A stretch of DNA of 64,000 nucleotides from Oscillospiraceae bacterium (GTDB lineage Bacteria; Bacillota; Clostridia; Oscillospirales; Oscillospiraceae): the NCBI GenBank assembly GCA_015067975.1, contig SVLK01000006.1, positions 1 to 64,000 of the forward strand, written 5' to 3'. The notes under the pieces were generated by a model that worked only from the letters and a program-made list of their open reading frames with translations, was not told the DNA's origin and made no database searches. The position numbers and the translations under genes are program-made. Below are positions 1 through 64,000 of the stretch, in pieces (the stretch's first letter is position 1; every line of letters begins with the position of its first letter).

Positions 1-30
1 GTACATATAGGGATTCTTGGACTGATACAT
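1..30 (-). CDS. rpsI: 30S ribosomal protein S9, N-terminal fragment
   Basis: Only the first ten codons are inside the window (MYQSKNPYMY). This start is typical of Firmicute S9. A GGAGG ribosome binding site lies just upstream, overlapping the end of rplM, so the gene is translated from the same transcript as L13. The rplM-rpsI order is one of the most conserved bacterial ribosomal operons. The identification rests on this context plus the short peptide. Confidence 0.85.
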   Translation of the reverse strand, partial: MYQSKNPYMY

Positions 31-44
31 TCTTCGTTTCCTCC

Positions 45-470
45 TTACTTAACCAGCTCGGGCTTCTGGGCCTGATGCTCATGGGTGGCGCCGGCGTAGA
101 CGTGCAGGCGCTTCAGGGAGTCCTTGGTCACGATGTTGCGGGGCATCATACCCTTAACGGCCACGCGCATGGCCAGCTCGGGCTTGTCCTGCATCAGGGT
201 GCGATACTTGGTCTCCTTCAGGCCGCCGACCCAACCGGAGTGGGTGCGATACAGCTTCTGATCCAGCTTCTTGCCGGTCAGAACAGCCTTGGCAGCGTTG
301 ATCACGATGACGTTGTCGCCGCAGTCAGCGTGGGGGGTGTAGGTAACTTTGCCCTTGCCGCGCAGCAGGTCAGCCACGATGACAGCAGTCTTGCCCAGGG
401 GCATATCAGCAGCATCAACGACGTACCACTTACGCTCGAAGGAGCCCTTCTTTTCCATAAAAGTGGACAT
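45..470 (-). CDS. rplM: 50S ribosomal protein L13
   Basis: This encodes the 141-residue large-subunit protein L13, an early assembly protein that binds 23S rRNA. The sequence carries the family hallmarks: KWYVVDA near the N-terminus, then the HADCGDNVIVINA segment, the KLYRTHSGWVGG stretch, and the basic GMMPRN motif near residue 108. Length matches bacterial L13 (about 140-150). The chosen ATG has GGAGG eight bases upstream. The N-terminal MSTFMEKK is slightly longer than many homologues; the internal Met at position 5 lacks its own ribosome binding site. It is followed by rpsI after only 14 bases and is driven by a strong promoter about 100 bases upstream. Confidence 0.98.
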   Translation of the reverse strand: MSTFMEKKGSFERKWYVVDAADMPLGKTAVIVADLLRGKGKVTYTPHADCGDNVIVINAAKAVLTGKKLDQKLYRTHSGWVGGLKETKYRTLMQDKPELAMRVAVKGMMPRNIVTKDSLKRLHVYAGATHEHQAQKPELVK

Positions 471-567
471 GTGTTTTTCCTCCAGTTTATATATTGTATT
501 TGCTTTACTTTTTCAGCCGCTCTTGCTAAAATCATAGCAACAACGTGCGCCAAATCGCGCAAGGATA

Positions 568-596
568 TTTATAACATAAGGGAAAACACTTGTCAA
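568..596 (-). promoter_or_regulatory. Sigma-A promoter of rplM-rpsI
   Basis: Reading the minus strand, a consensus -35 TTGACA (591-596) is separated by exactly 17 bases from -10 TATAAA (568-573). Transcription would start near 561 and give a leader of about 90 bases before rplM. Many Firmicutes carry an autoregulatory L13 leader RNA here; the space would allow one, but I cannot confirm its fold by eye. Confidence 0.85.
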
Positions 597-701
597 CATC
601 AAATTCATTTAGAATATAAACATCTGCGATTTTCTCCCGTTTTCTCTCGTTATCTCTTGTTTTCTTAAAACGCAAATGAAAAATTCTCCGGAGGAACACA
701 A

Positions 702-1427
702 ATGCAGCATATTTTATCCCTCGCGCGGCGCTGCGTGGAGGACTACAACATGATCGAACCCGGCGATCGGATCGCTGTGGGCGTGTCCGGCGGTAAGGAC
801 AGTTTGGTGGCTCTGACGGCGCTGGCGCAGCTGCGCCGATTCCTGCCTGTCCCCTTTACGTTGGAGGCAATTACGCTGGAAATGGGCATGCCCGGCATGA
901 GTTTTGATGCGGTTGCGGACTATTGTGAACAGTTGGAAGTACCCTATACACGCATTGAAGTGCCGGTGTACCAGATCGTGTTTGAAGAGCGCAAGGAGAA
1001 AAATCCCTGTTCCCTGTGCGCCAAGATGCGCCGCGGCAGTTTGAATACGGCGCTGACGGAGCGGGGCATTCATAAAATTGCGCTGGGACATCACTATGAC
1101 GATGCGGTGGAGACGCTGTTGATGAATCTTCTGTTTGAAGGGCGTATCGGCTGCTTCCAACCGGTGACGTATTTGGACCGTACTGACGTGACCCAGATCC
1201 GCCCGCTGCTCTATTGCCACGAGGACGAGATCCGCCGTGTGTCTGACCGTTTGCAGCTGCCTATCGTCCATAATCCCTGTCCGGCTGACGGAAAGAGCCG
1301 CCGGCAGGAGGTCAAGGAGCTGCTGGAGCAGTTGGAGGGGAAGTACCCCGATTTAAAGAAAAAACTGTTCGGTGCCATTCAGCGCTATCCGCTGTATGGC
1401 TGGAATCTGGAGCAGGAGGAACGATAA
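702..1427 (+). CDS. TtcA-family tRNA thiolation ATPase (PP-loop)
   Basis: A 241-residue member of the TtcA/TtuA adenylating sulfurtransferase family, which activates a tRNA base with ATP and inserts sulfur (s2C32 in TtcA proper). The PP-loop SGGKDS lies at residues 29-34. A CSLC pair (C103, C106) and a further Cys in HNPC near residue 194 are the usual three ligands of the Fe-S cluster. The sequence IALGHHYDD follows the second Cys pair, as in the family. The ATG has GGAGG ten bases upstream. A very short gap to the MFS gene (one base after the stop) suggests cotranscription, although the functions are unrelated. Whether the product is s2C32 or another thiolated base cannot be read from the sequence. 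Confidence 0.85.
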   Translation: MQHILSLARRCVEDYNMIEPGDRIAVGVSGGKDSLVALTALAQLRRFLPVPFTLEAITLEMGMPGMSFDAVADYCEQLEVPYTRIEVPVYQIVFEERKEKNPCSLCAKMRRGSLNTALTERGIHKIALGHHYDDAVETLLMNLLFEGRIGCFQPVTYLDRTDVTQIRPLLYCHEDEIRRVSDRLQLPIVHNPCPADGKSRRQEVKELLEQLEGKYPDLKKKLFGAIQRYPLYGWNLEQEER

Positions 1428-1428
1428 T

Positions 1429-2739
1429 ATGAAAAAGACAAAAGCTCCCTATGCCTTGGGTGGCCGTACATGGGCTGCCCTGCTGATTTTCGGCCTCTTC
1501 GGACAGATCGCATGGGTCATCGAGAACATGTACTTCAACGTGTTCCTCTACAACACCATCTCCGGCGATACAGCTATGATCGCCGCTATGGTGTCTGCCA
1601 GCGCCATTACCGCGACAGTGACAACGCTGGTGATGGGCGCGCTGAGCGATAAAATCGGTCGGCGAAAGGCGCTGATCGTGGTGGGCTATCTGCTGTGGGG
1701 TTTGAGCGTGGCCGCCTTTGCCTTCGTGTCGGTGGAAAACATCGGCGAAATGTTCCCGGCAGCGCAGGCATCCTATGCTGCGGCCATGGCTGTGGTAGTG
1801 CTGGACTGCGTCATGACCTTCTTTGGCTCCACCGCCAACGACGCCGCCTTTAACGCGTGGGTCACCGATGTGACGGTGGAGGAAAACCGTGGCCGCGTGG
1901 AAACGGTACTGGCGATTTTGCCGCTGGTGTCCATGTTGATTGTCTTCGGCGCGCTGGACGGCCTGACACAAAGCGGAAACTGGAGCACTTTTTTCCTCAT
2001 CATCGGCGGCATCACCTTTTTGGGTGGTGTGCTGGGCCTGTTTTTCCTGCGTGAGCCGCAGGGTTTGCAGCGCAGCAAGGACACCTATTTTGCCAATATC
2101 GTCTACGGCCTGCGCCCCAGCGTGATCCGCACCAATCCGGGATTGTACCTGTCGCTGACCTGTCTTGCCATCTACTCCATGAGCCAACAGGTGTATATGC
2201 CCTACCTCATCATCTATATCCAGCGTTTTCTGGGCTATACCGATTACACCTTGCTGCTGGGCGGTGTGCTGATCGTCAGTTCCGTGATCTCCGTGCTGAT
2301 GGGCAAGCCGGTGGACAAACTGGGTAAGCTGCGCTGCCTCATGCCCGCCGCGCTGGTGGGCTGCCTCGGCTTGCTGCTGATGTACTTTGCCCGTGCCCAG
2401 TGGTTCGTTCTGGTGGGCGGCATTGTGATGATGTCGGGCGGCATGGTGGTGTCCGCCTGCTGCCAGGGTCTGATCCGCGACCATACGCCCGAGGGGAAAG
2501 CCGGTCTGTTCCAGGGAATCCGTATCCTGTTCCAGGTGCTGCTGCCTATGGTCACCGGCCCTTATATCGGTGTGGCGGTGATCCAGAATACCGGTATGAC
2601 CTATGAAGATCTGGGCGTTGTCAAGCAGGTGCCTACGGCGGAAATCTTTCTGGCAGCGGCTGTGGTGCTGCTGTTTTTGGCTGCCCCTGTGGCGCTGCTC
2701 AAGCGCCGTGAGAAGAGCGAAAGGAGCGTTGGTGTATGA
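1429..2739 (+). CDS. MFS transporter, probable glycoside uptake
   Basis: A 436-residue major facilitator protein with about twelve hydrophobic helices. MFS motif A (GALSDKIGRRK) sits in the loop after the second helix, and a second copy-like loop (GKPVDKLGKLR) lies in the C-terminal half, as expected for the duplicated fold. I start it at the ATG at 1429, which has AGGAGGA about ten bases upstream; an in-frame upstream extension begins inside ttcA without a ribosome binding site. Its stop overlaps the start of the glycosidase gene by four bases (ATGA), so the pair is translationally coupled. The coupling makes import of a plant or host glycoside the likely role; the substrate is inferred. Confidence 0.85.
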   Translation: MKKTKAPYALGGRTWAALLIFGLFGQIAWVIENMYFNVFLYNTISGDTAMIAAMVSASAITATVTTLVMGALSDKIGRRKALIVVGYLLWGLSVAAFAFVSVENIGEMFPAAQASYAAAMAVVVLDCVMTFFGSTANDAAFNAWVTDVTVEENRGRVETVLAILPLVSMLIVFGALDGLTQSGNWSTFFLIIGGITFLGGVLGLFFLREPQGLQRSKDTYFANIVYGLRPSVIRTNPGLYLSLTCLAIYSMSQQVYMPYLIIYIQRFLGYTDYTLLLGGVLIVSSVISVLMGKPVDKLGKLRCLMPAALVGCLGLLLMYFARAQWFVLVGGIVMMSGGMVVSACCQGLIRDHTPEGKAGLFQGIRILFQVLLPMVTGPYIGVAVIQNTGMTYEDLGVVKQVPTAEIFLAAAVVLLFLAAPVALLKRREKSERSVGV

Positions 2740-4475
2740 GAGAACTGTATACCCCTTGGGGTGAGCAGCTGGATAAAAACTGCCCCTTGAGTGAATATCC
2801 CCGCCCCCAGCTGCGCCGTGACAGCTATGTGAATTTGAACGGCGTGTGGAATTACACGGTGCAGGACGGCGAGGAATATACCAAGCAGAATACCGGCACC
2901 ATCGTGGTGCCCTTTTCCCCCGAAAGTCTGCTCTCCGGTTGCGATTTCCAGCTGCAAAGCGGCGAAACGCTGTGGTATGAGCGCACCTTTACGCTGCCGG
3001 AGGGATTCCGGAAAGACCGGGTCCTGCTGCACTTCGGCGCCGTGGATCAAAGCTGCCGCGTGTTGGTGAACGATGTGGAAGTGGGCAGCCACGAAGGCGG
3101 CTACCTGCCCTTTACCTTTGATATCACCGCTGCCCTTACGGATGGCGAGAACCGCCTGACCGTAGCCGTCACCGATGTGACCGACGGCGGCATCCATGCC
3201 TACGGTAAGCAAAAGTACGACCGCGGCGGCATCTGGTATACGGCCCAGAGCGGTATTTGGCAGACGGTGTGGCTGGAGAGCGTGGTGGAAAACTACGTCA
3301 CCTCCATCGAGCTGACCCCTGACTTTGACAACAAACGCCTTTACTGGAAAATCCATGCCGCCAATCCTACCGGAGCGCACGTGGTGGTGCGCAAAGACGG
3401 CGAGTGTATCGCCGAGGATTGGGCTGAGGACGACGGCAGCGGCTATTCACTGATTGGCGAGGAACATTTCCGCCCATGGAGTCCCGAAGATCCTTTCCTC
3501 TATACGCTGGAGATCGACATCCTCGGCGGCGACCATGTGGACAGCTACTTCGGCATGCGCAAGTTCTCCCTGATGGAGCATCAGGGCCGTCAGGTGTTGG
3601 CGCTGAATAATCAACCGTATTTCCAGCACGGCCTGCTGGATCAGGGCTACTGGTCCGACGGTTTGTATACGCCCCCCAGTGACGAGGCCATGATCTGGGA
3701 TATTCAGACCATGAAGGATCTGGGATTTAATATGCTGCGCAAGCATATCAAGATCGAGCCGCTGCGCTGGTACTATCACTGTGACCGTCTGGGCATGATC
3801 GTCTGGCAGGATATGGTGTCCGGCGGCGACAACTTCCGGCCGCTTTATACGCAGATCCTGCCCTTCATCGGCTGCAATGTCAACGATGCCCCCTCCGATA
3901 AGTTCGGCCGCAGCAATCCGGAAACCTGTGTGCAGTTTGAGTCCGATCTGGATGAGACCATCCACCTTCTGTATAACTGCGTCTCCCTCGGATTGTGGGT
4001 GCCTTTCAACGAGGGTTGGGGTCAGTTCGACGCTGTGCGTATCACCGAGCGTGTTCGCTCGCTGGATCATACCCGTGTGGTGGACCACGCCAGCGGCTGG
4101 CACGATCAGGGCGGCGGCGATCTGCGCAGCTACCATATCTATTACCGCCCCGTCCGTATGAAGCATGACGGCAAGCGTGCACTGGCGCTGACGGAGTTCG
4201 GTGGCTACAGCCTGCCGGTACCGGAGCACTATACCACCGATAAGCGCTTTGGCTACCGCACTTATACGGATAGCGGCAAATGGATGGCGGATTTGGAAAA
4301 GCTGTATGAAAAGGAAGTCATCCCTCATATCGCCTCGCAGGGGCTGTCCGCTGCGGTGTACACGCAGGTCAGCGATGTAGAGGATGAGGTCAACGGTCTA
4401 GTGACCTATGACCGACGCGTGGTGAAAGCCGATGCGGTGCGGATGCGTGCGCTGGCCGAGAAGTTGAAATTTTAA
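2736..4475 (+). CDS. Glycoside hydrolase family 2 enzyme
   Basis: A 579-residue intracellular GH2 enzyme (beta-galactosidase/beta-glucuronidase/beta-mannosidase clan). It has an N-terminal jelly-roll sugar-binding domain (about 30-180, with WYERTF and GGYLPF), an immunoglobulin-like domain (about 185-285), and a TIM barrel from about residue 290. The acid/base glutamate is E426 in the NEGWGQ motif and the nucleophile is E487 in LTEFGG. There is no signal peptide, so the substrate must enter the cell, which fits the coupled MFS gene. The protein is shorter than LacZ (about 1000) and close to single-chain GH2 enzymes of gut Clostridia. The glycosidic specificity cannot be told from motifs alone. 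Confidence 0.92.
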   Translation: MRELYTPWGEQLDKNCPLSEYPRPQLRRDSYVNLNGVWNYTVQDGEEYTKQNTGTIVVPFSPESLLSGCDFQLQSGETLWYERTFTLPEGFRKDRVLLHFGAVDQSCRVLVNDVEVGSHEGGYLPFTFDITAALTDGENRLTVAVTDVTDGGIHAYGKQKYDRGGIWYTAQSGIWQTVWLESVVENYVTSIELTPDFDNKRLYWKIHAANPTGAHVVVRKDGECIAEDWAEDDGSGYSLIGEEHFRPWSPEDPFLYTLEIDILGGDHVDSYFGMRKFSLMEHQGRQVLALNNQPYFQHGLLDQGYWSDGLYTPPSDEAMIWDIQTMKDLGFNMLRKHIKIEPLRWYYHCDRLGMIVWQDMVSGGDNFRPLYTQILPFIGCNVNDAPSDKFGRSNPETCVQFESDLDETIHLLYNCVSLGLWVPFNEGWGQFDAVRITERVRSLDHTRVVDHASGWHDQGGGDLRSYHIYYRPVRMKHDGKRALALTEFGGYSLPVPEHYTTDKRFGYRTYTDSGKWMADLEKLYEKEVIPHIASQGLSAAVYTQVSDVEDEVNGLVTYDRRVVKADAVRMRALAEKLKF

Positions 4476-4490
4476 GTGAGGTGACCGCGT

Positions 4491-5114
4491 ATGGCTCACA
4501 TTCCCAGCGGCGATACCGCCGCGCTGGAACTGCTGCGCTTTGAAGAGGCGCTGCAGCAGTCGCAGCAGCCCCGGGAGGATTACGATGTTTCGCGCTGGCT
4601 GTATGTCCCCAATACATACAGTGAGTACCGGTATATTTTAGGTACGCGGGGGAAAAAACCGCTGATCTGCATGGGCATCAACCCCTCCACTGCCGCGCCG
4701 GACGATCTGGATAATACCCTCAAGTCGGTGCAGCGTATCGCATTGGCCAACGGGTTTGACAGCTTTTTAATGTTTAATGTCTATGCCCAGCGCGCCACCG
4801 ATCCCGACAGCATGGAAAAAGAGTGCAACGCTGCGCTTCATCAGGAGAATCTGGCGGCGTTCCGCTATCTGCTGGAGCTGCATCCCCAGCCCAGTGTCTG
4901 GGCCGCTTGGGGCGCGATTATTGAAAAGCGGGGATATCTGCGCCACTGCTTGCTGGACCAAATCCGTCTAAGCCGTCAGTACGGTGCCACATGGTATACC
5001 GCCGGCCCTATTTCCAAAAAGGGTCACCCCCACCATCCCCTGTATCTGCGCAAAGATGCCGCCTTGGATCCCTTTGACCCGGAGCGGTACTGCCAGGAGA
5101 TCTTAGGCGGCTGA
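4491..5114 (+). CDS. DUF1643 domain protein
   Basis: A 207-residue cytoplasmic protein of the DUF1643 family, function unknown. The family signature is visible in the centre: an MGINPSTA motif followed by a D-D-T-x-K/R-rich helix and the FLMFNVYAQRATDP segment, then WAAWG and a C-terminal GHPHHPLYL motif. No transmembrane segment is present. It follows the GH2 gene by 15 bases with a GAGGTGA ribosome binding site and may be read from the same message, but nothing links the two functionally. Confidence 0.85.
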   Translation: MAHIPSGDTAALELLRFEEALQQSQQPREDYDVSRWLYVPNTYSEYRYILGTRGKKPLICMGINPSTAAPDDLDNTLKSVQRIALANGFDSFLMFNVYAQRATDPDSMEKECNAALHQENLAAFRYLLELHPQPSVWAAWGAIIEKRGYLRHCLLDQIRLSRQYGATWYTAGPISKKGHPHHPLYLRKDAALDPFDPERYCQEILGG

Positions 5115-5120
5115 GAAAAA

Positions 5121-5387
5121 TTATGTAAGTACCCACTGTAGTAAAAGCAGCAGCCCCAACCCCGGCAGACCGAGAATGCCGATGGTCAGCGCGTTGAATA
5201 CGTTCAAGCCCAGAGAAAGACCGCTGACAGCACTGGTGGCGTTCAGCAGCCATACGGCACCAAAGCCAAGGGCGGAGTGGAGGATCAGCCGCAGCGCTAT
5301 CTTCAGCGGCGTGGCGATCAAACGCAGGAGGGCCACCGCCACAAAGACGATGACCAGCCCCAATGCCAGCGTTTCTATGAGTGACAT
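5121..5387 (-). CDS. bofA: BofA-family pro-sigma-K processing inhibitor
   Basis: An 88-residue hydrophobic protein with two to three membrane segments and the family's C-terminal pattern (LNVFNALTIGILGLPGLGLLLLL). In Bacillus, BofA sits in the outer forespore membrane and with SpoIVFA holds the SpoIVFB protease inactive until the checkpoint signal, delaying sigma-K activation. Its start overlaps the end of the yaaL-like gene by 13 bases. The yaaL-bofA order matches the B. subtilis recR-yaaL-bofA region. A sigma-E-like promoter lies upstream of the pair. Many Clostridia keep bofA although the sigma-K checkpoint differs, so the exact role here is uncertain. Confidence 0.88.
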   Translation of the reverse strand: MSLIETLALGLVIVFVAVALLRLIATPLKIALRLILHSALGFGAVWLLNATSAVSGLSLGLNVFNALTIGILGLPGLGLLLLLQWVLT

Positions 5388-5671
5388 GCATTCCCCCCTT
5401 TCATCAAAGAAGCGGCCATGTATTCCTCTTCTGCTTCCGGTATCTGCACAGCAGGTGCGTTTCCGCCCAGCAGATCCTTATACTGCCGCAAAAGATAGTT
5501 GTAGCGTGATTTCAGCGCATTGATCTCGTATACGCAGGCATCCACCAGCTCTGCCTCGCTGACAAAGTTGAACTTGTCGTAGGCGCTTTTCAGATCCTGT
5601 GCAGCGCACAGTAATTCCTGCTGCAGTTCCTGCAGTTGGAGCATCTGGGGATCGGTTGCCTTTTTTGCCAT
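5375..5671 (-). CDS. yaaL: YaaL-like DUF2508 protein
   Basis: A 98-residue soluble, helical protein of the DUF2508 (YaaL) family. The conserved core is the stretch around residues 30-62, with FNFVSEAELVDACVYEIN followed by the basic SRYNYLLRQYKD helix. Function is unknown, but it is a frequent partner of bofA in endospore formers, and here the two overlap by 13 bases. The family context and the sigma-E-like promoter suggest expression in the mother cell during sporulation. Confidence 0.85.
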   Translation of the reverse strand: MAKKATDPQMLQLQELQQELLCAAQDLKSAYDKFNFVSEAELVDACVYEINALKSRYNYLLRQYKDLLGGNAPAVQIPEAEEEYMAASLMKGGNACHS

Positions 5672-5706
5672 GTTTTTCTCCCTTCCGGCAGTGTTGCCTT
5701 ACCGTA

Positions 5707-5734
5707 TGTTTATGGTTAGTTTGGACAAATATGC
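5707..5734 (-). promoter_or_regulatory. Sigma-E-like promoter for yaaL-bofA
   Basis: On the minus strand, GCATATT (5728-5734) matches the sigma-E -35 consensus and is followed after 13 bases by CATAAACA (5707-5714), a partial match to the -10 consensus CATACAnT. It lies 36-63 bases upstream of the yaaL start. In B. subtilis bofA is transcribed by sigma-E. The -10 match is imperfect, so this is a candidate. Confidence 0.4.
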
Positions 5735-5785
5735 CGCCGTTTAATCCGTCCCGCCCACATTTTTCTTGCAGAGGAGTGTTTTTCC

Positions 5786-6253
5786 ATGGATCATGAAGTG
5801 TATATGCGTCAGGCGCTGGACTTGGCCCGCGAGGCAGCTGCCGCCGGCGAGGTTCCGGTAGGGTGTGTGATCGTCCATCGCGGCGAAGTGATCGGTCGCG
5901 GCCGCAACCGCCGCGAGGAAAAACAGGCGGTGCACTCCCACGCTGAGATGGAGGCCATGGCGCAGGCCAACGCGGTGTTGGGCTCGTGGCGTCTGGATGA
6001 GTGTGAACTGTATGTTACGCTGGAGCCGTGTCCCATGTGTGCCGGCGCTATTATCAACGCCCGTATTCCCCGTGTATATTACGGTGCCCGGGATCGGGAG
6101 ATGGGCGCTTGCGGCGGTGTGCTGAATCTGTTTATGGAGCGGTTTCCTCATCAGCCCGCACTGGTGGGCGGCATTTTGGCTGAAGAGTGCGCTCAGGTGC
6201 TTTCTGACTTCTTCGCAGCGCTGCGCCGTGGAAATGTAACGAAAGAAAATTAA
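5786..6253 (+). CDS. tadA: tRNA adenosine(34) deaminase
   Basis: A 155-residue zinc deaminase that converts A34 to inosine in tRNA-Arg(ACG), allowing decoding of CGN codons. The catalytic zinc site is complete: HAE at 52-54 (zinc ligand H52, proton shuttle E54) and PCPMC at 81-85 (zinc ligands C82, C85). The segment MGACGGVLNLF after the zinc site is typical of TadA rather than of cytidine deaminases. A GAGGAG ribosome binding site precedes the ATG. In Bacillus tadA is followed by SRP RNA and dnaX; here it is followed by a short transcribed-looking spacer and spoIID. Confidence 0.96.
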   Translation: MDHEVYMRQALDLAREAAAAGEVPVGCVIVHRGEVIGRGRNRREEKQAVHSHAEMEAMAQANAVLGSWRLDECELYVTLEPCPMCAGAIINARIPRVYYGARDREMGACGGVLNLFMERFPHQPALVGGILAEECAQVLSDFFAALRRGNVTKEN

Positions 6254-6289
6254 TTATTTAATACTTTTTTAATATTTACCCCCGAACTT

Positions 6290-6317
6290 TTGTAACAACC
6301 CCTTGTTAGTCTATACT
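6290..6317 (+). promoter_or_regulatory. Sigma-A-like promoter in the tadA-spoIID gap
   Basis: TTGTAA (6290-6295) and TATACT (6312-6317) are separated by 16 bases, giving a plausible housekeeping promoter with a start near 6324. It reads into a strong hairpin only 35-70 bases downstream, so any transcript would be very short unless it reads through into spoIID. Confidence 0.5.
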
Positions 6318-6355
6318 TGCAAGAGACAAAAACTTTTTTCATCAATCTTCCTACC

Positions 6356-6401
6356 ATATAAAGCGGAGAACCGACGGCCGGTCCTCCGCTTTATGGTTTT
6401 T
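6356..6401 (+). terminator. Rho-independent terminator after tadA
   Basis: An 11-base perfect stem (6358-6368 with 6384-6394, ATAAAGCGGAG) closes over a smaller inner ACCG/CGGT stem and is followed by TTTTT. It would end tadA transcripts and also the short transcript from the promoter at 6290-6317. Confidence 0.8.
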
Positions 6402-6406
6402 ATCGG

Positions 6407-6436
6407 GCATTTTCCACCATAGGCTTGTCATAGAAT
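6407..6436 (+). promoter_or_regulatory. Sigma-E-like promoter of spoIID
   Basis: GCATTTT (6407-6413) and CATAGAAT (6429-6436) are separated by 15 bases. The -10 differs from the sigma-E consensus CATACAAT at one position. The start of transcription would be about 20 bases before the spoIID ATG. spoIID is a known sigma-E gene in B. subtilis, which supports the reading. Confidence 0.55.
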
Positions 6437-6465
6437 GGACTATACTAAAGCAGGAGGGAATGCCC

Positions 6466-7434
6466 ATGAAATCGTGTGTGGCAGCGGCTTTGGTGCTGCT
6501 GCTTTTGTTGTTTGGTGCGCCATGGCTGACGGCGGAAGCACCCCAGAAAGAAGAGGAAATGCCGCCGCCGCAAGCCCGGGCTGACGAAACGGTGGTGTTG
6601 CGTGTGTGGAATGGCAGCGCCGTGCAGGAAATGAGTATGGCGGAGTACCTGAGCGGCGTGGTTCGCGGCGAGATGCCCGCCTCCTTTGAAATGGAGGCGT
6701 TGAAAGCGCAGGCAGTGGCAGAGCGGACCTATATTTACTATAAGCGCAATACCGGAGGCAAAGCCGCCCACCCCGAAGCGGAGGTTTGCATGTCACCCCA
6801 GTGCTGCAGCGCCTATACCTCGGCGCAGACGGCAGCGGAAAAATGGGGTGACAAGGCAGCGGAGTACGAAGCGCGCATCCAGACGGCTGTCACACAAACC
6901 GACGGTCAGGTTCTTTTGTATAATAATGAACCCATTTTGGCAGCCTTTCACTCCTCCTCTGCCGGTGTCACTGCCAATTCCGGTGATGTCTGGGTGTCGG
7001 ATCTCCCGTACCTCACCAGTGTGGCCAGTCCCGAAGGCGGCGAAAGTGTGCCCAACTATTACAGCGTCAAAACCTTCACTGCCGAGGAGTTCCAACAAAC
7101 CTTCACTGCCGCCTACCCTGAGGCGCAGTTCTCTGCCGACCCTGCGACGTGGATTACCGGAGCCGTGCATAACGATTCCGACCGCGTGGAGACGCTCAAC
7201 ATCGGCGGTATCACGCTAGAGGGTACAGAGGCACGTACGCTTTTCGGCTTGCGCAGCGCCTCGTTTACCACAGAGGCTACTGCCGAAACGGTGACTTTCC
7301 GTGTCACCGGCTACGGCCACGGTGTCGGCATGAGCCAGTACGGCGCTAATGAGATGGCCAAACAGGGAAAGACATGGCAGGAGATTCTGCGCTGGTACTA
7401 TACGGGCGTGACCATTGCGGACTACATGCCGTAG
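6466..7434 (+). CDS. spoIID: SpoIID-family engulfment amidase/transglycosylase
   Basis: A 322-residue exported SpoIID/LytB-domain protein. SpoIID is a lytic transglycosylase that with SpoIIP and SpoIIM degrades septal peptidoglycan to drive engulfment of the forespore. The N-terminus is a signal anchor (VAAALVLLLLLFGAPWL). The domain signature follows: YLSGVVRGEMPASFE carries the catalytic glutamate (the GEMP motif), then ALKAQAVAERTYIYY, and near the C-terminus GYGHGVGMSQYGA and ILRWYYTG. Two cysteine-containing segments (CMSPQCC) resemble the zinc-site region of the family. I chose the second ATG at 6466 because AGGAGGG is eight bases upstream; the first ATG at 6460 is too close. A sigma-E-like promoter precedes it. 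Confidence 0.88.
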   Translation: MKSCVAAALVLLLLLFGAPWLTAEAPQKEEEMPPPQARADETVVLRVWNGSAVQEMSMAEYLSGVVRGEMPASFEMEALKAQAVAERTYIYYKRNTGGKAAHPEAEVCMSPQCCSAYTSAQTAAEKWGDKAAEYEARIQTAVTQTDGQVLLYNNEPILAAFHSSSAGVTANSGDVWVSDLPYLTSVASPEGGESVPNYYSVKTFTAEEFQQTFTAAYPEAQFSADPATWITGAVHNDSDRVETLNIGGITLEGTEARTLFGLRSASFTTEATAETVTFRVTGYGHGVGMSQYGANEMAKQGKTWQEILRWYYTGVTIADYMP

Positions 7435-7478
7435 GGTGTACAAACAGAGGATTTGGTGGTATAATGTATTTGGTGGAA

Positions 7479-7520
7479 TTTACAGAAAGTTTAGGAAAGT
7501 GCGCGTAAAGCCGTTATAAT
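7479..7520 (+). promoter_or_regulatory. Promoter with tandem OmpR-type operator repeats
   Basis: A consensus -10 TATAAT (7515-7520) precedes the response regulator gene. Where the -35 should be there is no TTGACA but an 11-base imperfect direct repeat, TTTACAGAAAG (7479-7489) and TTTAGGAAAGT (7490-7500). Repeats with one helical turn spacing abutting a -10 are the usual binding site of phosphorylated OmpR-family activators, so I infer autoregulation. A second TATAAT at 7459-7464 has no clear -35. Confidence 0.5.
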
Positions 7521-7560
7521 ACGAAATAACGATAATATAGAAAAGTGGGAGGTTGTGTCT

Positions 7561-8241
7561 ATGGCCCGTAACGTTCTGGTCGTGGAAGACGATCGCAATA
7601 TTTCGGATCTGATCCGTATGTATCTGGAAAAGGAAGGCTTCGAGGTCAGCATCGCCTATGACGGCGGCAGAGCTGTGGAGGAATTTGAGCGCCGGCAGCC
7701 CGATCTGGTGCTGCTGGATATCATGCTGCCTGTGCTGGACGGTTGGGGCGTATGCCAGAGAATTCGGCAGAAGGCGAAGACGCCCATCATTATGCTCACC
7801 GCAAAAAGTGATGTGGATGACCGTATTACCGGCCTTGAAATGGGTGCCGATGACTATCTGGTCAAGCCCTTTGAGATGAAGGAACTGATGGCCCGCATCA
7901 ACGCAGTGCTGCGCCGCAGTGAGATTCCCGACGATACCCGCAAGAAGCTGAGCTTTGATAAGCTCATCATCAATTTGGACAGCTATGAACTGACGGTGGA
8001 CGGCAAGCAGATCGATACGCCCCCTAAAGAACTGGAACTGCTGTATCATCTGGCCTCCACGCCAAACCGCGTCTATACCCGCAACCAGTTGTTGGACGAG
8101 GTGTGGGGTTTTGACTACTTTGGTGACTCCCGTACGGTGGATGTGCATATCAAGCGCCTGCGCGAGAAAGTGGAGAATGTGTCCGACCAGTGGGCGCTGA
8201 AGACCGTGTGGGGCGTTGGCTACAAGTTTGAAGTGAAGTAA
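7561..8241 (+). CDS. OmpR-family response regulator (CssR-like position)
   Basis: A 226-residue two-domain regulator. The receiver domain has the acidic pair EDD (about 9-11), the phosphoacceptor Asp in LVLLDIMLP (about residue 52), and the conserved Lys in LVKPFE (about 102). The C-terminal winged helix (about 130-226) includes the YTRNQLLDEVWG and SRTVDVHIKRLREK motifs and the terminal WGVGYKF typical of OmpR/PhoB proteins. The ATG at 7561 has GGGAGG eight bases upstream and is preferred to an in-frame GTG six bases earlier. Its stop overlaps the start of the histidine kinase gene by one base. Together with htrA two genes on, the arrangement resembles B. subtilis CssRS-htrA. Confidence 0.93.
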   Translation: MARNVLVVEDDRNISDLIRMYLEKEGFEVSIAYDGGRAVEEFERRQPDLVLLDIMLPVLDGWGVCQRIRQKAKTPIIMLTAKSDVDDRITGLEMGADDYLVKPFEMKELMARINAVLRRSEIPDDTRKKLSFDKLIINLDSYELTVDGKQIDTPPKELELLYHLASTPNRVYTRNQLLDEVWGFDYFGDSRTVDVHIKRLREKVENVSDQWALKTVWGVGYKFEVK

Positions 8242-9710
8242 TGGCAAAGGGAAAAAGTAAGTATCGCAGCCTTTATTGGCAGCAGTTTTTTGTCACGGCA
8301 GGGTTGGTCATGCTGACCATGGCGCTGCTGGGCGTGTCATTCTTTGCACTGAGCTATAATTACACGCTGGCAGAGCGCCGCGAGGAGATGAAGACCCGCG
8401 CCGATCTGGTAGCCCGTATTTCGGTGGACTATCTGAAAAATGATGCCATGCAGAATGTGCAGGAAGAAGACCTGCGCAATCTGGCCGGCGTGGCCTCGCT
8501 GATGTCCGACGTCAACTTCCTCATCTGCAACGAACAGGGCCATGTGCTGCTGACCTCCGATTCCCGGCTGGTGGGCAATGTCGTCACGCTGCCCAAGGAT
8601 CTGATGGGTGAAGTGCTGGAAGAAGGGTTGTTTGAAGGCCCTCATACGGTGGGTGTCTATGAGCAAAAGCAGATGGTGGTGGCTGTTCCTGCTACAGACG
8701 ATGAAGGCGTGCTGGTGGGTGTTGTGCTGGCCGTGACGGAGACCACGGAGCTGATGGAGATGTGGCGTTCATTTATTGGATTGTTCCTGCTGACCTCCAT
8801 GATTATCCTGATGGTGTCCTTTGTCACAACATCTTTGGTTTCCATGCGTCAGATCCAGCCTATCCGCGAGATGGTGCAGGCCACCCGTGCTTATGCTGAC
8901 GGCGAATTTGATGTGCGTCTGCGCACCGATGATCTGGGTGAAGAAATGGAGGAACTGGCCACTTCGTTCAATACCATGGCCGACTCTTTGGCGGAAACGG
9001 AGCGTCAGCGCCGCGACTTCATTGCCAATGTGTCCCATGAGCTGAAAACCCCCATGACCACCATCGCCGGCTATACCGACGGCATTCTGGACGGCACGAT
9101 TCCGCCGGCCAAAGAGCGCCAGTATCTGCAGATCATCTCCGATGAAAGCCGCCGCCTCAGCCGACTGGTGCGCCGTATGCTGGATATTTCTCAGATCCAA
9201 TCCAAGGAAATGAAGAAAACGGAATTTGACGTGTGCGAAAGCATGCGCTTGTCGCTGCTGAGTATGGAACAGCGCATTTTGCAGCGGGAATTGGACGTGG
9301 AAGCGGAGATCCCGGAAGACTCCGTTATGGTGCTGGGCGATAACGATCTGATCACGCAGGTGATCTATAACCTGCTGGAAAATGCCACCAAGTTTGCTGT
9401 ACCCCATTCTACGCTGTATCTGGGAATGCGCTGTACCGGTGAGAAAGCGGTAATCACCGTGCGCAATGAGGGACTTTCTATTGCACCGGAGGAGATCCCT
9501 CTGCTGTTTGAGCGTTTTCATAAGTCCGATAAGTCCCGCGGCGTCGATAAGGACGGCTACGGGTTGGGTCTGTATGTGGTCAAAACGATTCTCGACCAGC
9601 ATAAAGAACAGATCACTGTCACCAGTGAAGACGGTGTAACGTCATTCAGCTTTACCGTGCAGTTGGCGCGGCCCCGTTTTGCCGCTGATGCACAGGAGCA
9701 TAAACATTGA
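8241..9710 (+). CDS. Sensor histidine kinase with HAMP domain
   Basis: A 489-residue membrane sensor, partner of the preceding response regulator. It has two membrane helices (about 14-37 and 175-198) flanking an extracytoplasmic sensor region of about 135 residues, a HAMP linker (about 200-252), a HisKA domain with the phosphorylated His in SHELKTPMT, and a HATPase domain with the N-box NLLENATKFA and the G-box GYGLGLY. The size and layout fit WalK/CssS-type kinases that sense envelope conditions. The start codon overlaps the stop of the response regulator gene by one base. The sensed signal is not evident; the HtrA gene downstream suggests misfolded or secreted protein stress. Confidence 0.93.
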   Translation: MAKGKSKYRSLYWQQFFVTAGLVMLTMALLGVSFFALSYNYTLAERREEMKTRADLVARISVDYLKNDAMQNVQEEDLRNLAGVASLMSDVNFLICNEQGHVLLTSDSRLVGNVVTLPKDLMGEVLEEGLFEGPHTVGVYEQKQMVVAVPATDDEGVLVGVVLAVTETTELMEMWRSFIGLFLLTSMIILMVSFVTTSLVSMRQIQPIREMVQATRAYADGEFDVRLRTDDLGEEMEELATSFNTMADSLAETERQRRDFIANVSHELKTPMTTIAGYTDGILDGTIPPAKERQYLQIISDESRRLSRLVRRMLDISQIQSKEMKKTEFDVCESMRLSLLSMEQRILQRELDVEAEIPEDSVMVLGDNDLITQVIYNLLENATKFAVPHSTLYLGMRCTGEKAVITVRNEGLSIAPEEIPLLFERFHKSDKSRGVDKDGYGLGLYVVKTILDQHKEQITVTSEDGVTSFSFTVQLARPRFAADAQEHKH

Positions 9711-9720
9711 GAGGATAAAA

Positions 9721-11019
9721 ATGTTAGAGGAAAAGAGAGAAAATCAACCCTTTGAGCCGCAGGAAGTGGTGTCGTGGTATACGCCTCGTGCCAAGGAGGG
9801 AAATGAGGTGGTCAGCTATTACGTGCAGCCGAATGAACTGCCGGAAAAAGCACGCCACCCGGAACCTCCTGCAGCGAAAAAGAGAAGCCGCCGCGGATTG
9901 TGGATCTTTTTGATTTGCATGGCGGTGCTGTTGGCTGCTGTGATTATCGGTGCCATTGTGTGGAACCACAGCGGTCCTGAGGAAGACCCCGATTTGCCCC
10001 CTGAAGAGGGTGACGCCAGCAGTATTGTGGATATCTTTGTGATGGGCGGCACCGATATTCCCAAGGTGGCCGGTGACCCCAATGTCCGCTTACAGGTTCA
10101 GACAAGCCATGGTGCGGAACTGACACCGCAGGAAGTATATGCTGCAGTAAATCCGGCGGTGGTAACGGTGGTGGCCAATAAACAGGATATGTCCTCGATC
10201 GGTACCGGTGTGATCATGACGGAAGACGGTTACATCATCACCAATGCTCACGTGCTCTACGATAGCGACAGCTGCTGGATTGCTATGTATCACGGTGTAA
10301 CGTTTGACGCCAAGCTGGTGGGTTACGATGCCCAGCAGGATTTGGCGGTGCTGAAGGCTGAGGGCGCATCCGGCTTGCCGGTGGCGCAGTTTGGCGATTC
10401 CAATGAGGCGGTAGTGGGCGATAAGGTGTATGCCATCGGCAACCCGTTGGGACTGGAGCTGCGCGGCACGTTTACCGATGGTATCATCTCGGCGGTGAAC
10501 CGCGATGTGGAGATGGATGGGCGGACGCTGACGCTGCTGCAGACCAATGCTGCGCTCAATAACGGCAACTCCGGCGGCCCGCTGATCAACCGCTATGGGC
10601 AGGTCATCGGTATCAACGTGATGAAAATGTCCGGCGGCGGCAATCAAAACGATGCCACAGTGGAAGGCTTGGGCTTTGCCCTGCCCATTAGTGACATGGC
10701 CTTTGTGGTCAATGATATTTTAGCTTACGGGTATTATCGCGGTACACCTACGCTGGGCATTATGGTGCAGACGGTGATGCTGGATGGCGGCAGCACGGCA
10801 GTGGTGGTGCAAAGCGTTACCGAAGATTCCGCTGCTGCCGAGGCCGGCGTACAGAGCGGAGATATTATTCTGGCGGCCGACGGGTTCCCCGTCAGTATCA
10901 CCAACGATCTGCTGACGGTGCGCCGTACCCACATGGTGGGCGATACGCTGCATTTGACTGTGCAGCGCGGAGAGCAGGTGCTGGAACTGGAACTGGTGCT
11001 CCGTTCCGACCGTTCTTAA
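9721..11019 (+). CDS. htrA: HtrA/DegP-type membrane serine protease
   Basis: A 432-residue membrane-tethered trypsin-like protease with one PDZ domain, the bacterial surface quality-control protease. The cytoplasmic N-terminus (1-58) is followed by one membrane helix (about 60-82). The catalytic triad is complete: H177 in TNAHVLY, D207 in QQDLAVL, and S284 in NGNSGGPLIN. A PDZ domain occupies about residues 330-425. The start at 9721 has GAGAGGA upstream; the upstream in-frame extension lies within the kinase gene and lacks a ribosome binding site. It lies ten bases after the kinase gene and is probably the main target and operon partner of the two-component system. A U-tract-free stem-loop (11018-11057) follows it. 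Confidence 0.94.
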   Translation: MLEEKRENQPFEPQEVVSWYTPRAKEGNEVVSYYVQPNELPEKARHPEPPAAKKRSRRGLWIFLICMAVLLAAVIIGAIVWNHSGPEEDPDLPPEEGDASSIVDIFVMGGTDIPKVAGDPNVRLQVQTSHGAELTPQEVYAAVNPAVVTVVANKQDMSSIGTGVIMTEDGYIITNAHVLYDSDSCWIAMYHGVTFDAKLVGYDAQQDLAVLKAEGASGLPVAQFGDSNEAVVGDKVYAIGNPLGLELRGTFTDGIISAVNRDVEMDGRTLTLLQTNAALNNGNSGGPLINRYGQVIGINVMKMSGGGNQNDATVEGLGFALPISDMAFVVNDILAYGYYRGTPTLGIMVQTVMLDGGSTAVVVQSVTEDSAAAEAGVQSGDIILAADGFPVSITNDLLTVRRTHMVGDTLHLTVQRGEQVLELELVLRSDRS

Positions 11020-11105
11020 ACGACAGACGGTGCGCAGATAACCGCTGCGTGTCGTTTCCTCAGAAAGAGATAAAGAGCCGCATTGGCGGTACAGGAGGAA
11101 AAATT

Positions 11106-13019
11106 ATGCAATTGCTCTATTGGCTGGAGGGCATCCGCTGCGACATTCTGGATACCTTCTTTTCCCTGATCACCCATATGGGCAGTGAAACACTGTTCAT
11201 TGCGATTGCCATTGTGGTGTTCTGGTGCGTGGGGAAGAAGCAGGGCTATTATCTGATGACCGTAGGTTTCTTCGGCACGGTGATCAATCAGTTTTTGAAA
11301 CTGCTGTTTCGCATTCCCCGCCCGTGGGTAAAAGATCCGTCCTTTACCATTGTGGAGTCTGCCCGCGAGGGTGCTACCGGCTATTCCTTCCCCAGCGGCC
11401 ATACCCAAAACGCCATGTCTGTTCTGGGGTGCCCCGCCCGGTTCAGCCGCCGCAAGGCGCTGCGCATCGCTTGCGTGGTACTGATTTTGCTGACCGGTCT
11501 GTCGCGTATGTATCTGGGCGTCCATACACCGCTGGACGTGGGTGTTTCGCTGCTGATCGGTGTGGTGCTGGTGTTTGGCGTCTATCCGTTTTTTGAGCAT
11601 GGCGACGAAAAACCGCTGCGCATGTATGTGATGATGGGGGCACTGGCCTTTTGCGCGTTGCTGTATGTGCTGTTTGTGGAGCTGAACGCATGGCCGTCTG
11701 ATATCGATGCCCATAATCTGGCTTCCGGTGTAAAAAACGGCTATCTGGTGCTGGGCTGCAGCTGTGGAATGCTGCTCTCCTGCGCTCTGGAGCGCAAGTA
11801 TATCAACTTCCCCGTGGAAGCGCCGTTGGGCGCGCAGGTGGTTAAAGTGGTGTTAGGTCTGGCCCTGGTGCTGGGTTTGAAAGCCGGCCTTAAACCGGTA
11901 TGCCTTGCTATTTTCGGCGGCCATGAAGCAGCTACGGCGCTGCGCTATTTCCTGCTGGTTCTGTTTGCCGCCTGTGTCTGGCCGTTGACGTTCCGTTGGT
12001 TTTCCAAGGGCTGTCCCCTGACCCGCCGCGTGAAAAAGGTGGCGAAAGTGATAGTCATCGTTCTCTTTGTGCTGGTGCTGCTGGCTGCCTATCTTTTCTG
12101 GGAAGTGACCCGCAAAACGCCTAATGTAGAGCCTATTGAGACCGAGAACTGCACCAATGAACTCATCACACCTTTGGGCAAGACCATGCTCTCGGGTCAC
12201 CGCTCCGGCGGCGGCATCGCGCCGGAAAATACACTTATGGCATTTAAAAACTGCGTGGAGCGCATGAGTCTCCGTCTGGATGTATTTGAATTCGATATCC
12301 ACCTGACGGCCGACGGTGTACCGGTGCTGATCCATGACGGAACGCTGGACCGCACCAGCGATGCGGTAGAGGTCTTCGGCCATGAGAATGTCAAAGTGGG
12401 CGACAAAACGCTTGCAGAGCTGAAAAAGCTGAATATGGGTGCGAAGTTTACGGCCGACAGCGGCCAAACACCCTATGCCAATCTTTCGGATGATGATCCG
12501 ATGCTGGAGGATTTGCGGATCCTCACGCTGGACGAGGCCCTGACTTATCTGGAGGCTAACGGTCCGTTCCACTACATCATTGAAATCAAGAACAGCGGCG
12601 AGACCGGCTATCGTTCTGCCGATATTCTCTATGAAACGCTCAAGGAGTTTGGCGCACTGCAGCGCACCGTGGTGGGCACGTTCCACAATGAAATCACTGC
12701 CTATGTGGATGAAACGTATCCTGATATGCTGCGCAGCGCCGGCTTCAATGAAGTGATCGAGTTTTATATCTATTCTCTTTTGAAGCTGCCTGCCGCCGAG
12801 GGCAAGTGGAACTTCGTAGCGCTGCAGATCCCCACCACCGACTATACGGTGAATCTGGGTACCAGCCGCTTGGTGAACTATGCCCACAAGCATAATATCG
12901 CCGTGCAGTACTGGACCATCAATGACCCTGAGGAGATGGAGTACCTCCAAGCTATCGGTGCTGATGCCATTATGACCGATGTGCCGGACCGTGCTACTAT
13001 GTTGGTGCAGCCGAAATAA
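11106..13019 (+). CDS. PAP2 phosphatase-GDPD fusion membrane protein
   Basis: A 637-residue two-enzyme protein. Residues 1 to about 340 form a polytopic membrane region with a complete PAP2 (type 2 phosphatidic acid phosphatase) active site: K65-x6-R72-P73, PSGH at 96-99, and S133-R-x3-G-x-H140-x3-D144. After a last membrane helix (about 317-335), residues from about 360 form a glycerophosphodiester phosphodiesterase domain with the HR motif of GHRSGGG, the metal-site EFDIHLTADG, and LIHD with TLDRTS. The PAP2 site would face the outer leaflet, and the GDPD domain probably faces the same side. I infer turnover of lipid phosphates and glycerophosphodiesters (lipid or teichoic-acid-type headgroups). 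The start at 11106 has AGGAGGA upstream. Confidence 0.88.
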   Translation: MQLLYWLEGIRCDILDTFFSLITHMGSETLFIAIAIVVFWCVGKKQGYYLMTVGFFGTVINQFLKLLFRIPRPWVKDPSFTIVESAREGATGYSFPSGHTQNAMSVLGCPARFSRRKALRIACVVLILLTGLSRMYLGVHTPLDVGVSLLIGVVLVFGVYPFFEHGDEKPLRMYVMMGALAFCALLYVLFVELNAWPSDIDAHNLASGVKNGYLVLGCSCGMLLSCALERKYINFPVEAPLGAQVVKVVLGLALVLGLKAGLKPVCLAIFGGHEAATALRYFLLVLFAACVWPLTFRWFSKGCPLTRRVKKVAKVIVIVLFVLVLLAAYLFWEVTRKTPNVEPIETENCTNELITPLGKTMLSGHRSGGGIAPENTLMAFKNCVERMSLRLDVFEFDIHLTADGVPVLIHDGTLDRTSDAVEVFGHENVKVGDKTLAELKKLNMGAKFTADSGQTPYANLSDDDPMLEDLRILTLDEALTYLEANGPFHYIIEIKNSGETGYRSADILYETLKEFGALQRTVVGTFHNEITAYVDETYPDMLRSAGFNEVIEFYIYSLLKLPAAEGKWNFVALQIPTTDYTVNLGTSRLVNYAHKHNIAVQYWTINDPEEMEYLQAIGADAIMTDVPDRATMLVQPK

Positions 13020-13021
13020 AT

Positions 13022-13058
13022 AAAAAGTGAGTATTCCAACAGGAATACTCACTTTTTT
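13022..13058. terminator. Bidirectional terminator
   Basis: An inverted repeat with the arm AAAAAGTGAGTATTCC and a four-base loop is flanked by runs of A on the left and T on the right. It serves both the PAP2-GDPD gene (plus) and the TauE pair (minus), whose coding ends it touches. Confidence 0.9.
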
Positions 13059-13420
13059 TGTCCCTTTTTCTGCCGCAGCATCCCAATCCCTGTGATGAGT
13101 AAAAAAAGACCGAACGGCTTGCGTAAAAAAGCGGTGTCCACCGCCGTAGCCAACCATGCAGCCGCCGCTGCTGACAGAACGCCTGCGGGCACAGCATGGC
13201 GAATGACCTGTTTGTCCAAAAGGTTGTTCTTTCGGTGGAACAGCAGCGCTGCACCGGCGGTGGGCAGAAAATAGAGGAGATTGATCCCCTGTGCAGTCAC
13301 TTGATCAACCCCGAGAAACAGCGTCATAATCAATAGAAGCAGCGTGCCGCCACCCACGCCCCAGGCGGACAGGATCCCCGTTCCGAATCCTACCAATACA
13401 GGGATTACCCACTGCATCAT
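13049..13420 (-). CDS. Half-size TauE/SafE permease, second subunit
   Basis: A 123-residue, four-helix membrane protein homologous to one half of the TauE/SafE (sulfite/organosulfonate exporter) family. The family glycine signature WGVGGGTLLLL is at residues 20-30 and the QVTAQGINLLYFLPTAGAALL segment follows. The start is chosen at 13420, where the ATG overlaps the stop of the upstream half by four bases (ATGA); a much longer in-frame extension overlaps that gene and is not credible. TauE proteins normally have two such halves in one chain of about 250 residues, so this gene and its neighbour appear to be a split permease. The substrate (sulfite, sulfoacetate or other anion) is unknown. Confidence 0.8.
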   Translation of the reverse strand: MMQWVIPVLVGFGTGILSAWGVGGGTLLLLIMTLFLGVDQVTAQGINLLYFLPTAGAALLFHRKNNLLDKQVIRHAVPAGVLSAAAAAWLATAVDTAFLRKPFGLFLLITGIGMLRQKKGQKK

Positions 13421-13770
13421 AAGAGATACCTCACACCGCCGTACAGTAAAAAGGCGGCAAAGATGCGCCGCAGCCACACCACGCTGACGCGCCCCATCAG
13501 CCGTCCTCCGACCCATCCGCCGGCCAACCCGCCCAGGAGATAGGGCAGTGCTGCAGCAAGATCCACTCCTCCACGCAGCCAGTAGATGGCGACGGATAAT
13601 ACGCAAAAGGGGAAGATCACCGCCACACAGGTGGCGAAGGCTTTCTTTTCCTCTATGCCGCACCATCGTGTCAGTAAGGGGACCAGCACCATGCCGCCGC
13701 CACCGCCGAATAAGCCGTTGACCAACCCACCCAATGCGCCGCTGATGCGGCGTTTGTTGTCCGACGTCAT
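13417..13770 (-). CDS. Half-size TauE/SafE permease, first subunit
   Basis: A 117-residue, four-helix protein with the other TauE/SafE glycine signature (GLFGGGGGMVLVPLL, residues 18-32) and the AFATCVAVIFP segment. It begins with a good AGGAGGTGG ribosome binding site and is translationally coupled to the second half by a four-base overlap. The pair is the size of one full TauE protein and probably functions as a heterodimer or as paired dual-topology subunits. The ancestor of full-length TauE is thought to have arisen by duplication of such a unit; whether this pair is ancestral or a secondary split cannot be told here. Confidence 0.8.
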   Translation of the reverse strand: MTSDNKRRISGALGGLVNGLFGGGGGMVLVPLLTRWCGIEEKKAFATCVAVIFPFCVLSVAIYWLRGGVDLAAALPYLLGGLAGGWVGGRLMGRVSVVWLRRIFAAFLLYGGVRYLL

Positions 13771-13814
13771 TCTTCCACCTCCTGCCTATGTACGGGGCGA
13801 AATCGCCCCATAGG

Positions 13815-14006
13815 TTACATCTTCTTGAAGCTCTGGCAGTCGGTGCACTGGTCCATGGCGGGATTGGCCTCGTGAGTGCCCACCTGAATGCTGTTCAGAC
13901 CGCAGTGGTTGACATCCTTGCAGTGATGTGCGCAGCTGGTCACGGAGCACTTGATAGAAGCGTTGGGGGTGCAGCTGCAGCCGTCGTTGGTACGATTGAC
14001 GTTCAT
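13815..14006 (-). CDS. DUF1540 cysteine-rich protein
   Basis: A 63-residue protein with eight cysteines, in the pattern of the DUF1540 family common in Clostridia (CSVTSCAHHC, then HCGLNSIQVG, and CTDCQSF at the C-terminus). Such spacing suggests binding of a metal, probably zinc, but the function is unknown. A consensus AGGAGG lies upstream of the start. The 5' leader contains a short GCAGGC/GCCTGC hairpin (14036-14052). No operon partner is evident. Confidence 0.85.
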   Translation of the reverse strand: MNVNRTNDGCSCTPNASIKCSVTSCAHHCKDVNHCGLNSIQVGTHEANPAMDQCTDCQSFKKM

Positions 14007-14084
14007 GGTCGTTCCTCCTGAATCAAATAAATAAAGCAGGCATCAAGCCTGCGTATAGTTTGTCCTTTATTTTTGAAGCTATGC

Positions 14085-14122
14085 AAAAAATGTGCGAAAC
14101 CTTTGGTTTCGCACATTTTTTT
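14085..14122. terminator. Bidirectional terminator between mgtE and DUF1540 regions
   Basis: A near-perfect 17-base inverted repeat (AAAAAATGTGCGAAACC with its complement) around a TTT loop is bordered by A and T runs. It ends mgtE transcription on the minus strand, five bases past the stop codon. Confidence 0.9.
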
Positions 14123-14126
14123 GTGT

Positions 14127-15536
14127 TTAGATCCCCAACAGGGAGGATGCAAAATTAAAATAGATCAGCAGGCTGGTGGCGTCTACGATAGTGGTGATGA
14201 AAGGACTGGCCATTACCGCCGGGTCGAGACCGATCTTTTCTGCCAGAATCGGCAGGCTGCAGCCAACGCACTTGGCAAAGACCACTACGAACAAAATGGT
14301 GAGGCATACTACCAGACACACAGAGGTGGTGACCTCATCGTTACCCAGCAGCATCCGGTCAATCAGCAGCATCTTCGCGAAGTTGGCGCATGCCAGACAC
14401 AGACCGCACAGGAACGATACCCGCAGCTCTTTCCACAAAACCTTCAGCACGTCGGAGAAATACACCTCATCCAGACTCAGTGCGCGAATCACCGCCACGG
14501 AGGCCTGTGTGCCGGAGTTACCGCCGGTGCCGGACAGCATGGGGATGTAGGCATTGAGAACCAGACAGGCTGCCAGCTTGCTCTCGTAGTGATTGAGGAT
14601 CAAGCCGGTAAAGGTGGCCGAGAGCATCAGGATCATCAGCCACGGCAAGCGGGCCTTCCACGTGTCAAAGACGCCTGCGCGCAGATAGGGCTTGTCGGAG
14701 GGCAGCATGGCGGCCATCTTTTCGAAGTCCTCAGTGGTCTCTTCTTCGATAACGTCCATAGCGTCGTCAACGGTGACGATACCGACCAGACGGTTTTCTT
14801 TGTCCACAATGGGCATGGCCAGGAAGTCGTACTTGCTTAGGGCCTGCGCCACGTCCTCTTTATCGTCCATGGTGGTGGCCCACACCAGATTAGGATCCAT
14901 CAGGTCCTCAATCAGGTCGTCCTCCTCGGCCAAAAGAAGGTCGCGCACCGACAAAACACCCAGCAGTTTGCGCTGCGGATCGGTAACGTAGAGCATGTTG
15001 ATGGTTTCCATGTCGCCACCAATACGGCGGATGCGTTTGAAGGCGTCAGCCACCGTCATGTCTTTCTTCAGCGACAGGAATTCCATGTTCATGATAGATC
15101 CTGCCGAATCCTCGGGATACTGCAAAATCTCATTCATGGATTTGCGCATTTCGGGGGTTACGCGGTCAAGAATGCGGATCACAACGCTGGCGGGCATTTC
15201 TTCAATGATGTCCACCGCGTCGTCCAGATACAGCTCATCCAGCACTTCTTTCAGCTCGGCATTGGAAAAGCCGTTGATCAACATTTCCTGACTGTCACTT
15301 TCCAGTTCGACGAACACTTCGGCGGCCAGCTCCTTGGGCAGCAGACGGTACAGCAGCGGCATATACTCTTCGTCGGCTTCTTCCAGCAGCAAGGCAATGT
15401 CGGCCGGCTCCAGAGGCAGAAGCATGTCGCGCAGCTTGGCATACTGCTTACTGGAGAGCAGCTCCTCCACTTGCTCTACATATTGATCTCGCTTCTCTTC
15501 ATAGTCAAAAAAGTCAAAATCAAAAATTTCAGACAT
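14127..15536 (-). CDS. mgtE: MgtE magnesium transporter/channel
   Basis: A 469-residue Mg2+-gated Mg2+ channel. It has the acidic N-terminal superhelical MgtE-N domain (about 30-130), two CBS domains (about 135-260) rich in the acidic residues that sense cytosolic Mg2+, a plug helix, and a five-helix membrane domain from about 285. The pore signature is seen in LSGTGGNSGTQASV. The C-terminal PFITTIVDATSLLIYF is also family-typical. The start at 15536 has GGAGGCG upstream; an in-frame extension reaches back into the riboswitch and is not coding. Expression is controlled by the M-box riboswitch and terminator directly upstream. Confidence 0.96.
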   Translation of the reverse strand: MSEIFDFDFFDYEEKRDQYVEQVEELLSSKQYAKLRDMLLPLEPADIALLLEEADEEYMPLLYRLLPKELAAEVFVELESDSQEMLINGFSNAELKEVLDELYLDDAVDIIEEMPASVVIRILDRVTPEMRKSMNEILQYPEDSAGSIMNMEFLSLKKDMTVADAFKRIRRIGGDMETINMLYVTDPQRKLLGVLSVRDLLLAEEDDLIEDLMDPNLVWATTMDDKEDVAQALSKYDFLAMPIVDKENRLVGIVTVDDAMDVIEEETTEDFEKMAAMLPSDKPYLRAGVFDTWKARLPWLMILMLSATFTGLILNHYESKLAACLVLNAYIPMLSGTGGNSGTQASVAVIRALSLDEVYFSDVLKVLWKELRVSFLCGLCLACANFAKMLLIDRMLLGNDEVTTSVCLVVCLTILFVVVFAKCVGCSLPILAEKIGLDPAVMASPFITTIVDATSLLIYFNFASSLLGI

Positions 15537-15563
15537 GATCTGCGCCTCCTTCCCGGAAAAATG

Positions 15564-15602
15564 AAAAATCCACAACGCTCCGGAAAGGAAGCTGTTGTGG
15601 AG
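15564..15602 (-). terminator. Riboswitch-controlled intrinsic terminator of mgtE
   Basis: On the minus strand CCACAAC pairs with GTTGTGG around an 18-base loop and is followed by ATTTTTCATTTTT. The loop contains CCGGAGC, which can pair with GCTCCGG (about 15611-15617) just upstream, a plausible antiterminator. This is the expression platform of the M-box element. Confidence 0.8.
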
Positions 15603-15802
15603 AATGTCAGCCGGAGCGCCCCTTACAAAAGCGTTCCGATTCCCCGTCACAAGCTTTAGCATCGCGGGGCGGTGAAACTGCATTAGATGATACCTTGGAT
15701 TCGATATCGCCTGTTCAAACCATCTGATGGTGTCTCCACCATTTCGCGGCAGCAGTCCATATCCCTGCGGTAGCCTTACCTACCGGAGCATATATTATGT
15801 CC
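15603..15802 (-). promoter_or_regulatory. M-box (ykoK) magnesium riboswitch
   Basis: The minus strand upstream of mgtE contains the conserved M-box blocks in order: GGTAGGTAAGGCTACC near 15769-15784, GACTGCTGCCGCGAAA near 15742-15756, ACCATCAGATGGTTTGAACA around 15714-15733, AATGCAG at 15677-15683, and GATGCTAAAGCT at 15652-15663. M-box RNAs bind several Mg2+ ions and favour termination when Mg2+ is plentiful, as in B. subtilis mgtE. The aptamer sits between the promoter at 15809-15837 and the terminator at 15564-15602. Exact aptamer boundaries are approximate. Confidence 0.93.
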
Positions 15803-15808
15803 ACCCAT

Positions 15809-15837
15809 ATGGTATTCCAAAAGCCTTTTTCTGTCAA
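15809..15837 (-). promoter_or_regulatory. Promoter of the M-box/mgtE transcript
   Basis: TTGACA (15832-15837) and TACCAT (15809-15814) are separated by 17 bases on the minus strand. The predicted start near 15802 is just before the first M-box helix. Confidence 0.8.
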
Positions 15838-15915
15838 GACGCTGATTGGACTTTTTTGGCCGTCAATGACGGCATTTCCATTGTTTTACCCCGAAAGAAT
15901 ATCACAAAGAAGTGC

Positions 15916-15944
15916 TTGTGAATAGAACAGATGTGTGATATAAT
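15916..15944 (+). promoter_or_regulatory. Promoter of radC
   Basis: TTGTGA (15916-15921) and a perfect TATAAT (15939-15944) are spaced by 17 bases. The start would be near 15951, about 55 bases ahead of the radC start codon. It is divergent from the mgtE promoter about 80 bases away. Confidence 0.85.
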
Positions 15945-16004
15945 ATTACATTACCAAAAATGAGAAGAGACGTATTGCGAGCGGTCAAAGGAGGCGTGGT
16001 TGCC

Positions 16005-16676
16005 ATGGGTGTGCATGACGGTCACAGACAACGGAAAAAGCAGCAGTTTGCGCAGCACGGGCTGGACGGTTTTGCTGACCATGAAGTGCTGGAACTATTG
16101 CTGTATTACGCCATTCCTCGCCGCGATACCAACGAGATTGCCCATCGCCTGCTGCAAAAGTTCGGCTCGCTGCAGGATGTGATCAACGCTCCGGTGGAAG
16201 AACTGGAAAAGGTGGAGGGAATGGGCAGCAATGCAGCCGTATTCCTTGCTCTGCTGCCGGAAGTTAACCGGAGAATCAATGTACGCCGCGGCGAGGAAAA
16301 GATCATCAATTCTGTGGAAACTGCCGGCAAATTCTTTATGGGACTATTGTGCGGTGAGCGGCGTGAGCTGCTCTATCAAGTGTGCGTGGATGCCAAGGGC
16401 AAAGTGCTGCAGTATAAGCGTTTGGCTGCCGGAACAGCTTCCATGGCTCCCGTCAGTATTCGCGAAGTGGTGGAAAATGCGCTGCACACGGATGCCACGG
16501 CTGTTTTGCTGGGGCATAATCATCCCAGTGGTATTGCCCTGCCTTCAGAAGAAGACCGGCGCATCACGCTGCAAATCAAGGATGCCCTTGCGACGATGGG
16601 TATTGCACTGGCTGACCATATCATTGTGGCAGATAACGATTTTGTCTCCATGGCCGCCAGCGGTATGCTATTGTAA
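16005..16676 (+). CDS. radC: RadC-family JAB domain protein
   Basis: A 223-residue RadC/YeeS-type protein. The N-terminal half has helix-hairpin-helix-like DNA-binding segments (LLYYAIPRRDTNEIAHRLL and EELEKVEGMGSNAA). The C-terminal half is a JAB1/MPN metalloprotease-like domain with the zinc motif HNHPSG plus a downstream D (SEEDRRIT). Despite its name the protein has no proven DNA-repair role. I start it at the ATG at 16005 (AAAGGAGG ten bases upstream); an upstream ATG at 15960 is too close to the predicted transcription start to carry a ribosome binding site. Confidence 0.92.
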   Translation: MGVHDGHRQRKKQQFAQHGLDGFADHEVLELLLYYAIPRRDTNEIAHRLLQKFGSLQDVINAPVEELEKVEGMGSNAAVFLALLPEVNRRINVRRGEEKIINSVETAGKFFMGLLCGERRELLYQVCVDAKGKVLQYKRLAAGTASMAPVSIREVVENALHTDATAVLLGHNHPSGIALPSEEDRRITLQIKDALATMGIALADHIIVADNDFVSMAASGMLL

Positions 16677-16678
16677 GT

Positions 16679-16795
16679 CACTGAAAATGCAGGCATTTTC
16701 AGTGAGGCTTGCGGCTTGCCGCAGCGCACTCGCTGCGCTCGCACGTTTGCAAGCCGAGAAGTATTTTTTGTGACGCACATGTCGTCGCAAAAAAT
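16679..16795. repeat. Three tandem hairpins between radC and uvrB
   Basis: The 150-base gap holds three adjacent inverted repeats. The first is a perfect 12-base arm CACTGAAAATGC (16679-16690 with 16693-16704). The second is GGCTTGC (16706-16712) with GCAAGCC (16749-16755), enclosing GCAGCG/CGCTGC. The third is ATTTTTTG (16763-16770) with CAAAAAAT (16788-16795), extended by GACG/CGTC. The first could be a weak terminator for radC, but it lacks a T tract. The GC-rich centre looks like a mobile or REP-type repeat, which cannot be confirmed from one copy. Confidence 0.6.
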
Positions 16796-16830
16796 GAAAC
16801 AGTTTTTTGAACTGCATCAGGAGGAATGTT

Positions 16831-18798
16831 ATGCCTGATTTCAAAGTCGTATCTCCCTACGAACCCTCTGGCGATCAGCCGGAGGCGATTGCTGCGCTGG
16901 CAGAGGGACTGAATAACGGTCTGCGCGAGCAGGTGCTCATGGGTGTTACCGGCAGCGGTAAAACCTATACCATGGCCAAGGTGATTGAAAAGGTACAGCG
17001 TCCTACGCTGGTGCTGGCCCATAATAAGACGCTGGCGGCCCAGCTTTGTGAGGAGTTCCGCGAGTTTTTTCCTAATAATGCTGTGGAATACTTCGTGTCC
17101 TACTACGATTACTATCAGCCCGAGGCGTATATTGCCCATACCGATACCTATATCGAGAAAGATGCCTCCACCAACGAGGAAATTGACCGCCTGCGTCTGT
17201 CGGCCACCTGCGCGCTGCTGGAGCGGCGTGACGTGATCGTGGTGGCGTCAGTCAGCTGCATCTACGGCTTGGGCGAGCCGGAAGATTTCGCCAAAATGAT
17301 GATCTCCCTGCGCACCGGCATGACCTGCGACCGCGATGAGCTGCTGCGCCGTCTGGTGGAGATCCGCTACGAGCGCAACGACGTAGCTTTTGAACGCAAC
17401 GTGTTCCGCGTCCGCGGCGACACGGTGGAGCTGTATCCTGCCTATTATAAAGACCGCGCCATCCGCGTGGAGTTTTTCGGCGACGAGATCGACCGGATCA
17501 CCGAGTTCCACCCTGTTACCGGTGTGGCGAATCGGACGCTGCAGCATATTGCCATTTACCCCGCCAGCCACTATGTGACGCCCCGCGACAAAATGGAGCG
17601 CGCCATGAAGGTGATCCGGCAGGAACTGGAGGAGCAGGTAAAGCATTTTGAGCAGAACAATAAGCTCATCGAGGCTCAGCGTATCCGCCAGCGTACTGAG
17701 TACGACATGGAGATGATGACAGAACTGGGTTACTGTTCCGGCATCGAAAACTACTCCCGCGTCATTTCTGAGCGTCCGGTGGGCTCTGCGCCCATGACGC
17801 TGCTGGACTTCTTTCCGGAAGATTTTGTGCTCTTTGTGGATGAGAGCCACGTGACGCTGCCGCAGGTACGCGCCATGTATAACGGTGACCATGCCCGTAA
17901 AACCAGTCTGGTGGACTACGGTTTCCGCCTGCCCTGCGCTTTTGATAACCGTCCTTTGAAATTTGAAGAGTTTGAAGAGCATTTTTCGCAGGCTATCTAT
18001 GTATCTGCGACCCCCGGCGAGTATGAAAAGCAGCACGCTGACCAAACGGTGGAACAGGTGATCCGTCCCACCGGATTGCTGGATCCCAAGGTGGAGGTGC
18101 GCCCTGTCACCGGGCAAATCGACGATCTGGTGGACGAGATCCGTATCCGTGCAGAGAAAAACGAGCGCGTGCTGGTCACCACGCTGACCAAGCGCATGGC
18201 TGAGGATCTTACCGCCCATTTCAAGGGTGTGGGCATCCGTGTGCGCTATATGCACAGTGATGTGGCGGCCCTCGAGCGTATGGAGATCATCCGCGATCTG
18301 CGTCTGGGAGAATTTGACGTGCTGGTGGGCATCAATCTGCTGCGCGAAGGCCTCGACTTACCGGAGGTGAGCCTTGTGGCCATTCTGGACGCAGATAAAG
18401 AGGGGTTCCTCCGCAGCGAAACCAGCCTTATCCAGACCATTGGCCGTGCCGCGAGAAATGCCGAGGGTCTGGTGATCCTCTACGCCGATACCATCACCCC
18501 CTCTATGAAGCGAGCCATGGACGAAACAGAGCGCCGCCGTAAAAAGCAGCACGCCTATAATGAAGCCCATGGTATCGTGCCGCGCACCATCCGTAAGAGT
18601 GTGCGCGAGATGGTGGAAATCAGCCATACAGCCGAGGAAGCTTCGAAAAAGAGCAAGAAGAAGCTCAGCGATGCCGAACGGCAGGAGACCATCCGCCGCC
18701 TCGAGAAAGAGATGCAGGCGGCATCCAAGATGCTGGAATTCGAATACGCCGCGCTGCTGCGTGACCAGATCATTGAACTGCGCAAACAGGATAAATAG
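16831..18798 (+). CDS. uvrB: Excinuclease ABC subunit B
   Basis: A 655-residue DNA damage verification helicase of nucleotide excision repair. Walker A is GVTGSGKT (about 35-42). The damage-probing beta-hairpin has [10 protein letters not shown] (about 92-101), Walker B is the DESH motif, and helicase motif VI is QTIGRAARN. The C-terminal UVR domain (about 615-650) binds UvrC. The length is normal for UvrB. The start at 16831 has CAGGAGGA upstream; an earlier in-frame ATG lies in the third hairpin region and lacks a ribosome binding site. uvrA lies three genes downstream on the same strand, with unrelated genes between. Confidence 0.98.
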
Positions 18799-18809
18799 AG
18801 AGAAAGCAT

Positions 18810-19679
18810 ATGAAGAAATATATTCACTATCTGTACGTCATCCTCGGCGCTGCCTGCTGGGGTGTCATCGGCCTTTTTACCCGTACGCTGGGCGAACTGG
18901 GCGTGGGCGTGTTTCAGCGTGTCACCATCCGCAATTTCGGTGCGTTGGTGGTGATGACGCTGGTGTTTGCCTTTACCCGCCGTCAGGTATTCCGTATCAA
19001 GGCGCGCCATCTGCCCCTTTTTATGGGCAGCGGTCTTTTAAGTGTACAGGGTATGACCTTGTGTCTGTTCATCTGCCAGAATGAGTGCTCGCTGGCAGTG
19101 TCCGGCATCCTGCTGTATCTGGCGCCTTCCTTTGTGGTGCTGATGGGTGCCGTGCTGTGGAAAGCACCCATCACCCGCCGCAAACTGGCGGCACTGGTGC
19201 TGGCATTCGCCGGCTGCGTGCTGGTCAGCGGTATTATGAGCGGCAGTTTGACCGTTTCTGCCCTCGGCCTTGCTGCCGGTATTGCTTCCGGTCTCTGCTA
19301 TGCCACCTATACGGTCTTCGCCCACTATGCACTGGAGCACTACGAGAGCCTGACCATGACCTATTGGACGTTCGTGTTTGCCGGTCTCGGTTCGTTGCTC
19401 TTCTGGGATACCGACGTGCTGACCGCCGTATTCACTACCCCCTCCGGTATTGTGAATGCATTGGGATTGATCGTTGTTGCTACCGTGCTGCCCTACCTCC
19501 TCTATACCAAGGGGTTGGAGGGCGTTGAGAGCGGCAAAGCCTCCATTATGGCCAATGTAGAGCCGGTGGTGGGCGCGCTGGTGGGCGTGTTTGTATTTGG
19601 AGAAGTGCTGAGCATCTGGGTGATTCTCGGCGTAGTGTGTATGCTGGCCGGTGTGATACTGTTGGCCAAGGAAAACTGA
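18810..19679 (+). CDS. EamA/DMT-superfamily transporter
   Basis: A 289-residue drug/metabolite transporter with about ten helices formed by two EamA repeats (about 5-140 and 150-288). Repeat starts are seen in ILGAACWGVIGLFTR and in ASGLCYATYTVF; the second repeat has the PVVGALVGVFVFGE segment. The substrate is not predictable. It lies 11 bases after uvrB and its stop is one base before ybaK, so it is probably cotranscribed with both. Confidence 0.88.
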   Translation: MKKYIHYLYVILGAACWGVIGLFTRTLGELGVGVFQRVTIRNFGALVVMTLVFAFTRRQVFRIKARHLPLFMGSGLLSVQGMTLCLFICQNECSLAVSGILLYLAPSFVVLMGAVLWKAPITRRKLAALVLAFAGCVLVSGIMSGSLTVSALGLAAGIASGLCYATYTVFAHYALEHYESLTMTYWTFVFAGLGSLLFWDTDVLTAVFTTPSGIVNALGLIVVATVLPYLLYTKGLEGVESGKASIMANVEPVVGALVGVFVFGEVLSIWVILGVVCMLAGVILLAKEN

Positions 19680-19680
19680 T

Positions 19681-20166
19681 ATGGCAAAAGAGAAAGATTT
19701 GAAGACCAACGTGATGCGCACGTTGGAGCAAAAGGGCGTGGCCTATATTCCCCATACTTACCCCACCGACGGTGCCATTGACGGTGTCAGCGTGGCAGCA
19801 ATGCTGGGACAAGACGTGGAGTGCGTGTTCAAAACGCTGGTGACCCGCGGCGCATCCGGTGGCTACTATGTGTTTGACATTCCGGTAGCGGAGAATCTGG
19901 ATTTGAAAAAGGCAGCCAAAGCGGTGGGGGAGAAGTCCATCGTTATGCTGCCGCAAAAGGAACTTCTGCCTCTTACCGGCTACGTCCATGGCGGCTGCAG
20001 CCCGGTAGGTATGAAAAAACAGTTCCCCACCGTGTTTCACGAAACGGTGGAGATCATCGATACTATCATGGTCAGCGCCGGCAAGATCGGCTGTCAGGTG
20101 CAGTGCAACCCTGCCGATTTGCTGGAGCTGCTGCAAGCAACAACGGCGGACGTTACTGTGGAGTAA
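19681..20166 (+). CDS. ybaK: Cys-tRNA(Pro)/Cys-tRNA deacylase, YbaK/EbsC family
   Basis: A 161-residue trans-editing enzyme that hydrolyses Cys mischarged on tRNA-Pro. The conserved catalytic Lys is in VFKTLV (about residue 51). The other family signatures are [33 protein letters not shown] and the C-terminal [14 protein letters not shown]. The size matches YbaK (about 155-160). It begins one base after the EamA gene stop and precedes the M28 peptidase gene by 11 bases, within a repair/housekeeping gene string. Confidence 0.94.
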
Positions 20167-20177
20167 AGGAGAAAACA

Positions 20178-21155
20178 ATGACAAGTGCAAGCCGCGAAGT
20201 GCTGGAAAACCGGCAGATTCGCAAGAATAAGCAGCAGAAAGAAGACTTTCGCAGTTGGCTGTGCGAGCAGCTGCGCGAGGCCGGATATAACCCGCAGATA
20301 GAGAAGCACCGCAGCCTTTACACCAGCCATAATGTGGTGGCAGGTGACCCTGAGAAGGCAAAGGTGCTGCTGACGGCGCATTATGATACCTGCGCCGTGC
20401 TGCCCTTTCCTAACTTTATCACACCCCGCAGCTTGTTTTGGTATCTTGCCTATCAGTTCCTGATCACATTTTTGTTTTTTGCCGTGGTGTTTGCCATTAC
20501 CTTCGGCGTCACGTTTGCCGCCGTATGGCTCACCGACGGCAGTGATGTCGGTGAGTTGATCGGCTTCATCACGGGTTATGCCGTGTTGATTTTTGGATTG
20601 TGGTGGATGTTTGACGGCAAAGCCAACCGCCATACGGTCAATGATAATACTTCCGGTGTCATCACGCTGCTGGAGATCGCGTTGACCTTGCCGGAGGAGC
20701 TGCGTGACGGCGTGTGCTTTGTCTGGTTTGATAACGAAGAGCGCGGCCTGCTGGGCTCGTCCTCTTTTGCTGCCAAGCATAAGCATGCGAAGAAGAACGC
20801 GCTGGTGATCAATTTCGACTGCGTCAGCGATGGCGACTTTCTCCATTTCTTCCCCGGCAAGCGGGTGAAGAAAACGGATGTGCCGCAGCTTTTGACTGAA
20901 AGCTATCTTGCCGCCGGTGAAAAAACGGTGGAAGTGGTGCAAGGCTTTGGCTTTTACCCCTCCGATCAGGCGCAGTTCCGCCACGGTGTAGGCGTTTGTG
21001 CCCTGAAAAAGTCTCCCGTTTTCGGGTATTATATGGATCGGATCCACACCGGGCGTGATACGGTGCTGGAAGAAGACAATATTGCGCTGCTGCGCAGCGG
21101 AACCGTGCGGCTGCTCCGCACGATGAAGGAAAAGGAAGAACTCCATGCAAAGTGA
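20178..21155 (+). CDS. M28-family metallopeptidase with membrane insertion
   Basis: A 325-residue zinc aminopeptidase-like protein. Metal-site residues of family M28 are visible: H68 and D70 in TAHYDT, D156 in NDNTSG, E187-E188 in DNEERG, and H near residue 297 in RIHTGRDT. Unusually, two hydrophobic segments (about 87-117 and 127-145) are inserted between the first metal motif and NDNTSG, so the enzyme is anchored in the membrane by helices within the catalytic domain. No signal peptide is present. The start at 20178 has AAAGGAG upstream and follows ybaK by 11 bases; the 3' end overlaps uvrA by 11 bases. Substrate and side of the membrane are unknown. Confidence 0.85.
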
Positions 21156-23973
21156 AATTTTCATCAAAGGTGCACGGGAAAATAACCTGAAAAATATTGA
21201 TGTCACCATCCCCCGCGACAAGCTGGTGGTGATGACCGGTCTTTCCGGCAGCGGCAAGTCCTCGCTGGCGTTTGATACCATCTATGCCGAGGGTCAGCGC
21301 CGCTATGTGGAGAGCCTGAGCTCCTATGCCCGCATGTTTTTGGGGCAGATGGATAAGCCGGATGTGGACTATATCGACGGTCTTTCTCCTGCCATTTCCA
21401 TTGACCAGAAGACTACCAGCAAGAATCCCCGCTCCACCGTGGGCACGGTGACGGAGATTTACGACTATCTGCGTCTTTTGTGGGCGCGGGTAGGCACGCC
21501 CCATTGCCCCAAATGCGGCCGTGAGATCCGCCAGCAGACCATCGACCAGATCATTGACCAGATTCTGACGCTGCCGGAGGGGACGCGCATCCAGATTCTT
21601 GCACCTGTGGTGCGTGGCCGCAAGGGTGAGCATACCAAGATCTTTGACGATGCCCGCCGCAGCGGTTACGTCCGTGCGCGGGTAGACGGTAATCTCTACG
21701 ATTTGAGTGAAGAGATTTCTTTGGAGAAGAATAAAAAACATAATATCGAGATCGTGGTAGACCGCCTGATCGTCCGTGCCGATATTCAGCAGCGTTTGAC
21801 CGACTCGGTAGAAACAGCCTCGGGTCTGTCCGGCGGTATCATCGTGGTGAATTTGCTGCGCGAAGAGCAGGATCTGACATTCTCGCAAAATTATGCCTGT
21901 GACGATTGCGGCATCTCTATCGAGGAACTGACGCCCCGTATGTTCTCATTCAATAACCCCTTCGGCGCCTGCCCCACCTGCACGGGTCTGGGCAACCAGC
22001 TGAAGGCGGACACCGCGCTGATCATTCCTGATGAGAGTTTGTCGATTTTGGACGGTGCTATTGTGGCACCCGGCTGGAACTCCATCCGCTCGGACGGTAT
22101 TTCCCGCATGTATTTTGAGGCACTGGCCAAGAAATACCAGTTTTCTCTGCGCACTCCGGTGCAGGAGCTGAGCGAAAGTGTCAAGCAGATCATCTACTAC
22201 GGTACCGGCGGCGAAAAGCTGGAGCTGCACTACGACCAACCCCGCGGAAAGGGTGTGCTGTATCAAGCTTTTGAGGGCGTGGCCAATAATCTGGAGCGCC
22301 GCTTCCATGAAACACAAAGCGATGCCTCTAAAAAGGAAATCGAAGAGTTCATGGGTGAGTGCCCCTGCCCTACCTGCAAGGGACGCCGCCTGCGTGCCGA
22401 GGCACTGGCAGTGACGGTGGGCGGCCTGTCCATCCACGACATTACGGAACTGCCTATCAACGAGGAGCTGGCCTTTTTCGAGCGGCTGGAGCTGACGGAA
22501 ACCCAGATGCTCATCGCCGCTCAGATTTTGAAGGAGATCCGTTCGCGGCTGGGCTTTTTGCAGTCGGTGGGACTGAGTTATCTGACCCTTGCCCGCTCCT
22601 CCGGCACGCTGTCCGGCGGAGAGAGCCAACGCATCCGTCTGGCCACACAGATCGGTTCGAGTCTCATGGGCGTGCTCTATATTCTGGATGAACCGTCTAT
22701 CGGTCTGCACCAGCGGGACAACGATAAGCTGCTCGCTACGCTGCGCCGCCTGCGTGATCTGGGTAATACCCTCATCGTGGTGGAGCATGATGAGGATACC
22801 ATGCGTGCTGCCGACTATCTCATTGATATCGGCCCCGGAGCCGGTGCCCACGGCGGTGAGGTGGTGGCCTGCGGCACGCCGCAGCAAGTGATGGATCATC
22901 CCCACAGCCTGACCGGTCAGTACCTCAGCGGCAAAAAGCGCATTGAACTGCCTGCCCAGCGTCGTAAGGGTAACGGCAACGTGTTGACGGTGCGCGGCGC
23001 AAGAGAAAACAATCTGCAGAATATCGATGTGTCTGTGCCGCTGGGTACGTTTACCTGTGTCACCGGTGTGTCCGGCAGCGGCAAATCGTCGCTGGTCAAT
23101 GAGATCCTCTTTAAGAAACTGGGTGTGGAACTCAACCGCATGAAGGCCCATCCCGGCAAGCATACGGCCATTGAGGGCATGGAGTATCTGGATAAGGTCA
23201 TCAACATTGACCAGAGTCCCATCGGACGTACCCCGCGCTCCAACCCGGCCACGTATACCAATCTCTTCAACGAGATCCGCAACCTTTTCGCCTCCACACA
23301 GGAGGCCAAGGCCCGTGGTTACGGTCCGGGACGGTTTTCTTTCAATACCCGCGGCGGCCGCTGTGAAGCCTGTGCCGGTGACGGTATGCTGAAAATCGAA
23401 ATGCACTTCCTGCCGGACGTATATGTGCCCTGCGAGGTGTGCAAAGGGAAACGCTATAACCGCGAAACACTGGAAGTGCGCTATAAAGGCAAAAATATTG
23501 CCGACGTGCTGGACATGACGGCGGAGGAGGCGCGGGACTTTTTCGCCCCCGTTCCCAAGATTGCCAATATGCTGCAGACACTGTGCGATGTGGGTCTTGG
23601 CTATGTGAAACTGGGCCAGTCCTCCACTACGCTCTCCGGCGGTGAAGCGCAGCGTGTCAAGCTGGCCACGGAACTGGCGCGCCGCGCCACTGGCCGCACT
23701 ATCTATATTCTGGATGAACCCACCACCGGCCTCCATGCCGACGATGTGCGAAAACTGCTGGTGGTGCTGCAGCGTCTGGTGGATGCCGGCAACACGGTGC
23801 TGGTGATTGAGCACAATCTGGACGTGATCAAGTGCGCTGACCATATCATCGATCTTGGCCCTGAGGGCGGCAGCGGCGGCGGCACCGTAGTGTGCACCGG
23901 AACACCCGAAGAGGTAGCACAGCATCCTGCGTCCTATACGGGACAGTATCTGAAGAAATATTTGGAACAATAA
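21145..23973 (+). CDS. uvrA: Excinuclease ABC subunit A
   Basis: A 942-residue damage-recognition ATPase of nucleotide excision repair. There are two ABC ATPase modules: Walker A motifs GLSGSGKSS (about 32-40) and GVSGSGKSS (about 640-648), with signature motifs LSGGESQRI and LSGGEAQRV. Two zinc fingers are present (CPKCG and CPTCKG; the second module has CEACAGDG...[10 protein letters not shown]). Length is typical (about 940). Translation is coupled to the preceding peptidase gene by an 11-base overlap. A hairpin without a U tract follows the stop. Confidence 0.98.
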
Positions 23974-23974
23974 G

Positions 23975-24001
23975 TGCGCATTTTCTGCAGAAAAATGCGC
24001 T
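23975..24001. repeat. Stem-loop after uvrA
   Basis: GCGCATTTT pairs with AAAATGCGC around a CTGCAG-centred loop immediately after the uvrA stop. There is no T tract, so it is more likely a 3'-end stabiliser or weak terminator than a full intrinsic terminator. Confidence 0.55.
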
Positions 24002-24047
24002 GACCGCGACCATCATCTGCGCATAAACTGGAGCGAGGTGATGGGAA

Positions 24048-24377
24048 ATGACGGTGTTATATGACGGTGTGATCGCGTTTTTGGCCGCTGTAGGAGTCAC
24101 AGCGCTTTTGTGGGTGCTGGCGGATCTGGTATTGCGCGGTCGGGAACGGACAGTAGATGCGGCGCTGGTACTGCCGGTGTGCGGCATGGCAAGCTGCATG
24201 GAAGAGGATGTACGAACGCTGCTGACGCTGCGCGGGCAGCTGGGGAAGCATGCACCGATTTTGCTGGTCGATTGCGGCTTGGAAGAGGAGAGCCGCCAGC
24301 GCGCCGCAGCGCTGGGGAAACGGTATCACCGCGTCATGCTGGTATTACCGGAACAAATGGAGGAATATATCACATAA
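24048..24377 (+). CDS. Small membrane protein of unknown function
   Basis: A 109-residue protein that I do not recognise. It has one N-terminal hydrophobic helix (about 8-28), a basic segment RGRERT, and a cytoplasmic domain of about 75 residues with LVLPVCGMASCMEEDVRTLL and LLVDCGLEEESRQRAAALGKR. The alternating hydrophobic pattern resembles a small alpha/beta fold. A GAGGTGATGG ribosome binding site precedes it. It lies 11 bases before recD2 and is probably in one operon with recD2 and comF. Coding status is supported by this spacing and by the absence of an alternative gene. Confidence 0.7.
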   Translation: MTVLYDGVIAFLAAVGVTALLWVLADLVLRGRERTVDAALVLPVCGMASCMEEDVRTLLTLRGQLGKHAPILLVDCGLEEESRQRAAALGKRYHRVMLVLPEQMEEYIT

Positions 24378-24388
24378 GAGGTGAGGGA

Positions 24389-26602
24389 ATGGGCGAGCGA
24401 TGCACGGTGGAAGGCACCGTAGAACATCTGATTTTTCAAAACGAAGAGAACGGCTACACCGTGCTGTGCCTTGTCACCGATGAAGGGGAGGCCATCACGG
24501 TTGTGGGGTGTATTCCCTGTGTCGGTCCCGGCGAAGCGATGACGGTGACCGGCGTGTGGGTCAACCACCCCAGCTACGGTACGCAGCTGACCGCCGAACT
24601 GGTGGAGCGCCGCATGCCGGAAGGGGAGGATGAGATCGTTTCCTACCTCGCCAGCGGCATCATTAAGGGTGTCGGCCCCGCTACCGCTGCGCGGTTGGTG
24701 GAAAAGTTTGGGCCGGATACGCTGATGGTGATCGAAGACGAGCCGGAGCGGCTGAGTACCATCAAGGGGATCACCGCAAAGAAAGCCATGGAAATCTCGG
24801 CGGCGTTCCGCGAACTGACGGGACTGCGCCGCGTGATGGAGTTTATGGCTCGCTATGACCTGCCGGTGATGCTGGCCATGCAGCTCTACCGTGTGTACGG
24901 CGCTGAGGCGCTGCCTCGGCTGAAAGAAAACCCCTATCTGCTGGCAGAGGAACGTTACGGTGTGGACTTTGCCGCCCTGGACGAGATCGCCTTGAGCATG
25001 GACTTTGCCGCGGACGATGATTGCCGCGTGGAAGCCGCTGTTCTCTATGAACTGACGTATAATCTCAATAACGGCCATGTGTTTTTGCCGCGGGAGAAGC
25101 TGGTGGCGGCTACGGCGCAGCTGATCGATTTAAACTGTGATACGGTGGAGATCGCGCTGGATCGCCTGATTGAACGCATGGCGGTGGTGCAGCAGCCTGT
25201 TGCCAATGTGACGGCCTGCTACCTGCACAGCTACTATGAGGCGGAGGTGTTTACAGCACAAAAGCTGTTATCGATGCGCCGCGTAGAGCAACCGCCTCTG
25301 GACCAAAGTGTGGAGCGTGTGGTGGATGAAATGGAGCGGCGGCAGAAGATCACCTATGCGCCGCAGCAGCGACAGGCTGTCTTGCTGGCGGCACAGGAGG
25401 GAGCGGTGCTGCTGACCGGTGGTCCCGGTACCGGCAAGACCACCACGGTGCAGGCCATCGTCAGCCTGTATGAAAAAATGGGTATGGACGTGCTGCTGCT
25501 GGCACCCACAGGCCGCGCGGCACAGCGGCTGGGAGACGTGTGCGGCACGGAGGCTCAGACCATCCATCGGGCGCTGGGCATGGCCTATAATGAACTGACC
25601 GGTGAGGTCACGTTCCGCAAAAACGCAACCGATCCGTTGGAAGCAGATGCGGTGATCGTGGACGAGATGAGCATGGTGGATCTGCAGCTGATGCGTGCGC
25701 TGCTGACAGCACTGCGCCCCGGCTGCCGTTTGGTGATGGTGGGCGACCCCGATCAGCTGCCCTCGGTGGGCGCCGGCAATGTGCTGGGGGACATGCTGCG
25801 CAGCGGCGCGATCCCCGTGGTGGCCCTGCGGGAGATCTTCCGGCAGGCAGAGCGGTCTGCCATCATCCGCAACGCCCATGCGGTGAATCTGGGTATGCCG
25901 CCGCGATTGGAGAGCAATCAGGGAGACTTTTTCTTCCTGTGCCGCCGTACACCGGAACGGTTGGTGCAGACGGTGGTGGAACTGGTGAAAACACGGCTGC
26001 CGGAAAAGATGGGCATTGCCGCCGACCAGATTCAGGTACTGTGTGCCACCCGCAAGGGAGAAACAGGCACGGTCAACATGAACCGTGCGCTGCAATCAGC
26101 GCTGAACCCGCCCGCTGCCGGAAAACGGCAGAAAGCGTGGGGCGATCTGGTGCTGCGTACCGGTGACCGGGTGATGCAGACAAAGAATAATTACGATGTG
26201 ATCTGGGAGAAGGATGACGGTACCATGGGTACCGGAATTTTCAACGGTGATGTGGGTATCATTACCGAAATCGATCCTTCCGGCGAATTGATCACGCTGC
26301 GTTTTGATGACCGCACAGTCGTCTATACCGCGGATCTTCTGGGGCAGTTGGACATGGCCTATGCCATTACCGTACATAAAGCACAGGGCAGTGAATATCG
26401 CTGCGCCGTGCTGGTATCAGCGCCGGCCGCGCCATCTCTGATGGTGCGCGGCGTCCTGTATACCGCCATTACCCGTGCCAGAGAACTGCTGGTGCTGGTG
26501 GGAGATGACCTGGTTCCGGGAAAGATGGCAGAGAATGACCGACAGCAGCGGCGCTATAGCGGCTTGCGGCGGAGACTGAAGGAACTAAGCCAACAGGCAT
26601 GA
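24389..26602 (+). CDS. recD2: RecD2 5'-3' DNA helicase
   Basis: A 737-residue superfamily 1B helicase of the RecD2 (RecD-like, YrrC) type, which acts without RecBC in Firmicutes. The N-terminal region begins with VEGTVEHLIFQNEENGYT, followed by helix-hairpin-helix repeats (GIIKGVGPATAARLV and LSTIKGITAKKA). The helicase core has Walker A GGPGTGKTTT, Walker B DEMSMVD and motif VI AYAITVHKAQGSEY. I start it at the ATG at 24389, just after a GAGGTGAGG ribosome binding site; a longer in-frame extension overlaps the preceding gene. Its stop overlaps the comF start by four bases. Confidence 0.95.
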   Translation: MGERCTVEGTVEHLIFQNEENGYTVLCLVTDEGEAITVVGCIPCVGPGEAMTVTGVWVNHPSYGTQLTAELVERRMPEGEDEIVSYLASGIIKGVGPATAARLVEKFGPDTLMVIEDEPERLSTIKGITAKKAMEISAAFRELTGLRRVMEFMARYDLPVMLAMQLYRVYGAEALPRLKENPYLLAEERYGVDFAALDEIALSMDFAADDDCRVEAAVLYELTYNLNNGHVFLPREKLVAATAQLIDLNCDTVEIALDRLIERMAVVQQPVANVTACYLHSYYEAEVFTAQKLLSMRRVEQPPLDQSVERVVDEMERRQKITYAPQQRQAVLLAAQEGAVLLTGGPGTGKTTTVQAIVSLYEKMGMDVLLLAPTGRAAQRLGDVCGTEAQTIHRALGMAYNELTGEVTFRKNATDPLEADAVIVDEMSMVDLQLMRALLTALRPGCRLVMVGDPDQLPSVGAGNVLGDMLRSGAIPVVALREIFRQAERSAIIRNAHAVNLGMPPRLESNQGDFFFLCRRTPERLVQTVVELVKTRLPEKMGIAADQIQVLCATRKGETGTVNMNRALQSALNPPAAGKRQKAWGDLVLRTGDRVMQTKNNYDVIWEKDDGTMGTGIFNGDVGIITEIDPSGELITLRFDDRTVVYTADLLGQLDMAYAITVHKAQGSEYRCAVLVSAPAAPSLMVRGVLYTAITRARELLVLVGDDLVPGKMAENDRQQRRYSGLRRRLKELSQQA

Positions 26603-27297
26603 AAAAACATAATGTTTGGATCGGAATGATGGACTTGCTCTTTCCGCACCGTTGTCCGTTTTGCGGCAAGGTCATCGGGAAAGAACTTCTTTGTAAAGCC
26701 TGCTACCGCAAACTGCCGGACACCGGCGGACGGGTGGTGACAGAGGGCGGCTACGGTAAGTGCGCTGCACCGCTGTACTATGAAGATATTGTGCGGCAGG
26801 CGATCCTGGACTTTAAATTCAACGGCAGGACCGGTGCTGCGGAGTGTTTTGGCGCGCTGCTGGCAGAATGCGCTGCCGAAGCATATGCCGGAGAATTTGA
26901 TACGGTGACATGGGTACCGGTAAGCCGTAAGCGGCTGCGGCGGCGCGGCTATGATCAAGCTTATCTGTTGGCTCGCAGTACCTGTGCACATTGGGAAACT
27001 GTACCGGTGGAAACACTGCGAAAAATGACGGATACACCTCCACAGTCCGGCATTGCGACACCGGAAGGGAGACGGGCCAATGTACTGGGCGTCTATGAAA
27101 CAATCGCAGAACACGTATATGGTCGGCGCATATTGCTGATCGACGACGTTTTGACGACCGGCGCGACACTCAGTGAGTGCGTGCGCGTACTGCGCGAGGC
27201 CGGCGCAACGGAGGTGCTCTGCCTGACACTGGCGCGCGCCAGAGGCAGTCGCATAGAGAAAACGGCAAAAGGGCATACTGGAAAAGTGCAGGAATAA
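26599..27297 (+). CDS. comF: ComF-family phosphoribosyltransferase-like protein
   Basis: A 232-residue ComF/GntX-type protein. The N-terminal zinc ribbon has CPFCGK and CKACYRKLP (four cysteines, about residues 19-39). The C-terminal PRTase domain has the PRPP-binding loop LLIDDVLTTGAT (about 177-188) and the RRGYDQAYLLAR segment. In competent bacteria ComF assists transport or processing of incoming single-stranded DNA. The four-base overlap with recD2, a helicase acting on recombination intermediates, fits a role in DNA uptake or repair, although no competence pilus genes are in view. Confidence 0.92.
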   Translation: MKKHNVWIGMMDLLFPHRCPFCGKVIGKELLCKACYRKLPDTGGRVVTEGGYGKCAAPLYYEDIVRQAILDFKFNGRTGAAECFGALLAECAAEAYAGEFDTVTWVPVSRKRLRRRGYDQAYLLARSTCAHWETVPVETLRKMTDTPPQSGIATPEGRRANVLGVYETIAEHVYGRRILLIDDVLTTGATLSECVRVLREAGATEVLCLTLARARGSRIEKTAKGHTGKVQE

Positions 27298-27351
27298 TAA
27301 AGCTGCGCTTTGACCGGATTATTAACAAACGGTAAAATGCGCTGAATCCTC

Positions 27352-27380
27352 TTGCAAAAAAGGAAAAACACCAGTATAAT
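27352..27380 (+). promoter_or_regulatory. Promoter of the mreB homologue
   Basis: TTGCAA (27352-27357) and a perfect TATAAT (27375-27380) are separated by 17 bases, about 75 bases upstream of the mreB-like start codon. Confidence 0.85.
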
Positions 27381-27453
27381 AAATTTTCAGAAATAAAACA
27401 GGCTTTTCCCAAGCTGTCAGTTATAAACCGAAAACGAAAATGAGGTGCAGAAT

Positions 27454-28485
27454 ATGTGTTCACTGGCAAAAGATATCGGTATCGATCTGGGTACCGCTTC
27501 TGTGTTGGTATATGTGAAGGATAAGGGCGTTGTGCTCAATGAACCCAGCGTGGTGGCGATCGATAAGAATGATGGCCGACTGCTGAAGGTGGGCGCGGAG
27601 GCGCAGGCAATGCTGGGCCGTACCCCCGGCAACATCGTGGCGATCCGCCCCCTGCGTGAAGGCGTGATTTCCGACTACGATATGACCGAGCGTATGCTCA
27701 AGGAGTTTATCCACAAGGTGGCAGGCGGATTCCGCTTCCTCAAGCCCCGTGTGATCATCTGCGTACCTTCCGGCATCACGGAAGTGGAAGAGCGTGCCGT
27801 CATCGACGCAGGTATTCAAGCCGGCGCACGCCGCGTATATCTGATTGAGGAACCCGTGGCAGCAGCGATCGGCGCAGGTATCGATATCGCAAAACCCGAT
27901 GGACACATGGTGGTAGATATCGGCGGCGGCACGGCAGACATCGCGGTGATCTCTCTGTCCGGTGTGGTGGAATCGGCATCCATTAAGGTAGCCGGCGACC
28001 AGTTTAACGAGTCCATCGTAAAGTATATGCGCCGTAAACATAATATTCTGATCGGCGAGCGCACCGCCGAACTGATGAAGATGCAGATCGGCTGCGTCTA
28101 TCCCAAGGAGACGGAAGCATCCATCGAGATCAAGGGCCGCTGCCTGATGACTGGTCTGCCCAAGAGCATTTTGGTGACTTCCACCGAGATGATGGAGGCC
28201 TTCGAAGAGCCGGTGGAGCGTATTTTGGAGGCCATTCACGGCGTGTTGGAGCGGACTCCCCCTGAACTGGTAGCCGATATTTCCAACAACGGTATCGTTA
28301 TGACCGGCGGCGGCAGTCTGGTAGACGGCTTCGACAAGCTGATCACCGCACGCACCGGTATCCACACCGTCGTGGCGGAAAACGCCATTTCCTGTGTGGC
28401 CGAGGGTACCGGCAAGAGTCTGGATTCCCTCAATGCGATGCAGGACGGCACGGTGAACCTGAGCCGCAGAAAGCAGATGGGCTAA
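27454..28485 (+). CDS. MreB/Mbl actin-like cell shape protein
   Basis: A 343-residue bacterial actin that forms membrane-associated filaments guiding lateral cell wall synthesis. The nucleotide-binding motifs of the actin fold are present: phosphate 1 IGIDLGTASVLVYV, phosphate 2 MVVDIGGGTADIAVISL and adenosine motif GIVMTGGGSLVDG. The start at 27454 has GAGGTG six bases upstream. No mreC or mreD follows; the gene is monocistronic with its own promoter and terminator, as is usual for Mbl or MreBH rather than for MreB proper. The N-terminal membrane-binding helix is short (MCSLAKD). Confidence 0.92.
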   Translation: MCSLAKDIGIDLGTASVLVYVKDKGVVLNEPSVVAIDKNDGRLLKVGAEAQAMLGRTPGNIVAIRPLREGVISDYDMTERMLKEFIHKVAGGFRFLKPRVIICVPSGITEVEERAVIDAGIQAGARRVYLIEEPVAAAIGAGIDIAKPDGHMVVDIGGGTADIAVISLSGVVESASIKVAGDQFNESIVKYMRRKHNILIGERTAELMKMQIGCVYPKETEASIEIKGRCLMTGLPKSILVTSTEMMEAFEEPVERILEAIHGVLERTPPELVADISNNGIVMTGGGSLVDGFDKLITARTGIHTVVAENAISCVAEGTGKSLDSLNAMQDGTVNLSRRKQMG

Positions 28486-28490
28486 TCGGA

Positions 28491-28537
28491 AAAATGCAAA
28501 CGGTGCGCTGTGAAACTCCGGTTTCACAGCGCATTTT
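28491..28537 (+). terminator. Terminator after the mreB homologue
   Basis: A perfect 13-base stem (28504-28516 with 28521-28533, TGCGCTGTGAAAC) is followed by TTTTAT, six bases after the stop codon begins its 3' flank. Confidence 0.85.
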
Positions 28538-28580
28538 ATGTACATAGTACAGTTTTAAACAAGAAGAGGAGTTTTCCCTT

Positions 28581-29771
28581 ATGAGATTTTCATCCAAAGT
28601 TGAGAAATGCGGACTGTCCCCGATGCGCAAATTCCACCCCTTTGCGGTGGCGGCGCGGGAGAAGGGACGCAGCATTTATCATCTGAATATCGGCCAGCCC
28701 GACATTGAGACCCCCAAGGCCTATTTCGATGCAGTGCGCAGCTTTGATCAGAGTGTGCTGGAATATGCACCTTCCGGCGGCGTGCCGGAACTGGTGGCAG
28801 CGGTGCAGAAGTATTACGCTGCGCTGGACATGCACTATACGGCAGAAGAGGTGCTGATCACCACCGGCGGCAGTGAGGCACTGCAGATCGCTCTCAACTG
28901 CATGATTGATGACGGCGATGAGATCGTGATCCCTGAGCCGTTTTATCCCAACTACAGCACCATGGTCTATACTTGCGGCGGCACGATCCGTCCCGTTGCC
29001 ACCTGCCCGGAAGAGGGGTATCATTTTGCCACCCGGGAGAAGATGGAGCGCGCCATCAACGAAAAGACCCGCGCTATTCTGGTGACCAATCCCGGCAATC
29101 CCACCGGCACGGTGCTGACGGCGGAGGAGATGCAGATGCTGGCGCAGCTGGCGGTGGAGCATGATCTGTTCCTCATTGCCGACGAGGCATACCGTGAGTT
29201 TGTCTATGCAGGCGAGGTGCTGCAGTCTTTTGGTTCTATTGAGGAGGCAAGAGAGCATGTGATCGTGATCGACACGGTGTCCAAGCGGTTTTCCGCCTGT
29301 GGTGCTCGCGTGGGCTGCCTGCTGAGCCATAACAAAGAATTTCTCGATCATGCCATGAAATACTGCCAGTGCCGCCTGGCAGTGGCAACGCTGGATCAGG
29401 TGGCGGCAGCGGCACTTTACAGCGTAGATGAGAGCTATTTTGCCGCTGTACGCGAGGAGTACAAGCGCCGCCGCGATACGGTGGTGGAAGGATTGAAGAA
29501 GATTCCCGGCGTGATCTGCGAGTGCCCCAAGGGCGCGTTCTATCTGATGGCAGCGCTGCCGGTGGATGATGCCGACAAGTTCCAGCAGTGGCTGCTGGAA
29601 GAGTTCGAGGATAAGGGGGAGACGGTGATGTTTGCACCCGGCGAACCTTTCTACGGTACTCCCGGCAAGGGTAAAAACGAGATCCGAATTGCCTATGTGC
29701 TGCAGCAGGAGAAGCTGGCGCGGGCCATGGAACTGCTGGCTTTGGGCATTGAGGCCTACAATAAGCGGTAA
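28581..29771 (+). CDS. Class I/II PLP-dependent aminotransferase
   Basis: A 396-residue fold-type I aminotransferase of the aspartate aminotransferase family. The PLP-binding pattern is clear: TTGGSEALQ binds the phosphate, NPGNPTG (about 177-183) holds the substrate-side loop, ADEAYREF carries the Asp that binds the pyridine N, and the Schiff-base Lys is in DTVSKRFSACGARVG (about residue 236). The C-terminal Arg for the substrate carboxylate is likely in NEIRIAYV. The amino donor (Asp, Ala or other) is not predictable. An AAGAGGAG ribosome binding site precedes it, and it stands alone between two terminators. Confidence 0.92.
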   Translation: MRFSSKVEKCGLSPMRKFHPFAVAAREKGRSIYHLNIGQPDIETPKAYFDAVRSFDQSVLEYAPSGGVPELVAAVQKYYAALDMHYTAEEVLITTGGSEALQIALNCMIDDGDEIVIPEPFYPNYSTMVYTCGGTIRPVATCPEEGYHFATREKMERAINEKTRAILVTNPGNPTGTVLTAEEMQMLAQLAVEHDLFLIADEAYREFVYAGEVLQSFGSIEEAREHVIVIDTVSKRFSACGARVGCLLSHNKEFLDHAMKYCQCRLAVATLDQVAAAALYSVDESYFAAVREEYKRRRDTVVEGLKKIPGVICECPKGAFYLMAALPVDDADKFQQWLLEEFEDKGETVMFAPGEPFYGTPGKGKNEIRIAYVLQQEKLARAMELLALGIEAYNKR

Positions 29772-29775
29772 AAAG

Positions 29776-29805
29776 AAAGCGCACCGTTACGGCGGTGCGC
29801 TTTTT
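29776..29805. terminator. Bidirectional terminator
   Basis: AAAGCGCACCG pairs with CGGTGCGCTTT and is followed by a T run on the plus strand and preceded by an A run. It separates the aminotransferase gene from the minus-strand enolase-superfamily gene, whose stop is ten bases away. Confidence 0.9.
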
Positions 29806-29815
29806 GTGCTTCTTA

Positions 29816-30973
29816 TCAGATATTCTGCAGATCCTTCCACTTCTTAGGCGGGCGGGGTTCATAGGGCAGGGATGCCAGATACGCTTCGTTCATTTCAATG
29901 CCGAGACCTGCGCCTTCCGGCAGGGTCAGGAAGCCGTCTACGACCTTGAGCTGATTGCGGCACATCCGATCGCCGATTTCCACATGCCAGGGGAAGGTTT
30001 CAATAGCGGAGAGGTTGGGCATTACACAGGCGGCATGCACTGTGGCATTCAGCGCTACGGTGGAACTGTTGCAGTTATGGGGGCCGACCTTGATGTAATT
30101 GGCCTCGGCGATGGCAGCAATATCCACCATCTCGCCAATACCGCCCACCACACTGACGTCCGGATTGATATAATCCACGCAGTTGCGCTTACATACTTCG
30201 TTGAACCAACGCTTGCCGAACATTGCCTCGCCTGCCACCAGGGGAAGGGTGGTGCCGGCTTTCAATTGCGCCAGTACATCCAGATTATCCGGACCGATAG
30301 GCTCTTCGTACCACGTAATACCGTACTTTTCGATGCGGCGGGCAACATCCAGCGCCTGCCGGGCATCGGGAATACGCCAGACATCGATCATGATTTCGTA
30401 GTCATTGCCCAGCCCTTCTCGGAACTTGGCGATACGCTCTACAATCTGATCCTCGTTTTCATCGTTGGCGAAGGGGTAGAGCTTGAAGGCGCGATAGCCG
30501 TTGGCGCGGGCCAGTTCCAGCGCCATCTCCACCTCCTGCTGCGGTGTTTTCACACCGTCAGGGCCGATATTGGCATAGGCCTTCAGCTTTTTATGTACCG
30601 GTCCGCCCAACAGGGTGTACACCGGCACGTCCAGCTTTTTGCCCAGAATATCCCACATGGCAATCTCAATGCCGCTGGCGGCGCAGTACAGGTCGATGCC
30701 GGCCCGGCGTTCACCAAACAGGTTATACACCCAGTTGCGGAAATTTTTGACCCGCGTAGGATCTGCACCGATCAGGTAGCTTTTCATTTCCTCCACATGC
30801 ATGGCGGTGCCGCGTTCCCGGTCTGCCAGCGTATAACATTCGCCCCAACCGTCGATTCCTTCATCGGTTTCGATTTTTACCAAAAGAAACTGCTTTGTGC
30901 CGCTCCAATGATAGGTGACTTCGCTGGCTTGAATGGTGGGCACGATGTAAGTTTTAATATCGCGAATCTTCAT
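29816..30973 (-). CDS. Mandelate racemase/muconate lactonizing (enolase superfamily) enzyme
   Basis: A 385-residue enolase-superfamily enzyme, probably an acid-sugar or hydroxy-acid dehydratase or epimerase. The three Mg2+ ligands are D197 (MIDVW), E223 (YEEP) and E249 (AGEA). The mandelate-racemase His-Asp dyad is present as D272 and H299 (VGPHN), with the same 27-residue spacing as in mandelate racemase. The opposite-face base motif KxK is changed to K164-L-Y166, so the second Lys is missing. It is divergent from the sigma-54 activator gene and shares its intergenic region, which holds a symmetrical operator-like palindrome. The substrate is unknown. Confidence 0.88.
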   Translation of the reverse strand: MKIRDIKTYIVPTIQASEVTYHWSGTKQFLLVKIETDEGIDGWGECYTLADRERGTAMHVEEMKSYLIGADPTRVKNFRNWVYNLFGERRAGIDLYCAASGIEIAMWDILGKKLDVPVYTLLGGPVHKKLKAYANIGPDGVKTPQQEVEMALELARANGYRAFKLYPFANDENEDQIVERIAKFREGLGNDYEIMIDVWRIPDARQALDVARRIEKYGITWYEEPIGPDNLDVLAQLKAGTTLPLVAGEAMFGKRWFNEVCKRNCVDYINPDVSVVGGIGEMVDIAAIAEANYIKVGPHNCNSSTVALNATVHAACVMPNLSAIETFPWHVEIGDRMCRNQLKVVDGFLTLPEGAGLGIEMNEAYLASLPYEPRPPKKWKDLQNI

Positions 30974-31014
30974 ATGGCGCCTCCTGTTTTTGCCGATACG
31001 GCGTTCTTAAAAAC

Positions 31015-31043
31015 ATTATGATATGACAAATCCTCAATTACAA
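31015..31043 (-). promoter_or_regulatory. Promoter of the enolase-superfamily gene
   Basis: On the minus strand TTGTAA (31038-31043) and CATAAT (31015-31020) are spaced by 17 bases, with a start near 31008 and a 35-base leader. I find no -24/-12 sigma-54 element on this strand. Confidence 0.6.
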
Positions 31044-31047
31044 CACC

Positions 31048-31083
31048 TGTCGTAAACTCGTCGAAAACGACGCAAAACCGACA
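31048..31083. promoter_or_regulatory. Two-tiered palindrome, candidate activator/operator site
   Basis: The 36 bases read TGTCG-N6-CGTCG-AAAA-CGACG-N6-CGACA and are symmetric in both inner and outer arms. They lie directly upstream of the -35 of the enolase-superfamily promoter, between the divergent genes. The TGTCG core recurs at 32639-32663 downstream of the regulator gene. Binding by the adjacent sigma-54 activator is inferred. Confidence 0.6.
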
Positions 31084-31173
31084 CTATTGTGCGTTGATTT
31101 GGCATATAATCGGCTGATTGGGTTGCTATTTGGAAGAATTTGTTCCGGAATAATCCGATGCGCCACAAAAAGA

Positions 31174-31202
31174 TTGACAATTTCCGAAACGGTGGCTACA
31201 AT
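31174..31202 (+). promoter_or_regulatory. Sigma-A promoter of the sigma-54 activator gene
   Basis: A consensus TTGACA (31174-31179) and TACAAT (31197-31202) are spaced by 17 bases, about 50 bases before the start codon. The activator is thus made by housekeeping polymerase. Confidence 0.8.
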
Positions 31203-31254
31203 GACCCCAAAAGCAGGCGGATATTGGAATGATGCAAAAAGGGAGGAGCGCAAG

Positions 31255-32637
31255 ATGATGAAGAGCAGCGAAGCGTTAAAGTGGCTGAACGAAAACTTCA
31301 ACTATGTGGACTCGGTGACCATCATTGACGCTAACGGCACCATCATCGCCAAACAGCGGTTTAATCCGCGGTATACGGACGAGGAAAATGAAACCGATAA
31401 CCGTTGGGCGCTGGGAAAGAACCTGTTAGAGGTTTTTCCCAGCCAGGATCCGCAGACCAGCGAACTTCTGACTGCGCTCAAGCGTGATGGTGTGATTCAT
31501 CGAAAGCAGGATGTGGCCTACAACCATCAGGGCAAGAAGACGGTGACCAACCACCTGACATTCCCCATTGTCTGCCGCGGACGTTTTGTGGGCTCTGTGC
31601 AGGTTTCCCGTGATGTGACCAACATGGACACCAGCCGTGTCCGGAGTTCGGATGAAATGCATCCGGGTGGCAATGCGAAATTTACATTGGATGACATTGT
31701 GGGCAAATCGCCTGAGATGCGGCACATCAAGTCCGTGATCACCCGAATTGCTGACAGTGAGTCCTCGGTGTTGGTTTGCGGAGATACCGGCACCGGTAAA
31801 GAGCTGGTGGTTTCTGCCATCCACAATGCCAGCTATCGCAAAAATAAAAACTTTATTCCCATCAACTGTGCCGCACTGCCCGAGAGCATTCTGGAGGGAT
31901 TGCTGTTTGGCTCCCGTAAGGGTGCGTTTACCGGTGCGGAGAATATGAAGGGATTGTTTGAAGAATGCGACGGCGGTACGATCTATCTGGACGAGATCAA
32001 CTCCATGCCGCTGAATTTGCAGGCAAAGTTGCTGCGCGTGCTGCAGGATAAGGCGGTGTTGCCGTTGGGCGAGACTAAGCCGCGACCGGTCGATGTGCGG
32101 ATCATTGCTTCGGTCAACAAGCCGGTGAAGGTGCTGATGCAGAACAACGAAATGCGCGAGGATCTGCTCTACCGTCTTAATGCCATTAACATCCAGCTGC
32201 CGTCGTTGCGCAGCCGACAAGGAGATATCCGGCTGCTGGCAGAGCATTTTGTCAACAAGTACAGCCGCCTGCTGGGCAAGCACACAGACGGCATCAGCAG
32301 CGAAGCACTGGTTCTGCTGCAGGCATACCATTGGCCGGGAAATGTGCGGGAACTGGAGCACACCATTGAATCGGCCATTAATCTGACAGAAGACTTCCGC
32401 CCCTTGCAGGTGGATGATTTGCCATCGTATCTGATCATCCGGGAAGCGGAGCATCCGGATTCCGTTTACGGGGAACTGGAGCCGATTTCTCTGCTGGATG
32501 CGGTTTCGGCCTATGAAAAGCGGCTGATCAGCGACATGCTGGTGCGCACCGGCGGTAATGTGGCCAAAGCGGCCAGACTGCTGGGCGTGCCGCGTACCAC
32601 GCTGTACTCTAAAATGGATGCGCTGGGGCTGCGATAG
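31255..32637 (+). CDS. Sigma-54-dependent transcriptional activator with PAS-like sensor
   Basis: A 460-residue bacterial enhancer-binding protein. The N-terminal 125 residues form a PAS-like sensor (VTIIDANGTIIAKQRF at the start, FPIVCRGRFVGSVQVSRDVT at the end). The AAA+ core has Walker A GDTGTGKE (176-183), the sigma-54-contacting loop GAFTGA (223-228) and Walker B GTIYLDE (241-247). The Fis-type HTH (NVAKAARLLGVPRTTLYSKM) ends the protein. The domain plan matches RocR/BkdR-type activators that sense a small metabolite. The start at 31255 has GGGAGGAG upstream. It is divergent from the enolase-superfamily gene and precedes a sigma-54 promoter by about 245 bases, so it most likely activates the nhaC-lyase operon. 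Confidence 0.94.
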   Translation: MMKSSEALKWLNENFNYVDSVTIIDANGTIIAKQRFNPRYTDEENETDNRWALGKNLLEVFPSQDPQTSELLTALKRDGVIHRKQDVAYNHQGKKTVTNHLTFPIVCRGRFVGSVQVSRDVTNMDTSRVRSSDEMHPGGNAKFTLDDIVGKSPEMRHIKSVITRIADSESSVLVCGDTGTGKELVVSAIHNASYRKNKNFIPINCAALPESILEGLLFGSRKGAFTGAENMKGLFEECDGGTIYLDEINSMPLNLQAKLLRVLQDKAVLPLGETKPRPVDVRIIASVNKPVKVLMQNNEMREDLLYRLNAINIQLPSLRSRQGDIRLLAEHFVNKYSRLLGKHTDGISSEALVLLQAYHWPGNVRELEHTIESAINLTEDFRPLQVDDLPSYLIIREAEHPDSVYGELEPISLLDAVSAYEKRLISDMLVRTGGNVAKAARLLGVPRTTLYSKMDALGLR

Positions 32638-32638
32638 G

Positions 32639-32666
32639 TGTCGAAATAAAGACGCATATGTCGAAA
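32639..32666 (+). promoter_or_regulatory. Tandem TGTCGAAA repeats, candidate upstream activator sites
   Basis: TGTCGAAA occurs at 32639-32646 and again at 32659-32666, exactly 20 bases (two helical turns) apart. They lie about 220-245 bases upstream of the sigma-54 promoter, a usual enhancer distance. The core is shared with the palindrome at 31048-31083. Confidence 0.55.
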
Positions 32667-32735
32667 AAGCAACATTTAAGAAGAAAAGTTTCGCTGCAGG
32701 AGCAAAAAATGAGCCTCAGCGAGAACAGCAATCAA

Positions 32736-32777
32736 CAGAGGGGTGTCGGTCATACGACGCCTCTCTGACTTTTTTTG
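32736..32777 (+). terminator. Terminator after the sigma-54 activator gene
   Basis: A stem built on AGAGGGGTGTCG and CGACGCCTCTCT is followed by GACTTTTTTT. It ends the activator transcript before the sigma-54 promoter, so the operon depends on that promoter. Confidence 0.8.
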
Positions 32778-32881
32778 GAAAAAATTGTGAAATTTCCGGA
32801 GAAGAGCTTTTGAATGTGGCCAAAATTTGTGCGAAATGGTTAAAATACACCAAAAAAGTTTGTGGAAAGAGACATGCGGAT

Positions 32882-32898
32882 TTGGCACGGAAATTGCT
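32882..32898 (+). promoter_or_regulatory. Sigma-54 (-24/-12) promoter
   Basis: TTGGCACGGAAATTGCT matches the sigma-54 consensus TTGGCACG-N4-TTGCW at every defined position, with TGGCAC at 32883-32888, five spacer bases and TTGCT at 32894-32898. The start would be near 32910, giving a leader of about 100 bases to nhaC. The 372-base gap between activator and nhaC holds only the repeats, the terminator, this promoter and the leader. Confidence 0.92.
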
Positions 32899-33008
32899 AT
32901 TAAAGAGGGCGAGTCCTTTTATAGGCGAACCGCGGCTGCGGGGAAAGGCAGCTGCACCCTCCGGTTAGCCGAAGGAGGACATCAAAATAAGAAAAAAAGG
33001 AGAAAATC

Positions 33009-34517
33009 ATGGATAACTTTGGTTTACTGTCCCTGATCCCGCCCATCCTGGCGGTCGTTCTGGCATTTGCCACCAAGAACGTCGTTCTGTCCCTTTTTAT
33101 CGCCCTGTTCAGCGGTACTTTAATCGTTGCCATGGGCAATCCCTGGACTGCACTGCAGATCACTTTCAGCGACTATCTGTTCGTTGATATGACCAGCGGC
33201 AGCAATGCCCAGACCATCGTGCTGATGGCCGTCATCGGCGGTTTCGTGGCTCTGGTGGAAAAGTCCGGCGGCGCCCGCGCCTTTGCACAGGCCATCTCTA
33301 ACAAGCTGACCAAACCTGTCAGCGCACAGATCGCCTGCTGGCTGGGCGGCCTGGCCATCTACTTCTCCGACTCCGGCAACAGCCTGATCCTGGGCCCCAT
33401 CTTCCGCCCTGTGTTCGATAAGCTGAGAGTCTCCCGCGCCAAGCTGTCCTACATTTTGGACTCCACTTCCTCTCCCGTCTGCATCCTGATCCCCATCACC
33501 GGCTGGGGCGTGTATATCATGAATATCATCGCCACTGAGTTCGGCAACCTGGGCATCGAGGCTACCGACGCTGCTACCTTCCTGCAGTGCATTCCCTATC
33601 AGTTCTACGCCATCCTGGCTCTGGTGCTGATCCCTGTGCTGGCTTTGAGCAAGATGGACTTCGGCCCCATGGCCAAGGCTGAAATGCGCGCCAGACTGGA
33701 AGGCCCCTCCGCTTCCGAACTGGCCAATGACGGCGAGATCCTGGTCAGCGAAGAGAAGAAGGTCTCCATGTGGAACATGCTGCTGCCCCTGATCGTTCTG
33801 TTCGTCGTGATCTTCGCCATGTTCATCGGCTGGGGCTTCCCCACCCAGAACATCGCCGGCTCCAAGATCCGTATCGCCCTGACCTCCGGCTATCTGCTGG
33901 CTGCCATCACCTGCGGTGCAATGATCGTCAAGCAGAAGCTGATGACCTTTGACGAGGCCTTCAACGTCTTCATCGGCGGCATCCAGAAGATGGCTTCCAT
34001 CCTGGTAGTGATCGTTGTCGCTTGGGGCGTGGGCAGCGTTTGCGGCACCCTGGGCACCTCCAACTTCATCGTCGGTGCAGTGGACGGCGTGCTGAGCCCC
34101 GCTCTGATGCCCGCTCTGATCTGCCTGATCGGTACGATTATCAGCTTCGCTATCGGTAGCTCCTGGGGCACCATGGCCATCCTGCTGCCCATCGGTATCG
34201 CTATGGCTCACAGCTTCGAGCTGTCCCAGCCTCTGATGATCGCTGCTGTGCTGAGCGGCGCCCTGTTCGGTGACCACTGCTCCCCCATCTCCGACACCAC
34301 CATCATGTCCTCCATGGCTGCCGGTGCCAACCACATCGACCACGTGAAGACCCAGCTGCCTTATGCCGCTGTGGCTGCAGTTGCTTCTTTCCTGGGCTAC
34401 CTGATCGTTGGCTTTACCGGCATGAACGCCTTTGTGGGCGTGGCCGTGGCCATCGTGATCATGCTGGCTATCTACTTTGTGGCTTGCAAGCTCTTTGGCG
34501 CTAAGAAGGCTGCCTGA
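33009..34517 (+). CDS. NhaC-family Na+/H+ antiporter or substrate antiporter
   Basis: A 502-residue polytopic protein of the NhaC family (about 12 helices). Family features include IYFSDSGNSLILGPIFRPV, the ILDSTSSPVCILIPITGWG segment and the GDHCSPISDTTIMSSMAAG motif near residue 420. NhaC relatives exchange Na+ for H+ or for organic anions such as malate/lactate. As the first gene of a sigma-54 catabolic operon it may import the operon substrate. The codon use is strongly C/G-ending and markedly more biased than in the neighbouring lyase gene, suggesting high expression. An AAGGAG ribosome binding site precedes the ATG. Confidence 0.9.
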   Translation: MDNFGLLSLIPPILAVVLAFATKNVVLSLFIALFSGTLIVAMGNPWTALQITFSDYLFVDMTSGSNAQTIVLMAVIGGFVALVEKSGGARAFAQAISNKLTKPVSAQIACWLGGLAIYFSDSGNSLILGPIFRPVFDKLRVSRAKLSYILDSTSSPVCILIPITGWGVYIMNIIATEFGNLGIEATDAATFLQCIPYQFYAILALVLIPVLALSKMDFGPMAKAEMRARLEGPSASELANDGEILVSEEKKVSMWNMLLPLIVLFVVIFAMFIGWGFPTQNIAGSKIRIALTSGYLLAAITCGAMIVKQKLMTFDEAFNVFIGGIQKMASILVVIVVAWGVGSVCGTLGTSNFIVGAVDGVLSPALMPALICLIGTIISFAIGSSWGTMAILLPIGIAMAHSFELSQPLMIAAVLSGALFGDHCSPISDTTIMSSMAAGANHIDHVKTQLPYAAVAAVASFLGYLIVGFTGMNAFVGVAVAIVIMLAIYFVACKLFGAKKAA

Positions 34518-34604
34518 TTTACGGCTATCGGCTGCCGCGTCAGAATGACATGCGAAACTCTCCTTCTGATGCGGCAGCTACTCTTTTCACTGCAAGGAGT
34601 GCCT

Positions 34605-36110
34605 ATGAACAAAGAAACGTATTACCAGCCCTATGCTGGACGGGATATCCGTATCCTGGACCAGCATGCGAAAAACACCATTGCTGAGGATTATCTCACC
34701 TTTCCCTATCAAATCCTGGATCATCTGGCCCATGTGGTGATGCTGCAGGAGCAGGAGATCATCCCCCGCCGTGATGCGACTGTGATTCTCAAGGCGCTGC
34801 TGCGCCTGAAAAAAGAGGGCCCTGATATCGTGCCCCATAAACCCGGCCTGACGGACCTGTACTCCAATGTGGAGGAGTGGCTCATTGATCAGGTGGGTAT
34901 TGAAGTGGGAGGTAAGCTGCATACCGGCCGCTCCCGCAACGATATGAACCCCGCCATCGAGCGTATGTATACCCGACAGGCGATTTTAAACGTCTGCGAG
35001 GCGATCAGCCTTTTGATGCAGACGCTGTTGGTACAGGCGGAGGTACATAAGAATACCATTATTCCTGCCTATACCCACCATTCTCAGCAGGCGCAGCCTG
35101 TAACGCTGGGACACTTTTACATGAGTGCCTATGAGAATTTCGCCCGCGATCTGGAGCGCCTGATGGCATCCTACGAGCGTGTGAACCTCAGCCCCATGGG
35201 CGGTGCTGCTGTGGCTACCACCAGCTTCCCCATCAGCCGTGAGCGGGTGTGTGAGCTGTTGGGCTTTGACCATTTGCTGGTCAACTCCATGGACGCATGC
35301 AGTACGCTGGACTATGCCTATGAGCCTGCCTGCGCCATGGCCATCTTTATCAACAACGTGGGCCGTGTGGCCGAGAGCCTGCTGCTGTGGAACCTCAACG
35401 AGGTGGGCATCAGCCGTCTGGCACTGCCGTACTGCTCTTACAGCACCATTATGCCGCAGAAACGTAATCCTGTGGCACTGGAAACGCTGCGTATGGCCGG
35501 TGAATGGACGTACGGTACGCTGAGTACTATGTTCAACACCATGAAGGCCTATCCTCCCGGAAACGGACGTGAGCCCGGTTATGTGGTGGGTCTGTTCTTT
35601 GAAATCGCCCAGCGCATCGAGGACAGCGCCTATCTGCTGGAAGGCATTGTGCGCAATCTGGAAGTAAATGCAGAGCGCGCTTTGCAGGTGACCCGTGATG
35701 GATTCAGTACCGTAACTGATTTGGCCGACGAAATGGTCAAGAGCATGGGCCTGTCCTTCTCTGCCGCGAAGAAGATCGTGGGACGTCTGGTGGTAACAGC
35801 CCAGGCGGAGGGGATTGCCTGCACGGAAATCAACACGGCACTGGTGCGCCGTGCCGCCAAGGAAGCAATGAATATTGATCTGGACATGCCTCAGGAGTTG
35901 ATCACCAACGCGTTGGACCCTGTGGAAAATGTCAACCGCCGCACCATTATCGGCGGACCCAGCCCTGTACGCGTGCAGCAGATGGTCGATGCCGGCCAGC
36001 AGGAGCTGGAAGAATTCTGCCGCCGCCGCCAGCGGGAATGTGACCGCCTTGCTGAGGTGGATGCAAAGCTGATGGCGCTGGCCGAAGCCATTGCCGCCGA
36101 AGCGGAATAA
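34605..36110 (+). CDS. Argininosuccinate lyase/EDDS lyase-like C-N lyase
   Basis: A 501-residue member of the aspartase/fumarase superfamily, argininosuccinate lyase branch. Fumarate-site residues are seen in TGRSRND (107-113), THHS (157-160) and the mobile loop YSTIMPQKRNP (279-289), where S280 aligns with the catalytic serine and K286 and N288 are kept. True argininosuccinate lyases read GSSxMPQKKNP; the Y-S-T and K-R variants and the absence of argG argue for another substrate. EDDS and iminodisuccinate lyases are close relatives that split N-substituted aspartates to fumarate and an amine. The start at 34605 has AAGGAG upstream. It lies in the sigma-54 operon before the MmgE/PrpD gene. 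The substrate assignment is inferred. Confidence 0.85.
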   Translation: MNKETYYQPYAGRDIRILDQHAKNTIAEDYLTFPYQILDHLAHVVMLQEQEIIPRRDATVILKALLRLKKEGPDIVPHKPGLTDLYSNVEEWLIDQVGIEVGGKLHTGRSRNDMNPAIERMYTRQAILNVCEAISLLMQTLLVQAEVHKNTIIPAYTHHSQQAQPVTLGHFYMSAYENFARDLERLMASYERVNLSPMGGAAVATTSFPISRERVCELLGFDHLLVNSMDACSTLDYAYEPACAMAIFINNVGRVAESLLLWNLNEVGISRLALPYCSYSTIMPQKRNPVALETLRMAGEWTYGTLSTMFNTMKAYPPGNGREPGYVVGLFFEIAQRIEDSAYLLEGIVRNLEVNAERALQVTRDGFSTVTDLADEMVKSMGLSFSAAKKIVGRLVVTAQAEGIACTEINTALVRRAAKEAMNIDLDMPQELITNALDPVENVNRRTIIGGPSPVRVQQMVDAGQQELEEFCRRRQRECDRLAEVDAKLMALAEAIAAEAE

Positions 36111-36124
36111 CGACAAACCACAAA

Positions 36125-36201
36125 GGCAGGAGGCGCATCATCTGATGCCGGGCTAAGCCCCTCTGCCTTACCGCCCCGCCGCCCAACGGGCGGCGGGGCG
36201 G
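36125..36201 (+). repeat. Composite GC-rich stem-loops between lyase and MmgE/PrpD genes
   Basis: A perfect 14-base hairpin (36171-36184 with 36188-36201, loop AAC) follows a nested structure in which GGCAG pairs with CTGCC and GCATCA with TGATGC. There is no T tract, so full termination is unlikely. Such structures commonly protect or process operon mRNA segments. Confidence 0.7.
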
Positions 36202-36241
36202 CATCGCATTTACCAAACAAAAGCTCAGGAGGAAATTGATT

Positions 36242-37594
36242 ATGACTTTAAGCGAAATCTTTGCTGCATTTATCTGCGGCAATAGCCATATGACCGAAAA
36301 TGATTTGTATCTGGCCAAGCGCTCTATTGTGGACACCGTAGGCGCTACCATCGCCGGCAGCCGTACCGAAGTGGTGCGCCAGACGCTGCCTGTATATTCT
36401 GCGCCGGGCTGTGCCACCGTTATCGGTGTGGGCAAGGGCTATGCACCGCAGGCCGCTGCCTTTATCAACGGTGTCAGCGGCCATGAACTGGAACTGGACG
36501 ATACCTGTTCTTCCAATCTGGGCCATCCTACGGTGGCTGTGCTGCCGGCTTTGCTGGCAGTGGGTGAGGAACTGGGTTCTTCCGGTGAACAGATTTTGAA
36601 GAGCTTCTTGTATGCCACGGAGATTGAATGCAAAGTGGGCCGCATCTGCGCCGCCGAACTCCACCGTCGCGGCTGGCATGCCAGCAGCATTACCGGTGTT
36701 TTGGGTGCTGCTGCCGGCTGCGGTTATCTGTACGGACAGGACGAGACTACGATGCGCCACACGCTGGGTATTGCGGCCTCGATGGCTTCCGGTGTCCGGG
36801 AGAATTTTGGCACTACTACCAAATCTGTCCACATCGGCAAGACGGCCGGTGACGGCGTCATTGCTGCGCAGCTGGCCAACCACGGTGTGACATCTTCGCC
36901 CCGCGCACTGGAAGGACACGAGGGCTATCTGCGGGAGTATGCAGGCTTCGACGGCATGACATTTGACGAGGATTTTGCCGCTACACTGGGCAATCCTTTC
37001 GACATTGCGGCGCCCGGCTTTGCACTGAAGAAACATCCGTCCTGCTCCAGTACCCACCGCGCCATTGACGGCCTCATTGACCTGATTGAAGAAAACCACC
37101 TGACGGCAGAGGATATTGCCCGCATTGACGTGGGCTTGAGCCAGCCTGCGCTGCGCGAGCTGGTGACGCCCTATCCCAAGGATGGCGAAGAAGCCAAGTT
37201 CAGCATCGGCTTCCAGGTGGCACTGCATCTGACCGGAAAAGACAACATGCCTTACAACTACACCCCGGAGGTCATTTTCCTGCCGGAAATCCAGCGTATT
37301 ATTAACGCGACGTTCCTGTATAACGAACCATCTTCCGACAATCTGCCCTCTGAAATGGGCGTAGGCCCGGCCCATGTAGCCATTACCAAACCCGATGGAA
37401 CCGTGCTGAAAAAGGTCCGTATCTTCCCCGAAGGCCATCTGACTCATCCCATTCCTGATGAAGGAATCTACGATAAGTATAAGAAGTGCACCACGGGCAT
37501 TATCCCTGATGCACAGGCAGATGAACTGTATCAGCGCATCATGCATCTGGAGAAGGAAGCGGATATCCGGGATATTCTCGCCCTGTGCATCTGA
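36242..37594 (+). CDS. MmgE/PrpD family protein
   Basis: A 450-residue MmgE/PrpD protein (family of 2-methylcitrate dehydratase, cis-aconitate decarboxylase and iminodisuccinate epimerase). The helical domain contains GHELELDDTC and the GHPTVAVLPALLA segment, and the HRRGWHASSITGVLGAAA block is the usual family signature; HPSCSSTHRAIDG is in the C-terminal part. No prpB, prpC or acn partner is nearby, which argues against methylcitrate metabolism. The lyase gene immediately upstream makes an epimerase for an N-substituted aspartate an attractive reading, by analogy with iminodisuccinate epimerase. The start at 36242 has CAGGAGG nine bases upstream. Confidence 0.85.
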   Translation: MTLSEIFAAFICGNSHMTENDLYLAKRSIVDTVGATIAGSRTEVVRQTLPVYSAPGCATVIGVGKGYAPQAAAFINGVSGHELELDDTCSSNLGHPTVAVLPALLAVGEELGSSGEQILKSFLYATEIECKVGRICAAELHRRGWHASSITGVLGAAAGCGYLYGQDETTMRHTLGIAASMASGVRENFGTTTKSVHIGKTAGDGVIAAQLANHGVTSSPRALEGHEGYLREYAGFDGMTFDEDFAATLGNPFDIAAPGFALKKHPSCSSTHRAIDGLIDLIEENHLTAEDIARIDVGLSQPALRELVTPYPKDGEEAKFSIGFQVALHLTGKDNMPYNYTPEVIFLPEIQRIINATFLYNEPSSDNLPSEMGVGPAHVAITKPDGTVLKKVRIFPEGHLTHPIPDEGIYDKYKKCTTGIIPDAQADELYQRIMHLEKEADIRDILALCI

Positions 37595-37609
37595 AAAAGG
37601 AGAATGACA

Positions 37610-38761
37610 ATGGAACTGAGAGAACAGGCATTGAAAATGCATAAAGAAAACCGCGGCAAGCTGGCAGTGGAATCAAAAGTGGCGATTTCCTGCGCAGCAG
37701 AGTTGTCGCTGGCCTATACCCCCGGTGTTGCAGAACCCTGCAAGGAGATCGCAAAAAACACGGAGGATGTGTATCAATACACTTCGAAAGGGAATATGGT
37801 GGCGGTGGTTACCGATGGTACGGCTGTACTGGGTCTGGGCGACATCGGACCTGAGGCGGCGCTGCCTGTGATGGAAGGCAAGGCCTGCCTGTTCAAGACT
37901 TTCGGTGGTGTGGATGCATTTCCAATTTGTCTGAACACCAAAGATCCGGATGAAATTGTCAAAACCGTCCAGCTGATCGCTCCCGGTTTTGGCGGCATCA
38001 ATCTGGAGGATATTTCCGCACCTCGCTGCTTTGAGATTGAGCGTCGCCTGATTGAAACGCTGGATATTCCCGTGTTTCACGACGATCAGCACGGTACTGC
38101 GGTGGTGGTATTGGCCGCCCTCATCAATGCGGCCAAATGCATGGGGAAAACGCTGGAAGAGATCAAGACCGTTATTTCCGGTGCGGGTGCGGCCGGCATC
38201 TCCATCTGCACGCTGCTGATGAAGGCCGGTGTCCGTGACGTCATTTTGTGTGACCGCGGCGGTGCAATTTATGAGGGCCGCGAAGGACTCAACAGCGCCA
38301 AGGCAGAGATCGCCCGCGTTACTAACCGCCGTATGGTAAAGGGCTCCCTCGCCGATGCGTTGGTGGACAGCGATCTGCTCATTGGTGTCTCCGGACCCGG
38401 CATTGTCGATGCTGATATGATTCGCAGCATGGGCGAAAAGCCGCTGGTATTTGCCCTGTCCAATCCGACCCCCGAGATCATGCCGGATGAGGCGAAGGAC
38501 GCCGGTGCTTACATTGTGGCTACCGGACGCAGCGATTTTCCTAACCAAATCAACAATCTGCTGGTATTCCCCGGTATTTTCAAAGGAGCGCTGGAAGCAC
38601 GTGCCCGCCACATCACCGAAGAGATGATGATTGCTGCCGCCTACGCCATCGCGTCCTGCGTCAGCGAAGAGCAGAGAGGGCCGGAGTGCATTATCCCCAG
38701 TGTATTTGACCGCACCATTGCCGGTGTGGTAGCAGAAGCCGTCAAAAAATACGTGGATTAA
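37610..38761 (+). CDS. NAD(P)-dependent malic enzyme
   Basis: A 383-residue small-form malic enzyme that oxidatively decarboxylates malate to pyruvate and CO2. The active-site Tyr is in LAYTPGVAEPC (about residue 36), the catalytic Lys in GKACLFKTFGG (about 91), metal-binding acidic residues in INLEDISAPRC and FHDDQHGT (about 133-160), and the Rossmann motif is ISGAGAAGISI (about 186-196). The second ATG (37610) is chosen because AAGGAG is seven bases upstream; the first is too close. It is 15 bases after the MmgE/PrpD gene. In this operon it would convert fumarate-derived malate to pyruvate. Confidence 0.95.
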   Translation: MELREQALKMHKENRGKLAVESKVAISCAAELSLAYTPGVAEPCKEIAKNTEDVYQYTSKGNMVAVVTDGTAVLGLGDIGPEAALPVMEGKACLFKTFGGVDAFPICLNTKDPDEIVKTVQLIAPGFGGINLEDISAPRCFEIERRLIETLDIPVFHDDQHGTAVVVLAALINAAKCMGKTLEEIKTVISGAGAAGISICTLLMKAGVRDVILCDRGGAIYEGREGLNSAKAEIARVTNRRMVKGSLADALVDSDLLIGVSGPGIVDADMIRSMGEKPLVFALSNPTPEIMPDEAKDAGAYIVATGRSDFPNQINNLLVFPGIFKGALEARARHITEEMMIAAAYAIASCVSEEQRGPECIIPSVFDRTIAGVVAEAVKKYVD

Positions 38762-38772
38762 GGAAGAACGAT

Positions 38773-40155
38773 ATGGATCAACGTATCGGCACACTGATTG
38801 CTGCGCCGGATTTTTACAAAAAGGTAGTCAAAATTGCGCTGCCCATCTGTTTGCAGCAGCTGCTCAACCATGGAGCGAGCTTCATCGACACATTGATGGT
38901 CAGCCATATCGGTTATGTCAGCGCCATTACGATTGCATCTGAACTGAACAACCTGATGTTTCTGTTTGGATTCGGCATCAACGCAGCGGTCAGCGTCTAT
39001 GCCGCGCAGTTTTACGGAATTCGCGACTGGAAAAACATGAAACGGGCCTTTGGACTGCTCATTAGCCTGAATATGATCGCCGCTACGCTGTTTTTTATCA
39101 TGGCACAGCTTGGTAATACACGGTTGCTGTCTTTTTACAGCAAAGATGCTGTGTTGGTGGCGCAGGCATGGGAGTATCTTGCTGTTGGCAGTATTGCGTT
39201 CTTTTTCACTTCACTGACCAATGCGTTTGCGTTCATATATCGATGCATCCAAAAGACGATGGTCCCTATGCTGATCGGCTTTGGTGTCAACATTACCAAT
39301 GCTGTACTGAACTATGGGATGATTTTTGGAAAACTGGGCTTTCCTGCGATGGGGGCACGCGGTGCAGCTACCGCAACGGTGATCGCCACGGGACTGGGAC
39401 TTGCGGCCCATATAATCTATGCCGTGGTTACCCGACAGCCATTTTGGGGTAAAGTGCGGGAAATGGTGGATTGGCCGGCCCATTTTTTAATTCCCATGCT
39501 GCGGCGTATGCTGCCTGTGATGGGAAATGAAATGATCTTTGGCCTTGGTGATACAATGTATATTAAGGCATACGGTCTGCTGGGAAGTGCGGCGTTGGAG
39601 TGCTATAAGGTGGGATATTCCATCAGCATGATCCCCTATGTAGTCACTCTGGGCATCGGCAATGCCTGTTCCATGATCGTAGGAGAAAGTCTGGGACGCA
39701 AGGCTTTGCAGGAGGCGAAGAATACCATCCGCTATCTGCTGCCGCTCTCCGGTTTGTTTGCGGTGCTGCTCTCCGGCATTTTGATACTGGTTTCCCGACC
39801 TGCTGTGGGGCTGTTTGAGTTGTCCTCGGAATCGCTGCGGGAAGGAACGGTGCTGATGACGCGGCTGTTTGCCCTGCGCATTGCAACACGACTGTTCAAC
39901 ATCATTTTCCTCTGTGCGATCCGGGCCGGCGGTGATTCCAAGTTCTTGCTGTTCCTTGATTGCGGAATTGTCTGGTTGGTAGGCCTGCCGATTGCCTACG
40001 GTGCGATTTTGCTGCTGGGCATTACCTCCTTGCCGCTGGTGTATGTGCTGGTACAGATTGAGCAAATTGTCCGGCTGATGCTTGGCATCTGGCGCTATCG
40101 GTCCGGAACATGGCTGCGTAATCTGACGGATGAAGTGGAAAAAAAGAAAGAATAA
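38773..40155 (+). CDS. MATE-family efflux transporter
   Basis: A 460-residue multidrug and toxin extrusion protein with about twelve helices in two repeats (ALPICLQQLLNHGASFIDTLMV at the first, MLRRMLPVMGNEMIFGLGDTMYI at the second). It starts 11 bases after the malic enzyme gene, so it is likely the last gene of the sigma-54 operon, with a strong terminator after it. Export of a by-product or of a toxic substrate analogue is possible; many operons, however, end with unrelated MATE genes. Confidence 0.9.
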   Translation: MDQRIGTLIAAPDFYKKVVKIALPICLQQLLNHGASFIDTLMVSHIGYVSAITIASELNNLMFLFGFGINAAVSVYAAQFYGIRDWKNMKRAFGLLISLNMIAATLFFIMAQLGNTRLLSFYSKDAVLVAQAWEYLAVGSIAFFFTSLTNAFAFIYRCIQKTMVPMLIGFGVNITNAVLNYGMIFGKLGFPAMGARGAATATVIATGLGLAAHIIYAVVTRQPFWGKVREMVDWPAHFLIPMLRRMLPVMGNEMIFGLGDTMYIKAYGLLGSAALECYKVGYSISMIPYVVTLGIGNACSMIVGESLGRKALQEAKNTIRYLLPLSGLFAVLLSGILILVSRPAVGLFELSSESLREGTVLMTRLFALRIATRLFNIIFLCAIRAGGDSKFLLFLDCGIVWLVGLPIAYGAILLLGITSLPLVYVLVQIEQIVRLMLGIWRYRSGTWLRNLTDEVEKKKE

Positions 40156-40167
40156 GCATAAAACACG

Positions 40168-40205
40168 AAAAGATCACACGTTGGTAAAGCAACGTGTGAT
40201 CTTTT
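40168..40205 (+). terminator. Terminator of the sigma-54 operon
   Basis: A perfect 16-base inverted repeat (AAAAGATCACACGTTG) around a six-base loop ends in TTTT. Confidence 0.9.
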
Positions 40206-40294
40206 GCAATCCATGGGTGAAAACGAAAAAAGAGGGATACAAAAAGAGCCGGATGTGGTACAATAAGGAAAAACCTGATAGGGAGAAACTGCAT

Positions 40295-40960
40295 ATGTTT
40301 CGAGGATATACGGACAAAACGGTAGAGTTTATGTGGGGCATCCGGTTCAATAACGAACGCGGATGGTTCATGGAACATAAGGAAATGTATCAAAAGGAAC
40401 TGCTGGAACCCACCAAAGCGCTGGCAGAACAGGTGTATGAGGGGTTACGGGAAAAGCTGCCCAATGAACCGTTGATGATGAAGGTGTCCCGCATTTACCG
40501 CGACGCCCGACGTCTGTTCGGTCGGGGACCGTACAAAGACCATTTGTGGTTCTGCGTTCGTACCGGTGACGAGGATTGGACGGGGCGTCCTACATTTTAT
40601 TTTGAGATTGCGCCGGAGTATTACAGCTACGGTATGGGATTTTGGTCGGCGTCGGCGGCCACCATGGAGCGGTTTCGTCAGCAGGTGAAAGAGCATCCGG
40701 AGGAGCTGGAGAAGCTGGTGCGCGATTTTAACCGCAGCGGCCGGTTCACACTGGTAGGGCCGGAGTATGCCCGTGACAAAGGCGCGAGCAGTGATTTGCT
40801 GCGGGCATGGGTGCAGAAGAAAAGCCTTTCGCTGCAATTTGAAAAGCCGTTGGACGAGCGTATTTTCCGCCCGGAGCTGGCTGACGAGATTGTGACGGAA
40901 CTGGGGGAACTGGTGCCGTTTTACCGTTATTTTGCAAAGATTTGCGCCAAGGTGGAATAA
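40295..40960 (+). CDS. DUF2461 family protein
   Basis: A 221-residue protein of the DUF2461 family (conserved hypothetical, sometimes annotated as TIGR02453). Signature pieces are FMWGIRFNNERGWFMEHKEMY near the N-terminus, SRIYRDARRLFGRGPYKDH, and FYFEIAPEYYSYGMGFW. Function is unknown. It is soluble, with no signal sequence. The start at 40295 lies after GGGAGAA; a longer in-frame reading upstream runs through the terminator and is rejected. A weak promoter may exist (TACAAT at 40258-40263) without a clear -35. Confidence 0.85.
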   Translation: MFRGYTDKTVEFMWGIRFNNERGWFMEHKEMYQKELLEPTKALAEQVYEGLREKLPNEPLMMKVSRIYRDARRLFGRGPYKDHLWFCVRTGDEDWTGRPTFYFEIAPEYYSYGMGFWSASAATMERFRQQVKEHPEELEKLVRDFNRSGRFTLVGPEYARDKGASSDLLRAWVQKKSLSLQFEKPLDERIFRPELADEIVTELGELVPFYRYFAKICAKVE

Positions 40961-40987
40961 AAGATTCTAAAAGTCCCGGAACATCCC

Positions 40988-41017
40988 TTGACAAGCGAGA
41001 AAACGGACTGATATAAT
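40988..41017 (+). promoter_or_regulatory. Promoter of the Mn2+ riboswitch/P-type ATPase transcript
   Basis: Consensus TTGACA (40988-40993) and TATAAT (41012-41017) are separated by 18 bases, with a start just ahead of the riboswitch. Confidence 0.85.
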
Positions 41018-41035
41018 ACTTTATGGAAAACGAAT

Positions 41036-41130
41036 ATCCGCTTTGAGGGAGTAATTCGGCCTGCCGCGTGCGACAGGTGAAACAGACCCGTCAACCGGCC
41101 TTTGGCCCGGGCTGTTTTGAAAGAATGAGA
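41036..41130 (+). promoter_or_regulatory. yybP-ykoY manganese riboswitch
   Basis: The leader has the conserved blocks of this class: TTTGAGGGAGTAATTC at 41043-41057, the GCGACAGGTGAAACAGACCCGTC region (41070-41092), and CCGGCCTTTGGCCCGGGC at 41095-41112, followed by the closing strand near 41121-41130. These RNAs bind Mn2+ in a four-way-junction-like aptamer and turn on exporter genes when Mn2+ is high. The intrinsic terminator follows at once, and the controlled gene is a P-type cation ATPase, a known target type. Boundaries are approximate. Confidence 0.9.
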
Positions 41131-41174
41131 CTCATACGCAAGCCACTACTTTGGCAGGCGTATGAGTTTTTTTG
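41130..41174 (+). terminator. Riboswitch-controlled terminator
   Basis: ACTCATACGC (41130-41139) pairs with GCGTATGAGT (41158-41167), enclosing a GCCA/TGGC stem, and is followed by TTTTTTT. The 5' arm overlaps the end of the aptamer closing helix, so ligand binding can compete with terminator formation. Confidence 0.88.
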
Positions 41175-41225
41175 ATGAAAAGAATGCAAAATAAGATAGA
41201 TAATTATAAGAAGGAGCGATGGATT

Positions 41226-43892
41226 TTGAACAAGCGCGATTACACACTGTCTGCTCAGGAAGTGCTGGAAAAGCAGCAGTCCACGGCAGAGGGCCTGCCC
41301 GCTGCGGAAGCGGCCCGCCGTCTGGAACAGTACGGCCCCAACAAGCTGAAAGAGGGCGAAAAGCCTACACTGCTGCAGCGTTTTCTGGCGCAGCTGAAAG
41401 ACCCCATGCTGATCATCCTGATGGTGGCTGCCGCCGTGTCTGCTGCCACCGGCATGCTGGCCGGAGAGAACGAGTGGGCTGAGGTCATTATCATTCTGGC
41501 CGTGGTGTTGCTCAACGCTATTCTGGGTGTGATTCAGGAGAGTAAGGCCGAAGCTGCCATTGAGGCACTGCAGACCATGACCGCCGCTACCTGTAAGGTG
41601 ATGCGTGACGGCAAGATGGTGGTGCTGCACTCCGATGAGCTGGTACCCGGCGACATCGTGCTGCTGGAGGCCGGTGATGCCGTGCCTGCTGACGGACGTA
41701 TCATCGAAAACGCCAGCATGAAGATTGAAGAAGCTGCCCTGACCGGCGAGTCTGTGCCGGTCAACAAGATCCTGGAGGCGTTGGGTCTGGCCGAGGGTCA
41801 GGAGGATGTGCCTCTGGGTGACCGCAAGAACATGTGCTACATGGGCTCTACCGTGGTATATGGTCGCGGCAAGGCCGTGATTACCGCCACCGGTATGGAT
41901 ACCGAGATGGGCAAGATCGCCGGCGCTCTGGCTGCCACCGCTGAAGAGCAGACCCCGCTGCAGCGCAAGCTGGACGAGTTGGGCAAGCTGCTGAGCAAGA
42001 TGGTGCTGGGCATCTGCGTGTTCATCTTCGCATTCAACCTGTTTATGGCTCGCGGTGAGCTGGCTGTGGAAGGCCATGCACTGACCGTGATTCTGGAGAC
42101 CTTCATGGTGGCCGTTTCTCTGGCTGTTGCCGCCATCCCCGAAGGTCTGGCTACCGTGGTGACGGTGGTGCTGTCCATCGGCGTGACTAAGATGAGCCAG
42201 CGCAACGCTGTGATTCGCCGCCTGACCGCCGTGGAGACGCTGGGCTGCACCCAGGTTATCTGCTCGGATAAGACCGGTACGCTGACCCAGAACAAAATGA
42301 CCGTGGTGGATCATCTGGGCGAGACCAATCTGGTGGCTACCGCTATGGCGCTGTGCTCCGATGCCAACCTGAATGAAAACAATCAGGCCGAAGGCGAACC
42401 TACCGAGTGCGCACTGGTGAACTTTGCCTACAGCGTGGGCCTGCATAAGGCGGATCTGGAAAAGGCAACGCCCCGTGTGGACGAAGCTCCTTTTGACTCC
42501 GGTCGTAAGATGATGTCCACCGTCCATGATTTGGGCGGCAAGTACGTGCAGTACACCAAGGGTGGCCCCGATGTGGTGCTCTCCCGCTGTGCTTACTACT
42601 ACGAAAACGGCGAAGCGCTGCCCATGACCGACGCCAAGCGCGAGGAGATCATGGCCGCCAACAAGGCGATGGCTGACCGCGCCCTGCGCGTGCTGGCTGC
42701 TGCCAAGCGCGACTGGGCTGAGAAGCCTGCCGATAATACTCCCGAGTTCCTGGAGCAGGATCTGGTATTCCTGGGCCTGACCGGCATGATCGACCCCGTC
42801 CGTCCCGAGGTAAAGGCTGCGATCGAGGAGTGCCGCAGCGCCGGTATCCGCGCTGTGATGATCACCGGCGACCACAAGGATACCGCTGTGGCCATCGCTA
42901 AAGAACTGGGCATCATTACCGATGCTTCCGAAGCGATTACCGGCGCTGAGCTGGATGATATTCCCGATGATCAGATCTGCGAGTTTGTGAAGAAATACGG
43001 CGTGTACGCCCGCGTACAGCCCGAGCACAAGACCCGCATCGTAACGGCTTGGAAAGCCAATGGCGCTATTACCGCCATGACCGGCGACGGCGTCAACGAT
43101 GCCCCCTCCATCAAGTCCGCCGACATCGGCGTAGGCATGGGCATTACCGGTACTGACGTGACCAAGAACGTGGCCGACATGGTGCTGGCTGACGATAACT
43201 TCGCCACGATCGTTTCCGCCGTAGGCGAAGGCCGCCGTATCTACGACAATATCCGCAAGGCCATCCAGTTCCTGTTGGCCTCCAATATGTCCGAGGTGTT
43301 GGGCGTATTCTCCGCCACCCTCATGGGCTTTACCCTGCTCAACCCTGTGCACCTGCTGTTCATCAACCTGGTGACCGACTGCTTCCCCGCGCTGGCACTG
43401 GGTATGGAGAAGGCAGAACCCGACACCATGAACCGTCCTCCCCGTGATTCCAAGGAAGGCATCTTTGCAGGTGGACTCTTTGTGGACATCGCTTATCAGG
43501 GCATTCTGGTAACCGTGCTGACCATCCTGTCCTATATCATCGGCAACAGCTTTGAAGTGGGTCATTTTGCTATGCCCGTGGGCATCAGCGATCACGGCAT
43601 GACCATGGCGTTCCTGACCATGAGTATGTGCGAGATCTTCCACAGCTTCAACCTGCGTTCTCAGCGCAAGTCTATCTTTACCCTGAAGGGTCAGAACATG
43701 ATTCTATGGGCTGCCATGATCGGCTCTCTGATCCTGACCACGCTGGTGCTGGAAGTTCCTTTCCTGGCCAACGCCTTCGGCTTTACGCCCATCGGTCTGA
43801 CCGAGTATGCAATCGCTCTGGTGCTGGGCTTCCTGGTGATCCCCGTGGTGGAGATCGTCAAGCTGTTCCAGAGAATGGGCAAGAAGAACTAA
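41226..43892 (+). CDS. P-type cation-transporting ATPase (Ca2+/Mn2+ type)
   Basis: An 888-residue type II P-type ATPase. Features in order: N-terminal cation ATPase domain, TGES actuator motif, AAIPEGLATVV in M4 (SERCA-like ion site), the phosphorylation motif DKTGTLTQ, the hinge MTGDGVNDAPSIKSAD and, in M6, INLVTDCFPALALG. Ten helices are expected. I start it at a TTG at 41226 that has AAGGAG ten bases upstream; no in-frame ATG has a ribosome binding site, and the nearby ATG at 41219 is out of frame. The Mn2+ riboswitch upstream implies Mn2+ export, although Ca2+ transport is equally consistent with the motifs. Confidence 0.93.
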   Translation: MNKRDYTLSAQEVLEKQQSTAEGLPAAEAARRLEQYGPNKLKEGEKPTLLQRFLAQLKDPMLIILMVAAAVSAATGMLAGENEWAEVIIILAVVLLNAILGVIQESKAEAAIEALQTMTAATCKVMRDGKMVVLHSDELVPGDIVLLEAGDAVPADGRIIENASMKIEEAALTGESVPVNKILEALGLAEGQEDVPLGDRKNMCYMGSTVVYGRGKAVITATGMDTEMGKIAGALAATAEEQTPLQRKLDELGKLLSKMVLGICVFIFAFNLFMARGELAVEGHALTVILETFMVAVSLAVAAIPEGLATVVTVVLSIGVTKMSQRNAVIRRLTAVETLGCTQVICSDKTGTLTQNKMTVVDHLGETNLVATAMALCSDANLNENNQAEGEPTECALVNFAYSVGLHKADLEKATPRVDEAPFDSGRKMMSTVHDLGGKYVQYTKGGPDVVLSRCAYYYENGEALPMTDAKREEIMAANKAMADRALRVLAAAKRDWAEKPADNTPEFLEQDLVFLGLTGMIDPVRPEVKAAIEECRSAGIRAVMITGDHKDTAVAIAKELGIITDASEAITGAELDDIPDDQICEFVKKYGVYARVQPEHKTRIVTAWKANGAITAMTGDGVNDAPSIKSADIGVGMGITGTDVTKNVADMVLADDNFATIVSAVGEGRRIYDNIRKAIQFLLASNMSEVLGVFSATLMGFTLLNPVHLLFINLVTDCFPALALGMEKAEPDTMNRPPRDSKEGIFAGGLFVDIAYQGILVTVLTILSYIIGNSFEVGHFAMPVGISDHGMTMAFLTMSMCEIFHSFNLRSQRKSIFTLKGQNMILWAAMIGSLILTTLVLEVPFLANAFGFTPIGLTEYAIALVLGFLVIPVVEIVKLFQRMGKKN

Positions 43893-43900
43893 ATCAATGT

Positions 43901-43939
43901 AAAAAAGATCATCTGCATCCATGCAGATGATCTTTTTTT
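43901..43939 (+). terminator. Terminator after the P-type ATPase gene
   Basis: An 18-base inverted repeat beginning AAAAAAGATCATCTGCAT with a two-base centre ends in seven T residues. Confidence 0.92.
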
Positions 43940-43964
43940 GCTGTAAAATTTTGTATTAAAATGG

Positions 43965-43993
43965 CTGACAAGGGCGAAAAAAGATGTTATGAT
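43965..43993 (+). promoter_or_regulatory. Promoter of the first xpt
   Basis: CTGACA (43965-43970) and TATGAT (43988-43993) are spaced by 17 bases. The leader of about 20 bases is too short for a purine riboswitch. Confidence 0.7.
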
Positions 43994-44018
43994 AAGAAAA
44001 ACAGGGGAGGTGCTGCCA

Positions 44019-44591
44019 ATGAATTTTCTGGAACAGAGAATCCTTACTGACGGTATCGTTAAGACCGGTCATGTATTGAAGGTGGATAGTTTTCTGAATC
44101 ATCAGATGGATATTGCCCTGATGGACCGGATCGGTGAGGAGTTTTACCGTCGGTTTGGAGATAAAGCTATCACCAAAGTGCTGACCATTGAGTCCTCCGG
44201 TATCGCCATCGCCTGTTCTGTGGCTCGCTGTTTCGGTGTGCCGGTGGTATGCGCCCGCAAGACAAAGAATATCAACATTGACGGCGATATTTATGTGGCA
44301 GAAGTGGAGTCCGTGGAGCACCGCCAGAGCAAGGTAGTCGTGGGCAAGAAGTTCCTGAGCAGTGCGGACCATGTACTGATCGTGGATGATTTTTTGGCCA
44401 ACGGCTACACGCTGCAGGGCTTGATCTCTCTGGTAGAGGTGGCTGATGCTACGGTGGAAGGATTGGGCATTGCCATTGAAAAAGGCTTCCAGGAAGGCGG
44501 CAAACGCATGCGCAATCTGGGGTATCATCTGGAGTCACTGGCTATCGTGGAAGAGCTGGATGAGACAACGGGTGAAATCGTGTTTCGCTGA
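44019..44591 (+). CDS. xpt: Xanthine phosphoribosyltransferase, copy 1
   Basis: A 190-residue Xpt enzyme that salvages xanthine to XMP with PRPP. The start MNFLEQRIL, the [13 protein letters not shown] segment and the PRPP loop VLIVDDFLANG (about 128-138) are diagnostic. It is 190 residues, the family length. The start at 44019 has GGGGAGG upstream and is preferred to an upstream in-frame start in the promoter. It is monocistronic. A second, clearly related copy lies 1.6 kb downstream, on the other side of a minus-strand MATE gene. Confidence 0.95.
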   Translation: MNFLEQRILTDGIVKTGHVLKVDSFLNHQMDIALMDRIGEEFYRRFGDKAITKVLTIESSGIAIACSVARCFGVPVVCARKTKNINIDGDIYVAEVESVEHRQSKVVVGKKFLSSADHVLIVDDFLANGYTLQGLISLVEVADATVEGLGIAIEKGFQEGGKRMRNLGYHLESLAIVEELDETTGEIVFR

Positions 44592-44597
44592 GAACTA

Positions 44598-44634
44598 AAA
44601 AAAGAAGGGGGCGCATCCGGCGGATGCGCCCCTT
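44598..44634. terminator. Terminator between xpt copy 1 and MATE gene
   Basis: GGGGCGCATCCG pairs with CGGATGCGCCCC. The T-rich tail is on the minus-strand side (CTTCTTTTTTT), so it works best for the MATE gene; the plus-strand tail is weaker (TTATGTTGTTT). Confidence 0.8.
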
Positions 44635-44642
44635 ATGTTGTT

Positions 44643-46004
44643 TCAAGATATGGGAGCGATGAACTTTTGCTTGCGTCGCAGCAGGAAAAAGGCGGCAAGG
44701 CACAGCAGGATCTGCACCGAAGTAGAAGCCGGGGTAGAAAGACCAATATGAAACAGGGAAACGGTGGCCTGGCGGCTCATGAGCCATGCCAGCGGCAGAC
44801 GCACACAAAATGCGCCCAAAATGCCTTGTACCATGACAAAAGTGGTGTTTCCACAGCCGTTGAAATAGCCGATAAAGCAGAAGAGGAATGCTGTCAGCAG
44901 GCAGTCGATGGCATAAGCTTTCAAATAATCCCAAGCTGCGAGAATGACGGCGATGTCTTTGGCAAAGATGCCTGCCAGAAGATCTCCGTGGAAGAAGGCG
45001 GCATAAAACATGACAATACCGGCCACCAGCGAAGAACCGATGCCGCACCACAGGGCGCGGCGGGCGCGCTCCGGCTTGCCGGCTCCCATATTTTGGGCGA
45101 CAAAAGCGGACATGGCCTGCATATAGGACGAGGGCAGCAGCATTAAAAAGCCGCACATCTTTTCCGCAACCCCCACACCGGCCGACGCGGTGAGACCGAT
45201 GTCGTTGATGATGGCGGTAATAAACAGGAACGAGAAACTTACCAGCAGTTCCTGCAGCGCGATGGGGACACCCAACTGCAGGATCTGGCGAATGTGACCG
45301 CCGCGGTGGGAAATATAGCGGATGCTGAACTGGAAAGGCAGCGCACGACGGCGGATCAACAGCAGCGAAATGACCACGCTGACGGCTTGCGCAGCAATGG
45401 TGGCAATCGCGGCACCGGCGGCACCCATATGAAACACAGCCACCAGCAGCAGATCACCTAAAATGTTCAGTACGCACGCAATAGCTACTGTGATTAACGG
45501 TGTTTTAGAGTCTCCGATACCATGAAAAATACTTCCGATCAGGTTATAGGCGACGATGCATACGCAGCCGGCAGAGCAGATGAGAATATAGGAAACTGTT
45601 TGAGAGAAAGCCTCCTGCGGTGCACGCATAATACGGGCGGTGGCCGGCGCAGCAAGGAGCATGATGATGCTCAGTACTACGGCCAACAGAGCGAACAGCC
45701 AGATGCCGCTGCCGATGATCCGGCCGGCTTCCTCCCGCTTTCCCTGCCCGATTTTATGTCCCACATAGACGGTGAGACCCATGGCAAGACTGGTGATCAT
45801 CAGTGTTAGGGTTCGCATGATCTGGCTGCCGGTAGAAACGGCGGAAACATAGACGTCTGCCAGATCACCGCCAAACTGGCCTACGATCAGCAGATCGACC
45901 GCGCCATACATGGTCTGCAAAAACAGAGACAGCAGTACCGGCAGCGCAAAGCGCAGCAGAGGCAGAAAAATTTTCCCGGTTGTAAAATCCTGTGTTTTAC
46001 TCAT
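44643..46004 (-). CDS. MATE-family efflux transporter
   Basis: A 453-residue MATE transporter with the family start FALPVLLSLFLQTMYGAVDLLIVG and the central repeat LGVPIALQELLVSFSFLFI. The start at 46004 has GCGAGG six bases upstream; an in-frame extension upstream is discarded. It is divergent from xpt copy 2 and convergent with copy 1. The two MATE genes in the window (this and 38773-40155) are not close copies. Linkage to purine salvage is suggestive only. Confidence 0.92.
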   Translation of the reverse strand: MSKTQDFTTGKIFLPLLRFALPVLLSLFLQTMYGAVDLLIVGQFGGDLADVYVSAVSTGSQIMRTLTLMITSLAMGLTVYVGHKIGQGKREEAGRIIGSGIWLFALLAVVLSIIMLLAAPATARIMRAPQEAFSQTVSYILICSAGCVCIVAYNLIGSIFHGIGDSKTPLITVAIACVLNILGDLLLVAVFHMGAAGAAIATIAAQAVSVVISLLLIRRRALPFQFSIRYISHRGGHIRQILQLGVPIALQELLVSFSFLFITAIINDIGLTASAGVGVAEKMCGFLMLLPSSYMQAMSAFVAQNMGAGKPERARRALWCGIGSSLVAGIVMFYAAFFHGDLLAGIFAKDIAVILAAWDYLKAYAIDCLLTAFLFCFIGYFNGCGNTTFVMVQGILGAFCVRLPLAWLMSRQATVSLFHIGLSTPASTSVQILLCLAAFFLLRRKQKFIAPIS

Positions 46005-46033
46005 AAGAAAACCTCGCTTTATATTCAAGGGAA

Positions 46034-46062
46034 ATTATCGTATGATTCGTAGGAAAAGTCAA
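46034..46062 (-). promoter_or_regulatory. Promoter of the minus-strand MATE gene
   Basis: TTGACT (46057-46062) and GATAAT (46034-46039) are separated by 17 bases on the minus strand. Confidence 0.75.
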
Positions 46063-46097
46063 GGTTACGACAGCGTAAAACTTTTTCGGCAAAGGAG

Positions 46098-46126
46098 GTG
46101 ACAAGGAACGGAAGATGTGGTATTAT
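46098..46126 (+). promoter_or_regulatory. Promoter of xpt copy 2
   Basis: GTGACA (46098-46103) and TATTAT (46121-46126) are separated by 17 bases. It is divergent from, but does not overlap, the MATE promoter. Confidence 0.65.
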
Positions 46127-46151
46127 GTGGCAAAACAAGGAGGGCATGGCT

Positions 46152-46733
46152 ATGAATTTTTTGGAAGAGCGCATTAAAAAGGATGGTATCGTCAAGCCGG
46201 GTAACGTGCTGAAAGTGGACAGCTTTCTCAATCACCAGATGGATATTGCGCTGCTCAACGAGATCGGCCGGGAGTTTCACCGCCGCTTTGCCGACAAGCC
46301 CATCACCAAGGTGCTGACCATTGAGGCATCCGGTATCGCCATTGCCTATCCGGTGGCCAACGAGTTTGGTGTGCCGCTGGTATTTGCCAAGAAATCCAAG
46401 TCCGTCAATATTGAAGGCGATATGTATGTGGCAGAGGTGGAGTCCTTTACCCACAAGAATAAAAATCAAGTCATCGTGTCGAAGAAATTTCTTTCTGCCG
46501 AAGACCATGTGCTGATCATCGATGACTTTTTGGCCAACGGCTGCGCCCTGCAGGGGTTGATCTCCATTGCAGAGGGTGCCGGAGCTACCATTGAGGGCTT
46601 GGGCATTGCTGTGGAAAAAGGCTTCCAGATCGGCGGCCGCGTGATCCGCAATTTGGGTTACCGGTTGGAGTCGTTGGCTATTGTGGATGCTATGGATGCC
46701 GAAACGGGAGAAATCACATTCCGTGCACAATAA
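46152..46733 (+). CDS. xpt: Xanthine phosphoribosyltransferase, copy 2
   Basis: A 193-residue Xpt paralogue of the gene at 44019. The two share MNFLE-RI, the [16 protein letters not shown] block and the PRPP loop (here [16 protein letters not shown]), but differ in many positions, for example the ACSVARCFGVPVV to [13 protein letters not shown] segment. This is well beyond recent duplication. The start at 46152 is chosen by the AAGGAGGG seven bases upstream; the ATG six bases earlier is too close. Different purine preference (xanthine versus guanine or hypoxanthine) is possible. Confidence 0.95.
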
Positions 46734-46739
46734 AAGACA

Positions 46740-46785
46740 AAAAAGAACGATTCCAGAGCGGTATCCGCCGGAATCGTTCTTTTTT
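46740..46785 (+). terminator. Terminator after xpt copy 2
   Basis: AAAAAGAACGATTCC pairs with GGAATCGTTCTTTTT, with an inner GCGG/CCGC stem, and ends in T6. The remaining 210 bases to the opp promoter are AT-rich; I see no gene there. Confidence 0.92.
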
Positions 46786-47001
46786 ATGCAGTCCGCGCAT
46801 AAGGAAAAAACGGGGATACAGAGATTTAATTTGCTGATTTGGCAGCTTTGCACAAAAGTTTTCTTCCGATCCGGCGGCAAGCCGTGAAAGTTGCACTGTT
46901 TCTGCATGGCGATTGCGGATATATATTCTTCCGATTGTGTATAATGATGAATAATTATTGTAAATAATTGAAATGTTATGCATATTTTATCAAAAAAGTG
47001 G

Positions 47002-47030
47002 TTGACAACAAAGAGAGGCGGTGCTACTAT
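47002..47030 (+). promoter_or_regulatory. Promoter of the opp operon
   Basis: TTGACA (47002-47007) and TACTAT (47025-47030) are spaced by 17 bases, 36 bases before the oppA-like start codon. AT-rich sequence without a gene precedes it. Confidence 0.85.
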
Positions 47031-47065
47031 AAACCCATCCCAAAACTCACACGGAGGAATGTACG

Positions 47066-48709
47066 ATGAAAAAGATGATGTCTCTTTTGCTTGCTCTTTG
47101 CATGATGTTGGGCCTTTTGGCCGGCTGCGCTTCCAAAGATGATTCTGCAGGCCCTGTTGCCGTCAACAATATCAATGTTGCCATGGGCTATCAGATCACC
47201 ACGCTGGATAATGCCATCAATACGGAAACCGGTAATGACTGGATTCTCGAACATCTTTATTCCGGTATGTTCCGAAAAGATGAAAACGGCGTTGCACAGA
47301 AGGAACTGTGCGACGACTTTACCATCAGTGCTGACGGCCTGGTGTACACCTTCACTTTGAAAGATGGCATCGTCTGGAGCGATGGCACGCCCATCACGGC
47401 ATACGACTTCGAGTATAGCATGCTGCGTGCCCTGTCCTACGGCGTTGACAATGCCTACTCCATCAACGAGATTGTTTCCTACCTCAAGGGTGCCAAGGAA
47501 TATAACCTGAAGGCCGTTGATGCCGGTGCTTCCTTTGACTGCACCAAGGAAGATCATAGCGAAGTAGGTTATAAGGCACTGGATGAAAAGACGCTGGAAG
47601 TTACCCTGAACAATCCCTGCGCTTTCCTGCCTGAGCTGATGACCTCCCGCGCATGGGTACCTGTGGTGCAGAGCACGCCTCAGCACGACTCTCTGTGGTC
47701 CTTCAAGGCCGGCTATCCCACTTCCGGTGCTTACACGCTGACCGAGATCAATGAAACGGAAAAGGCCGTTCTGACCAAGAATGAGAAGTATTGGAACAAG
47801 GACTCCATCACCATGGAGACCATTACTTACTGGTGCATGACCGATCCTGATGCCCAGGCACTGGCATTTGACTCCAAGGAAATCGATGTGGCGCTGGGTA
47901 TCACCGCCAATGCTGCCGACAAGTTTGTTGGTACCGACAACCTGTGGACCGTGCAGGATGGTAATGTGTACTTCATTGCCATCAACTCTGCCTCTACCGG
48001 CCCTGAGAGTCTGAAGGATGTCAATGTCCGTCGTGCTCTGGCTCTGGCCATCGACAAGCAGGCCCTGTCCGAAGTGCTGGGTGCTGCCTACTATCCTATG
48101 GTCAACGGTTACATCCCCCACGGTGCCGGCGGTGTGAGCGGAGACTTCCGTGACGAAGGCGATGCCGACGGTTACACCCTCAACTACGATTTGGAAAAGG
48201 CCAAGCAGCTGCTGGCTGATGCCGGCTACAATGAGAGCAATCCTCTCAAGTTGAGCTATAAGTACAGCAACAACAGTATGCACGGCGATGTGGCCACCAT
48301 GCTGGAGTCCTTCTGGACCAAGTTGGGTGTGGAGATCGAACTGATCAGCGTGGAGCAGGGCGTTTACTACGACCAGATCGACCAGGGCGACTTCGAACTG
48401 TGCCGCTACGCTGACAACATCGGAAGCAATGCCATCCGTCTGCTGAAGTTCTGGTCCACCGAGAACCAGGTGGTTGCCGCCATCAGCGACCCCGTGTACG
48501 ACAAGATGTGCGCTGAGGCGCTGCAGGTTGCTGACGCGGCCGGCTTTGCTCAGGCAATGCACGGTTTGGAAGACTACCTGATCGAAGAGAATGTTTACCT
48601 CATTCCTCTGTTCGAGTACATCAATCCCTACCTGATCGCTGACGGCGTGGAAGGTGAGACGCTCTGTGGCTTCCATCCCTTCTTCGGTAACTGCACTGTG
48701 ACCAAGTAA
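47066..48709 (+). CDS. oppA: Oligopeptide ABC transporter substrate-binding lipoprotein
   Basis: A 547-residue solute-binding protein family 5 (SBP_bac_5) lipoprotein. The signal peptide ends in the lipobox LLAGC, with the lipid-carrying Cys about residue 22. The mature part has the family motifs: TLDNAINTETG, LKDGIVWSDGTPITAYDFEYS and VRRALALAIDKQAL. It captures peptides (or nickel or other solutes in relatives) outside the cell for the permease genes at 50.8-54.7 kb. A perfect 13-base hairpin follows the stop, and an S9 peptidase gene is inserted before the permeases. Confidence 0.92.
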   Translation: MKKMMSLLLALCMMLGLLAGCASKDDSAGPVAVNNINVAMGYQITTLDNAINTETGNDWILEHLYSGMFRKDENGVAQKELCDDFTISADGLVYTFTLKDGIVWSDGTPITAYDFEYSMLRALSYGVDNAYSINEIVSYLKGAKEYNLKAVDAGASFDCTKEDHSEVGYKALDEKTLEVTLNNPCAFLPELMTSRAWVPVVQSTPQHDSLWSFKAGYPTSGAYTLTEINETEKAVLTKNEKYWNKDSITMETITYWCMTDPDAQALAFDSKEIDVALGITANAADKFVGTDNLWTVQDGNVYFIAINSASTGPESLKDVNVRRALALAIDKQALSEVLGAAYYPMVNGYIPHGAGGVSGDFRDEGDADGYTLNYDLEKAKQLLADAGYNESNPLKLSYKYSNNSMHGDVATMLESFWTKLGVEIELISVEQGVYYDQIDQGDFELCRYADNIGSNAIRLLKFWSTENQVVAAISDPVYDKMCAEALQVADAAGFAQAMHGLEDYLIEENVYLIPLFEYINPYLIADGVEGETLCGFHPFFGNCTVTK

Positions 48710-48732
48710 ATCAACATCGATTTATCCAATAT

Positions 48733-48763
48733 CCTTTGGGGGGAGTAACACTCCCCCCAAAGG
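48733..48763 (+). repeat. GC-rich stem-loop after oppA
   Basis: CCTTTGGGGGGAG pairs perfectly with CTCCCCCCAAAGG around a five-base loop. The tail is GATTTTCC, a poor T tract. It is likely a partial terminator or 3' stabiliser that raises binding-protein levels relative to the downstream genes. Confidence 0.75.
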
Positions 48764-48805
48764 GATTTTCCGTATTTATAAAAAAATTCTGAAAGGATCC
48801 GGATC

Positions 48806-50776
48806 ATGAAAAAAATCCTGCTTGAGGACATTGCCGAACTGAAATTCCTCGCTGCTCCGACCTTGAATCCCTCCGGAACGCTGCTGGCCTATGCACTGAC
48901 CTCTTCTGAGCGAAAAAGTAATAGCTATTGCACGGATATTTATCTGTTGGACACGGCCAGCGGAGAGAGCAGGCCGCTGAACAATGCCGGCAAGGACAAA
49001 GCCTTTTTCTGGGAAGATGACGAGACGCTGCTTGTACGCGCTGCTTACAGTGAGGCAGACGAGTGTAAAGCCTACGCGCCCTTTGCGTCCTACTATCGCG
49101 TCAATGTCAAAAGCGGCGAAAAAGAAAAGGCGTTTCACGTGCCGGGAGATGTGGCGCAGCTGAAGAAAATTGGCGGTACACTGTATGCCGCTACGGTGGT
49201 GATCGACCGCAATGCGCCGGATCCTGCGACCACACCCGAAGACGAGTGCGAGGAGTATCTGGACTACCACATCGTGGAGGAAGCGCCCCTCTGGGAGAAC
49301 GGCTTGGGATTCGTTGCCGGAAAACGGACGGTACTGCATATTTTTGATGCCGCGACCGGCACGTTGAAACAGGTGAGCAACGACACCACCGAGGTGAAGG
49401 ATTTCACCGTCAGCAACGGGCGGATCGCCTTCATCGGACGGGACTGGAAGGATACGCTGCAGGACAGACTGAGCGAGCTTTACCTGTATGATGTGAATGC
49501 GGACCAGTTGACCACCATCATTGCCAAAGACAGTGCCAAAGTGGGCCGCGTGGCATTTGTGGGTGAGCAGTTGCTCTATACGCTTTCGGATAACCGGAGT
49601 TACGGTGATTCGCAGTTGTGCGATTTTTACTGCTATGATATCGCTTCCGGTGAGAGCCGTTTTCTCGCGCCCCATAACGGCCTTGCTGTTGGCGGCGGTA
49701 TTGTCAGTGATGTGGGGTATGGCCGCGGCAACGTATGGAAAGCGGTAGGGGACAGGGTGTTGTTTGCCGCGCTTTCCGGTTTTGAACGCGCCCTGTATTC
49801 GATCGATCTTACCGGCTGCATTCGGCGCTGCACCGCACTGGAAGGCGGCAGCGTGGAGTTTTTCGATGCCAACGACAAGGATGCATTCCTCGGTTGTCTG
49901 GCACAGGATGACGCGGTCAACCTCTACCGTGTGTGCGGTGATACGCTGACCAAGGTCACCGATGTGAACGCGGAATATTTTGAAGACCGGTTCGTTTCAT
50001 TGCCGGAGTACATTCCTTTTGCCAACAGTGCCGGCATCTCCGTGGACGGCTGGGTCATCTATCCCATGGATTACGATCCTGCCAAGCAGTATCCGGCGGT
50101 GTTTGAAATCCACGGCGGGCCCCGTGCTGCTTACAGTACCGTGTTTGTGCATGAAATGCAGGTATTCGCTTCCAAGGGCTACTTTGTCTTTTTCTGCAAT
50201 CCCCGCGGCAGTGAGGGACGGGGAGAGGAGTTCGCCGACATTCGCGGAAAGCACGGCACCATCGATTATGACGATCTCATGGAGTTCACCGATCATGTGC
50301 TTGCCGCCTATCCCCAGATCGACCCGAAACGTGTTGCGGCAGCCGGCGGTTCTTACGCAGGTTTTATGTGCAACTGGATCGTGGGCCATACGGACCGTTT
50401 TGCTGCCATTGCGTCGCAGCGTAGTGTCAGTGACTTTGTGGCGGACTACTGCATCAGCGATCTGGGATTCACCTATGACCGGGAAGCATGCTGCGGCAAT
50501 CCGTGGGATGACACAGAAAAACTGTGGTTCCACTCGCCCTACAAATATGCACCCTATGCCAAGACACCCATTCTGTTTATCCATGCGCTGGAGGACTATG
50601 ACTGCACGATTGATCAGGGCGTCATGATGTTCCAGGCTATGAAATATTTCGGCGTGCCCAGCCGCATGTGCCTGTTTGAAGGCGAGAACCATGAGCTTTC
50701 CCGCAGCGGCAAGCCCCGCCACCGCATCCGCCGGCTGAAAGAGATCACCGCGTGGATCGACAAATACCTCACCTGA
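48806..50776 (+). CDS. S9-family peptidase (acylaminoacyl/prolyl oligopeptidase type)
   Basis: A 656-residue cytoplasmic serine peptidase. The N-terminal two thirds form a beta-propeller (ELKFLAAPTLNPSG at the start; repeated D-x-A-S-G blade motifs). The C-terminal alpha/beta-hydrolase domain has the oxyanion segment EIHGGPRAAYS, the nucleophile in GGSYAGFM, Asp in HALEDYDCT and His in EGENHELSRSG. It sits between oppA and oppB, so imported peptides probably meet this enzyme inside the cell. The start at 48806 has GAAAGGA upstream. Confidence 0.93.
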   Translation: MKKILLEDIAELKFLAAPTLNPSGTLLAYALTSSERKSNSYCTDIYLLDTASGESRPLNNAGKDKAFFWEDDETLLVRAAYSEADECKAYAPFASYYRVNVKSGEKEKAFHVPGDVAQLKKIGGTLYAATVVIDRNAPDPATTPEDECEEYLDYHIVEEAPLWENGLGFVAGKRTVLHIFDAATGTLKQVSNDTTEVKDFTVSNGRIAFIGRDWKDTLQDRLSELYLYDVNADQLTTIIAKDSAKVGRVAFVGEQLLYTLSDNRSYGDSQLCDFYCYDIASGESRFLAPHNGLAVGGGIVSDVGYGRGNVWKAVGDRVLFAALSGFERALYSIDLTGCIRRCTALEGGSVEFFDANDKDAFLGCLAQDDAVNLYRVCGDTLTKVTDVNAEYFEDRFVSLPEYIPFANSAGISVDGWVIYPMDYDPAKQYPAVFEIHGGPRAAYSTVFVHEMQVFASKGYFVFFCNPRGSEGRGEEFADIRGKHGTIDYDDLMEFTDHVLAAYPQIDPKRVAAAGGSYAGFMCNWIVGHTDRFAAIASQRSVSDFVADYCISDLGFTYDREACCGNPWDDTEKLWFHSPYKYAPYAKTPILFIHALEDYDCTIDQGVMMFQAMKYFGVPSRMCLFEGENHELSRSGKPRHRIRRLKEITAWIDKYLT

Positions 50777-50808
50777 GTGGAAGATTCCCTGAGAAGGAGA
50801 ACCTTTTT

Positions 50809-51729
50809 ATGACAAAATATATCAGTAAACGCGTTCTGTTCGGCATTGCGACCTTGTTCGTTCTTGCAACGGTCACCTTTTTCATGATGTATCTGATCCC
50901 CGGTTCCCCCTTTGCCGGAGAACTGAAGGGCGTATCGGAGAGCATCCGTGAACGGCTGATCGCCCAGTACGATCTGGACAAGCCGATCATGTTGCGCTAT
51001 ATCAAGTATCTGAAGAATGTTCTGGCCGGAGATTTCGGCACATCGCTGCATCGCAAAGGCGCACTGGTGACAGATATTATCGCCAAGGGCATCCCCTATA
51101 CGGCGGCACTGGGCACCGTTGCTTTCTGCGTTGCCATGTCTTTGGGAACGCTCCTTGGCGCGTTGGCTGCCTTTACCCGCCAGCGCTGGATCAAGGGCAG
51201 TGTTTCCTTCATTGCAACCATCGGCGTCAGCATCCCCAGCTTCCTGATCGCCCTTTTGATGATGGTGGTCTTCGGCGTAAAGCTCCACTGGCTGCCGTTG
51301 GTGGGCCTTGGTGGCTGGAAAAACTACATTATGCCTTCGCTGGCACTGGCCTTGGGCCCCATTGCCATGATCTCGCGACTGGTGAAATCGGGGCTGCAGG
51401 AAGAACTGCGGCAGGATTACATTACCCTGGCCCGCAGTAAGGGAACCGCTTTTGTGGTGATTGTTTTCCGCCATGCACTGAAGAATGCCCTGCTGCCTGT
51501 TGTGACTTATGCAGGTCCGCTGCTGGCTACGCTGATCACAGGTTCGTTTGTTGTGGAGACCATGTTCACGATTCCCGGCATCGGCGCGGAATTTGTCAAC
51601 AGTGTCACCAACCGCGACTATACACTGATCATGGCGCTGACGATTTTTTACGGTGCGCTGCTGATCATCGCCAATATTTTGACCGATGTCATTGCGGCGG
51701 CAATCGACCCGCGTGTGCGCTTGAAGTAA
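50809..51729 (+). CDS. oppB: Oligopeptide ABC transporter permease B
   Basis: A 306-residue inner membrane protein with six helices, the first integral subunit of the Opp/Dpp channel. The N-terminus (YISKRVLFGIATLFV) and the ABC-permease EAA-type loop (EELRQDYITLARSKG, about 196-210) are typical, as is the C-terminal segment FTIPGIGAEFVNSV. The start at 50809 has AAGGAG nine bases upstream. Ten bases separate it from the oppC gene. Confidence 0.95.
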   Translation: MTKYISKRVLFGIATLFVLATVTFFMMYLIPGSPFAGELKGVSESIRERLIAQYDLDKPIMLRYIKYLKNVLAGDFGTSLHRKGALVTDIIAKGIPYTAALGTVAFCVAMSLGTLLGALAAFTRQRWIKGSVSFIATIGVSIPSFLIALLMMVVFGVKLHWLPLVGLGGWKNYIMPSLALALGPIAMISRLVKSGLQEELRQDYITLARSKGTAFVVIVFRHALKNALLPVVTYAGPLLATLITGSFVVETMFTIPGIGAEFVNSVTNRDYTLIMALTIFYGALLIIANILTDVIAAAIDPRVRLK

Positions 51730-51738
51730 GGTGAGAAA

Positions 51739-52674
51739 ATGACAGATACAAAGAAAACACAGTTCGTCCTGACAGACGACCTCTTTGAAAAACTGCATGA
51801 GGATGAAAAGAACAACGAGTTTATCGCCGTTTCTTCCAAAACTTATCTGCAGGATGCATGGCATAGCTTCCGCAAGAACCGTCTGGCGATGGTCAGTCTG
51901 GTGTTTTTGGCAGTGATGGTTCTGCTGGCCATTTTTGTCCCCATTTTTTCACCTTACACCTATGACGGACAGGATCTGAATGCCCGTAACGCGCTGCCCA
52001 GCCTGGCGCACTGGCTGGGTACCGATAAATTCGGCCGTGATATTTTCGTGCGTATTATGTGCGGCGCACGGATCTCTCTGTCGGTCGGCTTTGCTGCAGC
52101 CTTCATCAATCTGGTGATTGGCGTGGTCTATGGCGGTATCTGCGGCTATTTCGGCGGCAAGCTGGACATGATCCTCATGCGTATTGCCGACATCATCTAT
52201 GCCATTCCCAGTATGTTGTATGTCATTATGGTCATGCTGGTGTTCGGATCCAACATCTTTTCCGTGTTGCTGGCCATCTCCGTCAGCGGTTGGATCGGTA
52301 TGGCCCGTCAGGTCCGTACTCAGGTGATGAGTCTGAAAGAGCGGGAATTTGCGCAGGCGGCACTGGTGATGGGAGCCAGCCACAACCGGATTCTCTACAA
52401 GCATTTGATCATCAACTGCATCGGTCCGATCATTGTGAATACGACCTTGATGGTGCCCAATGCCATCTTTACCGAGGCATTCCTCGCCTTTGTGGGCATT
52501 GGCATCTCCATCCCACAGGCCAGTTGGGGCACGATGGCCAATGAGGCCCGTGCGCTGCTGCAGAACTATCCCATCCAGATGCTCTGGCCTGTGCTGGCTA
52601 TCAGTTTGACGATGCTGAGTTTGAACTTTATCGGTGACGGGCTGAACGAAGCCCTTGACCCCAAGAAACGTTGA
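51739..52674 (+). CDS. oppC: Oligopeptide ABC transporter permease C
   Basis: A 311-residue partner permease of the Opp/Dpp system with the usual N-terminal cytoplasmic tail (DAWHSFRKNRLAMVSLVFL), a HWLGTDKFGRDIFVRIMCGAR segment before the channel part and the EAA-type loop SLKEREFAQAALVMG. The C-terminal FTEAFLAFVGIGISIP is also typical. It begins ten bases after oppB and its stop is nine bases before the first ATPase gene. Confidence 0.95.
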   Translation: MTDTKKTQFVLTDDLFEKLHEDEKNNEFIAVSSKTYLQDAWHSFRKNRLAMVSLVFLAVMVLLAIFVPIFSPYTYDGQDLNARNALPSLAHWLGTDKFGRDIFVRIMCGARISLSVGFAAAFINLVIGVVYGGICGYFGGKLDMILMRIADIIYAIPSMLYVIMVMLVFGSNIFSVLLAISVSGWIGMARQVRTQVMSLKEREFAQAALVMGASHNRILYKHLIINCIGPIIVNTTLMVPNAIFTEAFLAFVGIGISIPQASWGTMANEARALLQNYPIQMLWPVLAISLTMLSLNFIGDGLNEALDPKKR

Positions 52675-52682
52675 GGTAAGCC

Positions 52683-53693
52683 ATGGAAAAATTGCTGACA
52701 GTTGAAAATTTGACCGTGGATTTTGTAACCGATGAAGGTACTGTCCACGCGGTACGCGATATCTCCTTTGACGTGTTTCCCGGTGAAATTCTGGGCATCG
52801 TGGGTGAGAGCGGCAGCGGAAAGAGCGTTTCCATGTATTCTGTGATGGGTTTGCTGCGGGAAACGGCTGCGATTGATTGCCGGACACTGCGATTTGACGG
52901 CGAAGACATCAATCCGTGCAGCTATCCCGATAAGAAAGCGTATGCAGGGAAAATGCAGGAGATCTGCGGCAAGTCCATGGCCATGGTGTTCCAGGATCCT
53001 ATGACATTTTTGAATCCGACGATGCGCATCGGCAAGCAGCTATGTGAGCCGATTCTGAACCATACCAATCTCAGCCCCAAAGAGGCACGGGAGCGCGCAC
53101 TGGAACTGATGCGTTTGGTGGGAATCCCTTCTCCGGAGACCCGCATTGACCAGTATCCCTTTGAGTTTTCCGGCGGTATGCGCCAGCGTATCATCATTGC
53201 TATTGCGCTGGCCAACGATCCCAAGCTGATCATCGCCGATGAACCTACCACGGCGCTGGATGTGACGGTGCAGGCACAGGTGCTGGATCTGATCCGCGAT
53301 GAAAGCCGCCGCCTTGGTTCCTCGGTGATCCTGATCACCCACGATCTGGGCGTTGTTGCCAGCCTATGTGACCGCATCAATATCATGTACGGCGGCAAAA
53401 TTCTGGAATCCGGAACGGATGAGGAGATTTTCTATCAGCCCAATCATCCCTACACCAAGGGGTTGCTTTCGTGCATCTGCAATCCGGAAAATGATGACGC
53501 ACAGCTGCAACCGATTCCCGGTTCTCCGCCGGATCTGCTGCAGCCGCCGGTCGGCTGCCCCTTTGTGGATCGCTGCGAGCATGCCATGAAAGTCTGCAAA
53601 CTTTACATGCCGGAGCATACAGAACTGTCGTCCACGCACCGCAGTGCCTGCTGGCTGAACGAACTTGCGGGAAGGGGGGAGCACCGTGACTGA
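52683..53693 (+). CDS. oppD: Oligopeptide ABC transporter ATPase D
   Basis: A 336-residue ABC ATPase. Walker A GESGSGKS (about 41-48), the Q-loop FQDPMTFLNP, signature FSGGMRQR (about 160-167), Walker B LIIADEPTTALD and the switch His in THDLG. The C-terminal oligopeptide-transporter extension contains cysteines in VGCPFVDRCEHAMKVC, the Fe-S-type motif found in several Opp/Dpp ATPases. It overlaps the next ATPase gene by eight bases. Confidence 0.95.
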   Translation: MEKLLTVENLTVDFVTDEGTVHAVRDISFDVFPGEILGIVGESGSGKSVSMYSVMGLLRETAAIDCRTLRFDGEDINPCSYPDKKAYAGKMQEICGKSMAMVFQDPMTFLNPTMRIGKQLCEPILNHTNLSPKEARERALELMRLVGIPSPETRIDQYPFEFSGGMRQRIIIAIALANDPKLIIADEPTTALDVTVQAQVLDLIRDESRRLGSSVILITHDLGVVASLCDRINIMYGGKILESGTDEEIFYQPNHPYTKGLLSCICNPENDDAQLQPIPGSPPDLLQPPVGCPFVDRCEHAMKVCKLYMPEHTELSSTHRSACWLNELAGRGEHRD

Positions 53694-54669
53694 TACGGCA
53701 AAGATTTTGTTGGAAGTCAAAGACCTGAAGATGCATTTCCCTGTCAACAAGAGCCTTTTTTCAAAGAAACAGTTTGTCAAAGCGGTGGACGGTGTATCTT
53801 TCGAGATCCGCGAAGGGGAAACACTGGGCCTGGTGGGCGAAAGCGGCTGCGGAAAATCATCGCTCGGCAGAACTGTTGTGAAAATGTATGAGCCGACTTC
53901 CGGAGAGATTCTCTTTGATGGAAAAGACGTAACATCCCTTCGTGGGGCGGAACTCAAACAGTTCCGCAAAGATGCGCAGCTGATTTTTCAGGATCCGTAT
54001 GCCTCGCTCGATCCGCGTATGACGGTGGGTGAGATCATCAAGGAGCCTATGGTGATCCATGGACTGTACGCCTCCGATGCCGAGCGCGAACAGCGTGTGG
54101 TGGAGCTGCTGCAGATCGTGGGACTCAAGCCCGACCACATCCGCCGCTATCCCCATGAGTTTTCCGGCGGTCAGCGCCAGCGCATTTCCATCGCCCGCAC
54201 TCTGGCACTTGAACCGAAGTTTATCGTCTGCGATGAACCCATCAGTGCACTGGACGTTTCCATTCAGGCACAGATTATCAATCTTCTCAAGAAGATCCAG
54301 CAGGAAACGGGTATCGCCTATCTGTTTGTGGCCCACGACCTGAGTGTGGTCAAACATATTTCTAACCGGATCGCGGTCATGTATCTGGGACACATTGTGG
54401 AAATTGGCAGCAGCAACGACATTTACTGCTCGCCCAAACACCCCTACTCCATTGCGCTTTTAAGTGCCGTCCCGATCCCAGACTCTGTGGAAGGAAAGCG
54501 GAAAGTCCGCATCCCGCTGCATGGCGAAGTGCCCAGCCCCCTCAACCCACCGGAAGGATGTCCCTTCTGCACGCGCTGCCCCCATGCCGATGACCGCTGC
54601 CGCAAGGAGCGGCCGCAGCTGCACGAAGTGGCTGGTCGGCAGGTCGCCTGCTTCAAGGTAACGGAATAA
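53686..54669 (+). CDS. oppF: Oligopeptide ABC transporter ATPase F
   Basis: A 327-residue ABC ATPase, partner of OppD. Walker A GESGCGKSS, Q-loop FQDPYASLDPRM, signature FSGGQRQRI, Walker B FIVCDEPISALD, switch His in AHDLSVVKHI. Its C-terminal extension also has clustered cysteines (EGCPFCTRCPHADDRC). I assign the GTG at 53686 as start, with GGGGGGAG upstream; it overlaps oppD by eight bases. A strong terminator follows, ending the operon. Confidence 0.94.
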   Translation: MTDTAKILLEVKDLKMHFPVNKSLFSKKQFVKAVDGVSFEIREGETLGLVGESGCGKSSLGRTVVKMYEPTSGEILFDGKDVTSLRGAELKQFRKDAQLIFQDPYASLDPRMTVGEIIKEPMVIHGLYASDAEREQRVVELLQIVGLKPDHIRRYPHEFSGGQRQRISIARTLALEPKFIVCDEPISALDVSIQAQIINLLKKIQQETGIAYLFVAHDLSVVKHISNRIAVMYLGHIVEIGSSNDIYCSPKHPYSIALLSAVPIPDSVEGKRKVRIPLHGEVPSPLNPPEGCPFCTRCPHADDRCRKERPQLHEVAGRQVACFKVTE

Positions 54670-54688
54670 CGGACTATTTCATAAAAAG

Positions 54689-54735
54689 AAAACAGGAAAC
54701 CCCGGAAGAGTGCTCTTCCGGGGTTTCCTGTTTTT
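54689..54735 (+). terminator. Terminator of the opp operon
   Basis: A perfect inverted repeat of about 21 bases per arm (AAAACAGGAAACCCCGGAAG and its complement) with a tiny loop ends in TTTTT. A second, looser inverted repeat (ACAGTTGT with ACAACTGT, about 54750-54800) lies between it and the nitroreductase gene. Confidence 0.93.
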
Positions 54736-54841
54736 AGGAAGGCTCACACAGTTGTGCAGGAGCAATTTGCAACGATGCCGCAAAAAAGAACAACTGTGAT
54801 GGAAGCGTAAAAAGGGAGGGAAAAACGCTTCGGGAACCGTA

Positions 54842-55384
54842 TTACATAAAGTTTAGCAGATCTTCGCTGGCCAGACGGGCAGGACCGTCCTTCCAGATCT
54901 CGGGATAACCCATAGCCACAAGGCAGGCAACTTTCTGATTGGCAGGGAGCTGCAGCTTCTGTGCAATGCCCTCTTCGTCGATGACGCCGATGATACAGGT
55001 ACCTACGTCATATTCGCGGGCGGCAAGGCAGAAGGTCTGTGCGGCGATACCGGCGTCAAACATCTCCCACTTTTCTGCATCGGCAGATTGGAGATCGCCG
55101 TTGGTATCGCGGCCGGAATGACCGGTTTCATAGGTGATCACTGCCAGAGCGGCGGCACGCTGAATGGTTTTGGTGTTGAAAGTATACCCGCGCACGCAGT
55201 TCTCGGCAATGTCATTTTTGACCTCGGGAGTATCAATGACGGTGTAGCGGACAATTTGCGTATTTTTCCAGCTGGGGGCGAAGCGGGCCAGATCGATGAT
55301 CCGGCGGACCGTATTGCGATCGATGGGCTTGTCTAAAAAGCGGCGGCAGCTTCTGCGCTGCAGCAGGCAGTCTTTCGCGTTCAT
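54842..55384 (-). CDS. Nitroreductase-family FMN oxidoreductase
   Basis: A 180-residue FMN-dependent oxidoreductase of the nitroreductase superfamily. The N-terminal RRSCRRFLDKPIDRNTV and FAPSWKNTQ segments bind FMN phosphate; WEMFDAGIAAQTFCLAARE and VAMGYPE form the rest of the fold. Clostridial relatives reduce nitro compounds, quinones or flavin. The start at 55384 is chosen as the first Met after GGAGTGGGAAG; an in-frame extension crosses the -10 region and is rejected. It is transcribed alone, divergent from the AraC gene. Confidence 0.92.
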   Translation of the reverse strand: MNAKDCLLQRRSCRRFLDKPIDRNTVRRIIDLARFAPSWKNTQIVRYTVIDTPEVKNDIAENCVRGYTFNTKTIQRAAALAVITYETGHSGRDTNGDLQSADAEKWEMFDAGIAAQTFCLAAREYDVGTCIIGVIDEEGIAQKLQLPANQKVACLVAMGYPEIWKDGPARLASEDLLNFM

Positions 55385-55423
55385 GAAACTTCCCACTCCT
55401 TCGTGTTTTTGAATTCGCTCCAC

Positions 55424-55452
55424 ATAGTAGCACATATTTCCCGATGTGACAA
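55424..55452 (-). promoter_or_regulatory. Promoter of the nitroreductase gene
   Basis: On the minus strand TTGTCA (55447-55452) and TACTAT (55424-55429) are spaced by 17 bases; the start would be near 55417. Confidence 0.75.
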
Positions 55453-55575
55453 TGATAATATTTTACCCTTTTGTGTTTATGCAGGATGGGAGCTGTCAAC
55501 ATTACATCAGGCGTATTTTAGAAATACTGCGGGGAAAAAGAAGAACGAAAGAGAAAAAAGAATAAAAAGTTACGC

Positions 55576-55604
55576 TTGACAATCCACGGATTATGCGATA
55601 ATAA
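55576..55604 (+). promoter_or_regulatory. Promoter of the AraC-family regulator
   Basis: TTGACA (55576-55581) and TAATAA (55599-55604) are spaced by 17 bases, about 70 bases before the start codon. Confidence 0.7.
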
Positions 55605-55674
55605 ATTGATAATTCAGTGTATAAACGAATAGTTAAGAACGCAATATTGTTTTTCGGGTGAGGAGGGATGAACG

Positions 55675-56598
55675 ATGAGTGCTGATTCCGGACTTTCTGT
55701 ATTGTGGATCTCAAGAGTGTTCCACCGAGAAGGCATGTATAATTTGCGGCATCGACACAGTTATTTCCATTTTAACTGCGATTTGAAAAAAGCAGATGGT
55801 GCTGATTCGAAGATTTCCTGTGTTGCAAAACCTCTTTTTTGTGCGGCCCCCGAGACTATGCATGGCGGGATTATCCTACCCCCGCAAGGGCAAAGTATCA
55901 ATGTGATGTTCTTTGTTTCCAATAAAACTCTCTATAAAATGATAGAGAATTTCCCCTTTGAACTGGTGGATAAAGAGCGAGCCCATGCCGACATGCTGGA
56001 GGACATTATGGCATTGTGCCGATCACAGCAGGCAGATGCCGAGTTGATCAACGCTTCGTTCAACCACTATATTCGTCTTGTGATGCACGAAAACAGGGAA
56101 CTGCTGGATGTGCGAAAGAGCGTCTCGATCCCTGAACAGTGCATGGCTTATATTGATAAGCACTACCGTGAGCCGCTGACACTGGAGGATGTGGCAAATC
56201 ATGTGGGAAAGAGCAGGAACTATACATCCACATTGTTCAACGAGGCGATGGGCATGAATATGATGGAGTACTTGAATTCTGTACGTATGAAGCATGCCTG
56301 CACCTTGATGGCTTACAGCGATTTGTCTATTGAAGATATTGCAAGCGAGTGCGGTTTTTCCAATGCTAAATATTTCGGAAAAGTATTCAAGAGTGTGGTG
56401 GGCATATCTCCCGCCAGATACAGAACCAGCCATGTGGTAAAAGACTGTCGCTTTGATGGCGACGAAGAGATTATGAAAAAGCCGTATCTTCCATCGGAAA
56501 CGGCATTTACCTATGTGGTAAATGCGCAAAAGATGATTGAATGGAAGTCCCCTTACGAATATATTTTGCAGAAACCGGAACCGGAGAGCTGGATGTAA
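55675..56598 (+). CDS. AraC-family transcriptional regulator
   Basis: A 307-residue regulator. The N-terminal half (about 1-150) looks like a cupin-type ligand-binding domain (MYNLRHRHSYFHFN and GGIILPPQGQSINVMF). The C-terminal AraC DNA-binding domain (about 160-255) has both helix-turn-helix units (LTLEDVANHVGKSRNYTSTL and IEDIASECGFSNAKYFGKVF) followed by GISPARYR. An additional 50-residue tail after the HTH (ending PEPESWM) is unusual. A GAGGAGG ribosome binding site precedes the ATG. It lies immediately upstream of the hydroxyacyl-CoA dehydrogenase gene, whose promoter region carries a repeat also found before the Liv operon, the likely targets. Confidence 0.92.
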   Translation: MSADSGLSVLWISRVFHREGMYNLRHRHSYFHFNCDLKKADGADSKISCVAKPLFCAAPETMHGGIILPPQGQSINVMFFVSNKTLYKMIENFPFELVDKERAHADMLEDIMALCRSQQADAELINASFNHYIRLVMHENRELLDVRKSVSIPEQCMAYIDKHYREPLTLEDVANHVGKSRNYTSTLFNEAMGMNMMEYLNSVRMKHACTLMAYSDLSIEDIASECGFSNAKYFGKVFKSVVGISPARYRTSHVVKDCRFDGDEEIMKKPYLPSETAFTYVVNAQKMIEWKSPYEYILQKPEPESWM

Positions 56599-56643
56599 AA
56601 TCTGGCGACATAAATTAGCGAACATCTACAAAAGAAATGGCCG

Positions 56644-56720
56644 TTTTTGGTCGAAAAGCACAGAGGGGAAAAATATTACGATATTTAACGCTTTCGTATA
56701 CTGTAAAAGGTGTGTATTGT
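56644..56720 (+). promoter_or_regulatory. Shared upstream element and promoter region, copy 1 (before hydroxyacyl-CoA dehydrogenase)
   Basis: TTTTTGGTCGAAAAG (56644-56658) is followed by AAAATATTACGAT (56670-56682) and, 45 bases from the start of that block, TATTGT (56715-56720). The same blocks occur before the Liv operon with the same 18-base CGAA-to-AAAA offset and a 46-base offset to TATTGT. No good -35 exists in either copy, as expected for activator-dependent promoters. An alternative -10 here is TATACT (56697-56702). Confidence 0.6.
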
Positions 56721-56722
56721 GA

Positions 56723-56760
56723 TTGCAGGGGCAGCTTTGAGCGCCTCTGCAATTTCTTTC
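56723..56760 (+). repeat. Hairpin plus pyrimidine tract in the hydroxyacyl-CoA dehydrogenase leader
   Basis: TTGCAGGGGC (56723-56732) pairs with GCCTCTGCAA (56743-56752), with one G-T pair, followed by TTTCTTTC. It resembles an attenuator or a weak terminator. If TATTGT is the -10, transcription would start inside the first arm and the hairpin would be incomplete in RNA. Confidence 0.5.
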
Positions 56761-56777
56761 AAAAGGAGAACTTGAAG

Positions 56778-57632
56778 ATGAAAATCAATCAGGTGTGTGT
56801 GGTTGGCTGCGGCCGTATGGGCCAACAGATCGCTATGGATGCGGCAATCCACGGCTACACCGTTACAATGCATGACAGCTTTGAAAAAGCCCGTGAGGGA
56901 ATGAAGGCGTGGGCTGAAGAATATCTGGCCGGTCGCGTCAGCAAGGGCCGCCTGACGGCCGAGCAGGCAGCGCAGGTGAAAAAACGCCTGCTGGTTTGCG
57001 ATTCGCTGAAAGCTGCCGCCTGCGAGGCAGATCTGGTGATCGAAGCCATCATTGAGGTGGAGAGCGCCAAGGCGGATCTGTTCCGCCAGCTGTCTGATAT
57101 CGTCCGCGAAGATACCATTCTGGCAACCAACTCCAGCTTTATGGTTTCTTCCCAGTTTGCCTGCTGCGTGAAAAATCCCGCTCGCCTGGCAAATGCCCAC
57201 TACTTCAACCCTGCACTGGTGATGAAGTTGGTAGAGGTTGTGAAAGGTGATCATACCTCCATGGAGACGGCAGATGCGTTGATGGAGTTCTGCCGTAGCT
57301 GCGGCAAGACGCCGGTGCTGCTGAAACGGGAAGTGGACGGTTTTGTAGTGGATCGCATTCTCAGCTCCATCATGGATGCAGCTTTTTACCTGGTGGAGAA
57401 CGACTACTGCACCTTCGAAGACATTGACATTGCCTGCGAAAATGGCTTGAGTCACAAGATGGGCCCGTTTAAAACGTTGGACCTGACAGGTGTGGATCTG
57501 GCTTATACCATCCGGGAGGAGCATTTGCAAAAGACCGGCGAAAAGATGCGCGGTTACGATGTGCTGAAAAAACTGACGGATGAGGGACGTTACGGCACTA
57601 AGACAGGTAAAGGTTTTTATGATTACGAATGA
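56778..57632 (+). CDS. 3-Hydroxyacyl-CoA dehydrogenase
   Basis: A 284-residue NAD-dependent dehydrogenase of the 3-hydroxybutyryl-CoA type. The Rossmann motif is VVGCGRMGQQIA (about 8-19); the catalytic His is in NAHYFNPALVMKLVEV, with a Glu from that segment; the C-terminal dimerisation domain has REVDGFVVDRIL and GRYGTKTGKGFYDYE. The length fits clostridial Hbd (about 280). It is monocistronic with a terminator, rather than in a bcs/crt-bcd-etf-hbd cluster, and has the same upstream element as the Liv operon, so a dedicated catabolic role for another hydroxyacyl-CoA is likely. The start at 56778 has AAAGGAG upstream. Confidence 0.92.
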   Translation: MKINQVCVVGCGRMGQQIAMDAAIHGYTVTMHDSFEKAREGMKAWAEEYLAGRVSKGRLTAEQAAQVKKRLLVCDSLKAAACEADLVIEAIIEVESAKADLFRQLSDIVREDTILATNSSFMVSSQFACCVKNPARLANAHYFNPALVMKLVEVVKGDHTSMETADALMEFCRSCGKTPVLLKREVDGFVVDRILSSIMDAAFYLVENDYCTFEDIDIACENGLSHKMGPFKTLDLTGVDLAYTIREEHLQKTGEKMRGYDVLKKLTDEGRYGTKTGKGFYDYE

Positions 57633-57634
57633 GG

Positions 57635-57671
57635 AAAAGAGCGCCGCTCCGTAGAGAGTGGCGCTCTTTTT
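57635..57671 (+). terminator. Terminator after the hydroxyacyl-CoA dehydrogenase gene
   Basis: AAAAGAGCGCC pairs with GGCGCTCTTTT around a 14-base loop and ends in a T run. Confidence 0.88.
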
Positions 57672-57826
57672 GCGCGCCAATTATGAGAAAAGTTTATTGA
57701 GGTGAAAAACCACTTTTATTCCGATGTGGTTACAAACAGGCGAGAAATGGGTATTTTCTGGAATTATTGGGCAGGACAGGAAAGAAGATGGGTGGTTTTT
57801 GTGAAAAACGACGGAAAAAAACTCGG

Positions 57827-57905
57827 TTTTTTTGACGAAGAGAATATCGGTGCAAAATATTACGATTTTAGCACTCTATGCGGCAACGCACTTATCGTGT
57901 ATTGT
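57827..57905 (+). promoter_or_regulatory. Shared upstream element and promoter region, copy 2 (before the Liv operon)
   Basis: TTTTTTTGACGAAGAG (57827-57842), AAAATATTACGAT (57854-57866) and TATTGT (57900-57905) repeat the pattern found before the hydroxyacyl-CoA dehydrogenase gene. The 450-base gap from 57633 to 58083 holds the terminator, this element and a leader of about 170 bases; I see no credible gene. The leader has AT-rich ends and an internal GC-rich stretch whose fold I cannot resolve. Confidence 0.6.
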
Positions 57906-58083
57906 ATTATTACAAAATGCAGCATGGGTGTCTTTCTGCCTTTTCGCTCCGCTTTCTCTCTTTGGGGCCTGACGAGGTCACAGAGTAAATGGAAGGGTGG
58001 AAGATACCCGGCTGCGGATTGTAAATCGTTTCGACTGAACCGGTCGGTCGGAACAAAGAAAAAATAAAAACGGAGGAATAAAC

Positions 58084-59382
58084 ATGAAGAAAATCATTGC
58101 TCTGCTGCTGGCCCTGATGATGATCGCTGGCTTGGTTGCTTGCGGCGCCAAGGACGACGACAAGGGCGGCGATGACGCAACCGTTAAGGTCGGCGCTCTG
58201 TATCCTTTCTCTGGCGGTAGTGCTGCTGCTGGTCCTGAGGCTAAGTTCCTGATCGACATGGTTGTCAAGAAGGTCAACGAAGAGGGCGGTCTGGATGGTC
58301 TGAACGGCGCCAAGATCGAAGTCATCTACGGTGATACTCAGGCTGACGGTCAGGTTGCTCTGACTGAGTTCGAGCGCCTGGTCAACGTGGAAGGCGTTAC
58401 CTCTCTGCTGGGCGGCTACAACACCGCTGTGGCCAACACCCTTTCTCAGTATGTTATCGCTGCTCAGGTCCCCATGCTGATGACCTCTGCCGCTGGTAAC
58501 GACGCTTTCTCTGTGGACAACCGTTATGTGTACCACGCCAACTCCTGCTCCGCTAACGACCTGCCTACTTCCAAGAAGATCACTGAGTACCAGAACAAGC
58601 TGTGCGGCAATCCCCGTACTTCTCTGGTTATCTATGACTCCGCCGACTACGGCGCACAGGTGTGGCAGGATAAGCAGACTGTTGCCGCTGAGACCGGCAA
58701 TACCGTTATTGGTATTCCCGTTGTTGCCGGCGCTGCCGACTACTCCGCTGAGATCGCCAAGATCAAGGAATATGAAGGCGTTGCTGCTTACAGTGAACCC
58801 ACTCTGATCATGGACGACGCTATCCGCATGATGAAGCAGATGTATGACAAGGGCGTTGCTATGCCCGTGTTTGCTGCCGGCGGCGGCTATCTGCAGGGCG
58901 ACTTCATCCAGCAGTGCGGCAAGGCTGCTGAGTATGTGTTCTCTACTGCTTGGTTCTTCGATGACATGAAGTACGCTGCTTACGATGTTGAGTGGGCCTG
59001 CGAAGTCAGCGATGCTTTCGCCGCTGAGTTCGGCTATCCCTTCAACGAGAACGCTTCCTGCGTGTGGACCGGTATCTGGTCCCTGATCGATGCTCTGGAG
59101 CGCACCACTGCTGACGAGCCCGAGGCTATCGTTACTGCTCTGGAAGCCACCGACATCAAGGGCGAGCATCCCGCTCTGCTGTTCACTCTGGCTGACCACG
59201 TCAAGTATGAGGACGGCCTGATTGAGGGTACCGATGTTGTTGTTTACAACCAGAACCGTTATGACAACTCCGTGGCTTGGGGCTGCATCATGGACGGCGC
59301 ATGGCGCGTTGTGTGGCCTGAGAACTATGTCAATCCTGACTATCCTCTGCCCTGGCCCATCCCCGCAGTTGCTGATCGCTAA
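58084..59382 (+). CDS. Liv-type ABC transporter substrate-binding lipoprotein
   Basis: A 432-residue periplasmic-binding-protein-like lipoprotein of the branched-chain amino acid (type I, Peripla_BP_6) class. The lipobox is GLVAC at about residues 16-20. The mature N-terminus has KVGALYPFSGGSAAAGPEAK, then the LDGLNGAKIEVIYGDTQADG stretch, typical of LivJ-like proteins; these bind amino acids but many relatives bind aromatic or aliphatic acids or amides. Codon use is strongly biased, as expected for an abundant binding protein. It is the first gene of the Liv operon, followed by a stable hairpin. The neighbouring CoA-transferase suggests a carboxylic acid ligand. Confidence 0.9.
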   Translation: MKKIIALLLALMMIAGLVACGAKDDDKGGDDATVKVGALYPFSGGSAAAGPEAKFLIDMVVKKVNEEGGLDGLNGAKIEVIYGDTQADGQVALTEFERLVNVEGVTSLLGGYNTAVANTLSQYVIAAQVPMLMTSAAGNDAFSVDNRYVYHANSCSANDLPTSKKITEYQNKLCGNPRTSLVIYDSADYGAQVWQDKQTVAAETGNTVIGIPVVAGAADYSAEIAKIKEYEGVAAYSEPTLIMDDAIRMMKQMYDKGVAMPVFAAGGGYLQGDFIQQCGKAAEYVFSTAWFFDDMKYAAYDVEWACEVSDAFAAEFGYPFNENASCVWTGIWSLIDALERTTADEPEAIVTALEATDIKGEHPALLFTLADHVKYEDGLIEGTDVVVYNQNRYDNSVAWGCIMDGAWRVVWPENYVNPDYPLPWPIPAVADR

Positions 59383-59435
59383 ACCATTACATTTTTAACA
59401 GTTAAGTAATTTGCCTGAATACGGCATCTTAATTG

Positions 59436-59465
59436 GTGGCGGGATGTCTTCGGGCATCCCGCCAC
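59436..59465 (+). repeat. GC-rich stem-loop after the Liv binding-protein gene
   Basis: GTGGCGGGATG (59436-59446) pairs perfectly with CATCCCGCCAC (59455-59465) around an eight-base loop. No real T tract follows (TTTGAG). It parallels the hairpin after oppA and probably sets the binding-protein to downstream gene ratio. Confidence 0.75.
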
Positions 59466-59487
59466 TTTGAGAGAGGAAAGGTATCTT

Positions 59488-60672
59488 ATGGATGAAAAAA
59501 GATTGTTGGAAGGTGTCCGCGTAGTGGATTTTTCCACCTATATTGCGGCTCCTTTGTGTGGCGCGCTGCTGGCAGATCTGGGCGCGGAAGTAATTAAGGT
59601 GGAATCTCCTTCCGGTGATGCTTGCAGATGGTTCAATCATCCGGAAAGAAGAGGAAACGTGCGCTTTGATTCCTGCAATACGGGAAAGAAAAGCGTGTGC
59701 ATCAATCTGCAGACCGCTGAAGGAGTAGCAGCACTGAAAAAACTGGCCGCATCCGCTGATGTGTTTTTGACCAATACGCGTATGAAAAGTCTGGCTAAGC
59801 GCGGATTGGACCATGAGAGTCTGTGCAAAGAGAATCCCCGTTTGATTTATGCGTGGATCTCCGGCTACGGAGAAAAAGGTCCGGATGCAAATCTCCCGGC
59901 GTACGACTCTTCTGCCTATTGGGCCAAGTCCGGCCTGCTGATTGATACCATGACTTATACGGAAACATCCTATCCGACGTTCAATCCCATAGCCGGTGGC
60001 GACCGGGTAACAGCGTTGGGTATGTTCAGTTTGATCATGGCGGCATTGCTGCGCAGAGAGCAGACCGGTAAAGGCGACTATGTGACGACATCTCTGTTCC
60101 ATATGGGCCTGTTCCAGAATGCGCTGGACATTGTAAGCCAGCAGTATGGCTTCCCCTTCCCCTTCCCCAGAGGAGAGGCAAGCCCTGAATGTTCTGCATT
60201 CAAGTGCGCAGATGGCCGATGGATTCTCATTGCCATCATGGACTATCCCAGACAGGGGCGGGCACTTTGGAATGCGTTTGACAACGATGAGATGTTTGAT
60301 AAACCTGAGTACGTTTTTCCTGACGGCTGGAATTCTCACCGTCCGGAAATTACAAAGATTATAGACTCCATTATGATCAAGAGAACTTCTGCGGAGTGGA
60401 TCGCAGAATTTGCTAAGAGAGATATCGCCTGCTGCATTTTGGAGGATGCAAAGAGTGTCCAGAGCAGTGAGCAGGCATGGGCTAACGATTACTTTGAAAA
60501 GTATACTGCTGAGACCGGCAAGGAGTACATCATCCCCCGTTCCATTATTAATATGCAGTCTCAGCCGCTTCCTTATATTCACGACGTTCCCTTCGAAATT
60601 GGAGAGAACACTACGGAGATCCTGTCTGCGCTGGGATTCAGCCCTGAAGAAATTGAGAGGGCAAGCAAATGA
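59488..60672 (+). CDS. Class III (CaiB/BaiF) CoA-transferase
   Basis: A 394-residue family III CoA-transferase that moves CoA between carboxylic acids (formyl/oxalate, carnitine/crotonobetaine, bile acid and others). The N-terminal VRVVDFSTYIAAPLCGALLADLGAEVIKVE-type region (read as short motifs VVDFSTYIAAP and LGAEVIKVE) is characteristic; the catalytic Asp is probably D140 in AYDSSAYWAKSG. The position in a Liv operon means the imported acid is probably activated here. The start at 59488 has GAGGAAAGG upstream. The stop overlaps the VOC gene by four bases. The specific acid is unknown. Confidence 0.92.
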   Translation: MDEKRLLEGVRVVDFSTYIAAPLCGALLADLGAEVIKVESPSGDACRWFNHPERRGNVRFDSCNTGKKSVCINLQTAEGVAALKKLAASADVFLTNTRMKSLAKRGLDHESLCKENPRLIYAWISGYGEKGPDANLPAYDSSAYWAKSGLLIDTMTYTETSYPTFNPIAGGDRVTALGMFSLIMAALLRREQTGKGDYVTTSLFHMGLFQNALDIVSQQYGFPFPFPRGEASPECSAFKCADGRWILIAIMDYPRQGRALWNAFDNDEMFDKPEYVFPDGWNSHRPEITKIIDSIMIKRTSAEWIAEFAKRDIACCILEDAKSVQSSEQAWANDYFEKYTAETGKEYIIPRSIINMQSQPLPYIHDVPFEIGENTTEILSALGFSPEEIERASK

Positions 60673-61055
60673 TTACAGGAATTGCGCATATTGGGATCTG
60701 CGTAAACCATATCGAAGCTGCCGTTCGGTATTTTGAAGAAAATTTTGATGCGACAGTGCAAAACAGGGTTGAATATCCCGAAATGGGACAGATTTCAACG
60801 TATTTGACATTGAAGGACGGCCAGTGTCTGGAAGTGATGTCTCCTATGGGAGATACTGGCGTTGTTGCAGAGTTCCTTGCCAAAAAGGGTGAGGGATTTC
60901 ACCACTTGTCGCTGAAAAGCGATACGTGGGAAAGCACCATTGCAGAATATGAAGAAAAGGGATACCGCATTGTCAGTAAGGGAGATGGGTATGCATTCCT
61001 TCATCCCAAGTCTGCTATGGGGATTCTGTATGAAATTTGTCGCGAAGAAAAATAA
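60669..61055 (+). CDS. VOC-superfamily protein, methylmalonyl-CoA epimerase-like
   Basis: A 128-residue vicinal-oxygen-chelate protein with two beta-alpha-beta-beta-beta modules. The metal ligands appear to be H7 (IAHIGI), E55 (CLEVMSP), H79 (FHHLSL) and E122 (LYEI); methylmalonyl-CoA epimerases have His, Gln, His, Glu at these places, so E55 replaces the usual Gln. The four-base overlap with the CoA-transferase gene implies action on its CoA product, such as epimerisation next to a thioester. Glyoxalase or dioxygenase relatives cannot be excluded. Confidence 0.8.
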   Translation: MITGIAHIGICVNHIEAAVRYFEENFDATVQNRVEYPEMGQISTYLTLKDGQCLEVMSPMGDTGVVAEFLAKKGEGFHHLSLKSDTWESTIAEYEEKGYRIVSKGDGYAFLHPKSAMGILYEICREEK

Positions 61056-61075
61056 AAACAGGAGGTAAGTAACTT

Positions 61076-61954
61076 ATGAACAGCTTGATCCAGCTGTTGA
61101 TAGACGGTACGCTCACCGGCGGTGTTTACGCCTGTGTTGCCATCGGTCTGTCGCTTTCCTTCGGCATTATGAGAATTTTTAACTGGGCCCAGGGTGATAC
61201 CTACATGATGGCCATGTTTATTCTCTATGTGCTGATCGGAAAAACCAGCATGCATCCCTACCTGGCTATTGCCATTATGGTTCCGCTGATGTTCCTGTAT
61301 GGCTCTGCTTTGCAGAAATATGTGCTGAACCCGCTGGTCATGCGCACCAAGGAACGCGAGTCTTTGGACGTAATGCTGACCACAGCCGGTGTTTCTTACG
61401 TCATTTACAACTTGGCAGTGTTTATTTTCAGTTCCAATGCCAAGTCTGTGGACACCCCCATCAGCGGTAAGATGTTCAATTTTGGTAGCATTTCCATTTC
61501 GCAGGGCAAGGTATTTGCCTTCATTTCCATTTTGCTGGTGACGATTGGCTTGGAAATGCTGCTGCGCAAGACGGAAATCGGCCGTGCTTTGCGTGCCACC
61601 TCTCAGGATAAAGAAACGGCGCAGCTGATGGGCATGAACAACGTGAAGTTGTACAACCTGGCTAACGGTTTGAACCATGCCTGTATCGGCTTGGCCGCCT
61701 GCGTGATGATTCCTATGTACACCGTTTCTCCCGCCTCCGGCCAGACCTTCGGCTTCAAGAGCCTGATCGTCGTGGTGCTGGGCGGTAAGGGCTCTGTGCC
61801 CGGCGCTCTGCTGGGCGGCATCATTCTGGGCCTTGTTGAGGTGCTGGGTGCTTATTACTTCAATAACGTCATTGCCCAGATGATGATTTTTGGCCTGTTC
61901 GCCTTGATTTTGTTCCTGAAACCCAATGGTCTGCTGTCGAAGGAGAAATCATGA
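61076..61954 (+). CDS. livH: Liv-type ABC transporter permease H
   Basis: A 292-residue permease of the branched-chain amino acid/amide (HAAT) family with about eight helices. N-terminal LTGGVYACVAIGLSLSFGIM, the NWAQGDTYMMAMF segment and the GKGSVPGALLGGIILGLVE block near the C-terminus are typical of LivH. A GGAGG ribosome binding site is upstream, and the stop overlaps livM by four bases. The substrate is set by the binding protein at 58084. Confidence 0.93.
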   Translation: MNSLIQLLIDGTLTGGVYACVAIGLSLSFGIMRIFNWAQGDTYMMAMFILYVLIGKTSMHPYLAIAIMVPLMFLYGSALQKYVLNPLVMRTKERESLDVMLTTAGVSYVIYNLAVFIFSSNAKSVDTPISGKMFNFGSISISQGKVFAFISILLVTIGLEMLLRKTEIGRALRATSQDKETAQLMGMNNVKLYNLANGLNHACIGLAACVMIPMYTVSPASGQTFGFKSLIVVVLGGKGSVPGALLGGIILGLVEVLGAYYFNNVIAQMMIFGLFALILFLKPNGLLSKEKS

Positions 61955-62973
61955 TGAAGAGAGAAATGAAGTTTAATAAGGGAATGATTGTTCCCGCGCT
62001 TTTGCTGCTTGTAGCAATTGTATTTCCCCAGGTGGTGACGCAGAAGTACATTCTGCAGGTGGGCACCACCATGCTGTTCTTCGCTTGCTTTGCCAGTGCG
62101 TGGAACATCATTGGCGGCTATGCCGGCCAGTTTGCTTTGGGTAACGGCCTGTACCTCGGTGTGGGCGCTTATGCTGCCGGTATTTGCTATGTAGGCGGCT
62201 TCTGCTCTCCCTGGATCGGTATGCTGATCGGCATGGTGGCATCTGCGCTGCTGTCGGCTGTGATCTCCCGTCCCTGCTTCCGTCTGTCCGGTACTTACTT
62301 CTCCTTGTCCACGGTGGCATTCCTTTATATCGGCCTGTATACCGTGTCTTCCATCCAGTATGTGGGTGACTTCAAGCTGGGTGCGACCATGGGTCTGCTG
62401 CTGCCTTACAGTGGCCGTTGGCAGGATATGCAGTTTAGTAAGCCGATGTGGTTTTATGTGGTGCTGGCCTGTCTGGTAGTGATCCTGATTGTTTCTGCGT
62501 GGGTTAAGAATCACAGAATGGGCTATTACCTGATGGCTATCGGTTCCGATCAGGACGCTTCTGCTACCACAGGCATTAACGTGGTCATGTACAAGACCTA
62601 TGCGCAGATGATCAGCGCCGCGCTGATGGCAATGGCCGGTTCTCTGTACGGTTTCTATCTGCTGACTGTTATGCCTACGAAGGTGCTCAGCTATACGCTG
62701 TCTCTGGAGATCATGATGTACTGCGTCATCGGCGGTAAGGGCACACTGTGGGGCCCCGTGATGGGCGCTATGACCATGGGCTTTATCAGTGAATTCATGC
62801 GTACCCGTATGGGCGCCAGCGCTGCGTCTCTGGGTACCGTGTTCTACGGCCTGGCTCTGATCCTGGTGGTGCGTTTTGCCCCCGGCGGTATCTATGGTCT
62901 GGTCAAGATGTTGGCTGACAAGATCGGCGATAAGCTGAAGAAAAGCAAAACTAAGGTTGAAGAGGAGGCATAA
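61951..62973 (+). CDS. livM: Liv-type ABC transporter permease M
   Basis: A 340-residue second permease subunit with about nine helices. The FGWNIIGGYAGQFALG-like stretch (here AWNIIGGYAGQFALGNG), YFSLSTVAFLYI and the CVIGGKGTLWGPVMGA motif are the LivM signatures. It begins with a four-base overlap with livH and ends three bases before livG. The highly basic C-terminus (KLKKSKTKVEEEA) is cytoplasmic. Confidence 0.93.
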   Translation: MMKREMKFNKGMIVPALLLLVAIVFPQVVTQKYILQVGTTMLFFACFASAWNIIGGYAGQFALGNGLYLGVGAYAAGICYVGGFCSPWIGMLIGMVASALLSAVISRPCFRLSGTYFSLSTVAFLYIGLYTVSSIQYVGDFKLGATMGLLLPYSGRWQDMQFSKPMWFYVVLACLVVILIVSAWVKNHRMGYYLMAIGSDQDASATTGINVVMYKTYAQMISAALMAMAGSLYGFYLLTVMPTKVLSYTLSLEIMMYCVIGGKGTLWGPVMGAMTMGFISEFMRTRMGASAASLGTVFYGLALILVVRFAPGGIYGLVKMLADKIGDKLKKSKTKVEEEA

Positions 62974-62975
62974 AA

Positions 62976-63716
62976 ATGGAAAACGAGAAGAATGTTATCC
63001 TCAAAATTGAAAATCTGACCAAGAAGTTCGGCGGCCTTGTGGCTGTGAACGAGGTCAATATTCACCTGAACGAAGGCGAGATTCTGGGTGTCATCGGTGC
63101 TAACGGTGCCGGTAAGACTACCGTGTTCAACATGGTGTCCGGTTCTTTCCATCCTACCTCCGGTAAGATCATCTTCAACGGCAAAGAGATCCAGAACATG
63201 CAGGCCCACGAGATCTGCAAGCAGGGTATCGGCCGTACCTATCAGGTGGTGAAGCCTTTCGGTGCCCTGACGCTGCGTGAGAACGTGATGGTAGGCGCTA
63301 TGATGCGTCACCCCAACGTGAAGGAAGCCGGTGAGATCGCCGACAAGATCATCGAGCTGTTGGGCATCAGCCATCTGGCCGATGTCAGCGGCAGGTCTCT
63401 GACGCTGGTGCAGATGAAGCGCATGGAGATTGCCCGCGCACTGGCTACCGAGCCCAAGGTGCTGCTGCTGGATGAGGTGATGGCAGGATTGAATCCGTCG
63501 GAGAGAACGGAGATTATCGAGAGTATCCGTACTGTTAGTAAGACCGGCGTTTCCATCATTATCATTGAGCACGTGATCAAGGTCATCATGGCCCTGACGG
63601 ACCGTGTGTACTGCATGAACCAGGGCAAGCTGATTTCCGAGGGTACGCCTCAGGAAGTTATGGCTGACCCGAAGGTCATTGAATCCTATCTGGGGGTGAA
63701 CAAGTATGCTACTTAA
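62976..63716 (+). CDS. livG: Liv-type ABC transporter ATPase G
   Basis: A 246-residue ABC ATPase. Walker A GANGAGKT, the GIGRTYQ segment with Q-loop, a signature of the divergent form LTLVQMKRME instead of the usual LSxGxQR, Walker B VLLLDEVMAGLNPSE and switch His in IEHVI. The departure from the LSGGQ signature is seen in some LivG proteins. The stop overlaps livF by 11 bases. Confidence 0.92.
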   Translation: MENEKNVILKIENLTKKFGGLVAVNEVNIHLNEGEILGVIGANGAGKTTVFNMVSGSFHPTSGKIIFNGKEIQNMQAHEICKQGIGRTYQVVKPFGALTLRENVMVGAMMRHPNVKEAGEIADKIIELLGISHLADVSGRSLTLVQMKRMEIARALATEPKVLLLDEVMAGLNPSERTEIIESIRTVSKTGVSIIIIEHVIKVIMALTDRVYCMNQGKLISEGTPQEVMADPKVIESYLGVNKYAT

Positions 63717-64000
63717 GGTTGATAATATTGTTGTATCCTACGGCGAATTCCAGGCACTGCATGGCATTTCTCTGGAGGTCGAGGAGGGAACGATTACCGC
63801 TTTGTTGGGTTCCAATGGTGCTGGTAAGACCACGACCATTAAGACCATCTCCGGTCAGCTGATCCCCAAGAGCGGCACGCTGCATTTCAACGGTGAGGAT
63901 ATCACACATATGCCCATCCATGAGCGTGTGGGTAAGGGAATCGTCCAGGTACCGGAAGGCCGTAAGCTGTTCCCCTACATGAGCGTGGAGGAGAACCTGC
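63706..64000 (+). CDS. livF: Liv-type ABC transporter ATPase F, 5' part
   Basis: The first 98 codons of a second ABC ATPase; the right edge cuts the gene. It shows YGEFQALHGISLEV, Walker A GSNGAGKTTT and the LivF-typical IVQVPEGRKLFPYMSVEENL segment with its Q-loop. It overlaps livG by 11 bases, so the two ATPases are coupled, and completes the five-part Liv transporter. Confidence 0.93.
   Translation, partial: MLLKVDNIVVSYGEFQALHGISLEVEEGTITALLGSNGAGKTTTIKTISGQLIPKSGTLHFNGEDITHMPIHERVGKGIVQVPEGRKLFPYMSVEENL

Follow-up and report, generated by a model that had tools for sequence, protein, structure and literature searches.

What would a bacterium of the Oscillospiraceae gain from an operon that places a lyase of the argininosuccinate/EDDS-lyase superfamily next to an MmgE/PrpD protein? 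The question is posed by positions 32639..40205 of a 64,000-nt stretch (the window) of contig SVLK01000006.1, from Oscillospiraceae bacterium GCA_015067975.1. The gene set (Table 1) probably takes up an aspartate-like molecule, splits off fumarate and makes pyruvate. We favor the view that this catabolic set is induced by its substrate, a 2-substituted succinate that is most likely an N-substituted aspartate. Such substituted aspartates are known mainly as chelators, fungal metabolites and products of fumarate damage. The combination of an epimerase with a C-N lyase is already known from Agrobacterium, where it serves iminodisuccinate (IDS) degradation; the sigma-54-controlled version is new, and a literature search found it described nowhere.

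Table 1. Features of the operon and its surroundings, in window coordinates.
Feature	Position	Strand	Basis or remark
Enolase-superfamily (mandelate-racemase type) gene	29816..30973	-	divergent from activator gene
Sigma-54-dependent activator gene	31255..32637	+	AAA+ domain, Fis-type HTH
Palindrome GTCGGTCATACGAC, candidate activator binding site	32745..32758		within hairpin 32736-32767
-24/-12 (sigma-54) promoter TGGCACGGAAATTGCT	32883..32898	+	motif; seen at 8/8 loci
NhaC-family transporter, presumed substrate uptake	33009..34517	+	Pfam
Lyase, argininosuccinate/EDDS-lyase superfamily, own subfamily; presumed fumarate release	34605..36110	+	
Hairpin, GC-rich, without T-run, between lyase and MmgE/PrpD genes	36171..36201	+	sequence reading
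MmgE/PrpD protein, presumed substrate epimerase	36242..37594	+	
Malic enzyme (malate to pyruvate)	37604..38761	+	family match
MATE transporter	38773..40155	+	family match
16-pair hairpin 3′ of last gene	40168..40205		scan: terminator-like on - strand

The order, strand (+) and coordinates of the nhaC, lyase, MmgE/PrpD, malic enzyme and MATE genes agree with the original prediction, and profile matches confirm their families. Its perfect -24/-12 promoter ahead of nhaC is likewise borne out, and the 64-kb window has no perfect match other than this TGGCAC-N5-TTGCT. When one mismatch at most is tolerated, it holds five matches versus 4.0 expected, and at least five occur in 36 of 100 shuffles; the window site alone is thus weak evidence. 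The evidence for it is conservation across loci, since a site agreeing in 10-11 of 11 letters lies 5′ of nhaC at all eight loci checked. Promoter site, activator gene and rpoN in the source genome (L092; RpoN 399.6 bits against a cut-off of 277.35) together predict sigma-54-dependent transcription.

The activator gene sat outside the coordinates of the original prediction. It appears to start at an ATG after GGGAGG, and the top NCBIfam match of its product is PrdR (344.6 bits, below the cut-off of 795). A sigma-70-like site lies near this gene (31174-31202, 11/12), such sites numbering 6 versus 7.1 by chance. Palindromes related to the one in Table 1 occur between the activator gene and nhaC in all seven relatives scanned and are possible activator binding sites. 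The hairpin that surrounds the window palindrome carries a T-run and parts the activator gene from the operon. At the other end, the predicted terminator is matched by a hairpin whose stem ends in TTTT on the + strand with no T-run after it, and which the scan lists as terminator-like on the - strand (10 terminator-like sites in the 64-kb window versus 9.6 by chance). It is a plausible operon terminator, although not a sure one.

Among solved structures, the lyase is closest to EDDS lyase from Chelativorans sp. BNC1 (253.6 and 251.9 bits versus 186.8 for the best argininosuccinate lyase, ArgH; 35% identity versus 31-32% to three ArgH). The EDDS lyase structures 6g3d and 6rx8 bear the name Argininosuccinate lyase in the PDB table and were identified via 6G3H. 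Relatives were collected at strict limits (1e-66, 1e-80 and 1e-100), so that weaker ones are unlisted, and L050, whose lyase lies in two frames, was excluded from the tree. The 26 ArgH rows used (21 ArgH-like loci, L045, L046, L110, E. coli and T. thermophilus; the remaining fetched loci were unused) form a 100/100 clade. The window lyase falls outside it and forms a 100/100 clade of its own with its relatives, in line with the original expectation that it would not group firmly with argininosuccinate lyases. The proposed membership of the EDDS branch fared less evenly: EDDS lyase is the best solved relative, and a joint clade is not rejected (p-AU 0.504), but it is absent from the best tree, where the lyase sides with ArgH at a support of 53/81, deeper branching being weakly supported.

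Residue comparisons, given here in EDDS lyase numbering, also separate the lyase from ArgH. The core motif is retained: R112, N113, T158, S280, K286 and N288, which serve catalysis and succinyl binding, are common to EDDS lyase and all nine lyases of the clade. The ArgH leaving-group residues D290 and Y320 are invariant in 26/26 ArgH rows and are replaced by Val and Asn (D290V, Y320N) in 9/9 clade lyases; they are also absent from 18/18 other uncharacterised rows. S281 is Thr throughout the clade and Ser in every other row displayed, and Q159 of EDDS lyase is His in the window lyase.

That the lyase is merely a diverged ArgH, acting in argininosuccinate breakdown or arginine synthesis, is very improbable. 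It shares the superfamily and signature of ArgH and passes the NCBI argH cut-off (349.6 versus 279.5 bits), and the two Lyase_1 proteins of the source genome (84% complete) include no other ArgH. However, EDDS lyase passes the same cut-off (342.2 bits), so that the model does not discriminate, and the window score is about half that of a true ArgH (659.5 bits). G078 carries both a lyase of the clade and, separately, a true ArgH with that higher score. No argG was found above the cut-off in the source genome, the best match reaching 21.5 versus 268.2 bits; this, the position outside the ArgH clade and the missing D290 and Y320 led us to reject an ArgH role.

For the MmgE/PrpD protein, the predicted epimerase function agrees with its best solved relative, IDS epimerase (207.6 bits versus 152.7 for B. 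subtilis IRG1), but not with every detail. According to PMC7347537, H99 is the first base of IDS epimerase and Y145 the proposed second. H99 is His in 8/8 MmgE/PrpD proteins and in all other rows compared, and is hence non-specific, while Y145 is His in 8/8. A tree of 27 rows (25 different, two being present twice; matches of 380 aa or less skipped) resolves the placement poorly, with a p-AU of 0.31 for the grouping with IDS epimerase.

This weak placement and the loss of Y145 would suit an enzyme that dehydrates or decarboxylates some other acid, in an operon serving another pathway, the family also including PrpD and cis-aconitate decarboxylase. We consider this quite unlikely, because IDS epimerase is the best solved match by 55 bits and the protein is inherited together with a lyase whose gene neighbors those for fumarase. 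Its only NCBIfam match, a PrpD model, scores 48.3 bits against a cut-off of 950, and on this ground a PrpD/2-methylcitrate role was rejected.

The four genes for regulator, NhaC, lyase and MmgE/PrpD are adjacent in eight of the nine genomes found, and their gene trees agree for these eight. The predicted pairing of lyase and MmgE/PrpD genes is thereby upheld. The exception, L006, has its lyase with fumarase and MATE genes, without adjoining regulator, nhaC or MmgE; in that genome (a MAG) no MmgE match was found, and the NhaC relatives are only remote (34-36%). No match to the window MmgE/PrpD was found beside the remote EDDS-type lyases of L042-L046, L085-L088, L090, L107 and L108, nor in L050, L053, L054 and L089, which also hold such lyases. 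The annotation of five plasmid stretches with remote EDDS-type lyases (L048-L052; PLSDB annotation is incomplete) contains no MmgE/PrpD, and that of a plasmid MmgE/PrpD region (L055) contains no lyase of EDDS type. Within this sample the pairing is confined to the Oscillospiraceae clade, and the connection with the Agrobacterium system is the weaker for it.

Fumarase would complete the predicted path from fumarate to pyruvate. The window operon lacks fumarase genes, and the fumarase of the source genome lies on contig C38. Fumarase genes are found in or near the cluster in six of eight relatives (within L004, L005, L006, L007 and L040; close by in L041), with -24/-12 sites 5′ of malic-fumA-fumB in L040 and of fumA-fumB in L041. 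FumA of L040 exceeds the fumarate hydratase cut-off (393.7 versus 276). L039 has neither fumarase nor malic enzyme within its 19.5 kb, and the L008 stretch ends at a contig edge. The genes in relatives strengthen the fumarate-malate-pyruvate route of the original prediction. The MATE gene adjoins fumarase genes in L004, L005, L006 and L041, and fumA-fumB-MATE also stands alone at a second place in the source genome (L091); MATE is therefore perhaps a hitch-hiker and was rejected as a functional part.

Read from sequence, the favored pathway would run as follows. The activator would sense the compound or its product and, with sigma-54, open the -24/-12 promoter. Import would fall to the NhaC-type carrier, whose sequence matches Pfam Na_H_antiporter at 205.7 bits and DcuC at 33 bits (cut-off 23.1). 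Where the stereoisomer is the wrong one, the MmgE/PrpD protein may then invert C2 of its succinyl group through two-base proton transfer, with His95 and His141 (97 and 143 in another numbering) as the bases. Using the superfamily Ser base and the succinyl-binding residues, the lyase would eliminate an amine to yield fumarate, which fumarase would hydrate to malate and malic enzyme would convert to pyruvate and NAD(P)H. Fumarate release followed by malate and pyruvate formation is well supported, the chemistry of each step being what we infer from the families involved. Also deduced are uptake by NhaC, the epimerization, the identity of the substrate as an N-substituted aspartate and the N- rather than S- or O-linked bond.

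A fumarate-thiol adduct, S-(2-succino)cysteine (2SC) or its peptides, from which the lyase would free fumarate and cysteine, fits the fumarate-handling gene context equally well. Since spontaneous succination should yield both stereoisomers, an epimerase and a stereospecific lyase would be useful here too. This substrate is nevertheless unlikely, as cysteine or sulfide genes were not recognised in the nine clusters, nor do the cluster genes named here include any of the yxe type, the kind that accompanies 2SL. More speculatively, and with considerable doubt, the N-substituted aspartate route could be widened to an inducible de-succination pathway of gut Oscillospiraceae, in which a new lyase subfamily and a His/His MmgE-type epimerase use both stereoisomers of N- or S-linked fumarate-amino acid adducts reaching the gut. 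A proline-racemase-family enzyme, in which Gly replaces the second catalytic Cys, would add a further sigma-54-controlled step in some species.

In work attributed to Cokesa et al. 2004, Agrobacterium tumefaciens BY6 reportedly degrades IDS with IDS epimerase and a stereoselective C-N lyase. The window system resembles it in joining a putative MmgE/PrpD epimerase to a putative C-N lyase. It differs in the His at Y145, in its host family and in uniting a sigma-54 activator, NhaC and malic enzyme in one operon, with fumarase in relatives.

The regulation has parallels in Clostridiales, whose sigma-54 regulons, according to PMC6615313, include OrdR (ord...nhaC) and PrdR; there too sigma-54 activators drive amino-acid catabolic operons, one of them with nhaC. 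Table 1 of that paper (39 groups) has no operon of the window make-up by gene name. If our reading is correct, gut bacteria, including Flavonifractor plautii (type-culture strain ATCC 29863), which is among the Oscillospiraceae carrying the gene set, possess a regulated route for substituted aspartates. The analysis also picks out a group of lyases liable to be labeled argininosuccinate lyase by automated annotation, together with a likely stereochemical partner enzyme, and the question of the substrate is thereby open to direct test.

Upstream, an enolase-superfamily gene is an uncertain part of the system; it is found in two of nine stretches, the window and L007.

Together with its relatives, the window operon represents a real catabolic unit that is conserved, as is its sigma-54-type site. 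The strand and coordinates originally given for the five genes hold, and Pfam and NCBIfam concur with their family names. The eight relatives, those named being Oscillospiraceae and including Flavonifractor plautii ATCC 29863 (locus L008), bring the set to nine distinct genomes. A lyase match at E 1e-100 occurs in five of 400 family genomes, the fifth of which (G1115) probably duplicates the F. plautii genome of L008. Regulator, nhaC, lyase and MmgE/PrpD genes are adjacent and in this order in eight of the nine, and the anticipated lyase-MmgE/PrpD pairing is thus conserved. The exception, L006, carries an alpha/beta-hydrolase, the lyase, fumA, fumB and MATE genes without regulator, nhaC or MmgE/PrpD; its genome gave no MmgE match and only remote NhaC relatives (34-36%). 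Trees of the four proteins share an identical unrooted topology across the eight complete clusters, so their genes have been passed on together, by descent or by transfer.

Positions and arrangement of features in the window and in loci from other genomes
Locus	Position	Feature	Context
Window	29816-30973	Enolase-superfamily gene	Divergent from activator
Window	31255-32637 (+)	Activator gene	Sigma-54 interaction domain (Pfam/NCBIfam)
Window	32883-32898	-24/-12 site	Ahead of nhaC
Window	33009-34517 (+)	nhaC	
Window	34605-36110 (+)	Lyase	
Window	36171-36201	GC-rich hairpin, no T-run	Between lyase and MmgE/PrpD genes
Window	36242-37594 (+)	MmgE/PrpD	
Window	37604-38761 (+)	Malic enzyme	
Window	38773-40155 (+)	MATE	
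Window	40168-40205	Hairpin	After last gene
Window	58084-63716	Binding-protein/ABC transporter set, CoA-transferase-like gene	By eye
L004, L005		malic-fumA-fumB-MATE	After MmgE/PrpD
L005	13043-13558	fumB	
L006	3937-9271	Lyase, fumA-fumB-MATE	fumA-fumB-MATE after lyase
L007		fumC, malic	Downstream, beyond MATE-like gene on other strand
L007	14949-17378	Enolase, truncated second regulator	
L040		malic-fumA-fumB	Ahead of cluster
L041		fumA-fumB-MATE	Near cluster, beyond rpoN
L039	5673-6713	Proline-racemase-family gene	Ahead of regulator
L040	5063-6037	Proline-racemase-family gene	Ahead of regulator
L041	13802-14776	Proline-racemase-family gene	Ahead of regulator
L042	7748-11913	Remote EDDS-type lyase	Near asparaginase-family gene (Pfam)
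L044	6858-11045	Remote EDDS-type lyases, two in tandem	Near asparaginase-family gene (by eye)
L086	7317-13322	Remote EDDS-type lyase	Near asparaginase-family gene (by eye)
L088	8521-13451	Remote EDDS-type lyase	Adjoins serine-dehydratase-alpha family gene and amidohydrolase (Pfam)
L090	4537-9466	Remote EDDS-type lyase	Neighbours like those of L088 (by eye)

The distribution of the unit is narrow. Lyase matches at E 1e-30 or better occur in 183 of 250 family genomes; among those listed, four reach at least 65% identity and the others 30-37%. MmgE/PrpD matches are found in 29 of the 250, at 56% or more solely in those same four and at no more than 31% elsewhere. Among the matches listed for the genus, three of ten genomes carry the lyase (E 1e-100). 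Beyond the source genome, no clade lyase was found among 391 class genomes (53 matched in all at E 1e-66, those other than the source at 31-36% identity), and among 398 phylum genomes the two other matched genomes fall outside the clade (39-40%; E 1e-80).

The perfect -24/-12 site noted ahead of nhaC is present and is the sole perfect match within the window. At a tolerance of one mismatch, five matches occur in the window where 4.0 are expected, which makes any one site weak by itself. However, in all eight loci checked (window, L004, L005, L007, L008, L039, L040 and L041) the site lies 73-128 bases upstream of the nhaC start and keeps 10 or 11 of its 11 letters. The source genome also encodes rpoN (L092). 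Palindromes such as GACGAAAATTCGTC or GTCGGTCATACGAC lie between the activator gene and nhaC in 8/8 loci and may be binding sites of the activator. The proposed end-of-operon terminator is plausible but unsure: the hairpin there is terminator-like on the minus strand and has no T-run behind it on the plus strand. The hairpin between the lyase and MmgE/PrpD genes possibly tunes their expression.

By phmmer against the PDB, the lyase is closest to EDDS lyase (253.6 and 251.9 bits, entries labeled Argininosuccinate lyase in the PDB table), followed by Thermus thermophilus ArgH (186.8). Entry 6G3H, identical in sequence to the top match, is EDDS lyase according to PMC12363623. The window lyase is 35% identical to EDDS lyase and 31-32% identical to three ArgH proteins. 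The lyase exceeds the cut-off of the NCBI argH model (349.6 against 279.5 bits), but that cut-off fails to separate the two enzymes because EDDS lyase itself scores 342.2 (a true ArgH, from G078, scores 659.5). The name ArgH, which the model alone would give, was rejected on the tree, the residues and the lack of an argG over cut-off in the 84%-complete source assembly. The refuting outcome of a firm grouping with ArgH did not occur: in a 55-row tree the lyase forms a 100/100 clade with its eight relatives, and the 26 ArgH rows make up a separate 100/100 clade. Deep branching among these, EDDS lyase and other uncharacterised lineages is poorly fixed: grouping with EDDS lyase is not rejected (p-AU 0.504) but is absent from the best tree, which has the window lyases on the side of ArgH (support 53/81). 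Long branches are present, and the program gave a warning about them.

R112, N113, T158, S280, K286 and N288 (EDDS lyase numbering) are retained in 9/9 clade lyases, T158, S280 and K286 having catalytic or succinyl-side roles. Val and Asn replace D290 and Y320 in 9/9; these two residues never vary among the 26 ArgH rows and are likewise missing from 18/18 other uncharacterised rows. The Q159 position is His, as in ArgH, and the S281 position is Thr in 9/9, with Ser in every other row printed. R112, N113, Q159, N288, D290 and Y320 lie close to the substrate in EDDS lyase (PMC12363623). On our reading of these residues, the clade lyase appears to keep its succinyl side and to have a new leaving-group side. 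No argG scored over cut-off in the source assembly (1.87 Mb, 49 contigs, 84% complete), which encodes two Lyase_1 proteins, the window lyase and one near rpoN that by eye is probably PurB.

The best solved relative of the MmgE/PrpD protein is iminodisuccinate (IDS) epimerase (207.6 bits), followed by Bacillus subtilis IRG1 (152.7). Its eight members form a 100/100 clade whose placement is weakly fixed (p-AU 0.31 with IDS epimerase, 0.15 with IRG1). H99 and Y145 are the two bases proposed for IDS epimerase (PMC7347537); both positions are His in 8/8 clade proteins, a pair that could permit two-base inversion.

The window operon has malic enzyme and no fumarase, and the source genome carries fumA-fumB-MATE on contig C38. 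Fumarase genes lie in or near the cluster in six of eight relatives (L004, L005, L006, L007, L040 and L041); L008 stops at a contig edge, and L039 has neither fumarase nor malic enzyme within its 19.5 kb. Pfam and NCBIfam bear out the family names for the copies in L040 and L007. In L040 malic-fumA-fumB is preceded by a -24/-12 site of its own, as is fumA-fumB in L041, each matching at 10 of 11 letters. Across 16 upstream regions, such a site has at least 10 letters in five and 9 letters in one (L007 enolase); the other ten, including source-genome fumA, L007 fumC and the L006 genes, have none.

Fumarate release by the operon is well supported. Substrate import (from position and family only) would precede epimerisation at C2 (from homology) and elimination to fumarate and an amine (from residues and context); fumarate would then be hydrated to malate and malate oxidatively decarboxylated to pyruvate (both from family and context). 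The combination of an epimerase and a C-N lyase is already known from Agrobacterium BY6, where it handles all IDS stereoisomers (Cokesa et al. 2004, cited in PMC7347537). In line with the original note, the regulator-nhaC-lyase-MmgE set is undescribed in the open-licence literature searched, although it may be in print elsewhere. No open-licence paper was found on MmgE together with argininosuccinate lyase, and none of the matches listed for Flavonifractor and argininosuccinate lyase concerns such a set, judged by title and the opening of the abstract. For sigma-54 regulons in 57 Clostridiales, a published survey lists 39 activator groups; its Table 1 has no operon of this make-up, nor does its main text use the terms argininosuccinate, MmgE, fumarate or lyase (PMC6615313).

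Other genes accompany the regulators. The proline-racemase-family genes of L039, L040 and L041 are each preceded by a -24/-12 site; that of L039 is 23 bases from the assumed start, which may therefore be wrong. The L040 copy scores 278 bits in Pfam, with all NCBIfam models below cut-off. The motifs are MCGH and DRSPGGTGTSA, the second usually having Cys or Thr in this family. Enolase-superfamily genes adjoin a regulator in the window and L007. Racemases and epimerases occur in both families; this would suit a substituted aspartate but proves nothing. The L007 enolase is 93% identical to that of the window, and the truncated regulator beside it matches residues 58-320 of the window ORF at 93.5% (51% for the full L007 regulator), so the enolase-regulator pair may move by itself.
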